A stretch of DNA of 64,000 nucleotides from Herpetosiphonaceae bacterium (GTDB lineage: Bacteria > Chloroflexota > Chloroflexia > Chloroflexales > Kallotenuaceae). The stretch spans positions 124,001 through 188,000 of the forward strand of contig DASUTC010000347.1 of NCBI GenBank assembly GCA_036374795.1. The letters are read 5' to 3'. The notes below the pieces were generated by a model, which was not told where the DNA came from, ran no database searches, and saw only the letters and a program-made list of their open reading frames with translations. The position numbers and the translations under genes are program-made. Shown one piece after another: positions 1-64,000 of the stretch. Numbering within the stretch: the stretch's first letter is position 1; every line of letters starts with the position of its first letter.

Positions 1-185
1 GCCGGCGCCCCCGCGCACGCTATGATAGGGATCGGCACGAACCGCGCTGTGCCACCGTCCGCAATCGCAGGCGCTGCTGTGGTGGGCGTGTTCGGCGCCC
101 AGTCGTTGGGCGTCGCGTTGACCAAATGCCAGCAACCATCGGTGTTATGCGAGACATTTTGGACGTGCATGGTTGGCGACAGTGG

Positions 186-206
186 CAGCCCCAGTCACTG
201 GGGCTG
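186..206. terminator. Hairpin, 10-bp arms around a single base
   Basis: CAGCCCCAGT and ACTGGGGCTG form a perfect inverted repeat about one central C. It lies downstream of the minus-strand RHS gene and is the second of two strong hairpins there. There is no T-run on either side, so a factor-dependent terminator or RNA 3'-end stabiliser is more likely than a classical intrinsic terminator. Confidence 0.45.
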
Positions 207-290
207 ATCCGACGACCGCAGCCAGCGGGTGCGTTTCTCGATCATCGTCAGCATCTAATCGACGTGGGCGCGATCATGCTCGTGCGCCAA

Positions 291-315
291 GGAGCCGATC
301 CCCGGGATCGGCTCC
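291..315. terminator. Hairpin, 11-bp arms with 3-base loop
   Basis: GGAGCCGATCC and GGATCGGCTCC pair perfectly around a three-base loop. It is the first strong stem met by transcription leaving the RHS gene on the minus strand, about 240 bases after its stop codon. There is no T-run, so the terminator role is inferred from position and stability only. Confidence 0.5.
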
Positions 316-552
316 ACCCACGTAAATGTTCTACCGCCATCTGACGATTGAACAAACGGCGTGCGTGACGCGCCGGGCAGTCTGACGATCAACGCTGACC
401 CGCCGGAGAGCGCCAGGTCTGCCCGACGGACACCGCTTCTGGAGCCGTGATTGTGCCACGAACCCGCTCGCCGACGGCGTCAGTTCACTGAGCATAACTA
501 TTCCCGGCGACCAGCGTAGGAGCAGAATCTCCACTTGACCTCCTCCGCTGCA

Positions 553-3500
553 TTATAGCCCGAAACAATTCGCCAGTCTGTCAGCGGCTTTGCGGACGTA
601 CCGGTCTCCTAATATTGCGCCGACACCGCCCCCAGCAACGCTGCCGACAGCCGCGCCGGCAAGTCCACCATGGGGTCCAGCGATCGCTGTGCCAATGGTA
701 CCAAGACCCACCGCGCCGGCTTTGGCTCCTGCTAAGCCCCCGGCAAGCGCCCCACTAAACCCCCCTGCTTCCTGCAACGCGACCCGTCCACGCTGGCCTT
801 CCGGTGCATTGATCACGTTACCGATGGCAATCCCAGCATCTGCACCCAGCAATACAGCGCCTCCTTTTTTGAAGCCCTCAGCCAAGAGATCAGCCCCAGC
901 ATTCGCGCGCGTCGCGCTTTCCAACATGTCCTTGACTGTCTTGCCCCGCACGTCGCGCTGGTACTCATACGATGGCATATCGGCTGGGCCGCGCTCTACT
1001 TGATTGTACAAATCGATGATAGGTTCGCCCTTGTTCCGAATGTCTTGCCGGAGTTGGTTGCGCTTATCGACCACCTCACGCGCGAATTCTTCATTGATTG
1101 GACGCCCGTTCTCCACTTGGCGACGGATGTCATTTGCCAGTTCCGCCTTGCCCTTATGATACTGATCGCGCAGTCGTCCCTCATTGATGAGGCTGTGACC
1201 AGCCCGCTTCCGTGCCGAGCCATCGTTAGCGCGGCCACCGCCGCCTCTGCCACAATCGCACCAATGTCCAGTCGGATCGGTGAAGGTAACTGGGTTATTC
1301 TCGGTGTAGGTGTAGCGGTTGAGCGACTGCGGACGGTCCACAAAACCCGCGAACGTATCCCGCTGGAGGAAGCGCCCTAGCTCAGGGGCGTAGTGTCGTG
1401 CGCGCAGATACACCAGGCTGTCCGCCGTCCCCGTCCGCTCGCCCGTGAAGCCAAGCGTCGTGGTGGCGGAGCCGATCTGGTGCCGGATGCTGCCGAAGGC
1501 ATCGTAGCTGCTGGTTCGCACGCTCGCGCCCGTGCTATCTGTGAGCCGCCGCACGCTGCCCAGGCCATCCAGCAGCGGAAACGCGACGGGCTGCGCGCTG
1601 CCACTCGCGCGCTGTTGCTGCGCCGCTACGCCGTCCGGTCCGTAGGCGTAGCGGAGTTCGGTTCCATCAGCGCGGACTTCGCCCAGGACGGTTGGTAACG
1701 GCGCTGCTTCATCCACGAGCAGGTCCATGGCAACGCCGTCGACCGTCTCGCGAATAAGGTTGCCCCAGCCGTCGTAGTCGTAGCTGGTCGTCGTGCCACC
1801 GCGCACGGTTTGGATCAGCCGGTTGGCCGCGTCGAAGGTGTAGGCGGTCGTGCCGTCGCTGAGCAGGTTGCCGTTCGTGTCGTAGCTGAATCCGGGATTG
1901 GTGATCCGGCCACTTGCGTCGTAGCTGTAGGTCGGGACACCGTTGATCGTCGTCCGATTACCCACTGCATCGTAGCCATACGCCACACTGCTCGCGCCAG
2001 GACCGCCAGCGATCGCCGGATAGCTGGCTTCGACCAGCCGGTTGAGCGCGTCGTAGCCATAGTTGGTCACGCCGTCGCCGTTCGTCTGCTGCGTCCGGTT
2101 GCCGTTGGCGTCCAGCACATAGGTCATCTGCTCGATCGTCGTCGTCCCGCGCGCATGCCGGAGGCTGGTGAGGCGGCTGGCGCTATCGTAGCCATAGCTG
2201 GTCGTCGTGCCATTGGCGCGCGTCTGCGTCTTCAGCAGTCCCGTCGCGCGGTAGGTGTAGGTCGTCGCGCTGGCGGTCCAGGGTGTCAGACTGGTCAGCC
2301 GCCCAGCGACATCGTAGCCGTAGCGCACCTCGCCCTGCCCCCAATAATTGATTGCCGTGATCTGATTGTTGGGGTTGTAGGCATAGCCGACCGTGCGACC
2401 GCCGCGCGCCCGGCTGATCAACCGGTTCGCCACATCGTAGGTGTACTCCGTGGTGCCGAGGCCGTCGGTCATACGCGTGACATTGCTGGCGGCATCATAG
2501 GCATAGCTGGGATCGGCGGTGCCGGTTGGATAATCGACGCCGGTCAGCCGCCGGTCCAGATCGTAGCTGTAGCGGGTGATGCGGTCCAGGAAGTCGGTGA
2601 AGCTGGCGAGGGTCGAGTCGCCGTGGTAGCTCCACTGCTGGGTCCGGCCATCTTCGGTCTCCGCGATAATTCGGTCCAGCGCATCGTAGCTGGTGGTGAT
2701 GCTCTGGCCGAGAGGATCGGTCTGGCCTGTGGCGCGCCCCAGGTTGTCGTAGCTGACGGTCCAGGTGCTGCCCAGCGCATCCGTGGTCTGATCGCGCAGA
2801 CCCAGCGGATTGTAGCGATACGCGGTGGTGTTGCCGCGCGGATCGATCACCTGCTGGAGATTCCAGGTATCGCTGCTGCCTGGGCGGGTGTAACGGTATT
2901 GGGTCAGCAGGTTCTGTCCATCGGGATCGACGCGCTGGGTGAGCAGGCGGCCCACGGCGTCGTAGGTGTACGCGACGGCGAGCGCCTCACTCGGCACATT
3001 CGCCGCCTGGACCACGCTGGTCATCTGATCCTTCAGGTCGTAGCCGAAGCTCGTGACGGTGCCAAGCGGATCGGTGCTACTGATCGGGCGATCGAACGCA
3101 TCGTAGCTGTAGCGGGTTACCGTACCGCGCGGATCGGTCACGCTGGTGACGCGGCTGTTCACGTCGTAGGTGTAGGTCGTCTTGAGGTTCAGCGCAGGCA
3201 GCGTGCCGATCGCCGCCGCGCCCGTGGTCAGCGTCGCCAGACGACCCGCCGTGTCGTAGGTCATGACCGTGGCGCTGCCCCGTGGATCGGTCACGCGGGC
3301 GGGTAGCCCGTCGGTGGTATAGCTCGTGGTGGCGCGCAATCCGCCGGGCGTGGTCACACTCCCGATCCAACCCTGCGCGGTATAGCTGATCGTCGTGGTC
3401 CGGTTCAGCGGGTCGGTGATGGTGCTGGGTTCACCGAAGGAGGTATAGGTCGTTCGGGTCACGCCACCAAGAGAATCGGTCAGCGCGCTGACGGCATAGC

Positions 3501-6500
3501 CTTGGGCGTCGATCGGCGTGTAGGCGTAGCGGGTGGTGACGTTGAGCCGCCCGCTGCCTGCATCCTCAACCATCTGGGTCAGATTGTCGGCGGTGTCATA
3601 GGTGTAGGTGGTGCGGACGGCGCGACCCTCGGAGTCAAGCGTCCTGCTCGTCCGGCGGTTCTGGGCATCGTAGGCGTAAGTCGTGCGGACGCCCTGCGCG
3701 TCCGTGCTACTGACGAGATTGCCGCTGGCATCGTAGCTGTAGCTGAGCGTCTGGCCCGTCGGCAGCACCTCGCTCGTCAGCCGACCGACCGCATCATAGG
3801 TGAAGCTCGTCGTGTTGCCGAGCGGATCGGTCAGGCTCGCGAGGTCACCCTGCGGCCTGTAGGCCAGCGTCTCGGTGCGGGTGACCACGCCCGTCCCCTC
3901 GCTGGTGCGGATCAGGCGGCCCTGGGCATCGTAGTCGAAGAGGGTGGTCGCCAGGTTGGTCGTCTGCTGGCGGACCGGCTGGCTCTGCAGGTTGAGGACG
4001 ATGCGCGTTTGCTCCCCGGCGGGCGTGGTCGTCGTCAGGGTGCGGGCCGCGGCGTCGTAGGCGGTCGTCGTCTTCCGGCCATTGACGGTCATGGTATCGG
4101 TCTGAGTCAGCAGACTCAAGGGATTGCGGGGATCGCCGAGGGTCACGCTGCGACTGGCGGTGATGGTGAGGAACGGCGTGCCGTCGGTCGTTTTGGTGGT
4201 CAGCGATGCGATATAGGGCGCTTGCATGCCCCAGCGCGGATCGGGACTCAGCACCCGGGTGGTGATCGTGCCGTCGGGAGCGGTAATGATCTCCGTTCCG
4301 TCCAACTTGATGAGCGTGGTGGTGACGGCGCCGTTCGGCGCGATGGTCGTCCGCCGTCGGTCGCCGTTGGGCACCTGCTCGACGGTGTAGCGGGTGGCGT
4401 CGTCCAGGGCGTTCTTCACCGTGACGGTGTAGCTCTGCGCGGTTCCTGTACGGGTAAGCGTCGTCACGCCGCCGACCGGATTCGCGTCGCGGATCAGCCG
4501 TCCCTGGGCATCGTAGCTAAAGCGATGCAGGCCGCCGCGCGGATCGGTCAGACTGGTCAGCAAGCCGTCGTCGGTATACGTGAACTCCGTCGCTTCATTG
4601 GCAGGATTGGTGAGACGCGTGAGCCGCCCGCTCGCGTCGAGCGTCAGCGTGGTGCGGTGCCCATAGGGGCCGACGATCGCCTGGGGCGCTCCCGTTGCAA
4701 TGCGCTCGATGCGTGTCTGCAAACCAGCCCGATCGGTGATCGTGATGAGCCGCCCCGCTGCATCATAGCCGAACGTGGAGAGGATGTCGCCGGTCAGCGC
4801 ATCGCGGGTGCGCAGGTGACGGCCCGTCGCCGAGAACTGGTAGAGTTCGCGACCATCAGCCGACGGCACCGCCAGATCGCCGCCGCTGAACCCAGGTAGC
4901 ACGGACTGCACGCGCCGAACGCGATCACCGTCACCGAGATACAGGGTGTGGTCCGCATCCAGGACCAGTCCCTGCGGATAGAGATAGGTCTTGGTCGCCA
5001 GGCGGCCATCAGCGCGGTCGCCCCACTCGCCACCGCCCGCCACGGTGCCGATCATGCCTGTCGGACCGATCCGGCGGACGCGGCGATTGCCCTGATCGCT
5101 GACATAGACGCTGCCATCCCTGGCAACGACCACGTCGGTGGGCGAGTTGAGCCGCGCAGTTGTCGCCGCACCGCCATCGCCTGAGAAGCCTGCGGCGGCC
5201 GTGCCCGCCATGGTCGTGATGATGCCGTTGGGTCCAACTTTGCGGATGCGGTGGTTGTAGGTATCGGCGATGTACAGGCTGCCGTCGGGAGCCAGTACGA
5301 CCCCCTCCGGATAGGCGAGCCGGGCGTTCGTCGCCAGACCGCCATCGCCTGAGAAGCCCCACACGCCGGTGCCAGCGACGGTGGTGATGATCCCGTCCGG
5401 GCTGACCTTGCGAATGCGGTAGTTGTCCTGGTCAGCGATGTAGAGGCTGCCGTCGGGACCCAGCGTGATGTCAGTTACCCGGCTGAACTGGGCGTTGGTG
5501 GCGGGACCGCCATCGCCTGAGAAGCCTGCGGCGCCCGTGCCCGCGACGGTTGTAATAATGCCGTCCGGGCTGACCTTGCGGATACGGTTGTTACCCATAT
5601 CGGCGATGAAGACACTGCCATCGGGACTGACGGCAATGCCCTCCGGGGCGGAGAGCTGTGCATTGGTTGCCAGACCACCATCGCCGCTGAAGCCGGGGCT
5701 TCCTATGCCCGCGACGGTCGTGATGATCCCGTCGCGTCCAACCCGCTGGATCAGGTTCTCGCCCCTCGTGGCGATGTAGAGGCTACCGTCTGGGCCGAGC
5801 GCAATGTCATCCGGGTCGCTCACGCGAGCAAGCGTGGCGGCAATGCCGTCGCCGACGCTTTCATACCCGCCCCAGCCGGTGCCTGCTACGGTCGAGACGA
5901 TGCCGTCAGGAGCGATCTTGCGGATACTATACTGGTCGTCATCAGCGAAGTACAGGCTGCCATCCGTCGCCAGTGCCATGCTAACCGGGTTCATGCTCGT
6001 CACTAGTGCCGGATACCCATCTCCCCAGATCGAGCGGAGTCCTCTGGGGCCTGCCACGGTCATGATCGTGCCGTCGCGGCTGACGCGCCGGATGTGATCC
6101 TCCTCGACGATATACAGGCGTCCATCGGCATCCACCAGTACATCAGTCGGCCAGGATAGGTTGGCACTGGTGGCAGGACCGCCGTCACCACTGGAACCAT
6201 ACACGCCGGTGCCGGCGACCGTCGAGATGATTCCGTCGGGGCTGACCTTGCGAATGCGGTTGTTACCCGTATCAGCAATCAAGAGGCTGCCGTCCGCCGC
6301 CAGCGCGAGACCGGCTGGACTGGAGAGCTTGGCGCTGGTGGCAGGACCGCCATCGCCTGAGAAGCCTGCCGTGCCCGTGCCGACGACGGTGGTGATGATC
6401 CCGTCTGGGCTGACCTTGCGGACGCGCCCATGACCGGTATCGGCGATATACAGCGTGCCATCCGCTGCCAATATCACGTCGTCGGGACGCCGGAGTTGCG

Positions 6501-9500
6501 CGCTGGTGGCAGGACCGCCATCACCAAGCATGCTGCCACCACCCGCCACGGTCGAGATGATACCGTTCGGCGCAATCTTGCGGATACGATGGTTGTCCGA
6601 ATCGGCAATATACAGGGTGCCATCCGCTGCCAACGCGAGGGCGACGGGATAGTCTAACTCGGCGGCGGTAGCAGGACCGCCGTCGCCGCTGAAGCCGGAC
6701 TCGCCGGTACCCGCAATTGTGCTGATGATCCCATCAGGCCCAACGCGCCGAATCCGGTGGTTGAAGGTATCAGCGATATACAGGCTACCATCCGAACCCA
6801 ACACGACATCCTGTGGTCTATCCAGCGGTGCTGTGACGGCACGCAGGCCATCGCCGGGTACGCCATACCCACCACCTGCGGTTGTTACCACAATGCTGCC
6901 GACATCCTGCGCACTATGCCGACCGCCGCTGCCGGGATAGAGCGTTTGCCCGGCCGGGTCGTAGGTATGCTGCAGGTCGATCGTCCAGCCGCCCAGCGAT
7001 TGCCCCTGGGCGTCGAAGGCTCCGATCGGCGCCTCATACTCCTGCCAGTTCACGACCTTACTCAGAGACCGATCCCCTGTGATTGTTGTGCCGCTGCCGA
7101 AGCGACCAAAGGATTGCGCGAACGTGGCTGGCTCTTGATAGACCGCGTCATACACGAACCCGATGCGGATCGTGGCGTCCTGGCTGCCCTGGAGTCGCCG
7201 CCCATAGGCATCGCGACCATCCCAGGTGAAGGTCTGCCGCTGATCGGCCGCGGCCGCCACCGTCTGCGTGAACTGTCGCCCGGCGACCGACACCTCCAGC
7301 CGGATCTCGCGCAGACTGCCAGGCACGTTCGCGCCGCTCAGGGGGATCTCTAGCTCGTTCGGCGCAGTCCGCCCAGGAACCCGATCGCTTTGATAGCGCA
7401 GATGCAGGGGCGTGCCACTGACGGCGATCTCCTCGCCGAGCGTCTGATTCTGGCACTCGATAATCGAGCCACTCCGCTCGCACGGGTTGTCCTCTAGGGT
7501 CTCATGCTCCGGCGGACCTCCGTTGGGGCTGATCGCGTCATTCGGCGGGCCATAGGGCCAGTTATGATCCCAGGGCGTGAAGTGGGGGATCAGTACCCGC
7601 CACAGCTCCTGGCCTGCTGCGTAGCGGCTGGCAAGTTGCTGGCGCTCCTCGGTGGTGACGCCAAGACTGGTCGCGTCGTCGACCACGCCATCGCCCGTGA
7701 TGTCGAGGTCCGCCAGGCCATCGGTGATGCTCACCAGCTTGATAATCCGCCCGTTGTCGGAGGCGATCCAGGCGGCTTTGGTACGATCGTAATAACCCGT
7801 GGGCACGATCCCGCCGACCGGGAAGCCGACGAAGTTTTCGACATAGTTGATGAGCGGCTGGCTGAATGTCACCGTCGCGCCGCTCGCCAGGGCCTCGTCC
7901 ACGCTGAACTCGGCGGCGTAGGTATAGCCACTGCTCGGCGGCAAGACACCCGGCATGGCGCTGATGCCGCGCTCGCCCACGGTATACTCGGTGATGCGCA
8001 GGTGCAGCGTGGACAGCGGCGCGGTCGAGCCGTCGGCGAGCTGCAGCGTTGCCGTCACATCTGACGGAAAGAGCAAGGTGGCCTGGCGGGTGCCGTCTGC
8101 GTCGGTGACCTCGCTACCCGCGGCCAGCAGTGCCTCACTCGATCCGTCCAGCTCGACGGCGGTCACGACCGGATCGAGCGCCAGGAGCGTCACCTCCGGT
8201 AGCCACGCGTAGTCCCGCCAGGGCGGGGTGAGCTGCCGCTGGAGCGGGAGATAGCCGTCCCGGCTATAGGTCAGCGTAAGGAGTCCGCCGCCATTGACCG
8301 CCAGATCGAACATCCCATCCGCGCGGGTATGGGTCGTGCCAAACTCGGGATGGTCAAGCACCGCGATGGCGACGCCAGGCAGAGGATCGCCCGCGGCATC
8401 GGTGACGCGACCGCGCAGCACGGCCACGCGCTGTGGGTCGATCGTGCCGGGCGCAACGCCGACCTGGATCGGGTTGGACCCAGTGTAGAGGAACGCGGTA
8501 TCGCTGGCGAGATCGCTGCTGACCGTGCGGTCAGACGGCGGCGCGATGGTGGCCGGATCAGGCGGCAAGCCGGGTCCGGGCGGGGTTGCTGTTGGCGTCG
8601 GCGTCGGCGGTGTCGTCTCCGTAGCCGTGGGGGTCGCGGTCGCGGTGGGCGTTGGTGTAGTGGTCGGTGTCGGGGTATTGGTCGGCACCGGCGTGCGCGT
8701 CGGCGCGGGCGTAGGCGTCGCCGAAGGCACGCAATCCGGCAGTGGCGTGGCGGTCGCACTGGGCGTCGGGACCGGCGTCGGCGGGAGGACCTTGCCCAAC
8801 GTGCGGATCGTGATCGAGCCGCCGCCGAGCGTCGTGGTCGGCGTCGCGGCGTCGCTCGCGCCGGGCTGGGTGTCATAGACCACGATGTTCCGCGCCGGGT
8901 CCCAGATTTTCATGCGAACCGAGTCGGCGGCACCGCCGACGACAGAGTTGCCATCCACGACAGTCAGCAGGAAGCTATAGGTGGCGCCGCCGATCGTGCC
9001 CGTGCCGCGGTACTGGGCCTGGCCGCCGACGACCACCAGCCAGTCGTAGCGCGTGCTGCGGAACTGGAGATTGCCAGCCTGGAACTGAAATTCTGTTTGG
9101 CCCGTGGGCGTGGTCGAGAGCGCCTGGTACTTGGCGTTGAAGCCGAGGTTGGCGCGTCCCGTCAGGACTGGATCGGCGGGATAGGCACCGGAGGGCGAGG
9201 CGAACCAGCCGCCGCCGGTCACAAAGCCGCCGTGGGGATCATAGGCGACGACATACTGGAAGGGCGCCTGGGTCAGGCCACAGTCGTCGTCGAACAGATC
9301 CACATTCAGCGTGTACACGCCCGGCGTGGTGTAGCGATGCGTCGCCGTAACCGTACCTGCGCCGTCTGCCTCGGTTGTCGTGCCGCCGCTGATGGTGCCG
9401 TCACCCCACTGCCAGCGCGATGTGTGGGTATCGAGCACGCCGACATCAGTAAAGGTAGCGGTCGCCGTGACCACGCTGCCGACGGCGATCGGATCGAGCG

Positions 9501-9927
9501 GGGCGCTGACCGCGCCAATGGTTGGCGCGGCGTTGGCGATGCGTACCTCAACCACGTCCGTGCTACAGGCATCGTGCGGATCGCAGACCTGGAGATAGAC
9601 CGGGACGGTGCGCGGCCCATCCAGATTCGCTGCTGAGAAGGTCGCGGTCTGCCCCACCGTCTCATCCGTGCCGTCGTCATCGAGATCCCAGGTGATGGTG
9701 AGCGGATCGCCATCGGGATCGGTTGAGGCGGCGGCATCCAGCAGCACGCTGCCGCCTTCCGCCACCGTGTAGGGGCCACCACCGTTCGCAACGGGTGGTC
9801 GATTTTCGGGAGTGGCAAGGGTGGTGGCCGTGGTGGGGGCGGGCCAGGCAATACTTTGGAGGAGCAGGGCGCAACAGACGAACAGGTGGATCAGCGTGGA
9901 CCGCAGGGGCAGACGACGGTGGTACAT
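553..9927 (-). CDS. Secreted teneurin-like NHL-RHS polymorphic toxin, 3124 aa
   Basis: A very large exported protein, probably a contact-dependent or secreted toxin carrier. Residues 1-30 look like a signal peptide. Then come two PKD-type domains (about 45-230), a post-COAP-1-like domain beginning near VTGGGWF (about 233-370), a Thr-Pro linker (about 385-465), a carboxypeptidase-regulatory-like domain (about 505-585), about 12 NHL blades (about 1020-1685) with the DGSLYIAD...NHRIRKV signature, and a long YD/RHS shell. The shell ends in an RHS core (YLRARHYAPELGRF near 2845) and a DPTGH boundary. The variable tip (about 2890-3124) has a charged helical part and a Gly/Ala-rich glycine-zipper-like tail, which could act on membranes. 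GGGAG about 10 bases before the ATG supports the start. The NHL-YD-RHS order recalls teneurins. No cognate immunity gene is evident downstream. Confidence 0.9.
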   Translation of the reverse strand: MYHRRLPLRSTLIHLFVCCALLLQSIAWPAPTTATTLATPENRPPVANGGGPYTVAEGGSVLLDAAASTDPDGDPLTITWDLDDDGTDETVGQTATFSAANLDGPRTVPVYLQVCDPHDACSTDVVEVRIANAAPTIGAVSAPLDPIAVGSVVTATATFTDVGVLDTHTSRWQWGDGTISGGTTTEADGAGTVTATHRYTTPGVYTLNVDLFDDDCGLTQAPFQYVVAYDPHGGFVTGGGWFASPSGAYPADPVLTGRANLGFNAKYQALSTTPTGQTEFQFQAGNLQFRSTRYDWLVVVGGQAQYRGTGTIGGATYSFLLTVVDGNSVVGGAADSVRMKIWDPARNIVVYDTQPGASDAATPTTTLGGGSITIRTLGKVLPPTPVPTPSATATPLPDCVPSATPTPAPTRTPVPTNTPTPTTTPTPTATATPTATETTPPTPTPTATPPGPGLPPDPATIAPPSDRTVSSDLASDTAFLYTGSNPIQVGVAPGTIDPQRVAVLRGRVTDAAGDPLPGVAIAVLDHPEFGTTHTRADGMFDLAVNGGGLLTLTYSRDGYLPLQRQLTPPWRDYAWLPEVTLLALDPVVTAVELDGSSEALLAAGSEVTDADGTRQATLLFPSDVTATLQLADGSTAPLSTLHLRITEYTVGERGISAMPGVLPPSSGYTYAAEFSVDEALASGATVTFSQPLINYVENFVGFPVGGIVPTGYYDRTKAAWIASDNGRIIKLVSITDGLADLDITGDGVVDDATSLGVTTEERQQLASRYAAGQELWRVLIPHFTPWDHNWPYGPPNDAISPNGGPPEHETLEDNPCERSGSIIECQNQTLGEEIAVSGTPLHLRYQSDRVPGRTAPNELEIPLSGANVPGSLREIRLEVSVAGRQFTQTVAAAADQRQTFTWDGRDAYGRRLQGSQDATIRIGFVYDAVYQEPATFAQSFGRFGSGTTITGDRSLSKVVNWQEYEAPIGAFDAQGQSLGGWTIDLQHTYDPAGQTLYPGSGGRHSAQDVGSIVVTTAGGGYGVPGDGLRAVTAPLDRPQDVVLGSDGSLYIADTFNHRIRRVGPDGIISTIAGTGESGFSGDGGPATAAELDYPVALALAADGTLYIADSDNHRIRKIAPNGIISTVAGGGSMLGDGGPATSAQLRRPDDVILAADGTLYIADTGHGRVRKVSPDGIITTVVGTGTAGFSGDGGPATSAKLSSPAGLALAADGSLLIADTGNNRIRKVSPDGIISTVAGTGVYGSSGDGGPATSANLSWPTDVLVDADGRLYIVEEDHIRRVSRDGTIMTVAGPRGLRSIWGDGYPALVTSMNPVSMALATDGSLYFADDDQYSIRKIAPDGIVSTVAGTGWGGYESVGDGIAATLARVSDPDDIALGPDGSLYIATRGENLIQRVGRDGIITTVAGIGSPGFSGDGGLATNAQLSAPEGIAVSPDGSVFIADMGNNRIRKVSPDGIITTVAGTGAAGFSGDGGPATNAQFSRVTDITLGPDGSLYIADQDNYRIRKVSPDGIITTVAGTGVWGFSGDGGLATNARLAYPEGVVLAPDGSLYIADTYNHRIRKVGPNGIITTMAGTAAAGFSGDGGAATTARLNSPTDVVVARDGSVYVSDQGNRRVRRIGPTGMIGTVAGGGEWGDRADGRLATKTYLYPQGLVLDADHTLYLGDGDRVRRVQSVLPGFSGGDLAVPSADGRELYQFSATGRHLRTRDALTGDILSTFGYDAAGRLITITDRAGLQTRIERIATGAPQAIVGPYGHRTTLTLDASGRLTRLTNPANEATEFTYTDDGLLTSLTDPRGGLHRFSYDAQGRLIRDANPVGGVTTLTRTGTAQSYTVTVKNALDDATRYTVEQVPNGDRRRTTIAPNGAVTTTLIKLDGTEIITAPDGTITTRVLSPDPRWGMQAPYIASLTTKTTDGTPFLTITASRSVTLGDPRNPLSLLTQTDTMTVNGRKTTTAYDAAARTLTTTTPAGEQTRIVLNLQSQPVRQQTTNLATTLFDYDAQGRLIRTSEGTGVVTRTETLAYRPQGDLASLTDPLGNTTSFTYDAVGRLTSEVLPTGQTLSYSYDASGNLVSSTDAQGVRTTYAYDAQNRRTSRTLDSEGRAVRTTYTYDTADNLTQMVEDAGSGRLNVTTRYAYTPIDAQGYAVSALTDSLGGVTRTTYTSFGEPSTITDPLNRTTTISYTAQGWIGSVTTPGGLRATTSYTTDGLPARVTDPRGSATVMTYDTAGRLATLTTGAAAIGTLPALNLKTTYTYDVNSRVTSVTDPRGTVTRYSYDAFDRPISSTDPLGTVTSFGYDLKDQMTSVVQAANVPSEALAVAYTYDAVGRLLTQRVDPDGQNLLTQYRYTRPGSSDTWNLQQVIDPRGNTTAYRYNPLGLRDQTTDALGSTWTVSYDNLGRATGQTDPLGQSITTSYDALDRIIAETEDGRTQQWSYHGDSTLASFTDFLDRITRYSYDLDRRLTGVDYPTGTADPSYAYDAASNVTRMTDGLGTTEYTYDVANRLISRARGGRTVGYAYNPNNQITAINYWGQGEVRYGYDVAGRLTSLTPWTASATTYTYRATGLLKTQTRANGTTTSYGYDSASRLTSLRHARGTTTIEQMTYVLDANGNRTQQTNGDGVTNYGYDALNRLVEASYPAIAGGPGASSVAYGYDAVGNRTTINGVPTYSYDASGRITNPGFSYDTNGNLLSDGTTAYTFDAANRLIQTVRGGTTTSYDYDGWGNLIRETVDGVAMDLLVDEAAPLPTVLGEVRADGTELRYAYGPDGVAAQQQRASGSAQPVAFPLLDGLGSVRRLTDSTGASVRTSSYDAFGSIRHQIGSATTTLGFTGERTGTADSLVYLRARHYAPELGRFLQRDTFAGFVDRPQSLNRYTYTENNPVTFTDPTGHWCDCGRGGGGRANDGSARKRAGHSLINEGRLRDQYHKGKAELANDIRRQVENGRPINEEFAREVVDKRNQLRQDIRNKGEPIIDLYNQVERGPADMPSYEYQRDVRGKTVKDMLESATRANAGADLLAEGFKKGGAVLLGADAGIAIGNVINAPEGQRGRVALQEAGGFSGALAGGLAGAKAGAVGLGTIGTAIAGPHGGLAGAAVGSVAGGGVGAILGDRYVRKAADRLANCFGL
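4890..6870 (-). repeat. NHL-blade coding repeats (about 12 units)
   Basis: Within the large RHS gene, units of about 160-170 bases repeat the NHL blade with conserved segments encoding GFSGDGGPAT, DGSLYIAD and RIRKVSPDGII. The units are similar enough at DNA level to recombine, so copy number may vary between strains or be mis-assembled from short reads. Confidence 0.85.
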
Positions 9928-10241
9928 TCCAACACTCCCTTATGACACATGGCAGGGGACAACGACAGCGTGGCGCGATAGAACCCATCCACACGCGCTG
10001 GCGAATGGGACCTTCTGGTGGACTCGGTTGACGGAACGGACTTAAGCAGACCACAGATGCAGGCAGCCCGACCTTCGGGCATGCGGCGTCATCCGGTACC
10101 GGCTTCGGTGGCAGTGGACAACCGCCAGCCTGCCCATGGCGCGCTCTGGGGGATCGCGCGCGGAGCGAGTTGCTTCCCTGCCGGGGTCGCCGCGGGTCCG
10201 GGCCCATGATGGCGCTGCTGACGAATCGCCCAAGGCGTGTC

Positions 10242-10310
10242 TAGTAGACCATAGTTGGCGCAAGATTGGGGATCGGTTTGTGATCCAAAAAGTGATCCAA
10301 GGTATAATCA
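10242..10310 (+). promoter_or_regulatory. Promoter/operator of the XRE-NB-ARC-TPR gene
   Basis: TATAAT at 10303-10308 is a consensus -10 box about 80 bases before the ATG at 10388. Directly upstream GTGATCCAA occurs twice in tandem, 13 bases apart, a plausible site for the XRE protein itself. About 70 bases here are recognisably the same as 52532-52600, ahead of a broken copy of the same regulator, with the spacing from TAGTA(G/A)ACCA to TTGGGGATCGGT preserved. The rest of 9928-10387 holds the start region of the divergent RHS gene and a small hairpin (GCCCGA/TCGGGC at 10068-10082); no other gene is seen. Confidence 0.6.
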
Positions 10311-10387
10311 GCGCGAGGATCACTCCGGCCTACCCCCCACTACTTCGCCGCGCTCGTGTGCCGCGCGCATGCTTGGGGGACTGGGTC

Positions 10388-13015
10388 ATGTCCGATGAGG
10401 AAACCGTGCCGTCGCTGGGCGCGTGGGTCCGCCGCCGCCGCAAAGCTCTGGATCTCACCCAGGCCGCCTTAGCGGAGCGCGTGGGCTGTGCGGTCGTGAC
10501 GATCCGCAAATGGGAAAAGGATCTGGGGCGTCCCTCGCGGGAAACGGCGGATCGTCTGGCGACCTGCCTGGCTATTCCCCCCAACGAGCGCGCGCGCTTT
10601 CTCCAGGTCGCCCGCGGGGAGCGCCCTGCGGATGACGGAGCTAGCACGATCGCCTCCGACCCTGACGGTCCGCAATCCAGTACCCAGCCGCCAATGGAGC
10701 CGCTTCCGCGTGACCGCGTGCCCCCGCCAGCGCCGCTGCCGCCTGGCTCGCGCATGCCGCTCCGCCGCAATCCACTCTTCGTGGGGCGGGATGCCGACCT
10801 GCGCCAGTTGGCCACGGCCCTCCACATCGGGACGACCGCCGCGATTGGGCAGCTGGAGATCGCCGCGGCGACGGGCCTGGGCGGGATCGGCAAGACGCAA
10901 CTGGCGTGTGAATTTGTGCATTGCTACGGACAATTCTTCCCTGGCGGCGTCTTCTGGCTCAGCTTCGCCGATCCCGCGGCGGTCCCCGCGGAGGTCGCTG
11001 CGTGTGGCGACACAGGCGGGATGCAGCTCCGCCCCGAATTCGGGACCCTGCCGCTCGACGAGCAGATCAAACTCGTCCTGACTGCCTGGGCGAGCGCCAC
11101 GCCGCGCCTGCTGATCTTCGATAACTGCGAGGACGAGGCCCTGCTGGAGCGATGGCGACCCACGCACGGCGGCTGCCGGGTGCTGCTCACCAGCCGCCGC
11201 CATCACTGGGACCTGGCGCTGGGCGTGCAGACGGTGCCGCTTGATGTGCTGACCCGCGCTGAGAGTCTCGCGCTGCTCCGCCAGTTCCGCCCGGACGTGC
11301 CTGCCGACGACGCCGATCTTGCTGCGATTGCTGAGACACTCGGCCATCTGCCCCTGGCGCTGCATCTGGCCGGCAGCTTTCTCGCCAAATATCGCCATGC
11401 GCTCACCCCGGCCGAGTATCGCGCGCGCCTCGATGCCCCAACCATCCTCGACGATCGCTCGCTGCAAGCCGCGGGGCTGTCGCCGACGCAGCATGTGCAG
11501 CATGTGGCGCGCACCTTTGAGCAGAGCTACGCGCGTCTCGATCCGGCTGATCCGACGGATGTGCTGGCGATCACGCTCCTCGCGCATGCTGCCTGCTTCG
11601 CGCCCGGAGAGCCACTGCCGCGCTGGTTATTGCTCCAAACCCTGGATCTGCCTGGGGACGACCCAGAAGGCGCCCTGGCAGCTGAGGACGCCCTGACGCG
11701 GCTGATCGACCTGGGCCTGTTGGACACCGATGCCGCAGGCGCGCTCCGTCTGCATCGGCTCCTCGCGGCCTTTGCACGGGCCGTGCTGGTCGACGGAGCG
11801 GTCGAAGCGGCGGTGGAAACGACCATGGTGCGGGTCGCCAAGGACCCCAACAAGCACGGGAATCCCCACCTGTTACTGGCCGTCCAGCCCCATCTCCGCT
11901 TCATGACTGAGGCAGCCCAGGCGCGTGCGGATGCCCGCACAGCGGCGTTATGCCATGTCCTGGGCGTTCATCTGCGGGAACTCGGTGTGTATACAGAAGC
12001 CCAGCGCTACCTGGAACAGGCCGTCGCGATTCGGGAGCAGATGCTGGGGACCGACCATCCCGACACGGCCGGGAGCCTCAGCGTCCTGGGTCTGGTGCTC
12101 CTCGAACAAGGACAGTACTCGCAGGCACAGCACTACCTGGAACAGGCGTTGGCGCTCCGGCAGCAGATGCTAGGCAGGGACCATGCCGACACCGCCAGCA
12201 GCCTCAACAACCTCGGATGGCTGTTCAGTGAACAAGGACAATACACGCAGGCGCAGCACTATCATGAACAAGCCGTCGCGATTCGGGAGCGGGTGCTGGG
12301 CCTGGATCATCCCATGACGGCGGACAGTCTCAACAATCTGGGCTGCGCGCTGTACGAGCAAGGGCTGTATGCTGTAGCGCAGGACTGCTATGAGCAGGCG
12401 TTAGCCATTTGGCAGAAGGCGTTGGGCCTGGATCATCCGCGCACCGCTCATGGCCTCAGCAATCTGGCCGAGGTGCTGCGTGCCCAAGGAGCCTACGCGC
12501 AAGCGCAGCACTATCATGAGCAGGCGCTGGCGATTCGGGAGCGGGTGCTGGGCGTGGACCATCCGTGGACGGCCGTCAACCTCATCAATCTGGGCTTGGT
12601 CTTCCGGGCTCAAGGAGCCTACGCGCAAGCGCAAGGCTTCTATGAACAGGCGTTAGCGATCCAGCAGCGCGTGCTGGGGGCCGACCATCGCCATATCGCG
12701 TACAACCTCCTCAATCTCGGCGAGGTGCTTGCCGCTCAAGGCCAGTACGCGCAGGCGCGGCGCTCCTATGAACAGGCGTTAGTGATCTATGAACGGGTAC
12801 TCGGAACCGACCATCCCGACACGGCCCGGAGCATGCGTGGGCTGGGCGAGGTGCTGCATGCGCAAGGCGAGGTGGCGCATGCGCGACAGTATCTTGAGCA
12901 GGCGTTGCTGATCTTCGAGCAGCGGCTGGGCCTGCAGCATCCCGACACCGAGCAGACGCGCCAGACGCTCAACGCTCTTCAAGCGACATGGACCAGGGCC
13001 AATGTGGGATCGTGA
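10388..13015 (+). CDS. XRE-family HTH, NB-ARC ATPase and TPR regulator (SARP/AfsR- or STAND-like), 875 aa
   Basis: A signal-transduction ATPase of STAND architecture. Residues about 10-60 form an XRE/Cro-type helix-turn-helix (RRRRKALDLTQAALAERVG). After a Pro-rich linker comes an NB-ARC NTPase: Walker A GLGGIGKT near 164, Walker B LLIFDN near 243. The C-terminal third (about 520-870) has seven full 42-residue kinesin-light-chain-type TPRs plus a partial one (RVLGxDHPxTAxSLNNLG). In such proteins ligand binding to the TPRs is thought to drive oligomerisation through the NTPase, giving transcription control or a defence response. The reading frame is open further upstream to 10136, but the ATG at 10388 immediately precedes the HTH and follows the TATAAT promoter, so it is preferred. 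Decayed relatives lie at 42951-43306 and 52765-52930. The target is unknown. Confidence 0.88.
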   Translation: MSDEETVPSLGAWVRRRRKALDLTQAALAERVGCAVVTIRKWEKDLGRPSRETADRLATCLAIPPNERARFLQVARGERPADDGASTIASDPDGPQSSTQPPMEPLPRDRVPPPAPLPPGSRMPLRRNPLFVGRDADLRQLATALHIGTTAAIGQLEIAAATGLGGIGKTQLACEFVHCYGQFFPGGVFWLSFADPAAVPAEVAACGDTGGMQLRPEFGTLPLDEQIKLVLTAWASATPRLLIFDNCEDEALLERWRPTHGGCRVLLTSRRHHWDLALGVQTVPLDVLTRAESLALLRQFRPDVPADDADLAAIAETLGHLPLALHLAGSFLAKYRHALTPAEYRARLDAPTILDDRSLQAAGLSPTQHVQHVARTFEQSYARLDPADPTDVLAITLLAHAACFAPGEPLPRWLLLQTLDLPGDDPEGALAAEDALTRLIDLGLLDTDAAGALRLHRLLAAFARAVLVDGAVEAAVETTMVRVAKDPNKHGNPHLLLAVQPHLRFMTEAAQARADARTAALCHVLGVHLRELGVYTEAQRYLEQAVAIREQMLGTDHPDTAGSLSVLGLVLLEQGQYSQAQHYLEQALALRQQMLGRDHADTASSLNNLGWLFSEQGQYTQAQHYHEQAVAIRERVLGLDHPMTADSLNNLGCALYEQGLYAVAQDCYEQALAIWQKALGLDHPRTAHGLSNLAEVLRAQGAYAQAQHYHEQALAIRERVLGVDHPWTAVNLINLGLVFRAQGAYAQAQGFYEQALAIQQRVLGADHRHIAYNLLNLGEVLAAQGQYAQARRSYEQALVIYERVLGTDHPDTARSMRGLGEVLHAQGEVAHARQYLEQALLIFEQRLGLQHPDTEQTRQTLNALQATWTRANVGS
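12010..12960 (+). repeat. 126-bp tandem TPR coding repeats
   Basis: About seven units of 126 bases, each coding a 42-residue TPR, with near-identical stretches such as the segments for EQALAI and RVLG. DNA-level similarity suggests recent unit amplification. Confidence 0.8.
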
Positions 13016-13254
13016 ACCGGAGGGCGTCGGAAGGTGCTATCCGATGCGCCTGCTCCTTTTGGCCCCTTCTCATTTCACGTCTCGACATAGCCCAGGCAGC
13101 TGATCAGGCATCCGGTCTGGTTCGGGCCGCGGCTGCGGTGAATCTGCTGCGCTCCGTCGTGCATGCCCCAGCGCGGACCCGTCTCGGTGCACTCGCGATC
13201 GGGATCAGTCCCCCAATAGTCCCAGTTCCTCCATAGGCCGACACGCCCCAACAT

Positions 13255-13298
13255 TGGCAGATAAGCCGGGTCCGATCGGCGCTCCCCTGCGCTATGCT
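13255..13298 (+). promoter_or_regulatory. Shared promoter-like element, copy 1 (TGGCAGATAA ... TATGCT)
   Basis: TGGCAGATAA at 13255-13264 and TATGCT at 13293-13298 are 38 bases apart start to start, and TATGCT ends about 72 bases before the ATG at 13371. The same pair at nearly the same spacing occurs at 29798-29840 and 30391-30434. TATGCT can serve as a -10 box; TGGCAGATAA lies too far upstream for a -35 box and may be an activator site. The remainder of 13016-13254 shows no gene I can support. Confidence 0.6.
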
Positions 13299-13370
13299 TC
13301 GGCTAGCTGTATCGGTGGCAGGGGAAGGTCTGCCCGCCGCCGTGATCCCAGACATGCTCTTGGAGCAAGG

Positions 13371-16300
13371 ATGCGCTACCGAATCACCATTCCCATCACC
13401 AGTCCGGACGCCATCGTGACCGAGGAACTGCAGCGGCTGCTGACGCACGCGGGCCGCTTCATCATCAGCACCGTGCTGGTGGGACCACCCTACAAGCCGA
13501 CGCCCTATGTGGCCTGGGTGATCGATGTCCCGGATGCCGTCGCCGACGTGCTGACGACCAAAGTCTTCCCGATTCTGCTGGGCGGCGACGCGACGGTGCC
13601 GCCGATTGCGGCGATTACCGACCGCCCGGAGTGGACGATCCGCGCCCTGCTGCACCCCACTCCCCAGGCGCAGCCGCTGCTCGATCTCGACACGCTCCCC
13701 TGGGCTTCCCTGAGCGTCCAGCTGCACTGGAAACCCGGTCGCTGTGCCGGGCTCCTCCGCGCGTCGGCAGACGACCGGGAGCGCCTGCGCGCGTTCCGTG
13801 ACCGGGGCTGGACGGTCACGCTCCTGCCGGCGGTGGCGGCCAAGGTCCTCGCCCGTCCGGTGCGCTTGCACGCCTATCCTGGCGCGCCCTGGCTGGGACC
13901 GCGCAGCACGCCCACCGTGACCCTCCCGACGGCGACCAGCCAGCCACCAGCCGCGCCATCCGCTGCTGAACGGGATGCCGGGTCTGCCGCTCACCTCGTC
14001 CCCCCAGGTGCCGCGTCCGATCCCAGCGTGCTGGCAGCCCCCGGCGCGCCGGGCCTCCTGCTGGGCGTGACGCCGGACGGCACGGGCGTCACGCTGGCCT
14101 GGCATGCCCTCACGCTGGCCCTCGACGCGCCGCTGGCCCGGCAGCGCCAGGCCGTCCTCGCGCTGCTCCGACGCGCCTTGGGGCAGGGGATGGGCGTGCT
14201 GGCGATCCTGCCCCGGCTGCTGCTGACCGATGGCGTGCTTGCGCCATGGGCCGCGCGTATTCGCCTGCTCGACGGGCGCGATCTGTGGGCCAGCGCCGCG
14301 ATCCCGTGGCATGCGCTGGAGCGCGACGTGCTCCAGGCCATCCTCCAGGCTGCCGGCGCGCGACAGCCGCTGCCCGATCCGCTCCCCGATCCGTTTGCCC
14401 ACGTGCTGGCGCAGGTCGGCCTGGCCGATCTCGCGACCGAGGCGGTGCGGGGCTTAACCGCGCGACCGGGCGATGATCTGGCCGGCGTGCTGCTGGCCGG
14501 CGGCGGCGTCATCCTGGTGGACCAGGGCACGGGTGAAGGCGATCTGCTGGCCAACCTGGTGCTGGCGGCCTGCGCGGCGGCAGGCGACGGGGAGCGACCG
14601 CTGCTGATCATCCGTCCCGCGGCGCTCGCCATACCGGATGCACTGGGGACGCGCGCGATCCAACTCGTGCTGGGCGGGAACGCCGCCGCCCACGCCACGC
14701 TCCGCGCCGCCTCCGATGGCTGGCTGCTCACGTCGACCACGGGCGGGGCGGAGATCCGCTTAAGCGCCGATCTGACCGCCGAGCCGACGGGCCTCGACCT
14801 GGCGCTCCATACATCGCTGGTGACCACGCTCGACGGACCGGAGCACCACACGGCGGCAGCGCAGGATGATGCGGACGATTGGTATGCCGGTCCCCCGACC
14901 ACGGTGGAGCCAACCGCCGCCCTCCTCTCTGACCAGGCGCCTGAGCTGCCGGACGCGATCGCCACGGAAGAACCTGATGGAGCGCGGGATGTGCCACGCG
15001 CCGCGCCGGTGATCCTGAGCTGGGATGAACCAACGCCAGCAACCGTGGTCCATGCCACGGCACGCACCACGAACGAGCAGGTGCCAGCCGTGATTGGAGA
15101 TGACGTGCCAGATACTCTGGCGGCGCTGGCCGGAGATCCCTTCCTGGGACTGCCGCGTGATGCGGGGGAGACGACCGAGGACGACCTGACCGATCCAGCC
15201 GAACCCGCCCTCGTGGACGTGGTCGATGCTGTTCCGGCGCAGGAAACGGCGGCACCTGCTGACGCCGCCGTCGCGGCTGACGATGCGACGGTCCACCTGG
15301 CCGGTGCCACCCTGGACCTGCACGCCGTGCTGCTCACGCCGGGAGTCACCCTGCCGGACGAATCGACCTGGGATCTGCCGCTGGACGATCCGGCCGTCGA
15401 TCTGCTGCTCGAAGCCGCGCCAGTGGGTGCCGCCGACACGGACGTGGAACCGGTGCTGACCGATCTCGCGTCGCTCGACGACTGGGATGTGGCCCTGCTT
15501 GATCCCAACGAGGTCCCCGGTGGCGCTGGCGATCTGACGCTCGATGATCTGCTGTTCGTCGAGGACGACGAGCCGATCGGGTTCGTTCTGCTGCTGGACA
15601 CCCCACCTGGCGGCGACGATCCGCTCGCGCCGGATGCGACCCTGCTCGCGGCACTGCCCGCGCGCGACGAGCCACGGCCGGAACCCGCTCCGGATCGCCT
15701 CCTGGCAGGGGCGCGTGAGCTGTTCGGAGCGGCCCACCTGACGCTGGCCGACACGCAGACACGGGAGGGAGATCCGGCTCCCGACGATCTGCTGCTTGCC
15801 GCTGCGACCGATGACACCATGGGGCATGCGCTGCCGCTGGATGGTCTTACCCGGCAGGACGACGAGACGAGTGACGAGGCGCATCAGCCAGCGTCACGCC
15901 GCTCGGTGCTGGCGGCACGACCTCGGCGGCGCTGGATGCCGGGCACACCGGCGGCTCCCAGGCGCGAGCTGGAACCCGTGGCCGCAGCGCCGACCAGCGC
16001 GCTCGCCGACGTGGATCAGGAGTCCGAGCATGATGGGCCTGCCCTGCCGCTCCCAGCCGCGTCTGACCTGCCATCCCTCGGCATCAGCGTGGATGATCCC
16101 ACCGATGCCGCTCCGCAGGTCATGTCCCCATCTCCTCCCGAAGACGAGTCTTCGATTATGGTTGTGACGAGCAGTGGCGAGGCCGATCCGCCATACAGCC
16201 CGGTGCTCGAACCCGTGTTCAGTCCGCTGCCTGCGCCTGATGCTGCGCCCCTGCCGATCCCCAGCGCGGGTGCAGTCGACGGGGCGGTCCTGATTGGTGG

Positions 16301-17615
16301 CGATGACTCAGGGCTCATGGACGACGCGGACGATTCCATCGCGCTCCGCAGTGGTGCACCGTTGTGGCTGGGCGACATCACCCTTGATGGAGAAGCGATC
16401 TGGACACGCTGGCGGAGTGGAATGGGCATCCCCGCCATCGTCCGCGATCTCGCGGCGCAGCATCCGCAGCTCGATCCACGGGCGCTGCGGATCGACGTCA
16501 AGGCCCTGATCGATCGACTGATTGCCGAGCGCCTGGCGCCGCAGCCGGTCCCCACCTCGACGCCTCCCAGGGCGCACGGACTCGGCGCGTCGCCGGATGG
16601 CGAAGACCCGCCGGCGCGGAATGATGCGCCGGACAGCGCGGGGCAGCCGGATGGTCAGCTGGTCGAAGCTGGGACGCAGGAGCCACAAGCGATCCGCGAT
16701 GCAGCCGCTGGCAGGAACGGCGAACACGGCCTGCCCCGCGACGCCGTGGAGCACCCCGCGGCGGACGACCTCCCGGCGACCGTGGCTGCCGCTGCGGGGA
16801 CGAGCGACGACGACCTGGTCCTCGTGGGCGATGGCTGCCTGCTCGCGCCGGAGGCACCAGCGGAAACCGTGCCGGGCTGGTCGGACGCGCGGATCTGGAC
16901 GACCTGGCAGGCGGGCACGGGCATCCCGGCGCTGGTCCGCCAGATCGCCGCGTCCTGCCCCGAGCGCGATCCCGCGACGATCCGGCAGGCGGTTAAGGCC
17001 GGGATCGATCGCCACCTCGCCGAGCGGACGCGCCTGGGAGCAACCCAGGCGGCAGCAGGTGTGATCCTGCCATCGCTGTCGAGCGACGAGCCGTTCGGTC
17101 GCGCCCCGGTCCAGGCGGGTGCCCACGCGCAGACTCCTGACGGTATGGTCGCCGGGAGCAGCCGCCCGCCGAGCGGCGCGGCGACGACCGCGTTGTCGTC
17201 TGCCGCTGGCGGCATGGACGCGCCGGACGTGGCTCCGGAGGCAGCCTCGGCGTCCGGCTTAACGGCGCATGCGGATGACGATGCGATCTGGACCGCCTGG
17301 CAGGCCGATGTCCCGCTGCTCGCCCTGATGCGCGACCTGAGCGGCTTCGATCGGGGAGCGCAGGCCGAAGCCGCCCGCGAGCGGATCTATCAGGTCGTCG
17401 TGCCGCGGCTGGTCGCGGACGTCGACGCCTGGGACATCGTGGAGCGCGTGGTCGCGAACAAACGGCCGCTGCGCGCGCAGGAGGAACGCTACGACGCGTT
17501 GCTGCAGCGGATGAACCGCCAGCGCTATCCCGCCGGCGGCGCCGTGCGCACCAAGACCCATGACCGGCTGGTGCGGATTATGCGCGCCGAACTGGCCAGG
17601 CGCGTCGCCGTCTGA
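13371..17615 (+). CDS. Large acidic protein with a degenerate nucleotide-binding-like segment and three WTxWQ repeats, 1414 aa
   Basis: Not a family I can name. The N-terminal half looks folded and is rich in Ala, Leu and Val. GGGVILVDQGTGEGDLL (about 377-393) sits where a P-loop could be but lacks the GKS/T lysine, so ATPase activity is unlikely. A long acidic, low-complexity region follows (about 540-1000). The C-terminal part carries three spaced repeats of about 45 residues (about 1008-1053, 1171-1217, 1303-1346) with the core IWTxWQxGxGIPALVR, resembling small helix-turn-helix units. The ATG at 13371 has GGAG upstream and follows the shared promoter element. The gene heads a same-strand run with a membrane protein, a VirD4-like ATPase and a replication-relaxation-like protein, so a structural or DNA-handling role in conjugation is plausible. 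Confidence 0.75.
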   Translation: MRYRITIPITSPDAIVTEELQRLLTHAGRFIISTVLVGPPYKPTPYVAWVIDVPDAVADVLTTKVFPILLGGDATVPPIAAITDRPEWTIRALLHPTPQAQPLLDLDTLPWASLSVQLHWKPGRCAGLLRASADDRERLRAFRDRGWTVTLLPAVAAKVLARPVRLHAYPGAPWLGPRSTPTVTLPTATSQPPAAPSAAERDAGSAAHLVPPGAASDPSVLAAPGAPGLLLGVTPDGTGVTLAWHALTLALDAPLARQRQAVLALLRRALGQGMGVLAILPRLLLTDGVLAPWAARIRLLDGRDLWASAAIPWHALERDVLQAILQAAGARQPLPDPLPDPFAHVLAQVGLADLATEAVRGLTARPGDDLAGVLLAGGGVILVDQGTGEGDLLANLVLAACAAAGDGERPLLIIRPAALAIPDALGTRAIQLVLGGNAAAHATLRAASDGWLLTSTTGGAEIRLSADLTAEPTGLDLALHTSLVTTLDGPEHHTAAAQDDADDWYAGPPTTVEPTAALLSDQAPELPDAIATEEPDGARDVPRAAPVILSWDEPTPATVVHATARTTNEQVPAVIGDDVPDTLAALAGDPFLGLPRDAGETTEDDLTDPAEPALVDVVDAVPAQETAAPADAAVAADDATVHLAGATLDLHAVLLTPGVTLPDESTWDLPLDDPAVDLLLEAAPVGAADTDVEPVLTDLASLDDWDVALLDPNEVPGGAGDLTLDDLLFVEDDEPIGFVLLLDTPPGGDDPLAPDATLLAALPARDEPRPEPAPDRLLAGARELFGAAHLTLADTQTREGDPAPDDLLLAAATDDTMGHALPLDGLTRQDDETSDEAHQPASRRSVLAARPRRRWMPGTPAAPRRELEPVAAAPTSALADVDQESEHDGPALPLPAASDLPSLGISVDDPTDAAPQVMSPSPPEDESSIMVVTSSGEADPPYSPVLEPVFSPLPAPDAAPLPIPSAGAVDGAVLIGGDDSGLMDDADDSIALRSGAPLWLGDITLDGEAIWTRWRSGMGIPAIVRDLAAQHPQLDPRALRIDVKALIDRLIAERLAPQPVPTSTPPRAHGLGASPDGEDPPARNDAPDSAGQPDGQLVEAGTQEPQAIRDAAAGRNGEHGLPRDAVEHPAADDLPATVAAAAGTSDDDLVLVGDGCLLAPEAPAETVPGWSDARIWTTWQAGTGIPALVRQIAASCPERDPATIRQAVKAGIDRHLAERTRLGATQAAAGVILPSLSSDEPFGRAPVQAGAHAQTPDGMVAGSSRPPSGAATTALSSAAGGMDAPDVAPEAASASGLTAHADDDAIWTAWQADVPLLALMRDLSGFDRGAQAEAARERIYQVVVPRLVADVDAWDIVERVVANKRPLRAQEERYDALLQRMNRQRYPAGGAVRTKTHDRLVRIMRAELARRVAV

Positions 17616-17694
17616 CGCGGCGGGGTCCGCTGCCGATCGACCGGATCAGAGCCCACCCACACCGACCTGAATCCTGAGCTGACGAGGAACGTTG

Positions 17695-19098
17695 ATGCCA
17701 AGCGCCCGTGCCAAACCGACCACATCGCCCAAGCCCGTCTCGCTGGCGGTCCGCTACAACACCCAGCAATCGCGTCAGGCGCTGATCCGCCTCGCCGCCG
17801 CGCTCGCGCCAATCGGGTTCTTTGGCGTGCCGAAGCTGCCCTCGCCGGTCGGCGGGTATGACTGGAAGGGCTGGTTCTGGCAGGGTCTCGAACCCACCCT
17901 GATGCAGTCCTTCCCGCCGGCGGGCACCGCGCCGATCCCGCCCCAGCCCCTGCTGACCTGGCTGTACCTCGCCTGGGCCGTTGCCGGGTTCTGGCTGATC
18001 GGCAGCCTGATCCAGCACCTGATGAGTTTGTACGCGCAGCGGACCCGTCCCCTCACGCTGGAGCGGACCTATCTGCGGCTGCGCACGCCGTTTAGCGTGA
18101 CGCTGAAGCCGGAGGATGGCGTGACGCTGCTCCGGACGCTCCACGGCCTCCTGCCCCGCGCCAATCTGCTGCGCGGCGACGGCACGCCGGTGGTGCTGCG
18201 CTGGACCGGGCGGCCCGAGCTGGCGGTGGTCCAGGGCCTGAGCGTGCAGGGACCGCCCACCCTGGTCACGAGTCTGCAAAAGGTGTTTCAGGGCGTGAGC
18301 CGCGGCACCAAGATCGACGTGCAGCCCGACCCGCTGCTGGCCGAGCTGCAGCCGGGCCGCGTCGTCTGCTGGACCGACATCCAGCTCCAGGGGCCGGAGG
18401 CCCTGGCAATCGCGATTCCATCCCGCGAGAGTCCGCTGCTGAGTGGCCTGCTGCAAACGCTGTCGCCGCTGCGCGACTGTTTTGTGAGCGATTTCCAGAT
18501 TCTGCTCCGCCCCGTCGCGGATCGCGCCTGGCGAACCAGGGTGCTGGCGATGCTGGAGCGGCTAAAGCTCGACGCCGGGTCGAGCGAACAGCGGGTGCTG
18601 GAGCAGAAAGCCGCCGGACCGGCCTTCGACCTGCATGTCCGGGCGATCGTCGTGGCGGCCTCGCCGGAAGCGGGACAGACGATGGTCACCACGATCTGCG
18701 CGGCGCTGGCCGCCTCAGCGCAGGCGATCGCCAACGCGGAACAGCGGCTCGTCGCCGGCCCGATTCAGGTGCTGCCGGCGGTGATTCCCGCGCCGCCACC
18801 CTTCCCCGTCACCCGCGCGCGACTCGCCTGGGTTACGGGCGTGATCCTCGCCGCGGCCGTTCTCAGCGCGCTGGTTGCCGTGTCGAGAACCCCCCTCTCG
18901 TCAGGGCTGGGACCGGCGATCTGGGCGCTCCCCGTGCCGCTCGTCGCCCTGCCGCGCGCGGTTCTCGGCACGCTGTGGTACCGGAGGACGCGGGCCGGTC
19001 TGCCCCAGCGTCTCGCCACGGTACTCGCGAGCGTGATGCCCGTTCGCAATCCGCGCGTCGTGCCGATCTGGAGCGACTGGCTCGGTCATCGGTCCTAA
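17695..19098 (+). CDS. Membrane protein paired with the conjugation ATPase, 467 aa
   Basis: Predicted integral membrane protein. One hydrophobic helix lies at about 82-106 (LLTWLYLAWAVAGFWLIGSL) and two more near the C-terminus (about 378-430). The middle (about 120-360) is a soluble duplicated-looking alpha/beta region beginning TYLRLRTPFSVTLKPEDGV. This order resembles the N-terminal membrane portion of large 'type IV secretory system conjugative DNA transfer' proteins of Chloroflexota and Firmicutes, here encoded apart from its ATPase. ATG at 17695 has GAGGAA just upstream. The stop is 34 bases before the ATPase gene, consistent with one transcript. I infer that it anchors the next protein at the membrane; the family resemblance is by layout, not by a catalytic motif. 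Confidence 0.75.
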   Translation: MPSARAKPTTSPKPVSLAVRYNTQQSRQALIRLAAALAPIGFFGVPKLPSPVGGYDWKGWFWQGLEPTLMQSFPPAGTAPIPPQPLLTWLYLAWAVAGFWLIGSLIQHLMSLYAQRTRPLTLERTYLRLRTPFSVTLKPEDGVTLLRTLHGLLPRANLLRGDGTPVVLRWTGRPELAVVQGLSVQGPPTLVTSLQKVFQGVSRGTKIDVQPDPLLAELQPGRVVCWTDIQLQGPEALAIAIPSRESPLLSGLLQTLSPLRDCFVSDFQILLRPVADRAWRTRVLAMLERLKLDAGSSEQRVLEQKAAGPAFDLHVRAIVVAASPEAGQTMVTTICAALAASAQAIANAEQRLVAGPIQVLPAVIPAPPPFPVTRARLAWVTGVILAAAVLSALVAVSRTPLSSGLGPAIWALPVPLVALPRAVLGTLWYRRTRAGLPQRLATVLASVMPVRNPRVVPIWSDWLGHRS

Positions 19099-19132
19099 TA
19101 TCCCATCCACCCAAGCAACCAAGGAGACCAGC

Positions 19133-21193
19133 ATGATCTTAAGTGCCGCCGAAATCGCCACCCTCTGGTGTCCGCCGACCGCCGACTTCGCCGATCGGGT
19201 CGAGCGGGTGATGGCCCAGTGGCTGCCGCCGCCCGCCAACGCCTTTATCGATCCCCACAATCCCCACCACCTCGCGATGGGGATGGGCGAGCGCAGCGAC
19301 GGGAGCTGGGCGCCGATCGGGATGCCCTACGATATGTTCCGCTTCATCGCCTGGATTACCGCGCCGATGGGCCGCGGCAAGTCGGTGATGCTGCTCAACT
19401 ATATGCAGGGGCTGCTCCGCGCCGGGGCCGGGTTTATGGGCCTGGACTGTAAAGCGAAAGATCTGGTCAACACGGCGCTGCCGATTATCCCCCTGGGCCG
19501 GGAAAAGGACGTCACGATCGTCAACCTGGACGGCTCGCGGATCACCGGCGAAGACCTGCGACCGGGCATGAACCTGCTCAGCCCCACGCTGGCGAAATCG
19601 CTCGGCCTCGACCCGTCGATGATGGCCTCGACCGTCCTCGACATCTTTCCGACGCTCGATCCGCGCTTCAACGAGGCCGTCGGCATCAAGCAGTTTGCCA
19701 ACTTCGGCATGCTGGCGCTGCTCGGCGGCGAGCCGCAGCCGACGTTGATGCACCTGATCCGCTTCTTCGGCGACGAGGACTACCGGGCGCAGGTGGTGGG
19801 GCGGCTGCCGGGCGCGTTCATCCAGGTCCAGGACTTCTGGGACCGCCGCTTCCCGGAGATGCCCCAGACCCAGCAGGCATCGCTGGCCTCGTTCGAGCGG
19901 CGGCTTGACCAGCTGATGTCGTTTCCCGAACTGCAGGCGATGCTGGTCGCGCCGTCGTGCAGCATCGACCTGCGCAAGCTGATGGATAGCAACGGCATCC
20001 TGCTGATGGGGGTGAGCGCCAGCCAGGGTCAGATCGCGTCGATCGCGATTACGCTGCTCCTCACTCAGCTGCGCCTGGCCGCGCTGTCGCGCACGAATGT
20101 CCCCGAAGCCCAGCGTCCCGACTGGCCGATCATCGTGGACGAGGTGCAGGTGATCGCCAACGACAACATCCCGCTCTTCAAGACGATGCTCAGCCAGTTT
20201 CGCTCGATGCGGATCGGCCAGGTGTATGTCCACCAGGGCCTGAGCCAGCTCGACGCCGAGGTGATGGGCGCGCTGGCCGATAACGCCGGGACGCGGGTGA
20301 TCCTGGGCTGCGAGGCCGACGACGCGAGCACCTATGCCAGCCTGTACCGGGCGCTGGGCCTGACCCAGACCGACTTTACCCAGATGGAAGTCCACCCGGT
20401 CCACAACTACGCGCTGCACCAGTATCTCAAGCTGGCCGGGCGCGGCAACCTGTTCAGCGCCGAGCCACTGCCCAAGCCGGAGCTGGTCCAGGAAGAGCCG
20501 CCGCCACGGGTGTACCGCAACTGGCGGACGCTGCTGGCGCCGGCGGCCAATAGCCGGGAGCGCGAGCTGGATGCCACGATCTTACGGTTTCATGAGCTGG
20601 CGAAGGTGCGCTGGGACGAGGCGGTGCAGCGGCTGGGCGCGGTCTGCATGCACAACCCGGCGGCCTTCGACGCCTTCTGCGCGCGGACCAAAGCCCACCG
20701 TCAGGCCCGGCGGCAGTTCATCCTGGATCATCCCGGCTGCGTGCGGATCGACCCGGAGCTGGAGGGGCAGGCAGCCATCCAGCAGCAGAAAGTCGACCGG
20801 ATTCGCATCCTCTCCGATCTGGGATCGGGCGTGCCGAAGCTAGAAACCGAGGCAATGGCGTTCGCGCTGCTGATGGCGTCGCGGGAGGCGAGCCAGGTGC
20901 GTAAAGAGCGGGCGGCGGCGGCGGAAGCCGCCAAGAAAGCCGCGAAGAAGGGTGGTGGGAACGCGCCGCCCCAACGTGTCGCGCCGGCCGGTCCGCTGGG
21001 CGCGCCGACGGCCGAGGAGCTGATGCAGCAGGACACCGTGGCAGCCCTCGCCGCGGAACGTGACCGGGCGACGCGGACCCAGCTGGACACGATTCCGACG
21101 CTCGACGAGCTGATGGCGGCGCGGGGCAAGCGGCGCGCGGCCGACGATCTGGTGGGCGGCTTTGAAGGCTTTGAACCGGACGTGGACGCCTAG
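19133..21193 (+). CDS. VirD4/TraG-like conjugation ATPase, 686 aa
   Basis: Cytoplasmic P-loop ATPase of the HerA/FtsK-VirD4 type. The Walker A motif APMGRGKS (about 77-84) deviates from GxxGxGKS at its first Gly. Walker B IIVDEVQVI (about 333-341) is typical of coupling proteins. The start LSAAEIATLWCPP matches the segment that precedes the ATPase core in fused relatives. There is no membrane helix; the preceding gene supplies those. The C-terminus (about 590-686) is charged and Lys/Ala-rich, perhaps a flexible partner-binding tail. AAGGAGA lies upstream of the ATG. The expected role is DNA or protein pumping at a type IV secretion-like channel, but no VirB4 or VirB6-type channel gene is visible, so the export target is unproven. 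Confidence 0.82.
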   Translation: MILSAAEIATLWCPPTADFADRVERVMAQWLPPPANAFIDPHNPHHLAMGMGERSDGSWAPIGMPYDMFRFIAWITAPMGRGKSVMLLNYMQGLLRAGAGFMGLDCKAKDLVNTALPIIPLGREKDVTIVNLDGSRITGEDLRPGMNLLSPTLAKSLGLDPSMMASTVLDIFPTLDPRFNEAVGIKQFANFGMLALLGGEPQPTLMHLIRFFGDEDYRAQVVGRLPGAFIQVQDFWDRRFPEMPQTQQASLASFERRLDQLMSFPELQAMLVAPSCSIDLRKLMDSNGILLMGVSASQGQIASIAITLLLTQLRLAALSRTNVPEAQRPDWPIIVDEVQVIANDNIPLFKTMLSQFRSMRIGQVYVHQGLSQLDAEVMGALADNAGTRVILGCEADDASTYASLYRALGLTQTDFTQMEVHPVHNYALHQYLKLAGRGNLFSAEPLPKPELVQEEPPPRVYRNWRTLLAPAANSRERELDATILRFHELAKVRWDEAVQRLGAVCMHNPAAFDAFCARTKAHRQARRQFILDHPGCVRIDPELEGQAAIQQQKVDRIRILSDLGSGVPKLETEAMAFALLMASREASQVRKERAAAAEAAKKAAKKGGGNAPPQRVAPAGPLGAPTAEELMQQDTVAALAAERDRATRTQLDTIPTLDELMAARGKRRAADDLVGGFEGFEPDVDA

Positions 21194-21241
21194 CCGGCGT
21201 CGCTCGCGTCCCACGTACCATATCTGAAAAGGACTCATTCC

Positions 21242-22270
21242 ATGACAGCGATTTTGCCGATTGAAGATCTGATTGGCCTGGGCGACGAGCGGGACATGGC
21301 GGTCCTGCGCGCGCTCGGACGGCTGGAGTTCATGGCCAGCCGGTGGCTCAAAGACCTGTTTTTTCCCAGGGTGGATCGGACGACGATGTTTCGCCGCCTG
21401 AGCCACCTGGTCAAGCTGGGCTTGATCTGGTACACCCAGACGGCGCATGCCGACATCGCGCCGGCCAGGACGGGGAGTCGGCAGCGCACGCTGAAGCTGC
21501 CCTACATCTACGGGCTGACGCCGGAAGGCAGGAATCTCCTCGACGCGCTGGATCTGGAACCCTACGCGCCGAGCCTGGCGGCGCTGCGGACGCGGGATCG
21601 CCGCGCGCCGGACGTGCCGAAAGCGCAGCTGGCCCACGATCTGCTGGCGGCGTCGTGGTGCGTGTCGATGATCGACGCGGCGCGGCGCTGCCCGATGGTC
21701 GACGCGATCTTCTGCCATGTCGAGTATGTGAGCGATCCCCGCCAGCGGATCGACGCGATCCTGGTGATTCGGTTCAACACGCAGCAGCGGACCCAGGCGC
21801 GATCCGGGTGGGACATTCCCTGGCATGACGGCTCGCCGGACGGTCCGCAGCATCAGACGGTGCGGCTGGCGCTGGAAGTGGACCGGGGCACCGAGCCGTT
21901 GAAGGTGCTGCTCGGCAAAGGCTTGATGTACCGGACGCTGACGGCGGAGCGGGTGTATCACCAGACCCTGGGCGGCCCCGTGCTGCCGGTGTTTCTGGTG
22001 CCGCCGGGCAAGCGGGCAGCACAGATCGCGCGGGAATGGCAGGATGCGTGGCCGGGCGGACCGGGCGTCATCTCGACGCCGAGCAAGGCGACCCATCCGG
22101 TGTATGGGGCGCTGTGGGGGGAGTATCTGACGTTGAAGGATGTACCGCCGCAGCGGGCGAATCTCCTGGGATCGCTGGTGGGGTCACCAGACGCCTGGGG
22201 GTCGCTGGTGGCGGCGTGGGTGCCGGAATTGCCGGAACGACTCACGCCGGCGCCCGTGACGGGTCGCTAA
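21242..22270 (+). CDS. Replication-relaxation-like winged-helix/nuclease-fold protein, 342 aa
   Basis: The N-terminus (about 15-65) is a winged helix with MASRWLKDLFFPRVDRTTMF followed by LSHLVKLGLIW, the pattern of the Replic_Relax family (PF13814) linked to plasmid replication and DNA relaxation. The C-terminal half carries RIDAILVIRF and, further on, LALEVDRGTEPLKVLLGK, arranged like a (P)D...(D/E)xD/K restriction-endonuclease fold common in that family. AAGGA lies before the ATG, and it follows the ATPase gene by 48 bases. It immediately precedes the iteron-like array at 22275, so action on that DNA is an attractive guess. Whether nuclease activity is retained cannot be told. Confidence 0.75.
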   Translation: MTAILPIEDLIGLGDERDMAVLRALGRLEFMASRWLKDLFFPRVDRTTMFRRLSHLVKLGLIWYTQTAHADIAPARTGSRQRTLKLPYIYGLTPEGRNLLDALDLEPYAPSLAALRTRDRRAPDVPKAQLAHDLLAASWCVSMIDAARRCPMVDAIFCHVEYVSDPRQRIDAILVIRFNTQQRTQARSGWDIPWHDGSPDGPQHQTVRLALEVDRGTEPLKVLLGKGLMYRTLTAERVYHQTLGGPVLPVFLVPPGKRAAQIAREWQDAWPGGPGVISTPSKATHPVYGALWGEYLTLKDVPPQRANLLGSLVGSPDAWGSLVAAWVPELPERLTPAPVTGR

Positions 22271-22274
22271 GTCA

Positions 22275-22385
22275 TGCGACAACCGACGCCACAACCGACG
22301 CCACAACCGCGCCATAACCGACGCGATAACCGACGCCATAACCGTGCAACAACCGCGCCATAACCGCGCCATAACCGCGCCACAG
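22275..22385 (+). repeat. Iteron-like array, nine AACCG units
   Basis: Nine direct repeats of 11-12 bases, consensus GCCAYAACCGAC or GCCATAACCGC, begin five bases after the stop of the replication-relaxation-like gene. The one-helical-turn period places every unit on the same DNA face, as in plasmid iterons or a multimeric protein-binding site. Confidence 0.8.
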
Positions 22386-22573
22386 ACGATGGGGTTTCGG
22401 CGCTCCCAGAGCGGAAAAACCGCCCGACATTATACGTGCATGCGGCCCCGATCACGAGTCCGATCCGCAGCTCGGATGGGCCAGTCCGGTTCCAAGGTCA
22501 GGACACGCATCCGGGCGATTCGCGCTGCTTCGGCGAGGCGGAGCCAGGCGACACAAGGCGGGGCAAGGTGAAG

Positions 22574-22660
22574 CCCTGCATCTGCCCTGCATCTGCCCTG
22601 CATCTGCCCTGCAATCTGCCCTGCATTGCATTGCTTCTGCATTGCTTTGCATTGCTGCTG
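22574..22660 (+). repeat. CCCTGCATCTG tandem array and TTGCATTGC array
   Basis: Five copies of CCCTGCA recur every 11-12 bases (22574-22626), followed by three TGCATTGC units to about 22660. Together with the AACCG array 200 bases upstream this makes a second helically phased repeat cluster. Confidence 0.75.
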
Positions 22661-23030
22661 CCCTGCGAGCCAGGTGGTGCTGTGACTGGGGACGCGCGCG
22701 ATCCCACTCCCAGGGGGACGCACGGAGCATCCGAGCGCCAGCGAGGGAGCGAGCGTGCTAGCCCCCGGTGCGAGCGCCGCAGTCCTGGGTCCGCGCCGCG
22801 CTGGGTGGAAGCGACCAGGCCATGTCGGCAGGATATGGCTGGAGCGGCTCGTCGGCGGGTGCGCAGGGGCACGTCGGCAGCGTACACCAGGTCGGCAGCC
22901 GCAGGCGGGCAGAATGGGACTAGGGACGCGCGCGTGCCAGGTGGCGATCGCCGAAGAGCAGATCGGCAGACCTGGCAGGTCAGCGAGTAGGAGCGCGTGC
23001 GTCCCTACCCTGGGCAGGCGTCGCAGGGGA

Positions 23031-23125
23031 TGTGACGGGTGAGATCCTTCGAGTATATTGACATAACTAAACAGGTGTCACATGGTGATCGGGAGCGGTC
23101 GAAACAGCCGCAGGCGAGATGTGAC
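23031..23125 (+). promoter_or_regulatory. Three TGTGAC boxes around a promoter-like sequence
   Basis: TGTGAC occurs at 23031-23036 and 23120-23125, and inverted (GTCACA) at 23077-23082, spaced 43-46 bases. TGTGAC at 23031 is 17 bases before TATATT at 23054-23059, and TTGACA is at 23058-23063. This could be the promoter and operator for the hydrolase gene at 23279, though the leader would be about 210 bases. Confidence 0.35.
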
Positions 23126-23278
23126 GGACCCGCCGCCGGGGACCAGGACGCCCCTCAGAGCGGCCAGGAACGGCGCAATCGAGCCGATCCACCAGGAACA
23201 CCGGAATCATAGCAGCACGGCCTCGATACGCGCCTCCAGCGGCACGTGCGGGCCCACAGTGCAGAAAGGGACGTCGTC

Positions 23279-23980
23279 ATGTCGGGCTTTCAAACACATC
23301 TGATCATTGGGGCGGTGGGCGGCCTGGGCCTTGCCCGCTGGCTGGACCATACCCAGGTGCTACCGCTGCCGAGCGGCGTCTGGCAGCTGGGCGCGCCGAT
23401 CATTCCGCTCGGCCTCACGGGCCTTGGGATCATCCTCGGCTCCGCGCTCTTAAACCTCTGGCCGGATCTGGACGAGCCAGGATCGTGGATGTCCCGCCGG
23501 TTGAAAGCGGCGGTGGCCCTGATTGCTGCGCCGCTGGTTGGCCTGGTCGGTTATGCCCTCGCCGCGCAGGGACGGCTACCGATGCGTCCCGAAGGTGCCG
23601 CCGTCGTGGGGCTCCTCCTCGGCGCCCTGCTCGTCGGGCCGCTGCTCGGCTGGTTGCTGCTCCGGCTGATTCGGATCGGCGCGGGCGGGCATCGCCGCCT
23701 GACGCACAGCCTCGTTCTTGGTGGCGTGCTGGCCGCGCTGGCGGTGGCGCTCTGGCGGAATGGACAGCCGATCTGGGCGCTCGTGCCGGCGGCGCTGGTC
23801 GGATCTCAGTGGCTGCATTTGTGTGGCGACCTCGTGACCGTGGCAGGCGTGCCCCTGCTGCACCCGATCAGCGCACGGGATTTCGGGTTGCCCAGACCGC
23901 TCGCCGTGGTCGGCGAACCCCTGATCACGGTCGTGGCCCTGCTCGTCGGCTCGTGGCTGCTCTGGGGCATGGCCGCATGA
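23279..23980 (+). CDS. YdjM-like membrane-bound metal-dependent hydrolase, 233 aa
   Basis: Integral membrane protein of the YdjM/DUF457 type, putative metal-dependent hydrolases. The sequence shows the family's spaced polar residues inside a hydrophobic protein: TH near residue 6, WPDLDEPGS near 63, GGHRRLTHSL near 140 and HLCGDLVTVAGV near 183. These His/Asp residues would form the metal site at the membrane face. At least five hydrophobic segments are evident. The frame is open to 23246, but ATG at 23279 has AGAAAGGG about ten bases upstream and gives the normal family N-terminus. In Escherichia coli ydjM is under LexA control; no LexA-type box is seen here. The substrate is unknown. The gene lies between the repeat-rich interval and a broken gene. 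Confidence 0.8.
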   Translation: MSGFQTHLIIGAVGGLGLARWLDHTQVLPLPSGVWQLGAPIIPLGLTGLGIILGSALLNLWPDLDEPGSWMSRRLKAAVALIAAPLVGLVGYALAAQGRLPMRPEGAAVVGLLLGALLVGPLLGWLLLRLIRIGAGGHRRLTHSLVLGGVLAALAVALWRNGQPIWALVPAALVGSQWLHLCGDLVTVAGVPLLHPISARDFGLPRPLAVVGEPLITVVALLVGSWLLWGMAA

Positions 23981-24429
23981 TCGACCAGGGCGCGCTGGGC
24001 CAGCGGAACGGTCGCTCGATCGGGATCACCCGGCTCACCGTGCTGGCAACCGCCGGTCACGACGCTGGGAATCCCCTCGGCGACCAGCTGCACGGCCTGT
24101 TCATCCTGGCACGGCAGGCGGACGAATCGCGTGGCGAGACCTCGGGTCTGCGCACGGACCGGCGCGCGTCTGGTGGTAGGTGCATGCGTCGGGGTGGATC
24201 GGGCGGCAGGAGCCACGGATGCGGAGCCGCGCCGTCCGTCAACGGCCACGCACTGGGGTGTGACCTGCCGTGAGGACCACGTCTCGCCATGCGGGATAGT
24301 GCGTCCTGATGCGGCAAATCGCGTGGCGAGACCTCGCGATCATGCTCGTTGAGACCTGCGGATTGGGGCTGGACCGGCGAGCGCAAACGCCGGGATGGAC
24401 GTTCGATCAGCGCCAGAAAGAAGGACACA
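23981..24429. other. Interval with a 20-bp direct repeat, no supported gene
   Basis: AATCGCGTGGCGAGACCTCG occurs at 24124-24143 and again at 24316-24335, 192 bases apart. A 98-codon frame overlapping the hydrolase stop (23977-24273) has biased, low-complexity composition and no recognisable features, so it is not called a gene. Confidence 0.5.
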
Positions 24430-25035
24430 ATGACCCTGACGTACGACGCATTTTGAACCTTGGCGGTCGATGATCCGCTGTCCCCGGTCCGGGGATCACG
24501 AGTTCCTTTGGGTGAGGATCGCGCGCTCGCCGAGCAGCTGCGTGCCCACATCGTCGCCCATGCCGATGTGGCGAGCGAGGTGGTGCTGCGCCCGCTCGTC
24601 GGCGTGGCGCTCCAGCTGCCGGAGTGGGCCAATGCAGCGGAGGTGGCGCGGGCGATCGATGCCGAACAGGTCACGGCCGGCTTTCTGGATTTTGGGGGCC
24701 GGTGCTGTGTCGCGGTGCCAGCCGCGGGGGAACACCTGGAGCAGACGGCGCATGCGGTGGCCAAGGTGCTGCATGGCCTGCTGGAGATCCACACGCCCTA
24801 CATTAACCGCTACGCAGATGCGTGTGACGAGCCGGAGCTGCGCGCCGTGGACGACGTGGCGGCGATCGAGGCGGTTTGCGAGCTGTTGTCGGCGAACAGC
24901 GCGCTGATCCGCCAGATTCAGGCGGTGCGCGCCCTCGCCCTCGCGCCGGAGCTGCGCGCGCTGCTCGACGAAAGCCTGCAGCTCGTGATGGACGAAATCC
25001 ACGCCAGGCGAACAACCGGGCGTGTCGCCACATAA
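24430..25035 (+). pseudogene. Unknown alpha-helical protein gene with an early in-frame TGA
   Basis: AAGAAGGA precedes ATG at 24430, which opens MTLTYDAF and then meets TGA at 24454. The same frame continues without interruption from 24457 to the stop at 25035 (about 190 codons). The continuation reads like a real soluble protein, with LPEWANAAEVARAIDAEQV, a short FLDFGGRCCVAVP strand and C-terminal helices. Either a nonsense mutation has inactivated the gene, or translation starts downstream at a TTG (24460 or 24508), neither of which has a good ribosome-binding site. No family is recognised. It lies upstream of the two hairpin repeats and the MSCD-domain genes on the same strand. Confidence 0.5.
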
Positions 25036-25040
25036 GGCAG

Positions 25041-25098
25041 ATGTCTGCACATGCTGATTCAGGGCATCACAATCACGCAAACCAGCATGTCCAGACAT
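25041..25098. repeat. 58-bp hairpin element, copy 1
   Basis: Arms ATGTCTGCACATGCTG (25041-25056) and CAGCATGTCCAGACAT (25083-25098) pair at 14 of 16 positions around a 26-base loop that includes TTCAGGGCATCACAA. Copy 2 begins 122 bases further on with the same loop. Confidence 0.75.
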
Positions 25099-25162
25099 GC
25101 CGTCCGCAGCCGACGCTACCAGGCCCTACGGCCTTCGACCGTGCGCACGGCAGGATACGGGG

Positions 25163-25220
25163 ATGTCTGAACATGCTGATTCAGGGCATCACAACCACGC
25201 AAACCAGCGTGTCGAGACAT
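25163..25220. repeat. 58-bp hairpin element, copy 2
   Basis: Arms ATGTCTGAACATGCTG (25163-25178) and CAGCGTGTCGAGACAT (25205-25220) flank a 26-base loop differing from copy 1 by a single base. One arm change (A to G) leaves a possible U-G pair, so the fold is retained as RNA. The elements sit between a damaged gene and the MSCD-domain operon. Confidence 0.75.
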
Positions 25221-25335
25221 CCGCCGCAGCAGATCGGCAGGCCCAGCTGACCGGTACGACCGATCCCGGTCCGAAGCCAACCGCGATCGCGGTCCGTCCG
25301 GTTCCGCCGTTTCGCTGACCGCGTGAGGGGGTGCG

Positions 25336-25445
25336 CATATACACCACCTGAACCGCACCGGCTTCAACGGCCTGTGTCGCTTCAATCGGCGCGGCGAGTT
25401 TAATGTGGCGTTTGGACGGTACACGACCACCAGGTACAGGCGCCA
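25336..25445 (+). pseudogene. Fragment of a Dam-type adenine-N6 DNA methyltransferase
   Basis: One frame reads HLNRTGFNGLCRFNRRGEF and then NVAFGRY, matching the strongly conserved Dam/D12-class segment LNRTxFNGLYRVNxxGxFNVPFGxY. The catalytic DPPY motif and the target-recognition parts are absent and there is no start codon, so only a short internal piece survives. It lies about 80 bases before the first MSCD-domain gene, which suggests that this operon was inserted into or recombined with a methylase gene. Confidence 0.6.
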
Positions 25446-25525
25446 TTTCAGTGCCTATGCCGCACTGCTTCGGCGGTGGCGAGGAATCTGGCTACCTGTG
25501 TCGAGATTACATGGAGCGGTACGTG

Positions 25526-26596
25526 ATGAGTTGCGACCAGAATCGAAAGACGTATGTTGCCGCGTTGACGAAGCATGGCGGACCGCTCGCCGATGCGCTT
25601 GGTGGCTCGGTGATCGCCCCGAAGGTGCTGGAGGCGGTGTTCAATGTGGCGCGCAATCAGCCGTTGCCCGACGATCCAGCAGAACGAGCGAGCCTGCTCG
25701 TGCAGGCCGAGAGCGCGACGCGCCTGTTGTTTGCACGGATGCGGCAGGCTGGGTTCACGCCACCAACCCATGCCGCGAACGGCCTCCCCCGGAAAGATGC
25801 CCAGCGTGGCTATGGAGCCATTCACCAGACGATTCGCGCGATCGAGCAGCGGCAGAACCTGCCGAAGCTGGCACATGCGATTCTGGAACAGCACACGCCT
25901 TCTGGAGCAGCACGGCATGTCCTCAAAACACTTCCACGGGTTGCCGCTATCACAGAAGCTGAGCGCTTGACCGATGAGGATCGTGATGCGTTGAGCGTGG
26001 CATGCGACTATCTGCTGCGCAGTGACAGTCCGGTGCCGATCCGCGCCTGGTCCGAGGCTCGGAACACGCCTGATTGGCAGATCGCCGCTCGTACCACAGC
26101 ACGCGCTATTTCCCTGCTTGCCGCCATGCCAAACGCCGTTTCCTCGACCACGTTTAAGGACGATCCCGGCGAGGTTCCAATCGGTGCCCGCTTGACCCTT
26201 TCCTGTGGCTGCGTTTGGGAGCGCACGGCTCGGGGACAGCGTGAAACGTCTGCGGCGTGGTTTCGGTTGCGCGAACGGTGCGATGGTAGATGTCCAAACG
26301 ACGCGCGGATCGGTGCTCGGCGATGGCTCCCGTCATCCGACAAAGATGCCCGCGTGCTTGGCCCGCAAACGTGGGAGGAGTGGGCGGTTAACAATGCCCA
26401 TTGCCTACCAAAGGATGTGTTCGACAAAGATGATATTGGTCGGCTGATGGGGATACCTGACGAGCCAGCTACCAGCGAAATGGCACACGTACGCCGTGTC
26501 GAGCGAGCGCTGGTGTTTGCTGGTCGCTTCGAGCTTGTTCGTGGTGGATGGAATCCCCGTTATCGGCTCCGACAGACGGATGAGGCAGGGGTATGA
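25526..26596 (+). CDS. MSCD-domain protein with C-terminal winged-helix-like segment, 356 aa
   Basis: The shortest of four window proteins sharing an N-terminal domain of about 120 residues: MSCDQNRKTY, then VLEAVFNVARNQP, RLLFARMRQAGFTPPTH and GLPRKDAQRGY. The middle has clustered cysteines (SCGCVW near 226 and RCDGRC near 252) that could bind zinc. The C-terminus (about 285-350) looks like a winged helix: a DIGRLMGIPD segment, then VRRVERALVFAGRFELVRGG and a YRLR wing. ATG at 25526 is chosen because it restores the shared MSCD start and has GGAG nine bases upstream, although the frame is open to 25403. Its stop overlaps the next start as ATGA, implying translational coupling. Function unknown; a DNA-binding member of the MSCD set is likely. 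GC is lower than in the conjugation genes. Confidence 0.8.
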   Translation: MSCDQNRKTYVAALTKHGGPLADALGGSVIAPKVLEAVFNVARNQPLPDDPAERASLLVQAESATRLLFARMRQAGFTPPTHAANGLPRKDAQRGYGAIHQTIRAIEQRQNLPKLAHAILEQHTPSGAARHVLKTLPRVAAITEAERLTDEDRDALSVACDYLLRSDSPVPIRAWSEARNTPDWQIAARTTARAISLLAAMPNAVSSTTFKDDPGEVPIGARLTLSCGCVWERTARGQRETSAAWFRLRERCDGRCPNDARIGARRWLPSSDKDARVLGPQTWEEWAVNNAHCLPKDVFDKDDIGRLMGIPDEPATSEMAHVRRVERALVFAGRFELVRGGWNPRYRLRQTDEAGV

Positions 26597-29500
26597 GTTG
26601 CGATAACAACCGAGCAGCATTTACGACGAAGATGGCGGCAGACCCTGCGGTTGCCGCGGCGTTGGGCAACGGCGATTCCAACCTGGCGGCAAGCGTCCTT
26701 GAATCGGTGTACCAAACGGCGAAAAGCCAGGCTGAACGAACGGATCAGCGGCAGTGGCGATCCGGGGATATGTCTCCGTCGGCACGCGCGGCTTTCTTGG
26801 CAGCGCAAGCCGGGTGTACCGCGCTCTTCCATCGGATGCTCGCTGCCAAGCTCAAACCACCCGTCCATGGCAAGCCACGTCCAGGCCACTCCCTTGCGCT
26901 GCCGAAAAGCGCGGCTGCTCAAGCAGGCTATGCGGCGATCGAGCAAACGCTCCGCGCGATCGAGCAGGGCAAACCCCTCCCGGACGTGACGCATGATCTG
27001 CTCGCTGCTCGTGGCGTGAGGCAGCACCCATCCGGGCCCCAGCGAACCGTGACGGCACAGATGGATGCCTTGGCTGGTCACCTGGGCACCATCCCGGTCG
27101 ATCCCGATCGACCACCGCTCGCCGGATTCCTCACGGCGCTGATGCGTGGGGCGCTGGACCCTGCAACGATGAGCGAGGACGAGTTGTACCAATCCATGAC
27201 TCGTCTGATCCGTACCGAAGAAATGCAGCAGGCATTCATGCGCGTGCCCCGTCTGCTTGACCTCGCGCGCGGTGATGTGGCGGATGGTGATCCCGCTCTG
27301 CGGCGCGAGCTCGATCGTGCGGCCGAGGGCGTGGTGAGCGCGGCAGACGACCGCGACGAGCCTGTTCCACCTGCGTTAGCGGCAGCCGCAGCGGCCTATC
27401 AGGCCGATCCATCCACGGCGGCGGCATTTGCCGTCGCGCTCGCCGAGACAGCCGGTCTGCCGCGCTGTCCCCAGTGCGGTCAGTTCCAAGATGCCGCAGG
27501 GCAGCATGCCTGTGCGATCCGCAGCGTCATCGACACCTTTCCAGCGCTGCGCGTTCAAACCGAGCCACCGTACCAGGATCGGCAGGGACTGGAGCAGTTG
27601 ACCGCGCCGGCGGTGCATGCGGCGTTGACGAGGGCGGCACAGGGGCTGTGTGGGCCAGCCGTCCCCTCACGCGTGCGGGCGGCGGCCGAAACGTACCTGG
27701 GAGCAACCGCCACCGGTCCGAGCGCGGCGGCAACCCGGGCCTTTGTGGCGATCGTGTGGGCGGCGGGCGAAACGACGCCCGCGACGGAGCAGAGCCACGT
27801 CCGCATGCGCGAGGTGATCGCCCGCCGCATCGAGCAGCTGCCCTGCCTCAATCTGGTGAATGGCATCCATGACCAGGATGCCCGGCCGGCGATTGCGGGA
27901 CTGCGCGGAACAGCCAATGGACTCCTGAGTACGCCCGATGCTCCGATCGATTGGCGTTTGGCTGCCGCGGCGTGGCAGCAGCAGCGTCCGTTCAACGATT
28001 GGTCGCCGACGGCTGCGCATGATGTCGCCTTTGCGCGCTTTCTCGCGGAGACGAGCGGTCTGCTTCGATGCCCGCAGTGCCAGCAGTTCATGTCACCATC
28101 ACGGGACCATGGCTGTCCGGCGATATTGCCTGCCGCACCGATCCAGGTCACGCCGACGATCGTCGCTGTCGCCTCGGGCCGTGGGAGCTTTCCTGCGAGC
28201 TTCCGCCAGCCGAGCCCTGACCTGCAAGCCCTGGTGGACCTGGCGCAGGCACTTGCCGCTGATCCGCAGACGTATGGAACCGCGCGGGGTGCCGCGGCGA
28301 ACTTTCTGATGCGCCTGCACGAGTTGGAAACACGGTATGCCATTGGCGTGCCAGTCGCGTCGCTGGAAGGTGCCTGTCTGGATCTTGCGCGGGCGGCGTG
28401 CGAAGATGCGGGGTTGATCCACTGCGGCGGCTGTCCTGCCTATGTCGCCGACCCAGCGCAGCATGACTGTCCCAATGATGGCTCTGGGTGGTCAGTGCCG
28501 CGGGTGATCGACGAGGCGGTCACGACTCTGGCTACAACGCCGACGCTGGTGGACTGGCTGAACCGTCAGCGCCATGCTGGACTGGCCGCAAGCGACGCGC
28601 TGACCGATGATGAGTTGAGCGCCGTCCTTTCGGCCATGGTCCGCTTTGAGGACGGCGCCATCGACGATGAGCTGTCCACAGGTGCCTACGCGTTGCTTAC
28701 GGCGGTCAAGCAGGTCGGCCGGGTTGGGTTGGATACGCCGCAGCGGGGCGGCACCCTCCAGGAGCGGATCGCGGCGATGGCCTTGGTGGACCTGCTGTGT
28801 CGTCGTGCCGGTCGGCAGCGCTGTCCCGACTGTGGTGCATGGATGGTAGCAGATGGGTCCCACGCCTGCCTGACCCGTCTCGCCCGGCAGGCGACCGCTG
28901 CTGCGCGCTCGCCGGTCGACGTCAGGCAGCGGCTGCAGGCTAGCCAGGATCTCGACGACGACGCGCGTGCGGCTGCCCTGGGCCAGTTGATCGCCGAGGG
29001 TCATGCGGACGCCGTCGTTGGGTGGGTCCGTCAGGAGGAACGCCCACGGCTGCAGGTGCGCACGCTCGTGCAGGCAGCAGCCACGCTGCAGGGCGTGACA
29101 CGCCAGCACACGGTGCAGGCCGCGCTCACCTGCGCTGCTGCGATTGCGGATGATGATGTCCGCGCCCATGCGTTGGTCGAGGTCGCCCGGGCGCTGGGTG
29201 ACCGGGCGAGCGATGGACCCCTTGCGGACCGCGCGCTGGAGCTGGCGAGACGGGTGCGGGTACCCGCCTATCGGGCACGTGCCTTGGCGCAGCTGGTTCC
29301 GCTGACCGCGCCTGACGCGCAAGCAGCGGTCGTGGCGGAAGCCCTGACCGATCTGCAGGCAGGGGTCGATTCCACGATTCAGTATGACGTGTTGAGCACC
29401 CTGGGCGCGACGACCCCAGCAGCCCACCTTGAGCCGGTGGTCCGCGCCACGACCCTCCTGAAGGACACCACCCACCGCGACATTGTCAGATCGATCATCA

Positions 29501-29727
29501 CCGAAACCTTGGCGCGTGGCAGCAGGCATGTCGCCGCCTCGATCATCGTCGATGGCATCCGGTCAGGAGAGCTGCGGTCGAAAGCGATTGTGGAGATTGC
29601 CACCAGCACCACCATTCCCGTTGGAGCCTGGGCCGCGTTCTACCGGGCAGCCGAGCGCATTCGTGCGCCGCGGTGGCGTGCGCCAGCGCTCGCCGCATTA
29701 GAGGACAACGCACGGCGACGGGCCTGA
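26593..29727 (+). CDS. MSCD-domain protein with four zinc knuckles and C-terminal helical repeats, 1044 aa
   Basis: Begins MSCDNNRAAF and contains the shared N-terminal domain to about residue 140. Four short Cys/His knuckles follow: CPQCGQFQDAAGQHAC (about 295), CPQCQQFMSPSRDHGC (about 495), CGGCPAYVADPAQHDC (about 613) and CPDCGAWMVADGSHAC (about 745). Each is CxxC...HxC, able to bind one zinc. Between them are helical segments of similar spacing, suggesting repeated modules. The last 280 residues resemble HEAT/TPR-like solenoid repeats (ALVEVARALGDRA, ARALAQLVPL). The start overlaps the previous stop by four bases. No enzyme motif is seen, so a scaffold or adaptor in a complex with the other MSCD proteins is the best guess. 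Confidence 0.82.
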   Translation: MSCDNNRAAFTTKMAADPAVAAALGNGDSNLAASVLESVYQTAKSQAERTDQRQWRSGDMSPSARAAFLAAQAGCTALFHRMLAAKLKPPVHGKPRPGHSLALPKSAAAQAGYAAIEQTLRAIEQGKPLPDVTHDLLAARGVRQHPSGPQRTVTAQMDALAGHLGTIPVDPDRPPLAGFLTALMRGALDPATMSEDELYQSMTRLIRTEEMQQAFMRVPRLLDLARGDVADGDPALRRELDRAAEGVVSAADDRDEPVPPALAAAAAAYQADPSTAAAFAVALAETAGLPRCPQCGQFQDAAGQHACAIRSVIDTFPALRVQTEPPYQDRQGLEQLTAPAVHAALTRAAQGLCGPAVPSRVRAAAETYLGATATGPSAAATRAFVAIVWAAGETTPATEQSHVRMREVIARRIEQLPCLNLVNGIHDQDARPAIAGLRGTANGLLSTPDAPIDWRLAAAAWQQQRPFNDWSPTAAHDVAFARFLAETSGLLRCPQCQQFMSPSRDHGCPAILPAAPIQVTPTIVAVASGRGSFPASFRQPSPDLQALVDLAQALAADPQTYGTARGAAANFLMRLHELETRYAIGVPVASLEGACLDLARAACEDAGLIHCGGCPAYVADPAQHDCPNDGSGWSVPRVIDEAVTTLATTPTLVDWLNRQRHAGLAASDALTDDELSAVLSAMVRFEDGAIDDELSTGAYALLTAVKQVGRVGLDTPQRGGTLQERIAAMALVDLLCRRAGRQRCPDCGAWMVADGSHACLTRLARQATAAARSPVDVRQRLQASQDLDDDARAAALGQLIAEGHADAVVGWVRQEERPRLQVRTLVQAAATLQGVTRQHTVQAALTCAAAIADDDVRAHALVEVARALGDRASDGPLADRALELARRVRVPAYRARALAQLVPLTAPDAQAAVVAEALTDLQAGVDSTIQYDVLSTLGATTPAAHLEPVVRATTLLKDTTHRDIVRSIITETLARGSRHVAASIIVDGIRSGELRSKAIVEIATSTTIPVGAWAAFYRAAERIRAPRWRAPALAALEDNARRRA

Positions 29728-29797
29728 GGTCACCGGTCAGCCTGCACCACCGCGGCGACGAGGAAGCCGATGAGCCCGATGTCCGTTCGTGGCAAAG

Positions 29798-29840
29798 TGG
29801 CAGATAACGCGCTGATCTTGGCCACACGGCTTGGTATGCT
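29798..29840 (+). promoter_or_regulatory. Shared promoter-like element, copy 2
   Basis: TGGCAGATAA at 29798-29807 and TATGCT at 29835-29840 (37 bases start to start) lie 86 bases before the ATG at 29927. This is the same pair as at 13255 and 30391. The interval 29728-29926 otherwise has no gene. Confidence 0.55.
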
Positions 29841-29926
29841 GGTGGGGGACGACCGAGCGCAGCAAACCACCCAGTGAATCACCACCCACGTTCACGCATG
29901 ACTCTGTATGTTCCTGAGGAGACACT

Positions 29927-30331
29927 ATGCCAGATACGCACCGCCGCTATTTCTTCTATCACAATGCGCAGACCGACTTTTTTGAGCTGGGCTACCTCGC
30001 GGAGGGGCTGCCCGGCGTGGTGCTCTACCGGTCCAGCGCGCTCGGCAGCGGCACCGGCCGTGCCCTGCTGGTGTGGCCGCTCCGGGCGGAGACCCCGCCA
30101 CCGCGTCTGGCCATTCCGGCGTCGCTCATCGCGCAGCCGCCCTTTCGGTTCTGTTCCGCCGCCGAGGCGCTGGCGGCGTTCGAGGCGTCCTTTCGCGACC
30201 TCCGCTGGCTTGGCTTCGAGGACCCCTTCGCCCAGCGCTGCTGGAATGTGCCGGATCTGGTCGCCCAGTTCCAGCGCCAGGTCGCCGCCGATGCCCAGGC
30301 CCGCGCGCGCCACGCGCGGCAGGCGGCCTGA
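29927..30331 (+). CDS. Small protein of unknown function, 134 aa
   Basis: No family recognised. The N-terminus is aromatic-rich (RRYFFYHNAQTDFFELGYL), followed by a beta-rich middle and a helical C-terminus with CWNVPDLVAQFQRQVAADAQ. GGAG in GAGGAGACACT precedes the ATG by a normal distance. It has its own copy of the shared promoter-like element and lies 186 bases before the first ParB-like gene, so it is probably co-regulated with the ParB/MoxR/VWA run. A compact soluble partner protein is the most that can be said. Confidence 0.65.
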   Translation: MPDTHRRYFFYHNAQTDFFELGYLAEGLPGVVLYRSSALGSGTGRALLVWPLRAETPPPRLAIPASLIAQPPFRFCSAAEALAAFEASFRDLRWLGFEDPFAQRCWNVPDLVAQFQRQVAADAQARARHARQAA

Positions 30332-30390
30332 TCGACAGCCCCCATCCCCCAACAGTCCCGCTCAGCGGATAGGCCATCACCGACACCGAT

Positions 30391-30434
30391 TGGCAGATAA
30401 GCCGCACCCCAGCCCGCTTCTGCTGCGCTATGCT
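30391..30434 (+). promoter_or_regulatory. Shared promoter-like element, copy 3
   Basis: TGGCAGATAA at 30391-30400 and TATGCT at 30429-30434, 38 bases start to start. TATGCT ends 83 bases before the ATG at 30518. Identity with copy 1 extends over TTGGCAGATAAGCCG and CTGCGCTATGCT. Confidence 0.6.
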
Positions 30435-30517
30435 GGATGCTGCAAGCTGTCTCGGCGGGAATGTCGCTGCCCTGGATGCGCCAGGAGCGAGCACCGCCCG
30501 TGTCCAAAGGATGACCG

Positions 30518-31816
30518 ATGCCGAACCACCCGACCCCCGCACCCACCGACGCGCCTGACGTGGCCGTCGCCGATCAGCTGGCTGGCCTGCCGCTGCGGAT
30601 CGCCCTCGTCGATCTGGACGAGGATCTGACCCAGCCACGCCAGGAGTTTCCCGACGATCGCCAGCAGGAGCTGACCGCGAGCGTCGCCGCCGCCGGCATC
30701 CAGCAGCCGCTGCTCGTCCGTCCCGTGGGGAACGGCCGCTATGTCGTGGTCGATGGCGCCCGCCGCAAGCGCGCGGCGGAGGCGGCGGGCCTCCGCGAGG
30801 TACCCTGTGTCCTGTGCGACGAGGTGAATTGGCTTGCTGTCAAGCAGAGTCAGCTCATCACGAATGGCTTTCACCAGTCCCTGACGCCGCTGGAGCTGGC
30901 CCAGACGCTGGAGCTGCTCTGGCTCGGCCACCAGATCGCCGCCTTTGAAGCCGATGCGGGCGATGATGGCACGCAGACGGCGGTGCTCGTGGCGGCGGCG
31001 GGCAGTCCCGCCCGGCAGATCGCGGCGCTGCGCGACCGGCTCTGCGCGCTGTCCGGCTTTCCGAACCGCGACGCCTACCTGAGCAGCGGCGCCCACGTCC
31101 GCGTGTCCTGGACGACGGTCTTGGAGGCCATTGGCCTGGTGCAGATGACCGCTGACCAGCGCAAGCGTCTGCTGAGCCTGCTCGACCTGTCGCTGGAGGC
31201 CCAGGACGCGCTGGCCGGCGTCGACGTGAGCCAGCGCACCTTGCGGGAGCTGGCGCAGCGTCCGCCGGACGAGCAGCAGGCGCTCATCGCGCAGGCGCAG
31301 GATCAGGACGATGTCGGCGCGGCGCTGCGGCAGGCACTGAGCGCGCCGCTGCAGACCGACGCTGCACCGGAGCGGATCGCTGACTGGTCGCCCGAAGCCC
31401 TGGCCCAGGCTCTGGATGCGGCAGACACCGCGGACGCACCCAGCTCCGCCCGAGCCGGGCAGCGGGCTGCGCGCGGCGATCCTGACGACGGGCTGCCGCT
31501 GGATGTGGATGCCGATCAGCGCGCGACGTTTGAACCCGATCCGACGCTGGCGCTGCCGTTTTCAACCGGTCCAGGCCGGAAGCTGGTCTCGGAGCGGGGC
31601 GACATTGGCCGGGGCTCGCTGCCGCCGGATGGTCACGAGTATTGGTCCGAGGACGAAGCACTGCAGCTCTCCGGCGCGCTTGAGGCCGCCCTGAAGGTGC
31701 TGGACGGTGTCGGGCCGGGCTATCTGTCGGAGCAGCACTGCGGCTGGCTGCAACCGATGTGGCAGGAACTGGTCCTCCGCCTTGATGCTGCCGGGCTGGC
31801 GGCCCAGCCGGACTAG
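30518..31816 (+). CDS. ParB-like nuclease-fold protein A, 432 aa
   Basis: The N-terminal domain (about 28-110) matches ParB/Srx: LRIALVDLDED, then QQELTASVAAAGIQQPLLVRP and DGARRKRAAEAAG, the counterpart of the GERRxRA box that binds CTP in ParB. A helical middle region (about 130-280) could be the HTH part. The C-terminal half is acidic and Ala-rich, with no ParB dimerisation domain recognised. It is the first gene after promoter copy 3, 51 bases before a second ParB-like gene. No ParA ATPase is visible in the window, so classical partitioning is doubtful; site-specific loading or recruitment of the downstream AAA+/VWA machine is an alternative. Confidence 0.8.
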   Translation: MPNHPTPAPTDAPDVAVADQLAGLPLRIALVDLDEDLTQPRQEFPDDRQQELTASVAAAGIQQPLLVRPVGNGRYVVVDGARRKRAAEAAGLREVPCVLCDEVNWLAVKQSQLITNGFHQSLTPLELAQTLELLWLGHQIAAFEADAGDDGTQTAVLVAAAGSPARQIAALRDRLCALSGFPNRDAYLSSGAHVRVSWTTVLEAIGLVQMTADQRKRLLSLLDLSLEAQDALAGVDVSQRTLRELAQRPPDEQQALIAQAQDQDDVGAALRQALSAPLQTDAAPERIADWSPEALAQALDAADTADAPSSARAGQRAARGDPDDGLPLDVDADQRATFEPDPTLALPFSTGPGRKLVSERGDIGRGSLPPDGHEYWSEDEALQLSGALEAALKVLDGVGPGYLSEQHCGWLQPMWQELVLRLDAAGLAAQPD

Positions 31817-31867
31817 GCGCGTCGGGACTCGGGTCTGAACGAAGGCGACCAAAGGCGCAGGACGATC

Positions 31868-33043
31868 ATGCAGACATCTTCCCCCCAATCTGGCGCGGCC
31901 CGTGCTGCTGCGAGCGGCCCGGCGGCTGATCCGGGACCGCCCACGCTCCAGGTGCTGCCCGTGGCGGCGATTCGGACCACGGCGCAGAACCCACGGGCCA
32001 CCGAGACGGCACTGGACGATCTGATCGCCAGCCTGGCCGTCGAGTCCGAGCCGTATCTCGCGCAGCCGCCGTTGGTCGAGGACCGCGGCGACGGCGCGTA
32101 CCGGATCATCGCCGGCGAGCGGCGCGTGCGCGCGGTGACCGCGGCCGGCTGGGCGACGCTGGCCTGTCTGGTCTATCCCGCGCTTGATCCGGCCCTGGCC
32201 CACGAACTGCGCCTGGTCGAGAACCTCCACCGCGCCGCCCTCGATGCCCTGGACGAAGCCTGCGCGCTCCGCATCGCCTGGTTCCGCGCCAATGCCGATG
32301 CGCTGGGCGTCGGCGTCGCCGCACGGGACATCCTCGGACGGGAGCACCCGCCGACCGAGACGCTCGCGCAGCTGGGGGCGCTCCTCGCCACGGTGGGCTT
32401 CGCGCCGACCCGTCCGGTGGTGACCTGGGAGCAGGTGCTGGACCGCTTGGGGCTGGATCTCAGTCCGGCGCAGCGGAAGCGCCGGATGCGGTTGTTGTCG
32501 CTCGACAGCGCGGTGCAGGCGCAGGCCCGCGTGCTGGACCTCAGTCCGGCGGCGATGCGGGCGCTGGGGACGCTGGAGCCGGCCCAGCAACAGCGGCTGC
32601 TGCAGGAGGTTGCGGAGGACCCGCGCCTGGCCCGGAAGATTCGCCGCATCGCCAGCACGGTGACCAAGGGTACCTACACGCTGGACCAGGCGCTCGACGA
32701 GGCCCGCGGCCGGGTGCGGTTCGCGGCCGATCCGGACGGCGGCGCGGCCCGCGAGCTGCCAGCCCTGAGCGGGGACGCCGATGTGGGGGAACCAGGTGCG
32801 GCTGGGGGACCGGATGACGCGGCCGTGGCCGCTGCGGACAGCGGCCCTCCCCAACCGGATCAGACGGTGATCGATGCGGTCATGGAGCTGATTAACGTCG
32901 CCAGTTCCGTGACGTCCGCCGTCGCCACCTTCAAACGCGCCATCGGCACCCAGTCGATCGCCGCGCTGGGCGAGCCCTGGGGCGGCTATGCCCAGTACGC
33001 GCTCGCCCTGCTGCGCGATGCGACCACGGAGCTTCCAACCTGA
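31868..33043 (+). CDS. ParB-like nuclease-fold protein B, 391 aa
   Basis: Clearer ParB than its neighbour: LQVLPVAAIRTTAQNPR (about 28-44), then YRIIAGERRVRAVTAAGW (about 78-95) with the canonical GERR box, and ELRLVENLHRAALDALDEA at the junction to the HTH domain. Residues about 120-280 are helical with an HTH-like stretch. The C-terminus has a linker followed by a helical segment. The two ParB-like proteins differ in their box-II sequence (DGARRKRA against GERRVRAV), so they probably diverged in function; A may have weakened CTP binding. The MoxR-like gene follows after 41 bases. Confidence 0.85.
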   Translation: MQTSSPQSGAARAAASGPAADPGPPTLQVLPVAAIRTTAQNPRATETALDDLIASLAVESEPYLAQPPLVEDRGDGAYRIIAGERRVRAVTAAGWATLACLVYPALDPALAHELRLVENLHRAALDALDEACALRIAWFRANADALGVGVAARDILGREHPPTETLAQLGALLATVGFAPTRPVVTWEQVLDRLGLDLSPAQRKRRMRLLSLDSAVQAQARVLDLSPAAMRALGTLEPAQQQRLLQEVAEDPRLARKIRRIASTVTKGTYTLDQALDEARGRVRFAADPDGGAARELPALSGDADVGEPGAAGGPDDAAVAAADSGPPQPDQTVIDAVMELINVASSVTSAVATFKRAIGTQSIAALGEPWGGYAQYALALLRDATTELPT

Positions 33044-33084
33044 GCCTTGGCATTGCACGAGTACACCGTGAAAGGAATTTGTCC

Positions 33085-36000
33085 ATGTCCTGCGATGGCA
33101 ACCGCAACAAATACTTTGCCCATGTGTGCAGCCCTGGCAGCGCCGCAGCCGCCGCGTTCGGTGGTCAGGCCGAGGCCCAGGCGGCGCTGGAACAGATCTT
33201 CGCCACCGCCCGCAGCCAGCCGGTGACCGATCAGCAGCTGCCCAAGCTGGCCGAGATCAGCACCCGGGCCCTGTTTGCACAGATGCAGGTCGCCCAGCTG
33301 AAGCCACCAACGCACTCGGCGTCTGGGCTGCCCCGCGCCGATGCCCAGCGCGGCTACCACGTCGTCTATCAAACCCTGGAAGCGCTCAAACGGGGCCAGA
33401 CCCTGCCCTCGCTCGCCCGCCAGGTGCTGGCGGCACGCCAGGAGCAGCGGACGATCGACGCGCGGGGCCTGAACGCGATCGGGCGGTTGCACTGCACCTC
33501 GTGCGGCCAGTTCGTCAAGCCGCAGGGCGGCCACATCTGTCCGCCCACGGCGACGCCGGAGGCCATGGGTCGCGCGCTGCGGCGTCGCCTCCGGGTGCCC
33601 GCGACCGCCTATCCGGAGGGCGTGCTGGCGAAGCTGATCGAGCAGGCCAGGCAGGGCCCCATTCAGATGACCCACGGCGTCAGCGGCGAGCAGGTCGCGG
33701 TGACGCTGGACGGGTTGCCGCAGGCGCTGGGCGGAGGCTTTCTGCCCGATTGGTTCCGCAGTGAATCCGGCTTTGCGCTGGCCCAGGCGGTGGGTGGGCG
33801 CGTCGTCCCAGTCTTCGACGCCACCGGCTTGCAGCGCGTGGCGCTCGCGCCGACGGCGATCGGGCAAGCCGCCCAGGCATATGGCCGGCAGCTCGCGCCG
33901 GGGGCCGTGCCCGGAACTGCCGCGTCCGTGCCGAGTTTACCGGCGCATCAGGTCGCGACGGCGGCGACCACCAGCGTCACGGGCGGACAGCCCTACGATG
34001 TGGGCCATTTCATCGGAACCGAGTATCGCAAAACGGACGCGCTCGGCACGCCGGTGACGGTCCAGGGCAAAACCTACACCGTCGGGCAGCGCGTAACGAG
34101 TCCGAACGCCTGGGGCAGCGCCCGCCACAGCGGCGTGGAGCCCGTGCCAGGTGCCACCAAGCGCAATCCCCATCCCACCAATCCGAGCGTGGGGGTGGGC
34201 CGCACCACCTATGCGGCGGTGGGGCTGCTCCTCGACGGCGAGATCGTGGAAACCAGCGATGGCACGGTGGAGGTCTATACCAAGGGCCGCGGGCAGCTGC
34301 TCAGCGTGTACGATCCCGCCACCCAGACCGTCGGCGATACGCAGGGCGCGACGAACGCCTCGGCCGAGCAAGTGGCGGCGGTGATGGCGTACCTGGCCCT
34401 GCATCCGCAGACGGCCTCCGATGTCGCGCTGGCGAACGACCTGATTCGCGCCCAGCAGGGGACCGGCGAGCCGCTGGCTGCCGCGGATGGGGCCTATATC
34501 GCGTTCAAAAATGGTCCGCTGGCCGGGAATGGAACGATCACCTTTGGTGGTCAGGTCGGCACCCAGAAGTGTCCCGCGTGCGGGCAGTTCATGGGCGACG
34601 CGCACGTGTGTCCCGCGGCGGGCGCGAGCGCCGCAGTGGCGCCCGCTGCAGGTGCTGCAGCCCCGGCCACCCCGGCACCGGCCCCCTTCGATCCGGCGAC
34701 GGGTGGCGTCAACCCCGCGACGGGCTTCTATGACACGCCCACTGATCCGTATGCGCCGATTCTGGCGGATGGCGCGGGGACCGCTGCGGAGACCGGCCCG
34801 GTCGCCGCGGTCGCCGCGCCGGCAGCCGAGGCGTCAACGGCGGCATCCGTACCAGATGCCGTGGCGCCGATCTCGCCGAGCGCCGATCCCCAGTCTCCGG
34901 TGGAGGAGCCGGTCGCCGCGCCACCGCGCGAGGGTGCCGCCCCCACCGTGGCGATTGGCGCGCCGGAGGGGACGGGTGCGGCACCTCCGGTCCCGCCGAT
35001 CGCGGTCACGGTCGAGCCGAAGATCGAGGTCACCGTTCCCCTGGATGCCGACGCCTTTGCCGCGGCGCTCGCGGCCAATCTGCGGACCATCGCACCCACG
35101 GCGGCGACCCAGGCGACCACCGCGACCGATCTGTCCGAGGTGGGCGCGGCGATGCGCGAGCTGGCGGCGGCGATGCAGGCCGTCGCGGCGACGGGCCAGG
35201 GCCTGCCGGTCGGCGAGGCGGGCGGGCGACGGCGGCGTGGGCGGACCCAGGCGGACGATCCGACCACGGAGCGCCCGGCGCCGGATGAGGAGCGCACGGG
35301 ACCGCGCGTGCGCACGGCGGGGAAGCCGATCGACATCACCCGGCCGAAAACCGCGCAGGAACATATTGTGGATCTGGTCGTCCTCGACGCGCCCGATCCG
35401 TTCTTGACCAACGTGCCGCGCGCCGTCGGCGGCGATCTCGACCGGCCGCTGACCGAACGGGTGCCGGACGTCGATCCGAACTTCGCGATCAACGAGCAAA
35501 CCGAGAAGATTCTGCGCACCATGTCGGCGATGCTCCAGCTCGGCGGCGGCAAAGCCCAGAACACCTGGTCACGGGCGTTTGGCATCTACGGCCCGCCCGG
35601 CACCGGCAAGAATACGACCGCGCGCCAGCTGGCGGCGTCGATCAAAACCCGCGACGCACAGGGGAACATCACCCAGGGCATGAACTACGCCGAGGTGAAT
35701 ATCACCCCCGAATCGTCGATGGACGAGATGATTGGCACGACGATCTTGACGACCGATCCCCAGTCAGGCGCCACCGTGTCGAAGGTTGCGCTCGGCAAGA
35801 TCGGCCTGGCGGCGGCAATGGGCTCGGTGATCTGCGTCAACGAGATCGTGCGCAACCCCAAGCTGGCGACGGCGCTCCAGTCGATGCTGGAAGACGGCGA
35901 GATCCACGTCAACAGTCCGGAGACGGGCGACCTGATCAAGGTGCCGGTGCATCCCTCGACGGTGTTTGTGCTGACCTGGAATCCGGGCAACGAGGGTGAT

Positions 36001-36525
36001 CCGGACCGCCCGGCGCAGGCGCCACTGGAGCGGATTATTCCGCTGCACCTGGGCGCGCCGAGCGCGAAAGAGCAGGAGGGGCGGATCGACGCGTTCTTCG
36101 CGCAGTTCGGCACGCCGGACCCGGGGGGCAGCACCACGGCGGCAGACAACGAACGGCGGCGGCAGGAGATCCTGGCGAACACCTACGGGATTCCGAGTGG
36201 TCAGGCGCTGATTCCGAGCGCGGCGGAAAAGGCGGCGGCGGTCCGCCTGTTCAACGAGCTGGGGCAGCTGGCGAGCGGGTTTGGCGGCGGACGCAAGCTG
36301 GGGTTGAACAGCGACACGCCGACGGCGCCGGGTCCTCGTCGCCTCAACAGATTCATGGCGATCGGCAAGACCCAGGGCTGGCTCTCGGCGTTGGAGACGC
36401 TGAAAATTTCATGCGATCAAGATGACACCTTCGACGAGCAATGGCGTCTCGTGCAGGAAACCTTCGCCCGCCATTTCGGCGACGACGGCGAGGCCCTGAG
36501 CCGGTCAGCACCGGCGCAGGATTAG
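33085..36525 (+). CDS. MSCD-domain MoxR/CobS-like AAA+ ATPase, 1146 aa
   Basis: Opens MSCDGNRNKYF with the shared N-terminal domain to about 125. Then come zinc knuckle CTSCGQFVKPQGGHIC (about 135-153), a beta-rich middle domain, a second knuckle CPACGQFMGDAHVC (about 495-509), a long Ala/Pro-rich linker and a C-terminal AAA+ module. Walker A is GPPGTGKNT (about 835-843), with Asn where Thr/Ser normally follows the Lys. The Walker B region reads SVICVNEIVRNP, with Asn in place of the usual Asp before Glu; the Glu is kept. MoxR-type ATPases work with VWA proteins, and one is encoded next (36927). ATG at 33085 has AAGGA upstream. Expected role: energy-driven remodelling or chelatase-like insertion by a CobS/CobT-like pair; the substrate is unknown. 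Confidence 0.88.
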   Translation: MSCDGNRNKYFAHVCSPGSAAAAAFGGQAEAQAALEQIFATARSQPVTDQQLPKLAEISTRALFAQMQVAQLKPPTHSASGLPRADAQRGYHVVYQTLEALKRGQTLPSLARQVLAARQEQRTIDARGLNAIGRLHCTSCGQFVKPQGGHICPPTATPEAMGRALRRRLRVPATAYPEGVLAKLIEQARQGPIQMTHGVSGEQVAVTLDGLPQALGGGFLPDWFRSESGFALAQAVGGRVVPVFDATGLQRVALAPTAIGQAAQAYGRQLAPGAVPGTAASVPSLPAHQVATAATTSVTGGQPYDVGHFIGTEYRKTDALGTPVTVQGKTYTVGQRVTSPNAWGSARHSGVEPVPGATKRNPHPTNPSVGVGRTTYAAVGLLLDGEIVETSDGTVEVYTKGRGQLLSVYDPATQTVGDTQGATNASAEQVAAVMAYLALHPQTASDVALANDLIRAQQGTGEPLAAADGAYIAFKNGPLAGNGTITFGGQVGTQKCPACGQFMGDAHVCPAAGASAAVAPAAGAAAPATPAPAPFDPATGGVNPATGFYDTPTDPYAPILADGAGTAAETGPVAAVAAPAAEASTAASVPDAVAPISPSADPQSPVEEPVAAPPREGAAPTVAIGAPEGTGAAPPVPPIAVTVEPKIEVTVPLDADAFAAALAANLRTIAPTAATQATTATDLSEVGAAMRELAAAMQAVAATGQGLPVGEAGGRRRRGRTQADDPTTERPAPDEERTGPRVRTAGKPIDITRPKTAQEHIVDLVVLDAPDPFLTNVPRAVGGDLDRPLTERVPDVDPNFAINEQTEKILRTMSAMLQLGGGKAQNTWSRAFGIYGPPGTGKNTTARQLAASIKTRDAQGNITQGMNYAEVNITPESSMDEMIGTTILTTDPQSGATVSKVALGKIGLAAAMGSVICVNEIVRNPKLATALQSMLEDGEIHVNSPETGDLIKVPVHPSTVFVLTWNPGNEGDPDRPAQAPLERIIPLHLGAPSAKEQEGRIDAFFAQFGTPDPGGSTTAADNERRRQEILANTYGIPSGQALIPSAAEKAAAVRLFNELGQLASGFGGGRKLGLNSDTPTAPGPRRLNRFMAIGKTQGWLSALETLKISCDQDDTFDEQWRLVQETFARHFGDDGEALSRSAPAQD

Positions 36526-36574
36526 CCCGCAGGGGACGCGCCGACGGCTGCGGCTCCGGTGTGCCACGCATCCA

Positions 36575-36814
36575 TCAGGTGACACCGGGCGGGGGTGGGG
36601 GCGTCGGGCCAGCGCCCCGGGAGGGCGGGAGGCGGCGGAGATAGAGGACCCCGGTGGTGGGATTCCAACTGGTCGCGGCGATCCCGGCGGTCTGGAGGTC
36701 GGCGTCGGCGTCCTGAAACAGGGTCCAGCCCGGATCGCCGGCGGCCAGGATGATGATCCGGGTGGCGTCGGGAAAGGCCCGGCGGGCCAGGGCTTCAAGC
36801 TCGGTGTCCTGCAT
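36575..36814 (-). CDS. Small hypothetical protein, antisense in the MoxR-VWA gap, 79 aa
   Basis: A 79-codon frame opposite to its neighbours, lying wholly inside the 400-base gap between the MoxR-like and VWA genes. It reads like a small alpha/beta protein (LEALARRAFPDATRIIILA, then TSWNPTTGVLYLRRLP) with a Pro-rich tail. The ribosome-binding site is weak. It might instead be a chance frame in GC-rich DNA. The remainder of 36526-36926 holds only the VWA gene's leader, where AAAGG lies about 12 bases before its ATG. Confidence 0.4.
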   Translation of the reverse strand: MQDTELEALARRAFPDATRIIILAAGDPGWTLFQDADADLQTAGIAATSWNPTTGVLYLRRLPPSRGAGPTPPPPPGVT

Positions 36815-36926
36815 GGCGGTATCGTACCATGACGCCGCCGGTGTGGGTAGCGGCCCGCGGCGGTGGACCGGCGAGGGCCTGCCGCGGTCGAATCAGGCAG
36901 TCGGTGAAGCGAAAGGTCCGTAGTAT

Positions 36927-39900
36927 ATGTCCTGCGACGGAAATCGTACCAAATACTTTCAGCACGTCGTCGCCGGAGCGGGCGCGGGCGCGGGCGTGGG
37001 CGTGGCCGACCTGGAGCAGGTGTATCAGGCCCGGCGCGGGCAGCCGGCGGATCAGCACGCGGCGCTGACGGCGGAGGCCAAAACGCGCGCGCTGTTCCTG
37101 GCGATGCAGCAGGCTGGCTTCACCCCGCCGACGCATGCGGCGGATGGGCTACCCAGACGCGAGTCGCAGCCCGGCTATGCCGCCGTGTACGATCTCCTCA
37201 GACAGCGCGGGTGGCTCGGCAGCGGTCCTGGCCAGCCGGTCCAGCCGGCCCTGGCGATGGCGACCGCGCCGCAGCCAGTGGCGGCTGCGACCGGACCGGT
37301 GGTGCCGGATGCCGCCCGCGACGCCGCGCGAGCCGCGCTCGCGGCCTGCCCGGAGTTGATCGACCTCGTGGCGGATGCGTACACCTATCGTCAGGGACCG
37401 CACGGAGACAGAGATAGCGAGCACCTCGTGGCGCTTGCCAACGCCTGGTTCGCCGACCAGAGCCTGCCCCAGGATCTGCGGAATGCCGCCGGGACCTTTC
37501 GCGCCTATGCCACACACCACCCGGTCGCCGTCCGGTTTGCCACCACCGTCTGCGAAGCGGGGGGCCTGACGCGCTGTCCCCACTGCCAGCGCTTCCAAAG
37601 CCTGACGCTGGCCCATGTCTGTCCGCGGCCCAAGCCCCGGTACGACCGCAACGGCTACGACGCCGAAGGCTACAATCGCGAGGGCTACAATCGCGAGGGC
37701 TTCAACCGCAAAGGCCGCGACCGCGAGGGCTATGAGGCAAGCGGCTATAAAGCGGGCTATAACCGGCACGGCTATGACGCCAATGGCTATGACCGAAGCG
37801 GCCTGACGACGGCCGGCTACACCCGCGACGGCACGGATGCCAGCGGCTGGACCAAAGAAGGGTACCGGCCGGATGCGCAGCAGGTGCTGCGGGATCGCCA
37901 GGGCTACGATCGGGAGGGCTATGACGCGCAGGGCTACGACCGCCTGGGCTACGACCGCGCGGGCAAGGATCGGCAGGGCCAGTTCCACCCGCAGTGGCAG
38001 CCCGACGCGCAGGGCATCTATGGCGACGGCCTGGATGCCTGGGGCTGTGGGCCGGATGGCTATGATGCCCAGGGGCGGGACCGCTACGGCTTCGATCGCA
38101 GCGGGTATAACAGCGCGGGTTACGATCGCAACGGGTTCACCAAGCAGGGCCTGAACGCGGACGGCAACGATGCCGACGGCTACGATCGCGCCGGGTTCAA
38201 GGTCGGGCCGGACGGCGTGCCGCGGAACCGGGCGGGCTATGACGCCGAGGGCTATGACGCGCAGGGCTTCAGCTGGACCGGCTACGACAAAAACGGTCTG
38301 GATCGGCATGGCCAGCCGCGGATGACCACCGACCGGAAGGGCCAGCTGGTCGAACCGAAATACAACAAATCCGGCTGGGATAAAGACGGCTACGATCGCT
38401 GGGGCTATCACCGCAAGACCGGCCTGACCGCGCCCGATGCCCAGGGCGTGCAGCGCAACCCCTGGGGCTGGATCTATGACCCGGCGACGCAGGAATGTTA
38501 TGACCCGACCGATCCGGCGTACCGGGTGGCGCATACCGGCGATGGTGCCTTCTACGGCCCGGGGTCGTTCTGCTGGGATCGCTGGACGAAACGCGGGGTG
38601 GTGATCCGCAAGAGCGATGGGTATGGGCAGGACCGGGCGCAGCCGCGGATGCGCGCCCAGCCGGCCCCGCCGGTCACGCCCCATGCCGATATGACCTACG
38701 CCGACTACCGCCGCGCGCAGGGCAACGTGACCGGTCATTTCTACACGGTGCAGCAGACGGAAGAGCGGGCGAAAACCCAGTACCAGCAGATCCAGCATCC
38801 GACGCCGGAGCAGCGCTGGGCGACGGCGCGGGCGCGCTTCGACGACAAGGCGTGCTGGAATGGCGTGCTGCTGCGGTGTCCACACTGCGGGCAGTTCACC
38901 AGTGGCACGGATCACCGCTGCCCGTCGTTCCCGGCGCACGAAACCGGGGTCCGCACCTTCGTCTCGGGGCTGGTCATGTCGCAGAATGCGCTGGTGGTCG
39001 TGCCGGACAAGCCCGACTATGATCCGACCTATCAGTGGGGCGGGTACAATCAGCACGGATTTGATGCCGACGGCTATGACCGGCAGGGCTATAACCGGGC
39101 GGGGCAGGACCGCCAGGGCTATACGCGGGAAGGCTACGATGTCTTCGGCTATGATCGCCAGGGCTACGACCGGGATGGCTATAACCGCCAGGGCCTGGAC
39201 CGCGACGGCACCCCGAAACCCAAGACCATCGCCGAGGCCGCCCGGCACCTGGACGACGACGCCAGCCCGGTCGATAACAAGCACCTGGCCGATCTGTACA
39301 GCCGCCTGTGTAGCGGCCTGGTCGGCCAGCCACGCCGGGTGATCCTGCGACCGGGGGCGCTCTCCGTCAACCCGGTGACCGGGGAGCACCGGTACCTCAC
39401 GAGCGGCTTTGCGACCGATATGCGCGGCAAGATCATGGCCGATCCGACGCCGCTCGGCCCCAACGCCGATCCCCGCGATAACCTGATCGTCACCCGCGCG
39501 GGACTCTACCACGAAATCGGGCATGAGCAGTTCACGCCGCCGGAGCTGTGGGCGGCGGTGCTGGACGCGCACAAGAGCGAGACGCCGGTCGACTTTGAAA
39601 CGTCTACCGGCGGCACGCTCACCCTCGACGCGGGGCGGCGGTTTCTGCCGCAGATCTATAACCTCGTCGAGGATGGCCGGATGGAGCGCGAGGTGGCGCG
39701 GACCTATCCGGGCGCGGGCGAAATCATGGCGGCGAGCTGCCGGCTGGAAGACCGCTGGCACTGGCAGCCGGGGGAGCAGCGCGACGACTACGGGGACCTG
39801 ACCGGCGCGCTCTTGTATGAGGCGCTGCCCTACTATAAGGTCCGCCCGGAAGTCGTCGAGGAGCGGCTGTCGCCCCGCGCGCGGCGGCTGTTCGAGGAGT

Positions 39901-42134
39901 TGCGCCCCCTCGTGCGGCAGGCGGTCCACGGATCGCCGGACGATGCGTTCAATGCAGCCGTGATCATCGCCAGACGGCTGGAGGAGGAGGGGATCGTCGA
40001 TCATGACGAGGCCAAACGGCGCGGCATGACGCCGCCGCCACCGCCGCCCCCAGGCACCAAGGCCCGCCGGCCCAAGATCACGATCGACGGCGATCAGGTG
40101 ATCGACGCCAGCCAGATGGGCGGCGGTGGCGGTGGTGGTCCGGAGGTCGACGTCGAGTTTACGGGCCACGTCACGATCAAAAACGCCGATGCTCTGGATG
40201 GACAGCAGGGGGGCGGCCAGGCGACCTTCAGCGGCGGCGTGACCTATGAAGGGGGGCAGCCCAAAGGCGGGCAGCAGCGAGGCAACCAACAAGGCAACCA
40301 ACAGGGTGGTCAACAAGGCGGGCAAGCCGGTGGGCAGCAAAGCGGCCAGCAGGGCGGTCAGGCTGGGGGACAATCTGGGGGGCAGTCAGGCGGGCAGTCA
40401 GGTGGGCAGTCGGGCGGGCAATCCGGTGGACAATCCGGTGGACAGCAAGGCGGCCAGGCGGGCGGACAATCCGGGGGTCAATCCGGCGCTTCGTCTGAGG
40501 GACAAGCCGGCGGGCAGCAAGGTGGGCAGCAGGGCGGCCAACCAGGGAGCGACCCGTCTGGCCAGGCGGGGGGTGGTCGCGGACAGGGTAGCCAGGATGA
40601 TGACGCACCCGGTGGTCGCCGGCGTGGATCTGGGGCGGCCGAGGACGACGCGCCGACGGGACGGCGTCCGGCGGCGGCCGAGGAGGAGGCCGGCGGCGGT
40701 GGCGGTGGCGGTCGGACGGCCGAGGACGACGCAACCGGCACGGGCCGAGGTGGGGGAAGCGCGGGTGATGACGCGCCTACCGGGCGGCGGGACGCAGCGA
40801 CCGACGACGATGGGGCCGGTGGTGGCCAGGGTCGGACCGCTGAGGACGACGAACGCGGAACCGGTCACGGACTGGGTGGCACGGATGACGACGCTGCGGC
40901 GCCACCCCAACCAGGCGCGCCTGAGGACCCGGCGGGCGGTGGCGCTGACCCGCGCGTCGATGATGATGCGGCGGGAACCGGACGCGGCCGTGGCGCTGGT
41001 GCCGACGACGATGATGGGGACGACTGGGGCGCTGGCGATCCGTATGTGGGCGACGTCGACGGCGACGACGGGTACTTCTCCGATGACGGGGGGACCGTGT
41101 CCGGCTCGACCGGGCAGGTTGGCCGGGGTGGACGGGCCAGCGTCCAGGGTGGCAGCGGGCAGCTCCGCGATTGGGACTCGCCCTTTACCGAGGCGCAGAT
41201 CGTCGACGCGGTGGCCGAAGTCGAAGCCGCCGCCGCGCATGCGATCGAAGAAGGCGTCCGCGCGGCGGCGACGCCCGAAGCGCTGGGCCGCGATCTCCAC
41301 CGGCCGATGGACAATCGCGCAGCAACCCGCCAACGCTACAAAACCCCCGATGGGCGCGTCGAAACGGTCCAGGTCGCCACGCCCAAGAGTGGCAATGCGC
41401 CGCTCAACGACTCGCTGGAGCGGCGCCGGCCCAGGCATCGGGAGATTGCGCGGGATCTGGCCAGGCAGCTCAAGGCGATTCGCGAGCAGACGGATCAGCG
41501 CCTGCGCTATCAAAAGGACGGCCGGATCGACCGGCGGCGCTTTGTGGCGGCGGTCAAAGGCGCGGAGGATGTCAAAACCCGGATCAAAGAGCTGCCGGCG
41601 ACGGCGTTTGCGGCGAGCGTGGCGGTGGATCTGTCGGGCAGTATGGCGACGCTGATCCAGAATGCCTCGCTCTTCGACGCGACGATGATCCTGAGCGACA
41701 CGTTTGAGGATCTGGCGATCGCGCACGAGGTGCGGGGCTTTGGCTCGGATGCCGCGCAGTTCAAGTCGATGGGTGATCCACGCTTCGATCCGGAGCGCTC
41801 GGCCGTGCTGGCGGCCGGCAACCGGGGTGGGACCAACATGGCGGGCACGGCCGGCCTGGCGACGCAGGCGCTGCGGGCGCGCGAGGAAGGCAACAAGCTG
41901 TTTGTCGCGCTGAGCGATGGCGCGCTGGGCGATCACCAGGAGGCCGTCGCGATCTTGAAGGAGGCGCGGCGGAACGGGGTGGTGACCTTTGGGATCTTCT
42001 TAGGGACCCGCGCGCCGACGCAGCAGATGGACGAGCTGTATGGGCCAGGCAACTGGGTCCAGATCAACGACATCAAGGATTTTCCGGTGTCGGTCGGACG
42101 GCGCATCTCCCAGATCTTCAAGCAGTTGCGCTGA
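36927..42134 (+). CDS. MSCD-domain CobT-like metalloprotease/VWA protein, 1735 aa
   Basis: A mosaic giant. Order: shared MSCD domain (1-120); zinc knuckle CPHCQRFQSLTLAHVC (about 216); a first block of (Y/F)(D/N)xxG five/six-residue repeats (about 238-495); second knuckle CPHCGQFTSGTDHRC (about 651); a shorter repeat block (about 700-762); a CobT-like domain with LYHEIGHEQFT (about 860), an HExxH-type zinc site, and the downstream NLVEDGRMEREVARTYPGA element; a Gly/Gln repeat region (about 1105-1215); a long Asp/Gly-rich acidic tract; and a C-terminal VWA domain with MIDAS residues DLSGS (about 1567), GGTNMAGT and LSDG. VWA-MoxR pairs act as chelatases or remodelling machines. The extra metalloprotease-like motif and low-complexity blocks are unusual. 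Start is at the conserved MSCD, with AAAGG upstream. Confidence 0.87.
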   Translation: MSCDGNRTKYFQHVVAGAGAGAGVGVADLEQVYQARRGQPADQHAALTAEAKTRALFLAMQQAGFTPPTHAADGLPRRESQPGYAAVYDLLRQRGWLGSGPGQPVQPALAMATAPQPVAAATGPVVPDAARDAARAALAACPELIDLVADAYTYRQGPHGDRDSEHLVALANAWFADQSLPQDLRNAAGTFRAYATHHPVAVRFATTVCEAGGLTRCPHCQRFQSLTLAHVCPRPKPRYDRNGYDAEGYNREGYNREGFNRKGRDREGYEASGYKAGYNRHGYDANGYDRSGLTTAGYTRDGTDASGWTKEGYRPDAQQVLRDRQGYDREGYDAQGYDRLGYDRAGKDRQGQFHPQWQPDAQGIYGDGLDAWGCGPDGYDAQGRDRYGFDRSGYNSAGYDRNGFTKQGLNADGNDADGYDRAGFKVGPDGVPRNRAGYDAEGYDAQGFSWTGYDKNGLDRHGQPRMTTDRKGQLVEPKYNKSGWDKDGYDRWGYHRKTGLTAPDAQGVQRNPWGWIYDPATQECYDPTDPAYRVAHTGDGAFYGPGSFCWDRWTKRGVVIRKSDGYGQDRAQPRMRAQPAPPVTPHADMTYADYRRAQGNVTGHFYTVQQTEERAKTQYQQIQHPTPEQRWATARARFDDKACWNGVLLRCPHCGQFTSGTDHRCPSFPAHETGVRTFVSGLVMSQNALVVVPDKPDYDPTYQWGGYNQHGFDADGYDRQGYNRAGQDRQGYTREGYDVFGYDRQGYDRDGYNRQGLDRDGTPKPKTIAEAARHLDDDASPVDNKHLADLYSRLCSGLVGQPRRVILRPGALSVNPVTGEHRYLTSGFATDMRGKIMADPTPLGPNADPRDNLIVTRAGLYHEIGHEQFTPPELWAAVLDAHKSETPVDFETSTGGTLTLDAGRRFLPQIYNLVEDGRMEREVARTYPGAGEIMAASCRLEDRWHWQPGEQRDDYGDLTGALLYEALPYYKVRPEVVEERLSPRARRLFEELRPLVRQAVHGSPDDAFNAAVIIARRLEEEGIVDHDEAKRRGMTPPPPPPPGTKARRPKITIDGDQVIDASQMGGGGGGGPEVDVEFTGHVTIKNADALDGQQGGGQATFSGGVTYEGGQPKGGQQRGNQQGNQQGGQQGGQAGGQQSGQQGGQAGGQSGGQSGGQSGGQSGGQSGGQSGGQQGGQAGGQSGGQSGASSEGQAGGQQGGQQGGQPGSDPSGQAGGGRGQGSQDDDAPGGRRRGSGAAEDDAPTGRRPAAAEEEAGGGGGGGRTAEDDATGTGRGGGSAGDDAPTGRRDAATDDDGAGGGQGRTAEDDERGTGHGLGGTDDDAAAPPQPGAPEDPAGGGADPRVDDDAAGTGRGRGAGADDDDGDDWGAGDPYVGDVDGDDGYFSDDGGTVSGSTGQVGRGGRASVQGGSGQLRDWDSPFTEAQIVDAVAEVEAAAAHAIEEGVRAAATPEALGRDLHRPMDNRAATRQRYKTPDGRVETVQVATPKSGNAPLNDSLERRRPRHREIARDLARQLKAIREQTDQRLRYQKDGRIDRRRFVAAVKGAEDVKTRIKELPATAFAASVAVDLSGSMATLIQNASLFDATMILSDTFEDLAIAHEVRGFGSDAAQFKSMGDPRFDPERSAVLAAGNRGGTNMAGTAGLATQALRAREEGNKLFVALSDGALGDHQEAVAILKEARRNGVVTFGIFLGTRAPTQQMDELYGPGNWVQINDIKDFPVSVGRRISQIFKQLR
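37640..38420 (+). repeat. Tandem (Y/F)(D/N)xxG coding repeats
   Basis: Dozens of 15-18-base units (core GGCTAYGAYCGN) code for GYDRxGYDxxGY strings inside the VWA gene. A second short block is at 39025-39210. Tyr/Gly/Asp periodicity suggests an extended or beta-solenoid-like stalk, or a phase-separating low-complexity segment. Confidence 0.85.
40250..40560 (+). repeat. GGQ/GQS low-complexity coding repeats
   Basis: About 300 bases of 9-15-base units code for GGQQGGQAGGQSGG-type sequence between the CobT-like domain and the acidic tract. It is likely disordered and prone to length variation. Confidence 0.85.
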
Positions 42135-42153
42135 CACCGAAATCGGGTATACT
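42126..42153 (+). promoter_or_regulatory. Sigma-70-type promoter
   Basis: TTGCGC (42126-42131) and TATACT (42148-42153) are 16 bases apart, overlapping the end of the VWA gene and about 42 bases before the ATG at 42195. It likely gives the last gene of this block its own transcription. Confidence 0.55.
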
Positions 42154-42194
42154 TTCGCGCTCTTTAAATGAACATAATGTACATGAAAGGTGAC

Positions 42195-42908
42195 ATGATG
42201 ACGACGGAAATATGGGCGCCAGGCCATCGGTACACCGAACGGACCAAAACCGGCATCGAGGTGACAGAGACGCGCATCCGGCTGCATGCGCGTCCGCCGG
42301 ACGGCGGCGAGTCGCGGGTGATCGCCGAGGTGCCCCGTCCGCCGCACCTGACGGAATGGGCGTGCTGGTATGACCTCCAGTTCGCGGACCTGTTCCCGCA
42401 GGTGGCGTACTGGTGGTTTGGCGATGCCTGGACCGGGCAGGTGAAAGTGAGCCGCGCGGCGGGGACGACCGATGCGCGCACGCTCGTTGGCTATGTCCAG
42501 TTCACGGATGACGAGACGCCCGGCGAGCCCTGGCTGCTCGTCGACGCCGACCCGCTGATCGTCTCGGTGCCGCTGCCGGAACACCACCGCCAGCCGCTGA
42601 ATCTGCCGCTCCAGCTGGCCATCGCGCGCCTGGTCTTCGCCGCGTTGAGCGACCCGCGCTATGCCGACCAGTGGCTGCCGATCACCAGCCTGGTGGCCCG
42701 CGCCGATCTGGCGGCGAGCTTCCCGACGACGCGGGCGGCGCTGACGGCGGAGCTGCCGCTCATCGCCGATCTGCTGGATCTGGCCCCAGGGCGCACGCCG
42801 GACCTCGATCTCGACGCGCCGGCGACGCGCGTGTTTCGCCTGGAGGAGCGCGAGATCCCGCTGCGCGAGGTGCTGTGTATGCTCCAGGGGGTGAAACGCC
42901 CCGCGTAA
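42195..42908 (+). CDS. Hypothetical protein downstream of the VWA gene, 237 aa
   Basis: No family recognised. It starts MMTTEIWAPGHRYTERTKTG and is beta-rich in the first half, with aromatic patches (ACWYDLQF, VAYWWFGDAW), followed by a helical region (LQLAIARLVFAALSDPRYAD) and a C-terminus ending in LEEREIPLREVLCMLQG. AAAGG lies 7 bases before the second of two adjacent ATGs, so 42198 is an equally good start; the frame is open from 42168. It has its own promoter but follows the VWA gene by only 60 bases, and may be an accessory of the MoxR-VWA system. Confidence 0.65.
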   Translation: MMTTEIWAPGHRYTERTKTGIEVTETRIRLHARPPDGGESRVIAEVPRPPHLTEWACWYDLQFADLFPQVAYWWFGDAWTGQVKVSRAAGTTDARTLVGYVQFTDDETPGEPWLLVDADPLIVSVPLPEHHRQPLNLPLQLAIARLVFAALSDPRYADQWLPITSLVARADLAASFPTTRAALTAELPLIADLLDLAPGRTPDLDLDAPATRVFRLEEREIPLREVLCMLQGVKRPA

Positions 42909-42950
42909 TGGATTATTCCGAACTGACGTTACTTAGCGCAGACGTTAGCC

Positions 42951-43306
42951 CTCCACCTGCAGTTGCTGGGCACGGAGCATCCGGAAACCGTGATTAACCT
43001 CAATGAGTTGGGCGAGGTCCACTGCGGGCAGGGAGACTACGCGGCAGCCCAAAACTATCATGAGCGGGCGCTCGCGATCCAGAGCAGGTGGTAGGTCCCG
43101 ACCATCACCACACGGTCAGAAGCCTGCGCGGACTGGGCAAGGTCTTCCACGCGCGACGACATGACGCGGAGGCGAGGCACCTCCTCGAACGCGCGCTGAC
43201 GATCTTTACGGAACGACTTGGTCTGAATCATCCCGACACCGAGCAGACCCGTCGGATGCTCGTGAACCTCCACGTTCCACCCACGACCACCGGACCGGGA
43301 TCGTGA
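42951..43306 (+). pseudogene. Decayed TPR tail of an NB-ARC-TPR regulator
   Basis: Two overlapping frames join to read kinesin-light-chain-type TPRs: LLGTEHPETVINLNELGEV and ERALAI up to a stop at 43094, then from about 43088 in another frame DHHHTVRSLRGLGKVFHA, RLGLNHPDTEQTRRML and a stop. The second part matches the last repeat of the intact protein at 10388-13015, including HPDTEQTR. The N-terminal HTH and NB-ARC parts are missing. The remaining sequence to 43496 carries only a hairpin. Confidence 0.75.
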
Positions 43307-43395
43307 TCCCGCGTGCGTTTCCATCACCCGAATTGGGGTACTCCCACAGCAACCTGGGGGCCTCCAGATTTCGGGCACGATCATTGAGTGTTGAG

Positions 43396-43427
43396 AAGCA
43401 GCGCAGGAATAGCCTTGCGCTGCTTCC
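43396..43427. terminator. Hairpin, 11-bp perfect arms
   Basis: GAAGCAGCGCA and TGCGCTGCTTC form a perfect stem around a 10-base loop. It lies 70 bases beyond the stop of the minus-strand immunity gene and so is the likely transcript end for the RHS/immunity pair. No T-run is present. Confidence 0.5.
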
Positions 43428-43496
43428 AATGACACCAGACATTGTTCTTGTACTGTTCCGGTCTCACTCCTCGTGCTATGCGTAGAGCTGGATATA

Positions 43497-43970
43497 TTAG
43501 GCGGGAATTGACGACTTGCTGATATAGGACCAATTTGTCCCTGGCCCTAGCACCAGAACATTGTTGTCTGGTGTATATAACATCCAGTGATCGTGCTCTT
43601 CCGAGTAAACTGGGAAGATCCGCAAGATGAAGCCGTTGCCGAAGGTGAAGATAGTATCAAGACCGGGCAGAACCAGATCCACGGCCTGAAGATCGAGACC
43701 CTCAAGCTGCCGTACTGCTGACTCCATTTTCGGGCGTGGATCTTCGGAGCCAGCAAGTACTTGGTCGCCCTGCTCCAAGCGCCAAGCACAGTAGTAGATC
43801 CAGAGGTGCCATTCTCCGTGAATATGCTTCGATGCTCCACCGCCGGTAGGGGCACCGAACTCAAGCGTGATAAAGCTTCCTATGCCCAAAGATACGCCCC
43901 ACGCCGGTTGACCTATAAGTGGTGCAAGCGTGTTTTGGATTCGTTGAACATCCTTATCCGTTACTGCCAT
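43497..43970 (-). CDS. Putative immunity protein of the adjacent RHS toxin, 157 aa
   Basis: Small soluble protein immediately downstream of an RHS toxin gene on the same strand, the classic position for a cognate immunity gene. It begins MAVTDKDVQRIQNTLAPLIG and has a beta-rich core with aromatic residues (HGEWHLWIYYCAWRL, then HDHWMLYTPDNNVLVLGPG). No immunity family is named with certainty. The start at 43970 is chosen because GAAAGG lies eight bases upstream; the frame is open to 44024. Base composition is near 50% GC, far below the surrounding genes, as often seen for toxin/immunity cassettes acquired by transfer. A strong hairpin separates it from the toxin gene. Confidence 0.65.
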   Translation of the reverse strand: MAVTDKDVQRIQNTLAPLIGQPAWGVSLGIGSFITLEFGAPTGGGASKHIHGEWHLWIYYCAWRLEQGDQVLAGSEDPRPKMESAVRQLEGLDLQAVDLVLPGLDTIFTFGNGFILRIFPVYSEEHDHWMLYTPDNNVLVLGPGTNWSYISKSSIPA

Positions 43971-44036
43971 GGTAAAACCTTTCGTCATCAGGAAGTTTTG
44001 CAGCAAGATTAACACCACCTGCAACGAGTGGCTAGG

Positions 44037-44066
44037 GCTGGGATCATTGCTACCAATGATCCCAGC
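44037..44066. terminator. Hairpin, 13-bp perfect arms, between toxin and immunity genes
   Basis: GCTGGGATCATTG and CAATGATCCCAGC pair perfectly around a four-base loop, 25 bases after the RHS stop codon and about 67 bases before the immunity ATG. It could attenuate read-through or stabilise separate transcripts; no T-run follows. Confidence 0.6.
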
Positions 44067-44090
44067 GCGGACATCATCGTTATCGGCGTC

Positions 44091-47000
44091 TTATCCTCCG
44101 AACATATCAAGGACAAGATCGACAATCTCTCGGTAGCTATAGTTTTGGCCGCTGATCTCATCATGCACTTGGCGAATCTCGTCTTTGCTCAGCCGACGGC
44201 CTAATTTCCCCTCAGCCTCTTGAACAGCTCCTCGGAACTGCTTATTCTGAGCCTGATTATTACCTGGGGTTCCATTCCCCGCCATTTGCATGACGGTCCC
44301 TGCTGCTGCTGCCGCCGCTGCTGCCGCTGCTGCTTGGGCCGCTGCTGCTTGGGCCGCTGCTGCTATGGTTGCTGCTTGGGCCGCCGCTGCCGTCGCCGCT
44401 CCGGCTCCCGCTCCGCCACCTGCGCCAGCTGTCGCCGCTGCCAGACCTCCACCGCCCATTCCGCCAAGCAGTGCCGCAAGCCAAGGAGCCGCATACCATA
44501 CGAGGAGGGCTATCACGACGATAACTACCAAGATCGCAGCGGCGATCAGCAGGGCGCTGCCAATCCGGCTAAGCCAGTCTTGCCAGGATGAACGGGCGCT
44601 CAAACCGCTCACGTCTTCGTAGGCGATCGGGTTGTTGAGGGCGTAGGCATAGCGGTTTGTCGAGCCACTCTCGAAAGGGTTACCCGGCAGGGGATCAGCG
44701 GAGATGAACCGCCCAATCTGGGGATCGTACCAGCGCGCGTTCATGTAATATAGGCCGGTGGCGGAGTCGGCGTACTGGCCCATCCACTTGAGATCGTTGC
44801 TCTGGTTGCCGCTCTCGTCGGCCATACTACCGAACGCCTCGTAGCGGTAATTCGTGACCTTGCTGCCCTGCTGGTTGGTCATGCCAACCACGCTGCCCAG
44901 GCCATCGTACTCGTAGTAGCGGCCAACGGTATCCTGGTTGGTCGGCGGTGGCAGGAAGAGCTTGGCGATCAGACGTCCACCGGCATCGCTGATATACTCC
45001 TCGGCCTTGTTGCTGCTCCCATCGATCTCCAGCAAGTTACGCTGGCCGTCGAAGACGAAGAAGGTGCTGGTATTGCCCTGATAGCGGGCGATCCGGCGTC
45101 CGAGCGCATCGTAGCTGTAGCGCACGTCGTTCGCCTGCACCAGCCGGTTGTCGTAGTCGTACTGGTAGCTAGCTTTGGTAATGCCAAGCTGCGACTTGTT
45201 CAGTACGTTACCGTTCTTGTCATACTGAAAGCTATCGCTATTGGCCTTGAGCAGGCGATCAGCAGCGTCATAGGTGTAGTCAGTGCTCTGCGTTGACCAC
45301 TGATTCTGGGCCATGCGTCCGGTGGTCTGCTTGACGCGGTTGCCAACGGCATCGTAGGTGTAGTCGAACTGATCCAGTGCGCCAGTGCTGCCGCTGCGCG
45401 CCACTCGAGTCAGGCGGTTGAGCGCGTCGTAGCTATACGCGGTCACGATGCCATCATTGTCAGTCGCGGTTGCCTTGTTGCCGAGCTTATCGTAGGTGTA
45501 GCTGAACCGCGAATCGATCGTATCGCCGCGACCGTAGTTGGCAAGCTGGGTCAGGCGACCGAGGACATCGTAGGTCAGCGCCGTACGGGTGCTGTTGGGA
45601 TTGGTGATCGCCGTCACTAACCCGGTGGCATCATAAGCATACGCAGTTGTCCGTCCTTCGGGATCGGTCACTGCGGTATTGCGTCCGGCGCTGTCGTAGG
45701 TATAGCGGATCACTCGACCATACGGATCGGTCAGACTGGTGCGGCGTCCCGCAGCATCATAGCTGTAGCGCAGCGTGCGATTGCCTGGCTGGGTTTCACT
45801 GATAACCCGATCCAACGCATCGTACTGGTATGTGATCGCGCCCGCTGCACTAGTGACCGAGTTCATGCGTCCCAGGAGGTCATAGGTGAAGGTCGTGCTG
45901 GTGGCATTGGGATAGCGCATCTCGCGTAGCCGCCGCATGCTGTCGTAGCTGTACTGCGTGGTCGCGCCGTTGGCATCGGTGCGGCTTGCGAGATTACCAA
46001 TGCTGTCATAGCTATAGCGGGTGCTGTTGCCTAGGGGATCAGTTGTGCGCACCAATCGTCCGAGCAGGTCAAAGGCATTCACTGTGGCGTTGCCTTTGGC
46101 GTTGGTAAACTGCGTCATATTGCCGCGCGCATCGTAGGAATAGTACTGGGAGTTGCCGAGCGCATCGATCATGGTCGAGGGCCGGTTCAGCCGATCGTAG
46201 GCATAGGCAGTCACCTGGCCGTTGGCATCCACCTCTTGCAGGAGATTGCCCACGGCATCGTACTGGTAGCCGGTCTGGTTGCCTGCGGCATCGGTTTGAC
46301 GGGCCAGCCGGTTGAGCGCGTCGTACAGATAGCGGGTAGTCCCGCCTTTGGGATCGGTGACCGCGGTGCGGTTGCCCTCGGTATCATAGGCGAAGCGGGT
46401 GATGTTGCCGAGCGCATCAGTGATGCTGATCAGGCGGTTGGCGACATCATAGGCGAAGCGAGTGGTTGCACCAGCAGCGTCGGTAGCAGTCAGCCGCTGG
46501 CCCTGTCCATTGTAGGTATAGCTGAACCGCGAGCCGTCCGCCTGCGTTACCTGCGTGAGCTGGCCCATCGCATCGTAGCTCATGGCGTTGGTCTTCCCGG
46601 CGGGATCGGTCGCCCTGGTGATACGTCCAATCAGGTCATACGCCAGGGTCGTCTTCGCGCCGCTGGGATCGATAATCTCAGCTACGTTGCTAGTGGCGGT
46701 ATAGCCGAGCGTCGTTGCTGCTCCCGCCGGATCGACAATGCGCACCATGCGTCCATAGGCATCGTTCGTGTAGCGTGTGGTATTGCCGAGGGGATCGACC
46801 GTGACCGTCAAGTTGCCATTGGCGTCATAGGTCATCGTAGTTCGTGCGCCAGCCGCGTCCGTAGTGCTGGTCAAACGGCTATACACTGGGTCATAGGTAT
46901 TGGTAAGCACGTAGCCGAGCGCATCGGTGCTGGTCAGCAGATTGCCCTTGGCATCATAGGTCATGCTCGTGGTACGGCCCAGCGCATCGGTCGCCGAGGT

Positions 47001-48848
47001 CCGATTGACATCGCCGTCCCAGGTCCACGACTGCACGCCGCCCAGCGGATCGTCAAGCTGCGTCACCACGCCGTTGCCGCCCACAAAGTCGTAGTGGTAG
47101 GTGGTCACGTTGCCGCGCGAGTCGGTGGCACTCGTGCGTTTGTTGTCAACGTCGTAGGCCAGCGTGACCTTGTGGTTATCGCCCTCGTAGCTGAAGCTGA
47201 TCGCCCGGTCGTCGGCGTTGTAGCCGATGAAGCCGCGATACCCATCGGGATTGGTGATCACCGTCAGATTGTGGGTGCTGTCGTAAGCGTAGCGCACGGT
47301 CTTGCCGTCGGGATAGGTCACAACACTCAGGTTATCCCCGTCGTAGGTGTAGGCAAAGACCCGACCCGCCGGATCGGTCATCTGGGTGATCCGATTGTTG
47401 GCATCGTAGGTCAGTCGAGTCTGCCGACCCACGGTATCTTCGATCACGATCGGTCGGCGTGCCTCATCGTAGGTGATCGTGATCTGGTTGCCATTGGGAT
47501 CGGTGATCCGCTGCACCTTCCCACCGCTATCGAAGACCTTGGTTACGCCATGTTTGTCGCGGAGCGTAAAGCTGCCGTCGGCCAGCTTGGAGAGCGTGTC
47601 GTGGTTGCCAGCAGGCGGGGTGTAGCTGCCATCGGCAGTGCGGGTAAAGGTGTACTGCCCGCCCTGCTCATTGATTGCGACGATACTCCCATCGTCCTGC
47701 TCTCTGACCGCGATCGCGTAGCTATGCGCCCAGCCATAGCCAAACGCGCCGTTGGCCTCCGTGCGGCTGTTGTAGGTACGCACAAAGTCAATGTTGAGAC
47801 CGCGTCCAGTCAGATACAGGTCCTGATCCTGCGTGTAGAAGTTGCCGTTGGTCACGTTGATCGGGTCTACGCCTGCGGCGGTATTGCCGTCGTGACCGGA
47901 TGGCCCCTGATTTTGTGAATCTTCGCCGGGATCTGGTGGCGGAGGGGGGGGATCGTCTTCCCAGGCTTCCAGAATGCGCACGCTCTCGGCGTTCGCGCCC
48001 GGAATACTGAGCGGCGTGATCAGATTGGCGACCTGACCGCCAGTAATACTCACGGTGAACGGTTCCGTGCGCGTGTAGGTCGCAATGCCCTGGGCATCGG
48101 TCGTCAGCGTGATCGTCTCGGTGTAATTGCGGGCCGGGATGCCGAACTGCGCCTGGAGCGTTTTGTTTGCCAGTGGCTGTCCCGCGGTGTCCAGAAACTT
48201 GACCGACATCGAGACCGACATCGAGGTGCTATGGCTGGCATCGGATGGGATCGTCACGTTGGGGATAAACGCCGTTACCGATGAGCCGTGCAGGGCTTCG
48301 CTGCCGAAGGTGGCGCTCAACGGCTGGATCTGCCAGCTTCGCGTGGCGCTTTCGCTGACCTGACCGTCAAAGATCGGCGTGAAGGTTACGCTATCGGCGA
48401 CATTGGCGGTATACACGCCCGGCGCGGTCTCGACAAGCTGTCCATCGTAGCCCAGCAGCGGAATCTGGAGCCGGACTGCCGCGCCGGTCAGGGTGGTCAG
48501 TTGATCTTTGACCAGATAGATGCCGACTTTGGTGGTTCCGGAGAGGGTGGTTTCGCCAAGCGCAACGCTGCCGGTACGAATGCCGTCCAGGACGGCGGAG
48601 GTCGAGACCTGACCCGTGGCGGTGTTCAACACCGTCTGCTGGTTGTGGTCGGTGATCCGCAGGCTGGCCAGTTGGAAGTTATAGCCAATGGACGCATCGG
48701 GGATAATCACGGCGGCTTCAGCTCGTTGTGAAACCAGCAGCCCGCGCTTGTCGGCGAGATCCAGCCGCGAGCCGCTATACAGCAGCGACATCAGCAGCAG
48801 CAGATTGAGCCAAACCAACACGGCACGCTTCAATTGCCGTCGTAGCAT
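44091..48848 (-). CDS. Secreted RHS-repeat polymorphic toxin, 1585 aa
   Basis: Begins MLRRQLKRAVLVWLNLLLLM, a signal peptide or anchor. ATG at 48848 has GAAGGA eight bases upstream, although the frame is open to 48920. An N-terminal beta region with a Big-like domain (about 170-300) and a Pro-rich linker lead into a DUF6531-type segment (VDPINVTNGNFYTQDQDLYL, about 340) and a long YD/RHS shell. The RHS core boundary is ARWYDPQIGRFISADPLPG (near 1380). Behind it come a hydrophobic segment, a Gly/Ala-rich stretch and a terminal domain of about 50 residues with LGRRLSKDEIRQVHDEISG, typical in size and position for a polymorphic-toxin tip. Its activity is not recognised. The downstream gene is the likely immunity protein. 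Confidence 0.88.
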   Translation of the reverse strand: MLRRQLKRAVLVWLNLLLLMSLLYSGSRLDLADKRGLLVSQRAEAAVIIPDASIGYNFQLASLRITDHNQQTVLNTATGQVSTSAVLDGIRTGSVALGETTLSGTTKVGIYLVKDQLTTLTGAAVRLQIPLLGYDGQLVETAPGVYTANVADSVTFTPIFDGQVSESATRSWQIQPLSATFGSEALHGSSVTAFIPNVTIPSDASHSTSMSVSMSVKFLDTAGQPLANKTLQAQFGIPARNYTETITLTTDAQGIATYTRTEPFTVSITGGQVANLITPLSIPGANAESVRILEAWEDDPPPPPPDPGEDSQNQGPSGHDGNTAAGVDPINVTNGNFYTQDQDLYLTGRGLNIDFVRTYNSRTEANGAFGYGWAHSYAIAVREQDDGSIVAINEQGGQYTFTRTADGSYTPPAGNHDTLSKLADGSFTLRDKHGVTKVFDSGGKVQRITDPNGNQITITYDEARRPIVIEDTVGRQTRLTYDANNRITQMTDPAGRVFAYTYDGDNLSVVTYPDGKTVRYAYDSTHNLTVITNPDGYRGFIGYNADDRAISFSYEGDNHKVTLAYDVDNKRTSATDSRGNVTTYHYDFVGGNGVVTQLDDPLGGVQSWTWDGDVNRTSATDALGRTTSMTYDAKGNLLTSTDALGYVLTNTYDPVYSRLTSTTDAAGARTTMTYDANGNLTVTVDPLGNTTRYTNDAYGRMVRIVDPAGAATTLGYTATSNVAEIIDPSGAKTTLAYDLIGRITRATDPAGKTNAMSYDAMGQLTQVTQADGSRFSYTYNGQGQRLTATDAAGATTRFAYDVANRLISITDALGNITRFAYDTEGNRTAVTDPKGGTTRYLYDALNRLARQTDAAGNQTGYQYDAVGNLLQEVDANGQVTAYAYDRLNRPSTMIDALGNSQYYSYDARGNMTQFTNAKGNATVNAFDLLGRLVRTTDPLGNSTRYSYDSIGNLASRTDANGATTQYSYDSMRRLREMRYPNATSTTFTYDLLGRMNSVTSAAGAITYQYDALDRVISETQPGNRTLRYSYDAAGRRTSLTDPYGRVIRYTYDSAGRNTAVTDPEGRTTAYAYDATGLVTAITNPNSTRTALTYDVLGRLTQLANYGRGDTIDSRFSYTYDKLGNKATATDNDGIVTAYSYDALNRLTRVARSGSTGALDQFDYTYDAVGNRVKQTTGRMAQNQWSTQSTDYTYDAADRLLKANSDSFQYDKNGNVLNKSQLGITKASYQYDYDNRLVQANDVRYSYDALGRRIARYQGNTSTFFVFDGQRNLLEIDGSSNKAEEYISDAGGRLIAKLFLPPPTNQDTVGRYYEYDGLGSVVGMTNQQGSKVTNYRYEAFGSMADESGNQSNDLKWMGQYADSATGLYYMNARWYDPQIGRFISADPLPGNPFESGSTNRYAYALNNPIAYEDVSGLSARSSWQDWLSRIGSALLIAAAILVVIVVIALLVWYAAPWLAALLGGMGGGGLAAATAGAGGGAGAGAATAAAAQAATIAAAAQAAAAQAAAAAAAAAAAGTVMQMAGNGTPGNNQAQNKQFRGAVQEAEGKLGRRLSKDEIRQVHDEISGQNYSYREIVDLVLDMFGG

Positions 48849-49053
48849 GGGAGTTCCTTCTCTCGATTGACGTGACCGCTTGAGCCACGCGATCGATCGT
48901 GATCGCAGGTCAATCAGCATGGGTTTGGGGGGGTGCGAAACAGGCGAGCAGGGCTATTGGGCGAGGTTAGCACCTCAGCGCATAGGTCGTGGGCAACGTG
49001 GCACACGCGCTCCTTTCTACGCTATGGGTGAACACGTGAGTTTCCGCCACGGA

Positions 49054-49911
49054 TCAGCCGGAGCGGGGTGAGGAATCGTGGATCAGATGAGGACTGCCAG
49101 GATGGGACGCTGTGCTGCCACCGCTGGATCGCCGCTCGGCGCTACTCACCCAGCGCATGAGCAGCAGCGCGCCCGCGATCAGCACCACGCTCGCGGCGCT
49201 AAAGCCCAGCAGCGTCGAGGACGCGATCAGCTGTTCGCTCCACAAACGCGCCGACGGCAGATTGAAGATGATCGCACCCGGCAGTACCAGCGCCGCGATG
49301 TTCAAGGCAGGCGTCAGCATGCCGATCGCGAGCGACTCAAACGCGGGCAGCCCGTGGACGCGCCGCAAGCTCACGTAGGTCACCCAAGCCAGCCAGGTGG
49401 ACGTGAAGATCTGCCCCACCCCCAGCGCGGGCCGGAACTGCGGCGCGGCATCGAAGCGCACCAGTGGGAGCGGCACGAAGAAATACGCGAAGTTCGGCAG
49501 CACGGTGACCACATAAATGCCCAGCGCAATGCCGTACAGCCGCAGAAAATCGACCAGCCGACCCGTGCCGCCACAGAAGCGGCCCAGCAGATACGGCACC
49601 AGCGCGAAGCCAAACCAGCGCACATAGACCGCGAGCCAGTCGGCGAGCAGCAGCGGAACGGCTTTACCTGTAAACCAGGCGAGCAGCCGTCCACTGACCC
49701 ACATCGCCCAGAGTTGCTCGTCGTTGAGCAGCACGAGTACCCCATCCAGCACGCCACGCAGCAGGCTGATGATCGTCAAAAAGATCACGATCGACCCAAA
49801 GCGTGGTGGTGTGGTCAGCACGCGCTCGATTGTGCGGGCTGGACGGATCAGCAGGTGCAGAAACAAGCCAGTGGTGGTGGCGTTGAACGGGCGCATGCGA
49901 AACCCTGACAT
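49054..49911 (-). CDS. Yip1-like multi-pass membrane protein, 285 aa
   Basis: Hydrophobic protein with five or six predicted membrane helices, for example FGSIVIFLTIISLL, LYGIALGIYVVTVLP and FSAASVVLIAGALLL. The entry phrase LLIRPARTIERVLTTPPRFG resembles the start of bacterial Yip1-domain proteins. Its stop is about 200 bases before the RHS start, and it follows the subtilase gene by 15 bases on the same strand, so the two are likely co-transcribed. A weak AAAGAGAA precedes the ATG; Met6 is an alternative start. No catalytic residues are seen. A role in membrane organisation or export of its neighbours is only a guess. Confidence 0.7.
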   Translation of the reverse strand: MSGFRMRPFNATTTGLFLHLLIRPARTIERVLTTPPRFGSIVIFLTIISLLRGVLDGVLVLLNDEQLWAMWVSGRLLAWFTGKAVPLLLADWLAVYVRWFGFALVPYLLGRFCGGTGRLVDFLRLYGIALGIYVVTVLPNFAYFFVPLPLVRFDAAPQFRPALGVGQIFTSTWLAWVTYVSLRRVHGLPAFESLAIGMLTPALNIAALVLPGAIIFNLPSARLWSEQLIASSTLLGFSAASVVLIAGALLLMRWVSSAERRSSGGSTASHPGSPHLIHDSSPRSG

Positions 49912-49926
49912 ATTCGTGTTCTCTTT

Positions 49927-51672
49927 CTATCGAGTGAGTGAAAAGTTCACGCCACTGGTCGTCTGACCCGGATTGACGACCACGCCGGATTTGGTCTGGC
50001 TCTGGTAGCCACTGGCGCTTGCCGTCAGGGTGTAGGTTCCAGCGGGCAGGTTGGCGATCTGATAGATACCGTAGGCGTCGGTGGTCGCACTGCCGAGCAG
50101 CTCCGTTCCCTGGAGCGCCTGCACGGTCGCGCCTGCAACGGCTTTGCGCCCGCTCGTCACCTTACCGGTGACGGAGCCAACGCGCGTCAGCGCCACATCG
50201 ACAGGACCGCTTACCTGGGCGGTCTCAACCAGCACGCTGTTGCGCGTCTGCGGTGCGTAGCCCGCGAGCGTGATGCGAATGTCATAGGTTCCAGCGGGAA
50301 GGTACCGCAGGTTGTAGCTGCCATCGGCCTGGCTCAAGGTCGTCGCTCGCACCTGGCCTGCGTGCAACGCCTCGACCTGCGCATTGACCAGGGTCGCGCC
50401 GGTCACGCCATCGGTGACCATGCCGAGGACCGAGCCGGAGACGGCCCGTCCAAGATTGACCCGTCCATAGCCGGTGTACTGATCCCAGCCGGAGCTGTGG
50501 AGATCATCTGCCGAGCGTTCGATCATCGCGCGCACGGCGGCGCTGGAGCGGCTGGCGTCCTGCGCAATTACCAAGCCTGCTAGCCCGGAAACCACGGGCG
50601 TTGCCATCGACGTGCCGCTCTTGTAAGCATACGTCGAGCCTGCCGTATTTGACCAGACCGTGCTGTACACGTCCACGCCGGGCGCGGCGACCGACAGATA
50701 GGTGTTGTAGTTGGAGAAGGCAGCCCGCTGATCGCTGCTGGTCGTTGCGGCAATCGCCATCACGCCGGGAAGTGCCGCCGGATAAGTAGGAAAGTTCGTT
50801 CCGTCGTTACCCGCGGCGGCGATCAGGAGCGCGCCCCGGCTGGCAGCGTACGTGACCGCCTCCTGGAGGCCCTGCGACGAGGCCGAGCCGCCCAGACTCA
50901 GGTTGATCACCTGCGCGCCGTGGTCGGCAGCATAGAGGATGCCGGAGGCAACCGCGTCGTAGGTGCCGCTGCCATCCGCGCCCAGCACTTTGACCGGCAT
51001 GATCCGGCACAAAGGACACACCCCTGCGATGCCACGGGCATTGTTGGTCGCAGCGGCGGCGATCCCCGCGACATGGGTGCCATGTCCATGATTGTCCGTG
51101 GTGTCGGCGGTGTTGTAGCCGGGACTGAAGGAATCGTAGTTCCAGCCGGGAACCTGCTTCCCGCTGAGATCGGGATGATAGGGATCAACGCCGGTGTCGA
51201 TGACGGCGATGACCACGGCTGGATCGCCCTGCGCAAGATCCCAGCCCTGCGGCGCGTTGATCGTCGTCAGGCCCCATTGATTGGGATAGCCCGGATCGTC
51301 GGGAATGAGCTGCACCGTAGCAACGCTATTGGTTTCGGCGTAGGCCACGGCGGAATTGGCCCGCAGGCGGTGCAGGAGCGCCTGCTGATTCGTCGTGGGT
51401 GGAAAGCGTAGCACATGCACGCCGATGTGCAGGATCTCACGATCGCGCGTGCCATCATAGGCTGCAGCAAAGCGTTGGACGGCAGCGACGGTGTGAGGAG
51501 CGTGGAATTTGACGAGGATCTCGGAGCCGGAGTCAGCAGTGGGCGCATGACTGAACGCATCGGTCGTATTGCCGACCAAGCCGCAAACCACAAGCCACAG
51601 CGCGAGACCAGCCGCGAAGGGGCGTCGGTAACGCCGAGCCATCGCATCGAAAAGAGAACCCGTAGCAGGCAT
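49927..51672 (-). CDS. Secreted subtilisin-like serine protease (S8) with two CarboxypepD_reg-like domains, 581 aa
   Basis: Exported peptidase. A hydrophobic segment near residues 19-35 is a signal sequence, followed by an I9-like propeptide region (ILVKFHAPHTVAAVQRFAA). The S8 triad is complete: Asp in VIAVIDTGVDPYHPDLSG (about 160), His in NHGHGTHVAGIAAA (about 195) and Ser in SGTSMATPVVSGLAG (about 350), with the oxyanion Asn in AAAGNDG (about 290). Two carboxypeptidase-regulatory-like beta-sandwich domains end the protein (about 415-495 and 500-581). It probably degrades or matures extracellular proteins, perhaps its RHS neighbour; that link is inferred from co-orientation only. Confidence 0.9.
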   Translation of the reverse strand: MPATGSLFDAMARRYRRPFAAGLALWLVVCGLVGNTTDAFSHAPTADSGSEILVKFHAPHTVAAVQRFAAAYDGTRDREILHIGVHVLRFPPTTNQQALLHRLRANSAVAYAETNSVATVQLIPDDPGYPNQWGLTTINAPQGWDLAQGDPAVVIAVIDTGVDPYHPDLSGKQVPGWNYDSFSPGYNTADTTDNHGHGTHVAGIAAAATNNARGIAGVCPLCRIMPVKVLGADGSGTYDAVASGILYAADHGAQVINLSLGGSASSQGLQEAVTYAASRGALLIAAAGNDGTNFPTYPAALPGVMAIAATTSSDQRAAFSNYNTYLSVAAPGVDVYSTVWSNTAGSTYAYKSGTSMATPVVSGLAGLVIAQDASRSSAAVRAMIERSADDLHSSGWDQYTGYGRVNLGRAVSGSVLGMVTDGVTGATLVNAQVEALHAGQVRATTLSQADGSYNLRYLPAGTYDIRITLAGYAPQTRNSVLVETAQVSGPVDVALTRVGSVTGKVTSGRKAVAGATVQALQGTELLGSATTDAYGIYQIANLPAGTYTLTASASGYQSQTKSGVVVNPGQTTSGVNFSLTR

Positions 51673-51967
51673 AGCGATCCAAGCTTCTTTCTAAAAGACA
51701 GGCGAAGCAAACGACGCGCTCCAGCGGAGAACACCGGATGTAACCGAGCAGAGCGGACAGCAGCGAACAAGAGCCGCGCGAGCCGCGCTCATCATGGTAA
51801 ATACTGGTATAGGTGATGCTGGAAGAGTGTGGTAGTAGAGTGTTAGCGTGTGCATGCGAGGGGACAAATCCATGCCCGTGATGCGCAGCCGAATGATACC
51901 TGATCCGATCCCCGATTGTCAAGCCACGGCAAGCAGCAGATCCAGATCCCACACCATCCTAGTCCAG
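51673..51967. other. Intergenic leader of the subtilase gene
   Basis: About 295 bases between the receiver-domain gene and the subtilase, both on the minus strand. The sequence is less GC-rich than the genes and must hold the subtilase promoter on the minus strand, but no -35/-10 pair stands out. No gene or strong repeat is seen. Confidence 0.4.
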
Positions 51968-52339
51968 TCATGGACTGTTGGGTCTGTGCGCCGCCCGCAG
52001 CGCCGCTACGAGTTCTGCCTGCGGCGTCGTTTTGCATAGGTACCTCACCGCGCCCGCCCGCACACCGTCCAGCACCGCGCCATCGTCGCCGCCCGTGAAC
52101 AGGACGATCTGCACGTCGGGATAGGCAACTCGCATCCGTTTGGTCGTGGCGATCCCGTCCAGCAGCGGCATCTGCACATCCATGAGTACCACATCCGGCT
52201 GGATCTGCGCCACCACGTCCAGTGCCTCCAGGCCATTCCCAGCTTCGCCGACCACCTCGAGTTCGGGGTCCAAGGCCAGCAAGCAGCGGGTGATCCAGCG
52301 GAACTCAAGGTGATCATCGACGAGTACAACTCGAATCAT
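51968..52339 (-). CDS. Stand-alone response-regulator receiver domain, 123 aa
   Basis: A complete CheY-like receiver of the NarL type: acidic pair in VVLVDDHLEF, phosphoacceptor Asp in DVVLMDVQMPLLDG, the conserved Thr in IVLFTGGDD and Lys in VRYLCKTTPQ. The protein ends right after the receiver (ALRAAHRPNSP), with no LuxR-type DNA-binding domain, so it is either a single-domain regulator or a NarL protein that has lost its output half. ATG at 52339 opens directly on MIRVVLVDDH, as in the family. No histidine kinase lies nearby. It would be phosphorylated by a kinase encoded elsewhere. Confidence 0.8.
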   Translation of the reverse strand: MIRVVLVDDHLEFRWITRCLLALDPELEVVGEAGNGLEALDVVAQIQPDVVLMDVQMPLLDGIATTKRMRVAYPDVQIVLFTGGDDGAVLDGVRAGAVRYLCKTTPQAELVAALRAAHRPNSP

Positions 52340-52531
52340 CGCCGTCCTCTCACCGCAGGCGGATCTCTGCGCCCACCGCGTAGTCACGTTGCATGCGCCA
52401 GGCGCTAAGCCTGGAACGTACGAGAGCGGTCCCGATCCGTCAGGGATAGCACCTACCGAGCCAGACTGCTCTCACGCAGATGTGGGCAGCGGTGCCTGAT
52501 GCAGATCTGGCAGGGATCGTTCCCGTGTGTG

Positions 52532-52600
52532 TAGTAAACCAGATCGCTGCCGACGTTGGGGATCGGTGACCGATCCAAAAACCGATACTGTTAAGATCGC
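52532..52600 (+). promoter_or_regulatory. Diverged copy of the XRE-gene promoter/operator
   Basis: Aligns with 10242-10310: TAGTAAACCA, then TTGGGGATCGGT at the same distance, then CCGATCCAAAAACCGAT in place of GTGATCCAAAAAGTGATCC. The TATAAT box of the intact copy has become TTAAGAT. It sits upstream of the broken XRE remnant, so promoter and gene decayed together. Confidence 0.6.
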
Positions 52601-52764
52601 GTTAAATAGTAGGAACAGCCACCTGCCCAGCCAGGCGCACGTCCGGCGCTCGCGATTCGCCGTTGCATTGTGGGGGAAGCCGTGGGTGCCTACCGCAAGC
52701 CCTCGACGCTGGCAGGTATCGGTATCCTCAAGGTGTGCCGCAGGTACGTTCGTGAGAAGGTGCG

Positions 52765-52930
52765 ATGGAACACACGAGTCCCTGGGATCGGGGATTCGGC
52801 AGTGGCGGACAGCCCTGAATCTGACCCAAGCCCCCGTTGCTCACCACGTGGGCTGCGCGGTCGTTACAATCCGCACACGAGAGGTGGAGGTGCAGCGACC
52901 GCACGCTCAATCTCCAGCGCAGCCTCAACA
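52765..52930 (+). pseudogene. Frameshifted XRE-HTH remnant of an NB-ARC-TPR regulator
   Basis: ATG at 52765 opens MEHTS in one frame. The adjacent frame then reads SLGSGIRQWRTALNLTQAPV and HHVGCAVVTIR, matching LGAWVRRRRKALDLTQAALA and ERVGCAVVTIRKWE of the intact gene at 10388. A one-base shift and later divergence destroy it, and no NB-ARC or TPR part follows before the metallo-beta-lactamase gene at 53093. The rest of 52340-53092 shows no other gene. Confidence 0.75.
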
Positions 52931-53092
52931 GGGAGCGGTAGCGCGATCGTGCTGCCCAAGACCGATCCCACCAGCGATCGATTTCCGGCAGGCCGTACCC
53001 GTCGTGGAGAATGACCTCCAGCGGGGACTTGTCCAATCCGATGCTCCTCGGTACACTCTCTGCAACCGACACAGAAGGAGTACACCCCGGCT

Positions 53093-55639
53093 ATGGACGT
53101 GTTGTTTCTCGGTGGCGCATCCGGCGTGGGCGCGAGCTGTCTGGCGCTCCCGCTTGGCTCGCGCTGGGTGGTCGTCGATGCCGGCGTGCGCATGGATCGT
53201 TCCGTTGACCGGCTCCCCGACCTGGCCCAGCTCGACGGCAAGGACGTGGCCGCCATCTTTGTGACTCATGCCCACGCCGACCATATTGGGGCGCTCCCGC
53301 TCCTCCATCAGACGTTCCCCACCGTCCCGATCTACGCCTCGCTGCCGACCCTGCGCCTGATGGAGGTGATGCTCGCCGACGCGGTGCGGATCATGAGCCG
53401 CCGCGCCGCCGAGGAGCTGGAGATCCCGCTCTTCGACGCCGAGGTAGTCGCCGCCATGCTCCGCTGCGTCCGCCCGCTGCCGCTCAGTGGCACCACCCAG
53501 GTTCCCGAACTGCCCGAGGTGACGATCCACACCGTCCAGGCCGGCCACGTCGCCGGGGCGATCATGCTCGGCTTCGAGGCACCGAGCGGACGGGTGCTGA
53601 TCAGCGGCGATGTGAGTATGACCCCGCAGCGCACCATTCGCGGCGCGGGCCTGCCCACCTTGAAGCACCCCGATCTGCTGATCCTGGAGTCGACCTACGG
53701 CGCGCTGCTCCACGCCAACCGCCAGGCCCAGGAGCAGCGCCTGGCCCAGACCGTCGCCGCCCAGGTCCAGCAGGGCCACGTCCTGATCCCGGCCTTTGCG
53801 CTGGGCCGGGCGCAAGAGGTGCTGATGATCCTCCAACGGGCGCAACGGGATCATCAGATCCCGGAATTTCCGATCTGGGTTGATGGCCTGGTCCGCTCGG
53901 TCTGCGCGGCCTACGAGTCGTTTCCCCAGGCGCTCGCGCCCGCGCTCAGCCGCCATCTCCAGAACGGGGGCCACGCCTTCTTCAGCCGCAGTGTGCGCCC
54001 GGTGGAGTCGCCCGCGCAGCGCGAGACGATCCTTCAAGGACCGCCAAGCTGTATCGTCGCGAGCAGCGGCATGCTCACCGGCGGGCCAAGCGCCTGGTTC
54101 GCGGCGCGGCTGGCCGGGGACGAGCGGGCCGCAATCCTGATCACGGGCTATCAGGATGAGGAAGCGCCGGGGCGGAAGCTCCAGGCAGCTGTGGCGAATG
54201 GTGGCGGGAGCATCGACCTGGAAGGTCGCTCGCTGCTGCTGCGCTGTCGAGTGGACACCTACGGGTTGAGCGCCCACGCCGACGGGCATGAACTCGCGGG
54301 GCTGGTGCGCGCCGTCAAGCCGCGAATCACGGCGCTGGTGCATGGCGACGCCGAGGCCCGCGCCGTGCTGGGGGCGCGGATCAAGGAGCTGACGCATGTG
54401 GTGTTGCCCACGGACGGCGAGTCCTTGACGATCACGCTGGGAGGCCGACACCGTCCGGCGGTATCCGTCCCACCGGCGATCGCCGAACGCCCGGAGCCGA
54501 TCGGGGACGGTGCGCCGCTGGATCTCGCACGCCTGTGGCAGCACCTCGACGACGGCACAGGCGTCCAGACCGTCAGCGTGCGCGAGGTCGTCCGGCTCTG
54601 GTGGGGCGAGGCTGCTCCTGCGGATGCGGAACAGGACGCGGCGGTGGCCCTGGCTGACGCCCAGCCCCATTTCGTGGAGCTGCCAGGCGTGGCGGGGCTG
54701 TACCGGGTGCGGTCAGCGACCGAGGTGCGCCGAGCACAGGCCGCCGGGGTGCGTGCCACGCCCACCGCGACCACGGCCCGACCGGATCAGACCGCGCTGC
54801 TGGCGCTGGTGCAACAGCACCTGGGCGACGCGCCGGATCTCTACCATCGCGGGGTGGACCCGGAGAGCGGTGCGATCACCCTGGCGTTTCATTTCCCCGA
54901 CGTGGCGCGCGAGCGGTATGCCCAGGCGATCCAGGCCGTGCAGGACGCCGGCGGCGTCCCGGTGCGGATCGCGCCGCAGCCGCACCAGGGTGCGCTGGCC
55001 CAGGCGGCGCTGGCGGCGCTCCCGGAGGGGCTGACCGTGGAGCGCAATCCCTCGCTCCGGCTCGATCAGCGCGTGGTGCAACTCCGCTGTCAGGGCACGG
55101 CCCCCGGCGACGCCATCGCTGCCGCACAACGCCAGTTTCACGAGCTGACTGGCTGGACGCTGGAGATCGTGTGCCGCCCGGCGCAGGGGGTACCTGCGCC
55201 GCTCCCAGGAGCCGTGCCGAGCCGCGTGCCGCAGCAGCGCCTGGAGTACAATGCGGCGCTGGCGGTGGCCCAGGCGCTGTTTCCCGCCGACACCGGCTGT
55301 TACAAGATCGGCGCGGATCAGGAGCGCGGCATCCTGCTGCTACGCTTTCACTTTCCCCTGCGGGCGCAGGAGCGCTACGCCGAGCAGTTGACGACCGTGG
55401 CGGAGCGCACGGGGTGGCAGGTGCAGGTCCATCCCGCCGGGCATCAGGGCGCGCTCGAAACCACGATCCGCCGCCTGCTGCCGAGTCAGGTCACGCTGGT
55501 GGGCGCGCCGTCGCTCCATCAGGACCGGCGGGAAGTCGTGGCCCGCTATCGCGGCACGCTTACCCCCACCGAGATAACCGTAGCCGGAACGGCGTTTTTG
55601 GAGGTCACGGGCTGGACGCTCCAGTTCCGGCCTGCGTGA
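53093..55639 (+). CDS. Beta-CASP metallo-beta-lactamase nuclease with duplicated C-terminal domain, 848 aa
   Basis: RNase J/CPSF-type nuclease. The metallo-beta-lactamase core carries the zinc signature VTHAHADHIGALP (about 57-69), an aspartate in RVLISGDVSM (about 170) and LLILESTYGALL (about 197). The beta-CASP part ends with VDTYGLSAHADGHEL (about 387), holding the SAHAD motif. These proteins cleave or trim RNA, or sometimes DNA. Beyond residue 550 the protein has two tandem copies of a roughly 125-residue domain (FHFPDVARERYAQAI against FHFPLRAQERYAEQL; both have HQGAL and TGWTL), not part of canonical RNase J. GAAGGAG lies upstream of the ATG. It converges on the recombinase gene. A role in RNA turnover or nucleic-acid defence is possible. 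Confidence 0.88.
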   Translation: MDVLFLGGASGVGASCLALPLGSRWVVVDAGVRMDRSVDRLPDLAQLDGKDVAAIFVTHAHADHIGALPLLHQTFPTVPIYASLPTLRLMEVMLADAVRIMSRRAAEELEIPLFDAEVVAAMLRCVRPLPLSGTTQVPELPEVTIHTVQAGHVAGAIMLGFEAPSGRVLISGDVSMTPQRTIRGAGLPTLKHPDLLILESTYGALLHANRQAQEQRLAQTVAAQVQQGHVLIPAFALGRAQEVLMILQRAQRDHQIPEFPIWVDGLVRSVCAAYESFPQALAPALSRHLQNGGHAFFSRSVRPVESPAQRETILQGPPSCIVASSGMLTGGPSAWFAARLAGDERAAILITGYQDEEAPGRKLQAAVANGGGSIDLEGRSLLLRCRVDTYGLSAHADGHELAGLVRAVKPRITALVHGDAEARAVLGARIKELTHVVLPTDGESLTITLGGRHRPAVSVPPAIAERPEPIGDGAPLDLARLWQHLDDGTGVQTVSVREVVRLWWGEAAPADAEQDAAVALADAQPHFVELPGVAGLYRVRSATEVRRAQAAGVRATPTATTARPDQTALLALVQQHLGDAPDLYHRGVDPESGAITLAFHFPDVARERYAQAIQAVQDAGGVPVRIAPQPHQGALAQAALAALPEGLTVERNPSLRLDQRVVQLRCQGTAPGDAIAAAQRQFHELTGWTLEIVCRPAQGVPAPLPGAVPSRVPQQRLEYNAALAVAQALFPADTGCYKIGADQERGILLLRFHFPLRAQERYAEQLTTVAERTGWQVQVHPAGHQGALETTIRRLLPSQVTLVGAPSLHQDRREVVARYRGTLTPTEITVAGTAFLEVTGWTLQFRPA

Positions 55640-55711
55640 GCGCCCGGGTCGGCCAACCTGCGCGAGCGGCCAGCACGTACCCAGGGGCATTGCTCGTCGG
55701 CTGATGCGTGA

Positions 55712-56884
55712 TTACCAGTTGACGTAATCCACCGCGTTATCATCCAGGGCATCCTGATCGTGGGCATAGCGCATCGTCGTCTTCGGATCGCTATGCCGTG
55801 CGGCGGCCTGGACCTTGGTCAGCGATGCGCCGCCCTTCAGCGCCAGCGTCACGAACGAGTGGCGCAGCCCGTGGGGCGTCACCTTCGTCCGGCGCGCCTG
55901 CTGCGCGGTGTTCCCTTTGCCGGGGCGGGCCGCCCGGGATTCGGCCTCGGGATCGAGCTTCAGGTGCAGCTTCGCCTGCGTGAAGCGCGTTTGCAGAATG
56001 TATTTCAGACCATCATAGGTCAGCGGGCCGTGGATCGCGTAGCGCCGCGGCGCATCGGGCTGCTGGGGATCGCGGCCTTTGTGCCGCAGGCGGCGGAACA
56101 CCGCGCCGTCGGTGATCTGCTCCGCGCGCAGTGCCTGAAGGTAGCGCTGCAGCACCTGCCACGTCCGCGGCTTGAGCTTGACCCGATCGCGCTGGTTGCC
56201 TTTGCCGGTGATCCACACGACGCGATGCCCATCGATTTCGGCGAGATCGGCAAAGGTGATCCGCAGCACCTCGCTGGAGCGGAGGCCGGTCGAGAGCATC
56301 AAGACGATCAGCGCATGGTCGCGCAGGTCGCGCAGGGTCGGTCCCTGGCATTCGTCTTCGAGCGTGCGGGCTTCCTGGCGGCTCAAGTAGATCGTGGTAC
56401 TCTGCTGGCTGACCTTGGGCTTTTTGATCTCCTCCATCGGGTTCAGGGCGATCAGGTGGTAGCGCAGCAGGCGGTTGTAGAGCAGACGCAAGGGCGTGAG
56501 GCGGCGACTGATCGTGGCGGGCTGTAAGCCGACGGCGAGGTGGCGGATATAGGCGCTGATGTCAGCTTCCGTCACCTGCTGGATGCGGGTGAGCGCGGCC
56601 TGGATCTGGCGTGTGAGGTCGGGCGAGGTCTGAAGGTGTTCGGGATCGGCGGGCAGCGTGACGGCAATGCCGAGATAGACCAGAAAATCCTGGAGGTCGC
56701 TGCGATAGGCACGGCGGGTTTGCTCCGAGCGACCGCGCAGGATCACCTCGGCCAGCACGTCGGCGAGGGTGCGTGGCGGCAGGGCCGGTCGTGACGGCGG
56801 AGGCGGCAGCTCGACGATGACCTCCGTGGCCTGCGGCTCAACGCGGGCGAGTGCCGTATCTGGCGCGTGGGGCGATTTAGGCAT
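55712..56884 (-). CDS. Tyrosine recombinase/integrase, 390 aa
   Basis: Phage-integrase family (XerC/D-like). The N-terminal SAM-like core-binding domain runs from about 45 to 145 (SEQTRRAYRSDLQDFLVYLG). The catalytic residues are present in order: Arg in LSTGLRSSEVLRI (about 200), Lys in WITGKGNQRDRVKL (about 230), His-x-x-Arg in TPHGLRHSFVTLAL (about 343), His in AAARHSDPKTTMRYAH (about 367) and the nucleophile Tyr in RYAH (about 372). AGGAGGT four bases before the ATG is a perfect ribosome-binding site. It adjoins the pPIWI-RE island and may have moved it, or may serve a larger element; attachment sites were not found. Confidence 0.92.
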   Translation of the reverse strand: MPKSPHAPDTALARVEPQATEVIVELPPPPSRPALPPRTLADVLAEVILRGRSEQTRRAYRSDLQDFLVYLGIAVTLPADPEHLQTSPDLTRQIQAALTRIQQVTEADISAYIRHLAVGLQPATISRRLTPLRLLYNRLLRYHLIALNPMEEIKKPKVSQQSTTIYLSRQEARTLEDECQGPTLRDLRDHALIVLMLSTGLRSSEVLRITFADLAEIDGHRVVWITGKGNQRDRVKLKPRTWQVLQRYLQALRAEQITDGAVFRRLRHKGRDPQQPDAPRRYAIHGPLTYDGLKYILQTRFTQAKLHLKLDPEAESRAARPGKGNTAQQARRTKVTPHGLRHSFVTLALKGGASLTKVQAAARHSDPKTTMRYAHDQDALDDNAVDYVNW

Positions 56885-56951
56885 GCGTACCTCCTGTGCT
56901 GCGATCCAGCGGTCGGTCGACCACGCGGGTAACGCTTCCTGCGCTTGGGCT

Positions 56952-56960
56952 AGTATAGCA
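56952..56960 (-). promoter_or_regulatory. Extended -10 promoter for the recombinase
   Basis: On the minus strand TGCTATACT gives an extended -10 box about 68 bases before the recombinase ATG. No good -35 box is seen, which extended -10 promoters tolerate. Confidence 0.4.
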
Positions 56961-57283
56961 CCGGTTACTCCAAAGAATACACATTATCAGGAGTTAATAA
57001 CAGTGGTAAATGGACCGATAATGACGAAGCAATTGTCGGATCTCTCTTCGGTGTACCTGAAGCATGAGGCCCTCCGATCTGTGCCAGTTCCATCACTCAA
57101 CGTGACACTGCCCTCCTGAGATGGGGCATCCAGCACCGGGTCAGAAACGTACCCTCGACGTACCTGCCTCTCCGCGACAGCAGCACGAGGTCTTCTGAGC
57201 AGCTACCTCGTTGGGCGCCGCTTGAGAAAGCGGCGCGGCAATGACCGACGAGAAAATCCGCGAAGTTGCTTCATCAGCGAGTC
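56961..57283. other. Intergenic AT-richer spacer before the pPIWI-RE island
   Basis: Visibly richer in A and T than flanking genes. It contains a 7-base perfect inverted repeat, CATTATC (56982-56988) and GATAATG (57017-57023), that could be a recombinase or regulator site. A frame from 57241 reads into the nuclease gene but runs across the promoter and operator, so it is not taken as the true start. Confidence 0.45.
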
Positions 57284-57312
57284 TTGACAAGTATGTTCTG
57301 CTCCTGTATAGT
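57284..57312 (+). promoter_or_regulatory. Near-consensus sigma-70 promoter of the pPIWI-RE island
   Basis: TTGACA at 57284-57289 and TATAGT at 57307-57312 are separated by exactly 17 bases. Transcription would begin around 57318-57320, inside the first AACAAATGTT box and about 27 bases before the ATG at 57346. Confidence 0.8.
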
Positions 57313-57315
57313 TGC

Positions 57316-57340
57316 AACAAATGTTACTATAACAAATGTT
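57316..57340 (+). promoter_or_regulatory. Twin AACAAATGTT operator, LexA-box-like
   Basis: AACAAATGTT occurs at 57316-57325 and 57331-57340. Each box has palindromic arms AACA...TGTT, and the two are 15 bases apart, overlapping the predicted transcription start. The Gram-positive LexA box CGAACATATGTTCG has core AACATATGTT, one base different. The downstream gene begins with a LexA-like winged helix, so autorepression is the natural reading. Confidence 0.65.
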
Positions 57341-57345
57341 GCACT

Positions 57346-58704
57346 ATGCCTGAACTTACCGAGAACGAGATTGCCCTCCTCCATCTTATCGATCGGGTGA
57401 CCCGAGAGAATGGTGGACAAAATCCGACCTTAGCAGAAATCGCATTAGCGGCAGGATTGCCGAGTAGTGGACGAGCCACAATCCAGCGTCAGTTGTCGCG
57501 CTTGCGCCCAACCTATGTCGACTGGAGCGGCAGTGCCCGCTCGTTGCATCTTACCCCAGCGGGATTAGCCGAACTCGGCCGTGGCACCTCAACGGCCGCG
57601 ATTACCGCCCCCATTAATGATGTGATCGTGTCCTTGCTTGCGGTCGGGTTAACGCATCTTACTACGCGCATCGAACTCGATGCGGTGTTACATGCACCTT
57701 ACCACGATGCGTGGGAGCGTGGCGCTCGGATGTTAGCTTTTGAGTGCCTCATTCGCGGACTTCCGGCACCGGCACACCTCGGTGTCGTCATCAACGACTG
57801 GTGTCGTCACGCTCCCCGTGACTGGCCCCTGCCGCTTGGCGCATCAGGACGGCTGTACGATGAGCCACTCCTCAACGAGGACAACGAACTGACGCCCCTG
57901 TGTCGAGAGTTGGCACATGGGTTGGAGTATGGCGACGCCGAACTGGAGCTCTGTGAAGCACAGATGGGCGTTGTTCGCACGCTTGCCCAGGGGCGACGCA
58001 GCCAAGATGGGTATGTCGCCTTTCGCCGCTTCGTGATCGAACATCCGGTGGCCACGCAGGACGAGATTAGCGATGCAGCAGCCGTGCGGACTCTGACGCC
58101 ATTCGCCGCTCACCTTCATGAGCTGTATGAGCGCATCCCCACGACCGCCATTCATCACGGACACCTCCTGCTCTGTGGTCACTGTGGCTGGACACTTGAG
58201 CGCATGAAGGGACGACTCCGGTGTGGTAGCCCTCGCTGCCGAGTCTTGACGGAAAACTTCAGTCGTGGCACGGCCACCCGACCGTTTAATACAGATGATC
58301 CGCCACTGCGCGTCCGGCGCGCGATCCGCCAATACGTCGTTGCTCCTGGAATCTACGAACTTAACCTCGTCCGCCAAGTCGAAGCTCTCGGGCTGACCTG
58401 CCAGCTCTGGCCCTTCTATGACCGTTATGACGTGCGCGTGATCTTTGACGACGGCACGACGTGGGCGGTCGATCTCAAGGACTGGCAACATCCCCATCTG
58501 CTTGGGCGGCATCTGACGACCTTCGCCGATGAGGCACCGGACTGGCGGCAGTTCTTCTTCGCAATTCCTGATGCCCGCCTTGCCGAGAACGCTGCCTATC
58601 TCACCATCCTACGCGAGCTGGCCGGGAGTGATGCCTTCACCATTCTCACCATTAGCGATCTTGTAGCCCGGATCACGCGGCGGAAGGAGCAGGGGTATGC
58701 GTGA
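57346..58704 (+). CDS. pPIWI-RE island nuclease subunit with LexA-like winged helix (pPIWI_RE_Y/REase type), 452 aa
   Basis: Predicted DNA-binding nuclease. Residues 3-70 align with the LexA DNA-binding domain: LTENEIALLHLIDRV, PTLAEIALAAGLPSS, then a GSARSLHLT wing. After a helical middle comes a zinc ribbon CGHCGWTLERMKGRLRC...C (about 277-297). The C-terminal domain has YDVRVIFDDGTTWAVDLKDW (about 360-379), with Asp...Asp-x-Lys of the PD-(D/E)xK fold. In three-gene pPIWI-RE islands a REase-fold protein, a DinG-like helicase and the PIWI protein are encoded together, as here. ATG at 57346 is chosen over the upstream frame start at 57241 because the promoter and operator lie between them; no clear ribosome-binding site precedes it, so the leader is atypical. 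The stop overlaps the helicase start by eight bases. Confidence 0.8.
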   Translation: MPELTENEIALLHLIDRVTRENGGQNPTLAEIALAAGLPSSGRATIQRQLSRLRPTYVDWSGSARSLHLTPAGLAELGRGTSTAAITAPINDVIVSLLAVGLTHLTTRIELDAVLHAPYHDAWERGARMLAFECLIRGLPAPAHLGVVINDWCRHAPRDWPLPLGASGRLYDEPLLNEDNELTPLCRELAHGLEYGDAELELCEAQMGVVRTLAQGRRSQDGYVAFRRFVIEHPVATQDEISDAAAVRTLTPFAAHLHELYERIPTTAIHHGHLLLCGHCGWTLERMKGRLRCGSPRCRVLTENFSRGTATRPFNTDDPPLRVRRAIRQYVVAPGIYELNLVRQVEALGLTCQLWPFYDRYDVRVIFDDGTTWAVDLKDWQHPHLLGRHLTTFADEAPDWRQFFFAIPDARLAENAAYLTILRELAGSDAFTILTISDLVARITRRKEQGYA

Positions 58705-61700
58705 GACCATGCGCTGGCGCGACGGACTCATGCGGGAATTTGAAGCGGCTCGCGTTGCCTATGGACGACCAAGCATGGCCCCAGCCGACCTGCTGGAGAC
58801 CGAGTTGATCTTGACCTTGCTCGCCGACTACTTGCCAGGTGAGGCACCAGACTTGGCGTGGACGGTATTGAACGGTCATCCCTTCCCGGCGCGTGAACGG
58901 CTCTCGGAGGCAGCACGCCGCGCGATTGCCTGCGTGCGCCAGCATCTGCGCGCACCCCTCGGGCGCGGCACCTGGGAGCGTTGGTTGAGCGAGTATAGCA
59001 CCCTTGCCGAGCCCTACCCGATCTACCGTATCCGCAATGGGCAGATCGTGCCAGTCCCCTCCACGCTTGCCCCAGATCGGTGTGCGGTCATGCGCACGAC
59101 CTTCGAGAAGGCGCCGCCCTGGGCGGTGGCGCACCCACGGTTTGCTTCCCCAGGAGCCTACCGCTTCCCCATCGATCGGGAGCCGTTCGAGGTCGAGATC
59201 GATGGGCGAACGGCGGCTCTTGTCCAGGGGTTCGCAGCAAGGAGCGTTGCCCCATCGCAGGCTCGTCCACCGCTTGACGTATCACTCAACGCGCTGCGCG
59301 CAACTGCGCACTGGATGGATAGCATGCTCGGCACGGATCGCTGGGCAACCTCGATGGATATTCAATTACGCGCGGTCACTGCGTCAGGCTTCGTGCCTGC
59401 CGACACGCTCCGCCTCGACGGACTGTGCCACCTGATCGGCATGCTGGGCAGCGGCAAGTCTACCCTCCTGACGGTCCTGGCTGTCCACTTCGCGCGCGAA
59501 GGGTTGCGCGTCGTACTGGTCTATGGCGATGTCGCAACGCTCCTCCGTGAACTTGAGCAGTACGAGCGGCTCCATGCTGCCGATGCGCGCATTCGGGCCA
59601 TGCCCCTGATTGGCCGGAGTACCCGCCTGGCGCACCTCAATCGCCTCCATGCCGCCGAGCATGACCGGGGCAAGGCCGGACTGCAACTCGACCATGCGGG
59701 CTTTGCGATCCTTTCTACGCTCTGTCCGCTGGATGGACTCCGCCCGGACAGCCGTCCCATCCCGCCTGGCCAGGAGCCATGTACCGCACTGGTCGAAGCA
59801 CCTCAGGGCGACGACGAAGAACACCAGCCGGTCACCTGCCCGTTGCTGCCAGCCTGCCCAGTCCATCAGCCGACTCGAACGCTCCTCGATGCGTCGATCT
59901 GGCTGGCGACCCCGGCGAGTCTCCTCGCAAGCAGCCCGCAGAGTCCACTCATTCGGGAGCGCATGCGCTTCATCGAGATGGTGATGTGGTCCGCCGACGT
60001 GGTCCTCGTTGACGAGGCAGATATGGTCCAGGCGCAGTTTGATGACCGCTTTGCCCAGACCGAGGTGCTGATCGGTCGCGCCAATGCGTGGTTCGACCGT
60101 CTCTATGCCCAGGTTGCCCGCCAAGTGTATCGCCCCGGACGACCTCTGCTTGGTCGCTCGCGTCCCTTCGACCGCTGGTTGGCTGCCCACAATAATGCGC
60201 AGCGGGCAGCCGATAGCCTCCTCCGCCTGCTTCGCGATGATGAGATGTTACGGCACTGGCTCCGTGCCAGCTACTTTACTGGCCGCCGCCTGCTGCAGCG
60301 ATTGGCCTATCATCTTGAGCACGAGTACGGACGCGATGTCGCCCTCTTCATGGAGGCTAGCGAGGTCTTTAGCCACAACCCCTTGGGTCGCACCGGACGC
60401 CCGCGACCCTCCACCGCCTGGGTTGACGCCGTGCGGCTCCATCTCCTCGGCGCGGATCACCACGAGACCCGCGACCTCGTGGAATCGTCGCTTGCCGACC
60501 TTGTACCGGGTATTGAGCGTCTGCACGCCCAAGTACGGGAAACCCTCGCTTCGCGCCTGCTCGCGGCGCTCCTGGTGACCGTGCTGGATGAGGCACTGCG
60601 ACAGGTGATCACTGGCTGGTCAACCGCTGAGGAGATTCTTGACCTCGACAAAGGCAGCGGCGGTCTGTTCTTTCCGCCCTCAGAGAGCGTGACTCGCATG
60701 GTGCCTGAAGCACCCACCGGCGCAATCCTGGGCTTTCAGTATTACGATCCGCAGGACAACGGGCAAGGCGAACTCCGCTTTTTCCGCTTGCGTGGCCTCG
60801 GCCGCGCACTGCTCTATCATCTGCATGATGCCTTCATACCAACGGATAGCGTCCCAGGCCCACATGTCCTCCTCACCAGTGGGACATCCTGGGCACCAGG
60901 TTCCTGGCGGTACCACCTGCATCGCGCTCCAGATTATGCATTGCTGCCGACACGGGCTGACCAAACCGCCCAGACGCGCTGTTTCTGGACGTTCGTTCCT
61001 GATCCCGATCCCCGCGCTCGTGGGCGCTTTCTGCACGTCTCGGGTAAGTCGGCACCGCAAGACCGGATCAACGCATTGACGGCGATGGTCCGTGCGTTGG
61101 GGCATCGCACGACCATCGGCGGGGTACCACGCAGCATCTTCGATGACGAGTTCAGGAAGCTTGATTCGCACCGCCAGCGTATCCTCCTCGTCGTGGGTAG
61201 CTACCAGGAAGCCGAGTACGTCGAGCAAGCCTTATCTGATGTCCTTGGAGTCGCAGCGGGTGAGGCAGTGGTCGCGCTCATTCCAGATGTTGACGGCGAC
61301 CTGCAACTGCGCAGGCCACAGGCGAAGCTGCGACGTAGCAACCTTGCCAGACTGCCGGAATTGCAGGGCGTGCGGTTTCTCGTGGCACCACTGCAGGCGA
61401 TCGAGCGTGGTCACAACATTCTCGTCGGTCAGGAAGCGGCGATCGGAAGTGTCTTCTTCTTGACTCGCCCGCTGCCAGTGCCCGGGGATCTGCATATTGC
61501 CATCCAAAAGATCAACGCCTGGGCGATGGATGCAGCGGGGACGTGTGATCTCCCAACTGTTGGGGCGGCCGGCGCATGGCTCCGCGCAGAGGCTGACCGC
61601 CGGTGGCGAATGGTTTCGCCGGACGGGGTAGGACAGGCAACCTATCGGGGCATGTCGGACCGCACGGGATTGCTGTGGACCCAACTGGTCCTTGTCTGGC

Positions 61701-61945
61701 AATGCATTGGCCGCCTGTTGCGTGGCGGTGTGCCAGCACGAGTCCATTTTGTGGATGCAAAGTGGGCCGAAGTTCGGGCCGGCCTTGTGGCGGGCGAACG
61801 GGACACGGAAGCCACGAGCATGGTCGTCGGATTTCACCGCCTGTTGCAGGAAGCCCTGCACGATCCCGATCCGGCGCAGGCTGCCATCGCTGAGGCTCTG
61901 TATGGATCATTTGCTCAGGCGTTGCAGCGCCTCATAGACCGATAA
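58697..61945 (+). CDS. pPIWI-RE island helicase, XPD/DinG-like superfamily 2 (pPIWI_RE_Z type), 1082 aa
   Basis: ATP-dependent helicase. A specific N-terminal domain (about 1-235) precedes Walker A GMLGSGKST (about 249-257). Between Walker A and Walker B lie four cysteines near 341, 360, 380 and 387 (in LCPLDGL, EPCTAL, VTCPLL and PACPVH), the position of the iron-sulfur cluster in XPD and DinG. Walker B is VVLVDEADMV (about 434-443), a DEAD box. The second RecA-like lobe includes ILLVVGSYQEAEYVEQAL (about 830), LVAPLQAIERGHNI (about 895) and motif VI in LVWQCIGRLLRGG (about 1000). GGAAGGAG lies upstream, and the start overlaps the nuclease stop, so the two are coupled. It is predicted to unwind the target duplex or an R-loop for the PIWI protein. 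Confidence 0.85.
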   Translation: MRETMRWRDGLMREFEAARVAYGRPSMAPADLLETELILTLLADYLPGEAPDLAWTVLNGHPFPARERLSEAARRAIACVRQHLRAPLGRGTWERWLSEYSTLAEPYPIYRIRNGQIVPVPSTLAPDRCAVMRTTFEKAPPWAVAHPRFASPGAYRFPIDREPFEVEIDGRTAALVQGFAARSVAPSQARPPLDVSLNALRATAHWMDSMLGTDRWATSMDIQLRAVTASGFVPADTLRLDGLCHLIGMLGSGKSTLLTVLAVHFAREGLRVVLVYGDVATLLRELEQYERLHAADARIRAMPLIGRSTRLAHLNRLHAAEHDRGKAGLQLDHAGFAILSTLCPLDGLRPDSRPIPPGQEPCTALVEAPQGDDEEHQPVTCPLLPACPVHQPTRTLLDASIWLATPASLLASSPQSPLIRERMRFIEMVMWSADVVLVDEADMVQAQFDDRFAQTEVLIGRANAWFDRLYAQVARQVYRPGRPLLGRSRPFDRWLAAHNNAQRAADSLLRLLRDDEMLRHWLRASYFTGRRLLQRLAYHLEHEYGRDVALFMEASEVFSHNPLGRTGRPRPSTAWVDAVRLHLLGADHHETRDLVESSLADLVPGIERLHAQVRETLASRLLAALLVTVLDEALRQVITGWSTAEEILDLDKGSGGLFFPPSESVTRMVPEAPTGAILGFQYYDPQDNGQGELRFFRLRGLGRALLYHLHDAFIPTDSVPGPHVLLTSGTSWAPGSWRYHLHRAPDYALLPTRADQTAQTRCFWTFVPDPDPRARGRFLHVSGKSAPQDRINALTAMVRALGHRTTIGGVPRSIFDDEFRKLDSHRQRILLVVGSYQEAEYVEQALSDVLGVAAGEAVVALIPDVDGDLQLRRPQAKLRRSNLARLPELQGVRFLVAPLQAIERGHNILVGQEAAIGSVFFLTRPLPVPGDLHIAIQKINAWAMDAAGTCDLPTVGAAGAWLRAEADRRWRMVSPDGVGQATYRGMSDRTGLLWTQLVLVWQCIGRLLRGGVPARVHFVDAKWAEVRAGLVAGERDTEATSMVVGFHRLLQEALHDPDPAQAAIAEALYGSFAQALQRLIDR

Positions 61946-62001
61946 CGGTCGCTGCGAATGGGCGGTCCCGGGTGGCGCATACTTGAAGGAGAACACGTAT
62001 C

Positions 62002-64000
62002 GTGGCACATGAACAGATCCAGCCGGTTGCCTTCCACCTCGTCGAGTCCAGCTTAACGTTGCCGCTCCGCGCCATGCATTTTCCCTACGAGTGGCGCGGA
62101 CCCTTGGCGGCGCTGGCAGGAGAAGGAGCGCGGGCCGACCGCCCACGGTCGTTCCGCATTGCTTCTCTAAATGCGGCCATCGCGGCCTTCACTCCGCAAC
62201 TCTTTGTCACACCCGGCCAGGCCCACTATTCGGACCGCCCATGGTTGATCGCCGCAGCGGATGTCCGTCCTGATAAGATCTGGCGAATTGCACGTGCCTG
62301 GCTTGCTGAACAGTACGCCGAGCGGGAAGATCTGGCCACGGCATATGAAGCCTCCTACGCCGCACTCCAGGCTGAGGATCTGGTGTGGGAGGACTTTACC
62401 TTTGTCCGGAACAATGATGTCCACGTCAACGATACTGCACGGATCGATACCTTGACGTATGCAGCCCTGCCGGCGTTCATTGCGGATCTCCTGGTGCGTC
62501 GCCAGGTCGCAATCCCGATTCAGCAAACGATGCGTCCACTGGTGCGTGTACCGACAACCAACGGTGGGGCGCAGCTTCAAACCTGGCCCCCAGTCTACTA
62601 TACCGAGGACAATAGCGGGCGACGCGGAGCCTATAGCTACACGATCACGATCACCGTACAGAACCTGGTCGGGTGTTCGCGTCCACGCATTCATATGGCC
62701 TATGGCATCCGTCGCTGGCGATTGTTGCCGCTTCGGACTGAAGAGTCCTTGTACCTCCCAGGACGTGAGGGTCGTACTGTGTATCTGCGCCACCCTCGCC
62801 CGCTCAGCGGTGTTGCGCAGTCATCGCACTTCACGCGGGCGATGCTTGATGCCGAATTTGGTCAAAACCAGCGCGTGCCGGTCTGGCGGGATGCGCTGGC
62901 TGGCATTGCGAGCCGGATCGGGGCAGCACTGCCCGATCCCAGCGAACTGACCTCTCATCCCGAACGCTATCTGGAACCCATGGATGAGGATACGGTCATC
63001 GCCGCAATCGTCGAGAAAACGCCACGGAATCATCCAGTCAAGGCGGGCATGGGCCTGGAAGTACGCGAGGCCATCACCGAGGCGATTGCCCACCCCATGG
63101 ACGAAGTGCTGACTCTCATTGCGCCGCTTGAGCGCTCCGACACGACGGGTAAACCTCAGCGTAACGCAGCGATGCTCGCGGACGATCTTCGTGATCTTCC
63201 AGCTGAAGAGCGACTCCAGGCAGTACGCGACTCGATCGGACCGCGCGTGGTGGTCGAGGTCTGGTGGCAGACCCAGGAGGGCCGCAACCAACTCATCTAC
63301 GGTTTGCATGATATGCTGACTGGGCCACGTCCTCCGCTTGAGGAGGTCGGCGAGCCAGAGCTACCTCTGTCCGCACCGCTCGCCGAGCAGCACACCATGT
63401 TCGACACTGCAGCACCGTCGGCTCCTGAACTGTCCGACCTGAACAAGCCGCGTAGCAAGGTCACACGCAAGCGGGCCACGCCAGAAATCCCGCCGATTGA
63501 TCCGTCAATGGAACACATCATTCCGCTCCCAGATGGCGGAATGATCCAGGTCGTCCCGCGTGCGCTAGATACCATCGGGCGGATGTTGCCGGAGCCCACT
63601 GAGGCGGACCAGAAGCACAAGGGTGAGTACAAGCGGCGCGAGACAGATCGTCGGGCTAAGGAGATTCAGGAGGCACTCGAACCCGCCGCAGTACCAACAC
63701 TTGCCCTGATTGAACTTCAGCACTTTCAGGACCCACGGGACCGGCAACGTCGCCGCTTGGTTGGTCTGCGTGATCCCAAACGGGCACTCCGGCTCGGTAT
63801 GGCCGACACTGGCCGGGTGACGAAGTTCACCACGGGGAAGTTCCATCCAGATCAGCAAGGAAAACCGCAGGGCCGGACACGCCTAACCCCCGCAGAGTTG
63901 CTGCGCGAACGGTGTGACAATGCGGTGTTGGAAGGTCTCCGTCAGATGGGATACCTGCCGGGACGCATCACCGTGACACCACCTGACGGTCACTCCTTGC
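62002..64000 (+). CDS. pPIWI-RE protein, C-terminus cut by the window end (666 codons visible)
   Basis: Starts at GTG 62002 with GAAGGAG ten bases upstream and runs open to the edge. The N-terminal X domain (DUF3962-like) is recognisable from AYSYTITITVQNLVGCSRPR and HMAYGIRRWRLLPL (about 215-245). A helical region and a Pro/charged linker (about 430-560) follow. The MID-like part begins LALIELQHFQDPRDRQRRRL and contains DPKRALRLGMADTGRVTKF (about 590-608), a hallmark of pPIWI-RE proteins, then RERCDNAVLEGLRQMGYLP. The RNase H-fold PIWI domain with its characteristic Arg and Glu must lie beyond the window, so catalytic status cannot be judged. The family was proposed (Burroughs, Iyer and Aravind) to mediate RNA-dependent restriction of invading DNA with the helicase and nuclease encoded upstream. 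Confidence 0.85.
   Translation, partial: MAHEQIQPVAFHLVESSLTLPLRAMHFPYEWRGPLAALAGEGARADRPRSFRIASLNAAIAAFTPQLFVTPGQAHYSDRPWLIAAADVRPDKIWRIARAWLAEQYAEREDLATAYEASYAALQAEDLVWEDFTFVRNNDVHVNDTARIDTLTYAALPAFIADLLVRRQVAIPIQQTMRPLVRVPTTNGGAQLQTWPPVYYTEDNSGRRGAYSYTITITVQNLVGCSRPRIHMAYGIRRWRLLPLRTEESLYLPGREGRTVYLRHPRPLSGVAQSSHFTRAMLDAEFGQNQRVPVWRDALAGIASRIGAALPDPSELTSHPERYLEPMDEDTVIAAIVEKTPRNHPVKAGMGLEVREAITEAIAHPMDEVLTLIAPLERSDTTGKPQRNAAMLADDLRDLPAEERLQAVRDSIGPRVVVEVWWQTQEGRNQLIYGLHDMLTGPRPPLEEVGEPELPLSAPLAEQHTMFDTAAPSAPELSDLNKPRSKVTRKRATPEIPPIDPSMEHIIPLPDGGMIQVVPRALDTIGRMLPEPTEADQKHKGEYKRRETDRRAKEIQEALEPAAVPTLALIELQHFQDPRDRQRRRLVGLRDPKRALRLGMADTGRVTKFTTGKFHPDQQGKPQGRTRLTPAELLRERCDNAVLEGLRQMGYLPGRITVTPPDGHSL

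Follow-up and report, generated by a model that had tools for sequence, protein, structure and literature searches.

A duplicated long-loop hairpin element, possibly a 3'-end hairpin, behind ORF191 of a Chloroflexota conjugation-type mobile element

Intrinsic terminators, like the hairpins that stabilise 3' ends, are stem-loops that lie a few bases behind a stop codon on the same strand, and tandem copies of them occur. The element described here is alike in these respects, but it differs in its 26-nt loop, in the lack of a T-run, in a loop that is conserved as well as the arms, and in the loss of the stem in a homologue. The attC sites (59-base elements) of integron cassettes also resemble it, being imperfect inverted repeats of about 59 bp that stand directly behind a gene and near variable cargo; however, the element has, as judged by eye, no RYYYAAC/GTTRRRY core at its ends, no integron integrase was seen beside it, and it is not repeated behind different genes. 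REP/BIME elements are likewise short intergenic hairpins, from which this element differs in that three copies were found in 7.7 Mb, two in tandem behind the gene ORF191 and one behind a paralogue of that gene. As for the oriT regions of conjugative elements, they share with it the presence of inverted repeats in a conjugation-type module, whereas the present element follows ORF191 and is separated from the Replic_Relax gene by about 2.8 kb.

The window, that is, the whole stretch of 64,000 nucleotides that was analysed, is part of contig C347 of a 7.7-Mb genome, and the ORF191 module within it belongs to a conjugation-type mobile element of a Chloroflexota bacterium. The features that matter here are the following.

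19133 to 21193, plus strand: TraG/TraD-like coupling protein (PF12696; 21.9 bits against a cut-off of 22)
21242 to 22270, plus strand: Replic_Relax protein (PF13814)
23246 to 23980, plus strand: YdjM-family membrane protein (PF04307), the upstream gene in the ORF191 module
24460 to 25035, plus strand: ORF191, no Pfam family at E 0.001, stop codon 5 bases ahead of copy A
25041 to 25098, plus strand: copy A of the hairpin element, arms 25041-25056 and 25083-25098, 26-nt loop, 15 of 16 arm pairs
25099 to 25162, plus strand: spacer between copies A and B, no significant likeness to the 3' ends of ORF191 or to the flank on contig C56 (test over 25099-25161)
25163 to 25220, plus strand: copy B of the hairpin element, arms 25163-25178 and 25205-25220, 26-nt loop, 13 pairs and one G-U
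25526 to 26596, plus strand: first MSCD gene, 356 aa, no Pfam family at E 0.001; the variable cargo starts here, behind the element

The order around the element is thus TraG/TraD-like, Replic_Relax, YdjM and ORF191, then the MSCD genes and two ParB_N proteins. ORF191 has its stop codon at 25033-25035, and the stem starts at 25041 on the same strand; a predicted structure of ORF191, built from two sequences, reached a pLDDT of 44.6 and was useless. Between YdjM and ORF191 (23980-24460), contig C56 of the same genome has a 388-aa ORF (L003 2006-3172) that overlaps YdjM, the window counterpart of which is shorter and, by eye, seems broken by deletions. Several large genes at 25526-42134 open with an MSCD..NR motif and a related N-terminal stretch, which occurs at four places in the window contig and at two on contig C86; apart from an AAA domain in one of them, no Pfam family was found in these genes. 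By eye, a TGGCAGATAA-like word with TATGCT about 30 nt later was seen at 13254-13298 and at about 29800-29850, ahead of the transfer genes and of the ParB genes; C56 and C86 carry similar sequence. Elsewhere, at 57241-61942, the window holds a pPIWI-RE island whose genes encode the domains REase, Y and Z; a beta-CASP nuclease (53093-55639) and a tyrosine recombinase (55712-56884) are encoded nearby.

Copies A and B are direct repeats, 122 bp apart from start to start, with 54 of 58 bases identical (93% over 59 when one flanking base is included, 25040-25098 against 25162-25220), and the repeat is real and local. The earlier note, written from the DNA letters, had described two such copies with 16-base arms and a 26-base loop in both, which the repeat comparison bears out. 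It had also mentioned one change compatible with U-G pairing; such a change is present, but the copies differ at four sites (8, 33, 47 and 52 of 58), three of them in the arms. Besides the U-G change, one arm difference falls at an already unpaired position, and the third, C in A and G in B, makes a pair that is present in A and absent in B, which carries two arm mismatches. Inside each arm of A lies the dyad ATGT-N4-ACAT.

The strength of the hairpin was compared with chance by scanning the window for 16-nt arms separated by loops of 15-40 nt, with overlapping hits left unmerged and two Markov-shuffled windows as control. Arms with at least 14 matches were found at two places, 25040-25044 (best 15/16) and 34771-34772, the latter within a long ORF, while the shuffled windows gave 4 and 0 such hits, none of which reached 15; in the whole-window scan 15/16 occurred solely at copy A. 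With at least 13 matches there were 50 hits against 22 and 8 in the shuffles, and copy B is therefore unremarkable by itself, because hits of 13 matches occur in shuffled sequence too. The word of the left arm, with up to three mismatches, was present 6 times in the window, 5 of these within copies A and B, against a shuffle mean of 1.5. Folded as RNA, both copies were more stable than 200 of 200 shuffles, with z values of -3.6 (plus strand) and -6.0 (minus strand) for A and of -4.2 and -4.6 for B, the minus strand giving the better fold in each case. With DNA parameters the values were -3.5 (plus) and -4.6 (minus) for A and -2.3 and -1.8 for B. The stable stem expected of an intrinsic terminator was found in A and B, and none in the third copy, C.

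Copy C, the one further copy that BLAST and model searches of the same genome recovered, lies at C56:56864-56931 and starts 5 bases behind the stop codon of an ORF191 paralogue that is 84-86% identical. It matches copy A at 44 of 58 bases (76%), and with 9 of 16 arm pairs and folding z values of +0.25 and -0.73, i.e. like those of its own shuffles, the hairpin has been lost. Between A and C, the arms have changed at 8 of 32 sites and the loop at 6 of 26, the loop having diverged as much as the arms. Consequently, the conserved loop that had been proposed holds up weakly, since the likeness of A and B reflects their duplication. Over the same divergence ORF191 and its paralogue differ at 21, 15 and 69 of 191 first, second and third codon positions, and on this older branch the comparison indicates weak constraint across the entire element rather than at arms kept by covariation. 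The modules themselves correspond over window positions 13183-25096 and C56 positions 44549-56924, in blocks of 76-84% identity with gaps between. This homology extends through ORF191 and fades about 15 bp past the element, behind which different genes follow: the MSCD genes in the window and a stretch of 111-bp repeats on C56, where the score of window against C56 was equalled by 47 of 1000 shuffles. Homology to the window picks up again on another contig, C86, near window position 29912. Because copy C follows the ORF191 paralogue and is then followed by other sequence, the element is tied to ORF191 and not to the MSCD genes, to which the earlier note had linked it as an upstream element.

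Whether the pairing itself matters was addressed in two ways. Across A, B and C, which are few sequences, the covariation analysis that had been proposed found no compensatory arm change in any of 15 pairs; arm columns paired at 85.2% against 84.4% with shuffled partners, and partners slid by 1-3 columns paired at 18-40%, as expected for arms drawn from these copies. RNAalifold reported three double changes, namely two outer-flank pairs and one loop pair, which with three sequences are not evidence. With C as outgroup, A changed at sites 8 (unpaired) and 52 (a new pair), and B at sites 33 (loop) and 47 (U-A to U-G), so that the three arm changes since the duplication lost no pair and gained one. 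Random changes do as well in 0.7% of cases when both copies are considered and in 1.8% by the sum, and they lose no pair in 4.8%, figures that concern three changes only and come from a test devised after the changes had been seen. The changes since the duplication have spared pairing, a suggestive result, and pairing may be under selection in A and B, in which case copy C would be a decayed version.

Searches farther afield covered relatives, the phylum and mobile elements. An Rfam scan of 24000-26000 gave no credible match, the two miRNA matches being far below gathering scores. The idea of a structured RNA is thus supported by a real, duplicated hairpin and by later changes that spare its pairs, but not by compensatory changes, by the fold of the other homologue or by Rfam. 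Within the 7.7-Mb genome a dispersed repeat was rejected, as BLAST and model R1 found three copies only, and the loop pattern with 3 mismatches recovered A and B alone. At E up to 10, model R1 gave 8 matches in the genome: copies A, B and C themselves, A and B again on the reverse strand, and weak ones at window 24274-24339 (E 0.26), on C158 (E 0.29) and on C231 (E 2.5), the last two unrelated by eye. A coding sequence was also dismissed, as by eye the changes between A and C had no third-position bias in the two frames read. As a side observation, a second long-loop hairpin lies upstream of ORF191 at 24279-24334 (14-nt arms with 12 matches, 28-nt loop). Its right arm falls within a 20-nt sequence, 24317-24336, that is repeated at 24125-24144, and local copying would seem to have produced the hairpin. 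On the opposite strand, its left arm has a 14-base word in common with the right arm of copy C, and scans found no hairpin at the place on C56 that matches 24274-24339.

A DNA query found 1 of 60 relatives, the genome itself, and 3 of 400 genomes of a phylum sample, namely the genome itself and short matches in G351 (a distant genome of the phylum; 23 of 24 loop bases) and G350 (28 nt, within a long open frame). In G351 the likeness extends to part of the right arm, with alignment scores that 4 (A), 32 (B) and 31 (C) of 2000 shuffles reached, and a pattern built on the G351 match was found in 2 of 400 genomes (own and G351) and in no viral contig. Its place, G351:C50 about 7796-7844 (L071 / L075), is intergenic, just ahead of a small gene and between other genes, without a left arm. 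At E 0.1, model R1 matched 5 of 82 genomes, the own genome and four others, all four set aside: G011 (E 2.8e-5) has a different, more perfect hairpin, G430 (E 0.011) was taken as coding by eye yet has ATTCAGGGCATCA in common with the loop, and G012 and G421 had no visible likeness. Over 15 sources the model gave nothing below E 2.1 in eight loci of relatives, while plasmids (8 records) and phages (2 records) yielded matches each covering 7-15% of the query. ORF191 itself was found in 1 of 400 genomes, its own, and not in plasmids; in the family at E 1 it was found in 2 of 6, the second of which (G001, E 0.74, three internal stops) was dropped. The Replic_Relax protein is present in 12 of 400 genomes, and two loci of relatives, L066 and L067, have the gene order of the window (a 468-aa gene, TraG, two Replic_Relax genes, YdjM and ParB); in these two, tblastn with 13 window proteins against 11 loci found no match to ORF191 or the MSCD genes, and the element is lacking. 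In the data searched, phage, plasmid, viral-contig and genome-contig sets included, the element therefore has no clear homologue outside this genome, and the literature abstracts searched do not mention it. The search for further copies that the earlier note had proposed thus yielded one in the genome, with decayed arms, which goes part of the way towards the note's own refutation, and no clear homologue in relatives.

Given its position, strand and company, the likeliest role of the element is that of a non-coding hairpin that closes the ORF191 transcription unit at its 3' end, in the manner of a terminator or stabiliser, a function that we infer and to which we assign a probability of roughly 0.38. 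Here we speculate that in the plus-strand RNA the stem would form at the end of the ORF191 message and either stop or protect it, that it might insulate the conserved operon from the variable cargo behind, and that the second copy could act as a back-up. In a related module, L066 has a 12-bp perfect hairpin at 15449 behind the YdjM gene; in L067 the scan found no hairpin directly behind YdjM. The missing T-run behind copy A or B, the large loop and the stem loss in C speak against a terminator of the standard kind. Terminators do not typically have a loop of 26 nt, and a terminator scan of 24900-25600, which allowed loops of 3-8 only, gave 0 sites. Moreover, a plain terminator would not require its loop to be as well preserved as its arms, as is the case here. 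The better RNA folding of the minus strand and the lack of compensatory arm changes also count against the 3'-end reading.

Alternatively, the arms might be half-sites, and the duplication an array, for a DNA-binding regulator, partition or transfer protein of the mobile element; this is one of the two main rivals, a recombination site being the other, and it is possible but on balance unlikely. It would fit the ParB_N-domain and Replic_Relax proteins encoded nearby, the dyad in each arm of A, and the 9 occurrences of the arm-like word CRTGKYSAGACRT (up to 1 mismatch) in the window, 7 of them in 24130-25220, against 0-3 in five shuffles. However, the word was taken from these very arms and the count is partly circular, as 4 of the 9 are arms of A and B and two more belong to one 20-nt duplication (24125-24144 and 24317-24336); in addition, the inner dyads are not retained in copy C and the site is not upstream of a conserved gene. 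We consider it doubtful that the element is a neutral leftover, i.e. a functionless palindrome that arose by chance or template switching and was duplicated once. The searches found no clear homologue elsewhere, copy C is unpaired, and the palindrome at 24279-24334 in the same kilobase, with one arm in a 20-nt copy of nearby sequence, suggests that local copying may make palindromes here; yet the element has stayed 76% identical to C while 69 of the 191 third codon positions in ORF191 have diverged, and after the duplication no arm change cost a pair.

It seems improbable to us that the element borders a cargo slot as a recombination site, with cargo being exchanged beyond a conserved module in a manner somewhat resembling the sites that follow cassette genes. 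The recombination target proposed in the earlier note has circumstantial backing in that the homology of the two module copies ends at the element and resumes on C86, but this falls short of showing a recombination site. That L066 and L067 have neither ORF191 nor the MSCD genes would agree with exchange, and on C86 the left half of copy C is matched at the far end with a score of 29 (2 of 2000 shuffles); this match was, however, found post hoc, 17 to 35 of 5600 tile scores being as high, true copies included. At the far end in the window there is no significant same-strand match, one opposite-strand match (score 28, 11 of 2000) being present, and the sequences behind the element are not wholly dissimilar. 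Furthermore, the sole recombinase among the genes given to Pfam is the tyrosine recombinase 30 kb away, and none of the three copies is dispersed. Very improbable is the wider version of this reading, namely that the conjugation-type elements of this Chloroflexota group have an undescribed system of cargo exchange. The element would serve that system as its site of recombination or transfer; conserved modules would end there, the cargo beyond would be replaced, and half-sites would mark the slot's far end.

If the hairpin merely closes the ORF191 message, as in the 3'-end reading that we prefer, it would be an ordinary, though unnamed, regulatory detail. If the element instead borders an exchange slot, it would reveal the way in which these Chloroflexota mobile elements swap their cargo.

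Follow-up and report, generated by a model that had tools for sequence, protein, structure and literature searches.

A LexA-like head on a pPIWI-RE nuclease and a conserved candidate operator at the promoter of its own operon

The gene at 57346–58704 is pprRE, the first gene of a pPIWI-RE three-gene island. We propose from sequence comparison that the LexA-like head of its product, PprRE, recognizes a tandem pair of AAC-N4-GTT boxes where transcription of its own operon starts and represses that operon, a reading to which we assign a probability of roughly 0.7. Neither the fusion of a LexA-type head to a restriction endonuclease (REase) nor the idea of autoregulation is new, as both were in print in 2013; what is new here is computational evidence pointing to a cognate operator of PprRE.

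Results

Starting within the analyzed stretch of DNA (64,000 nucleotides, hereafter the window), pprRE, a DinG-type helicase gene, and a pPIWI-RE gene constitute a complete pPIWI-RE three-gene island, for which the following domains and operon features were computed:

57346–58704, + strand: pprRE gene, encoding a LexA-type winged helix-turn-helix (wHTH), Y domain, zinc ribbon, and REase, 452 aa (PF18154, PF18156; PADLOC PprRE E = 2.4e-42)
57346–57573, + strand: LexA-like winged helix, residues 1–76 (AF2 of residues 1–81, pLDDT 86.6; Foldseek; weak PF01726)
57628–58056, + strand: pPIWI_RE_Y helical domain, residues 95–237 (PF18156 E = 2.1e-24)
58174–58239, + strand: C4 zinc ribbon, C277/C280/C293/C298 (Cys invariant in 4 orthologues)
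58348–58692, + strand: pPIWI_RE_REase with PD-(D/E)xK core, residues 335–449 (PF18154 E = 2e-30)
58697–61945, + strand: DinG-type helicase gene with pPIWI_RE_Z domain (PF18155 E = 1.4e-29; PprDinG E = 4.5e-174)
62002–64000, + strand: 5' part of the pPIWI-RE gene, which continues past the window (972 aa in full; PF13111 and PF18157 in the window)

The helicase gene overlaps pprRE by 8 nt, and the pPIWI-RE protein carries its pPIWI_RE_X and MID domains in the window and RNaseH_pPIWI_RE (PF13032) beyond it, in L056. The preliminary description had read 57346–58704 as a LexA winged helix joined to a zinc ribbon and a nuclease fold, and this was borne out: the open reading frame (ORF) is real, the expected N-terminal winged helix is found in the predicted structure (AF2, residues 1–81), the four Cys of the predicted C4 zinc ribbon are invariant, and PF18154 matches the nuclease. 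The predicted REase active-site motif is kept (D362...D376-L-K378, the last three residues encoded at 58471–58479), and VD(V/L)K at this motif is common to the orthologues L012 and L016. The preliminary description overlooked the operon context and the Y domain (PF18156), a helical region of ~140 aa between the winged-helix head and the zinc ribbon; the order Y, zinc ribbon, REase is that of the REase of the pPIWI-RE three-gene island. Solved structures, searched by sequence, offered nothing relevant, and we found no study of a PprRE in the literature searched.

Several neighboring genes were also of interest. An RNase HI gene (L056:3629–4222; PF00075 E = 1.8e-44) lies beyond the window end, some 0.2 kb past the pPIWI-RE gene, a notable position given that RNA–DNA hybrids are the presumed substrate of the system; no such gene was seen after pPIWI-RE at the other loci searched, the majority of which end near that point. 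A tyrosine recombinase (55712–56884, − strand) adjoins pprRE divergently, and tyrosine recombinases are likewise divergent neighbors of pprRE in G279 (L059:8339–8938, 26% identical) and in a Calothrix plasmid (L023:4126–5196, annotated as phage integrase), which suggests that pPIWI-RE islands travel with a recombinase. Elsewhere in the window, a weak match to the TraG/TraD C terminus, together with two ParB_N genes (19133–21190, 30518–31813, and 31868–33040), indicates an element of conjugative or plasmid origin, and two very large ORFs (36927–42134, 1735 aa; 26593–29727, 1044 aa) have no Pfam or PADLOC match.

We then considered the affinity of the PprRE head. Residues 1–81, modeled with AF2 from a two-sequence alignment (mean pLDDT 86.6), form a classic winged helix (H1-H2-H3-strand-strand-H); the full-length model, built on three alignment rows with a mean pLDDT of 48, was used only for the head and, cautiously, for the REase segment. 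Foldseek related the head to repressors of the winged-helix type, among them the DNA-binding domain of LexA (1lea, TM 0.64/0.70) and Thermotoga maritima LexA 3k2z, with DtxR/MntR ranked above LexA. Since none of these matches reached E ≤ 0.001, fold alone does not single out LexA. By sequence, however, the head leans to LexA. PF01726 aligns to residues 1–54 below its cut-off (E = 0.002; 18.3 versus 23.7 bits) and matches the orthologue L012 above it (2.4e-5). In other Chloroflexota-phylum genomes, a PprRE profile retrieved LexA-like proteins at E of about 1e-4, aligned from residue 6 to approximately residue 90; judged by sequence, several of these are complete LexA. In addition, a profile–profile comparison of the head with host LexAs gave P = 3e-5 over 41 residues. 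Pfam detected no S24 peptidase half in PprRE, which is therefore not a LexA.

Upstream of pprRE, the DNA combines a near-consensus promoter with two identical boxes:

57284–57289, + strand: −35 element TTGACA (consensus scan; aligned and identical in L009)
57307–57312, + strand: −10 element TATAGT (consensus scan; TATACT in L009)
57316–57325, + strand: candidate operator box 1, AACAAATGTT (identical in L009)
57331–57340, + strand: candidate operator box 2, AACAAATGTT (identical in L009; 15 bp from box 1)

The promoter (TTGACA-17-TATAGT, 57284–57312) agrees with consensus at 11/12 positions with a 17-nt spacer. It is directly followed by TGCAACAAATGTTACTATAACAAATGTTGCACTATG, the last ATG of which is the start codon, so that the near-palindromic boxes, arranged in tandem as AACAAATGTT-N5-AACAAATGTT, lie between promoter and start codon, over the expected +1. 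A start at 57346 is supported because the other in-frame ATG, at 57241, comes before the −10 element, and because the 71%-identical orthologue L009 begins at the aligned ATG. A conserved candidate operator is hence found at the promoter of pprRE itself, as sought for an autorepressor.

Next, we evaluated the conservation of the boxes. Between pprRE and L009, 26/29 bases of the candidate operator are identical, against synonymous sites so saturated that dS was not computable (48/76 third positions differ in the head), and DNA upstream of the promoter is unalignable. The more distant orthologues L012 and L016 (43–46% identical proteins, from another class) carry ACAACATACGTTGTACAACGTGTGTTGT and AACAAATGTTTTTACAACAAACGTTGT a short distance before the start; in L012, the likely −10 precedes the boxes by about 40 bp, an arrangement less typical of a repressor. 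Across 21 upstream regions (4 LexA-headed and 17 others, 11 of them headless; L036, on the same contig as L009, was counted once), tandem AAC-N4-GTT boxes occurred in 4/4 LexA-headed pprRE genes, and in 0/11 HTH-less genes, 0/4 genes of the cyanobacterial wHTH class, and 0/2 MerR-headed genes. This LexA-headed sample comprises four loci, two from one genus, and the motif was derived from the first locus, so that only the other three test it. The tandem pattern was reached in 0–1 of 2000 shuffles, and genome-wide counts are as low as 2 in G000, 2 in G279, and 3 in G124, with one place per genome at pprRE and the others with no common gene. A motif-free test gave a weaker signal in the same direction: an excess of direct repeats over shuffles (p < 0.05) was seen upstream of 7/10 headed genes and of 0/10 headless ones, with L012 significant for inverted repeats only, and L016 and L053 for neither direct nor inverted repeats.

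Alternatively, the boxes might belong to host LexA, placing the island under SOS control and leaving the PprRE head with another purpose. The ppr boxes do follow the AAC-N4-GTT pattern of LexA sites, CAGAACATTGGTGC and CGAACAGGCGTGC are found in the lexA and recA promoters of this genome, and ACA-N2-TGT is common to the ppr boxes and some host LexA boxes. However, host boxes in this genome and order start with GAAC or GCAC and are placed between the −35 and −10 elements, unlike the ppr boxes, which read C/T-AAC...GTT-G/A/T and are found in tandem near +1. Moreover, G279 and G124 (another class) show the same tandem form although both the LexA head and the lexA promoter differ, and HTH-less pprRE genes of the same order have no tandem boxes. 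We thus regard control by host LexA as unlikely, although some cross-binding of host LexA to the ppr boxes is conceivable.

Less likely still, the head could be a targeting module guiding the nuclease to sequences in invading DNA rather than a regulator, a role raised as an alternative by Burroughs et al. 2013 (PMC3702460). Yet 2.9 million viral contigs contained the complete tandem site (two AACAAATGTT boxes) in only 7 stretches, near which no PprRE-like ORF was seen, and single AACAAATGTT boxes within the window occur at chance frequency; in addition, since conserved boxes lie at the promoter of its gene, a nuclease devoted purely to targeting would risk cutting its own DNA. No relative turned up in phage records or, in a protein search, in viral contigs. 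The boxes and their conservation favor predicted self-binding of PprRE at its promoter over target selection. Finally, the motif is short and few loci were sampled, but a chance or non-regulatory repeat is very improbable for boxes kept against saturated synonymous sites and present in every LexA-headed gene.

Most PprRE relatives found are HTH-less Y–zinc ribbon–REase proteins, some of which start at the Y domain in the same order and phylum (e.g., L010, L011, L014, L015, and L017–L021), while relatives on cyanobacterial plasmids have either a winged helix of a distinct kind or a head of the MerR type. Since most relatives are HTH-less and other clades carry these other heads, an older, HTH-less REase most likely acquired the heads, and the direction proposed in the preliminary description, in which a nuclease replaced the S24 half of LexA, appears to be wrong. 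Four cyanobacterial loci (L023, L052, L053, and L054), whose different winged helix is annotated as "Fis family", have three GAAACAT iterons just upstream of −35, and two Nostoc plasmid loci (L025 and L026) have two to three TTGCATAG iterons upstream of a MerR-headed pprRE. Because AAC-N4-GTT, GAAACAT, and TTGCATAG follow head type, each of the three head classes has its own iterated site; the iterons of the cyanobacterial and MerR loci precede the promoter, a position from which they could serve activation.

Discussion

Taken together, a LexA-type winged helix on a nuclease and conserved tandem boxes at the promoter of the same gene make it likely that this nuclease reads DNA at an operator, as the preliminary description had suggested. 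We infer that PprRE is the protein that binds the boxes and that binding means repression, so that the ppr operon is probably autorepressed. PprRE would likely bind the boxes as dimers via its head, and as the dimerization half of LexA is absent, the Y domain, the zinc ribbon, or the REase would have to provide dimerization. Bound PprRE may then block transcription, keeping PprRE, the co-transcribed DinG helicase, and PIWI-RE low, and the enzyme complex would, following the published model, restrict invading DNA at RNA–DNA hybrids. The release of the promoter during invasion, also put forward in the preliminary description, is speculative: recruitment of PprRE with DinG and PIWI-RE to RNA–DNA hybrids of the invader could leave less free PprRE and so free the promoter. 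In this scenario, PprRE would be both nuclease and sensor-regulator, leaving its operator for invader complexes such that induction of the operon would scale with the threat, and other clades would do likewise with other heads and operators, a broader proposal that we consider possible but doubtful.

The 2013 account left the HTH heads of pPIWI-RE nucleases undecided between regulating the operon and choosing targets. The conserved 29-bp operator candidate makes this question testable by gel shift and reporter assays, and the head-specific iterons of other clades suggest a general rule. An operator would also offer a route to studying how the poorly known pPIWI-RE systems switch on; for one of these, the abstract of PMC10991935 reports the PIWI-RE of P. 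stutzeri to be an active guided nuclease in vitro.

The closest known protein is the REase subunit of the pPIWI-RE three-gene island (PMC3702460; PF18156/PF18154; PADLOC PprRE), which, in the available part of that source, has the same Y, zinc ribbon, and REase domains and comes first in an operon, followed by DinG and pPIWI-RE. Some members are there given a LexA-type N-terminal HTH, the HTH types listed for these REases being LexA, TetR, MerR, and an uncharacterized clade, and autoregulation or target choice is proposed for the LexA-type HTHs. No operator or promoter is described in that part, whereas a conserved tandem operator candidate is found here. PprRE resembles the LexA repressor (PF01726 and S24) in its N-terminal winged helix and in the AAC-N4-GTT-like sites at its own promoter; unlike LexA, it has neither S24 peptidase nor autocleavage switch. 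Known Gram-positive LexA sites read GAAC-N4-GTTC, which the ppr AAC-N4-GTT boxes resemble, although in the latter the outer base is C/T rather than G and the boxes are in tandem, 14–15 bp apart. The controller (C) proteins of restriction-modification systems are HTH proteins that autoregulate a restriction operon via tandem operator sites. PprRE is not a member of this group: C proteins are separate small HTH proteins, whereas in the ppr operon the proposed regulator would be the nuclease itself.
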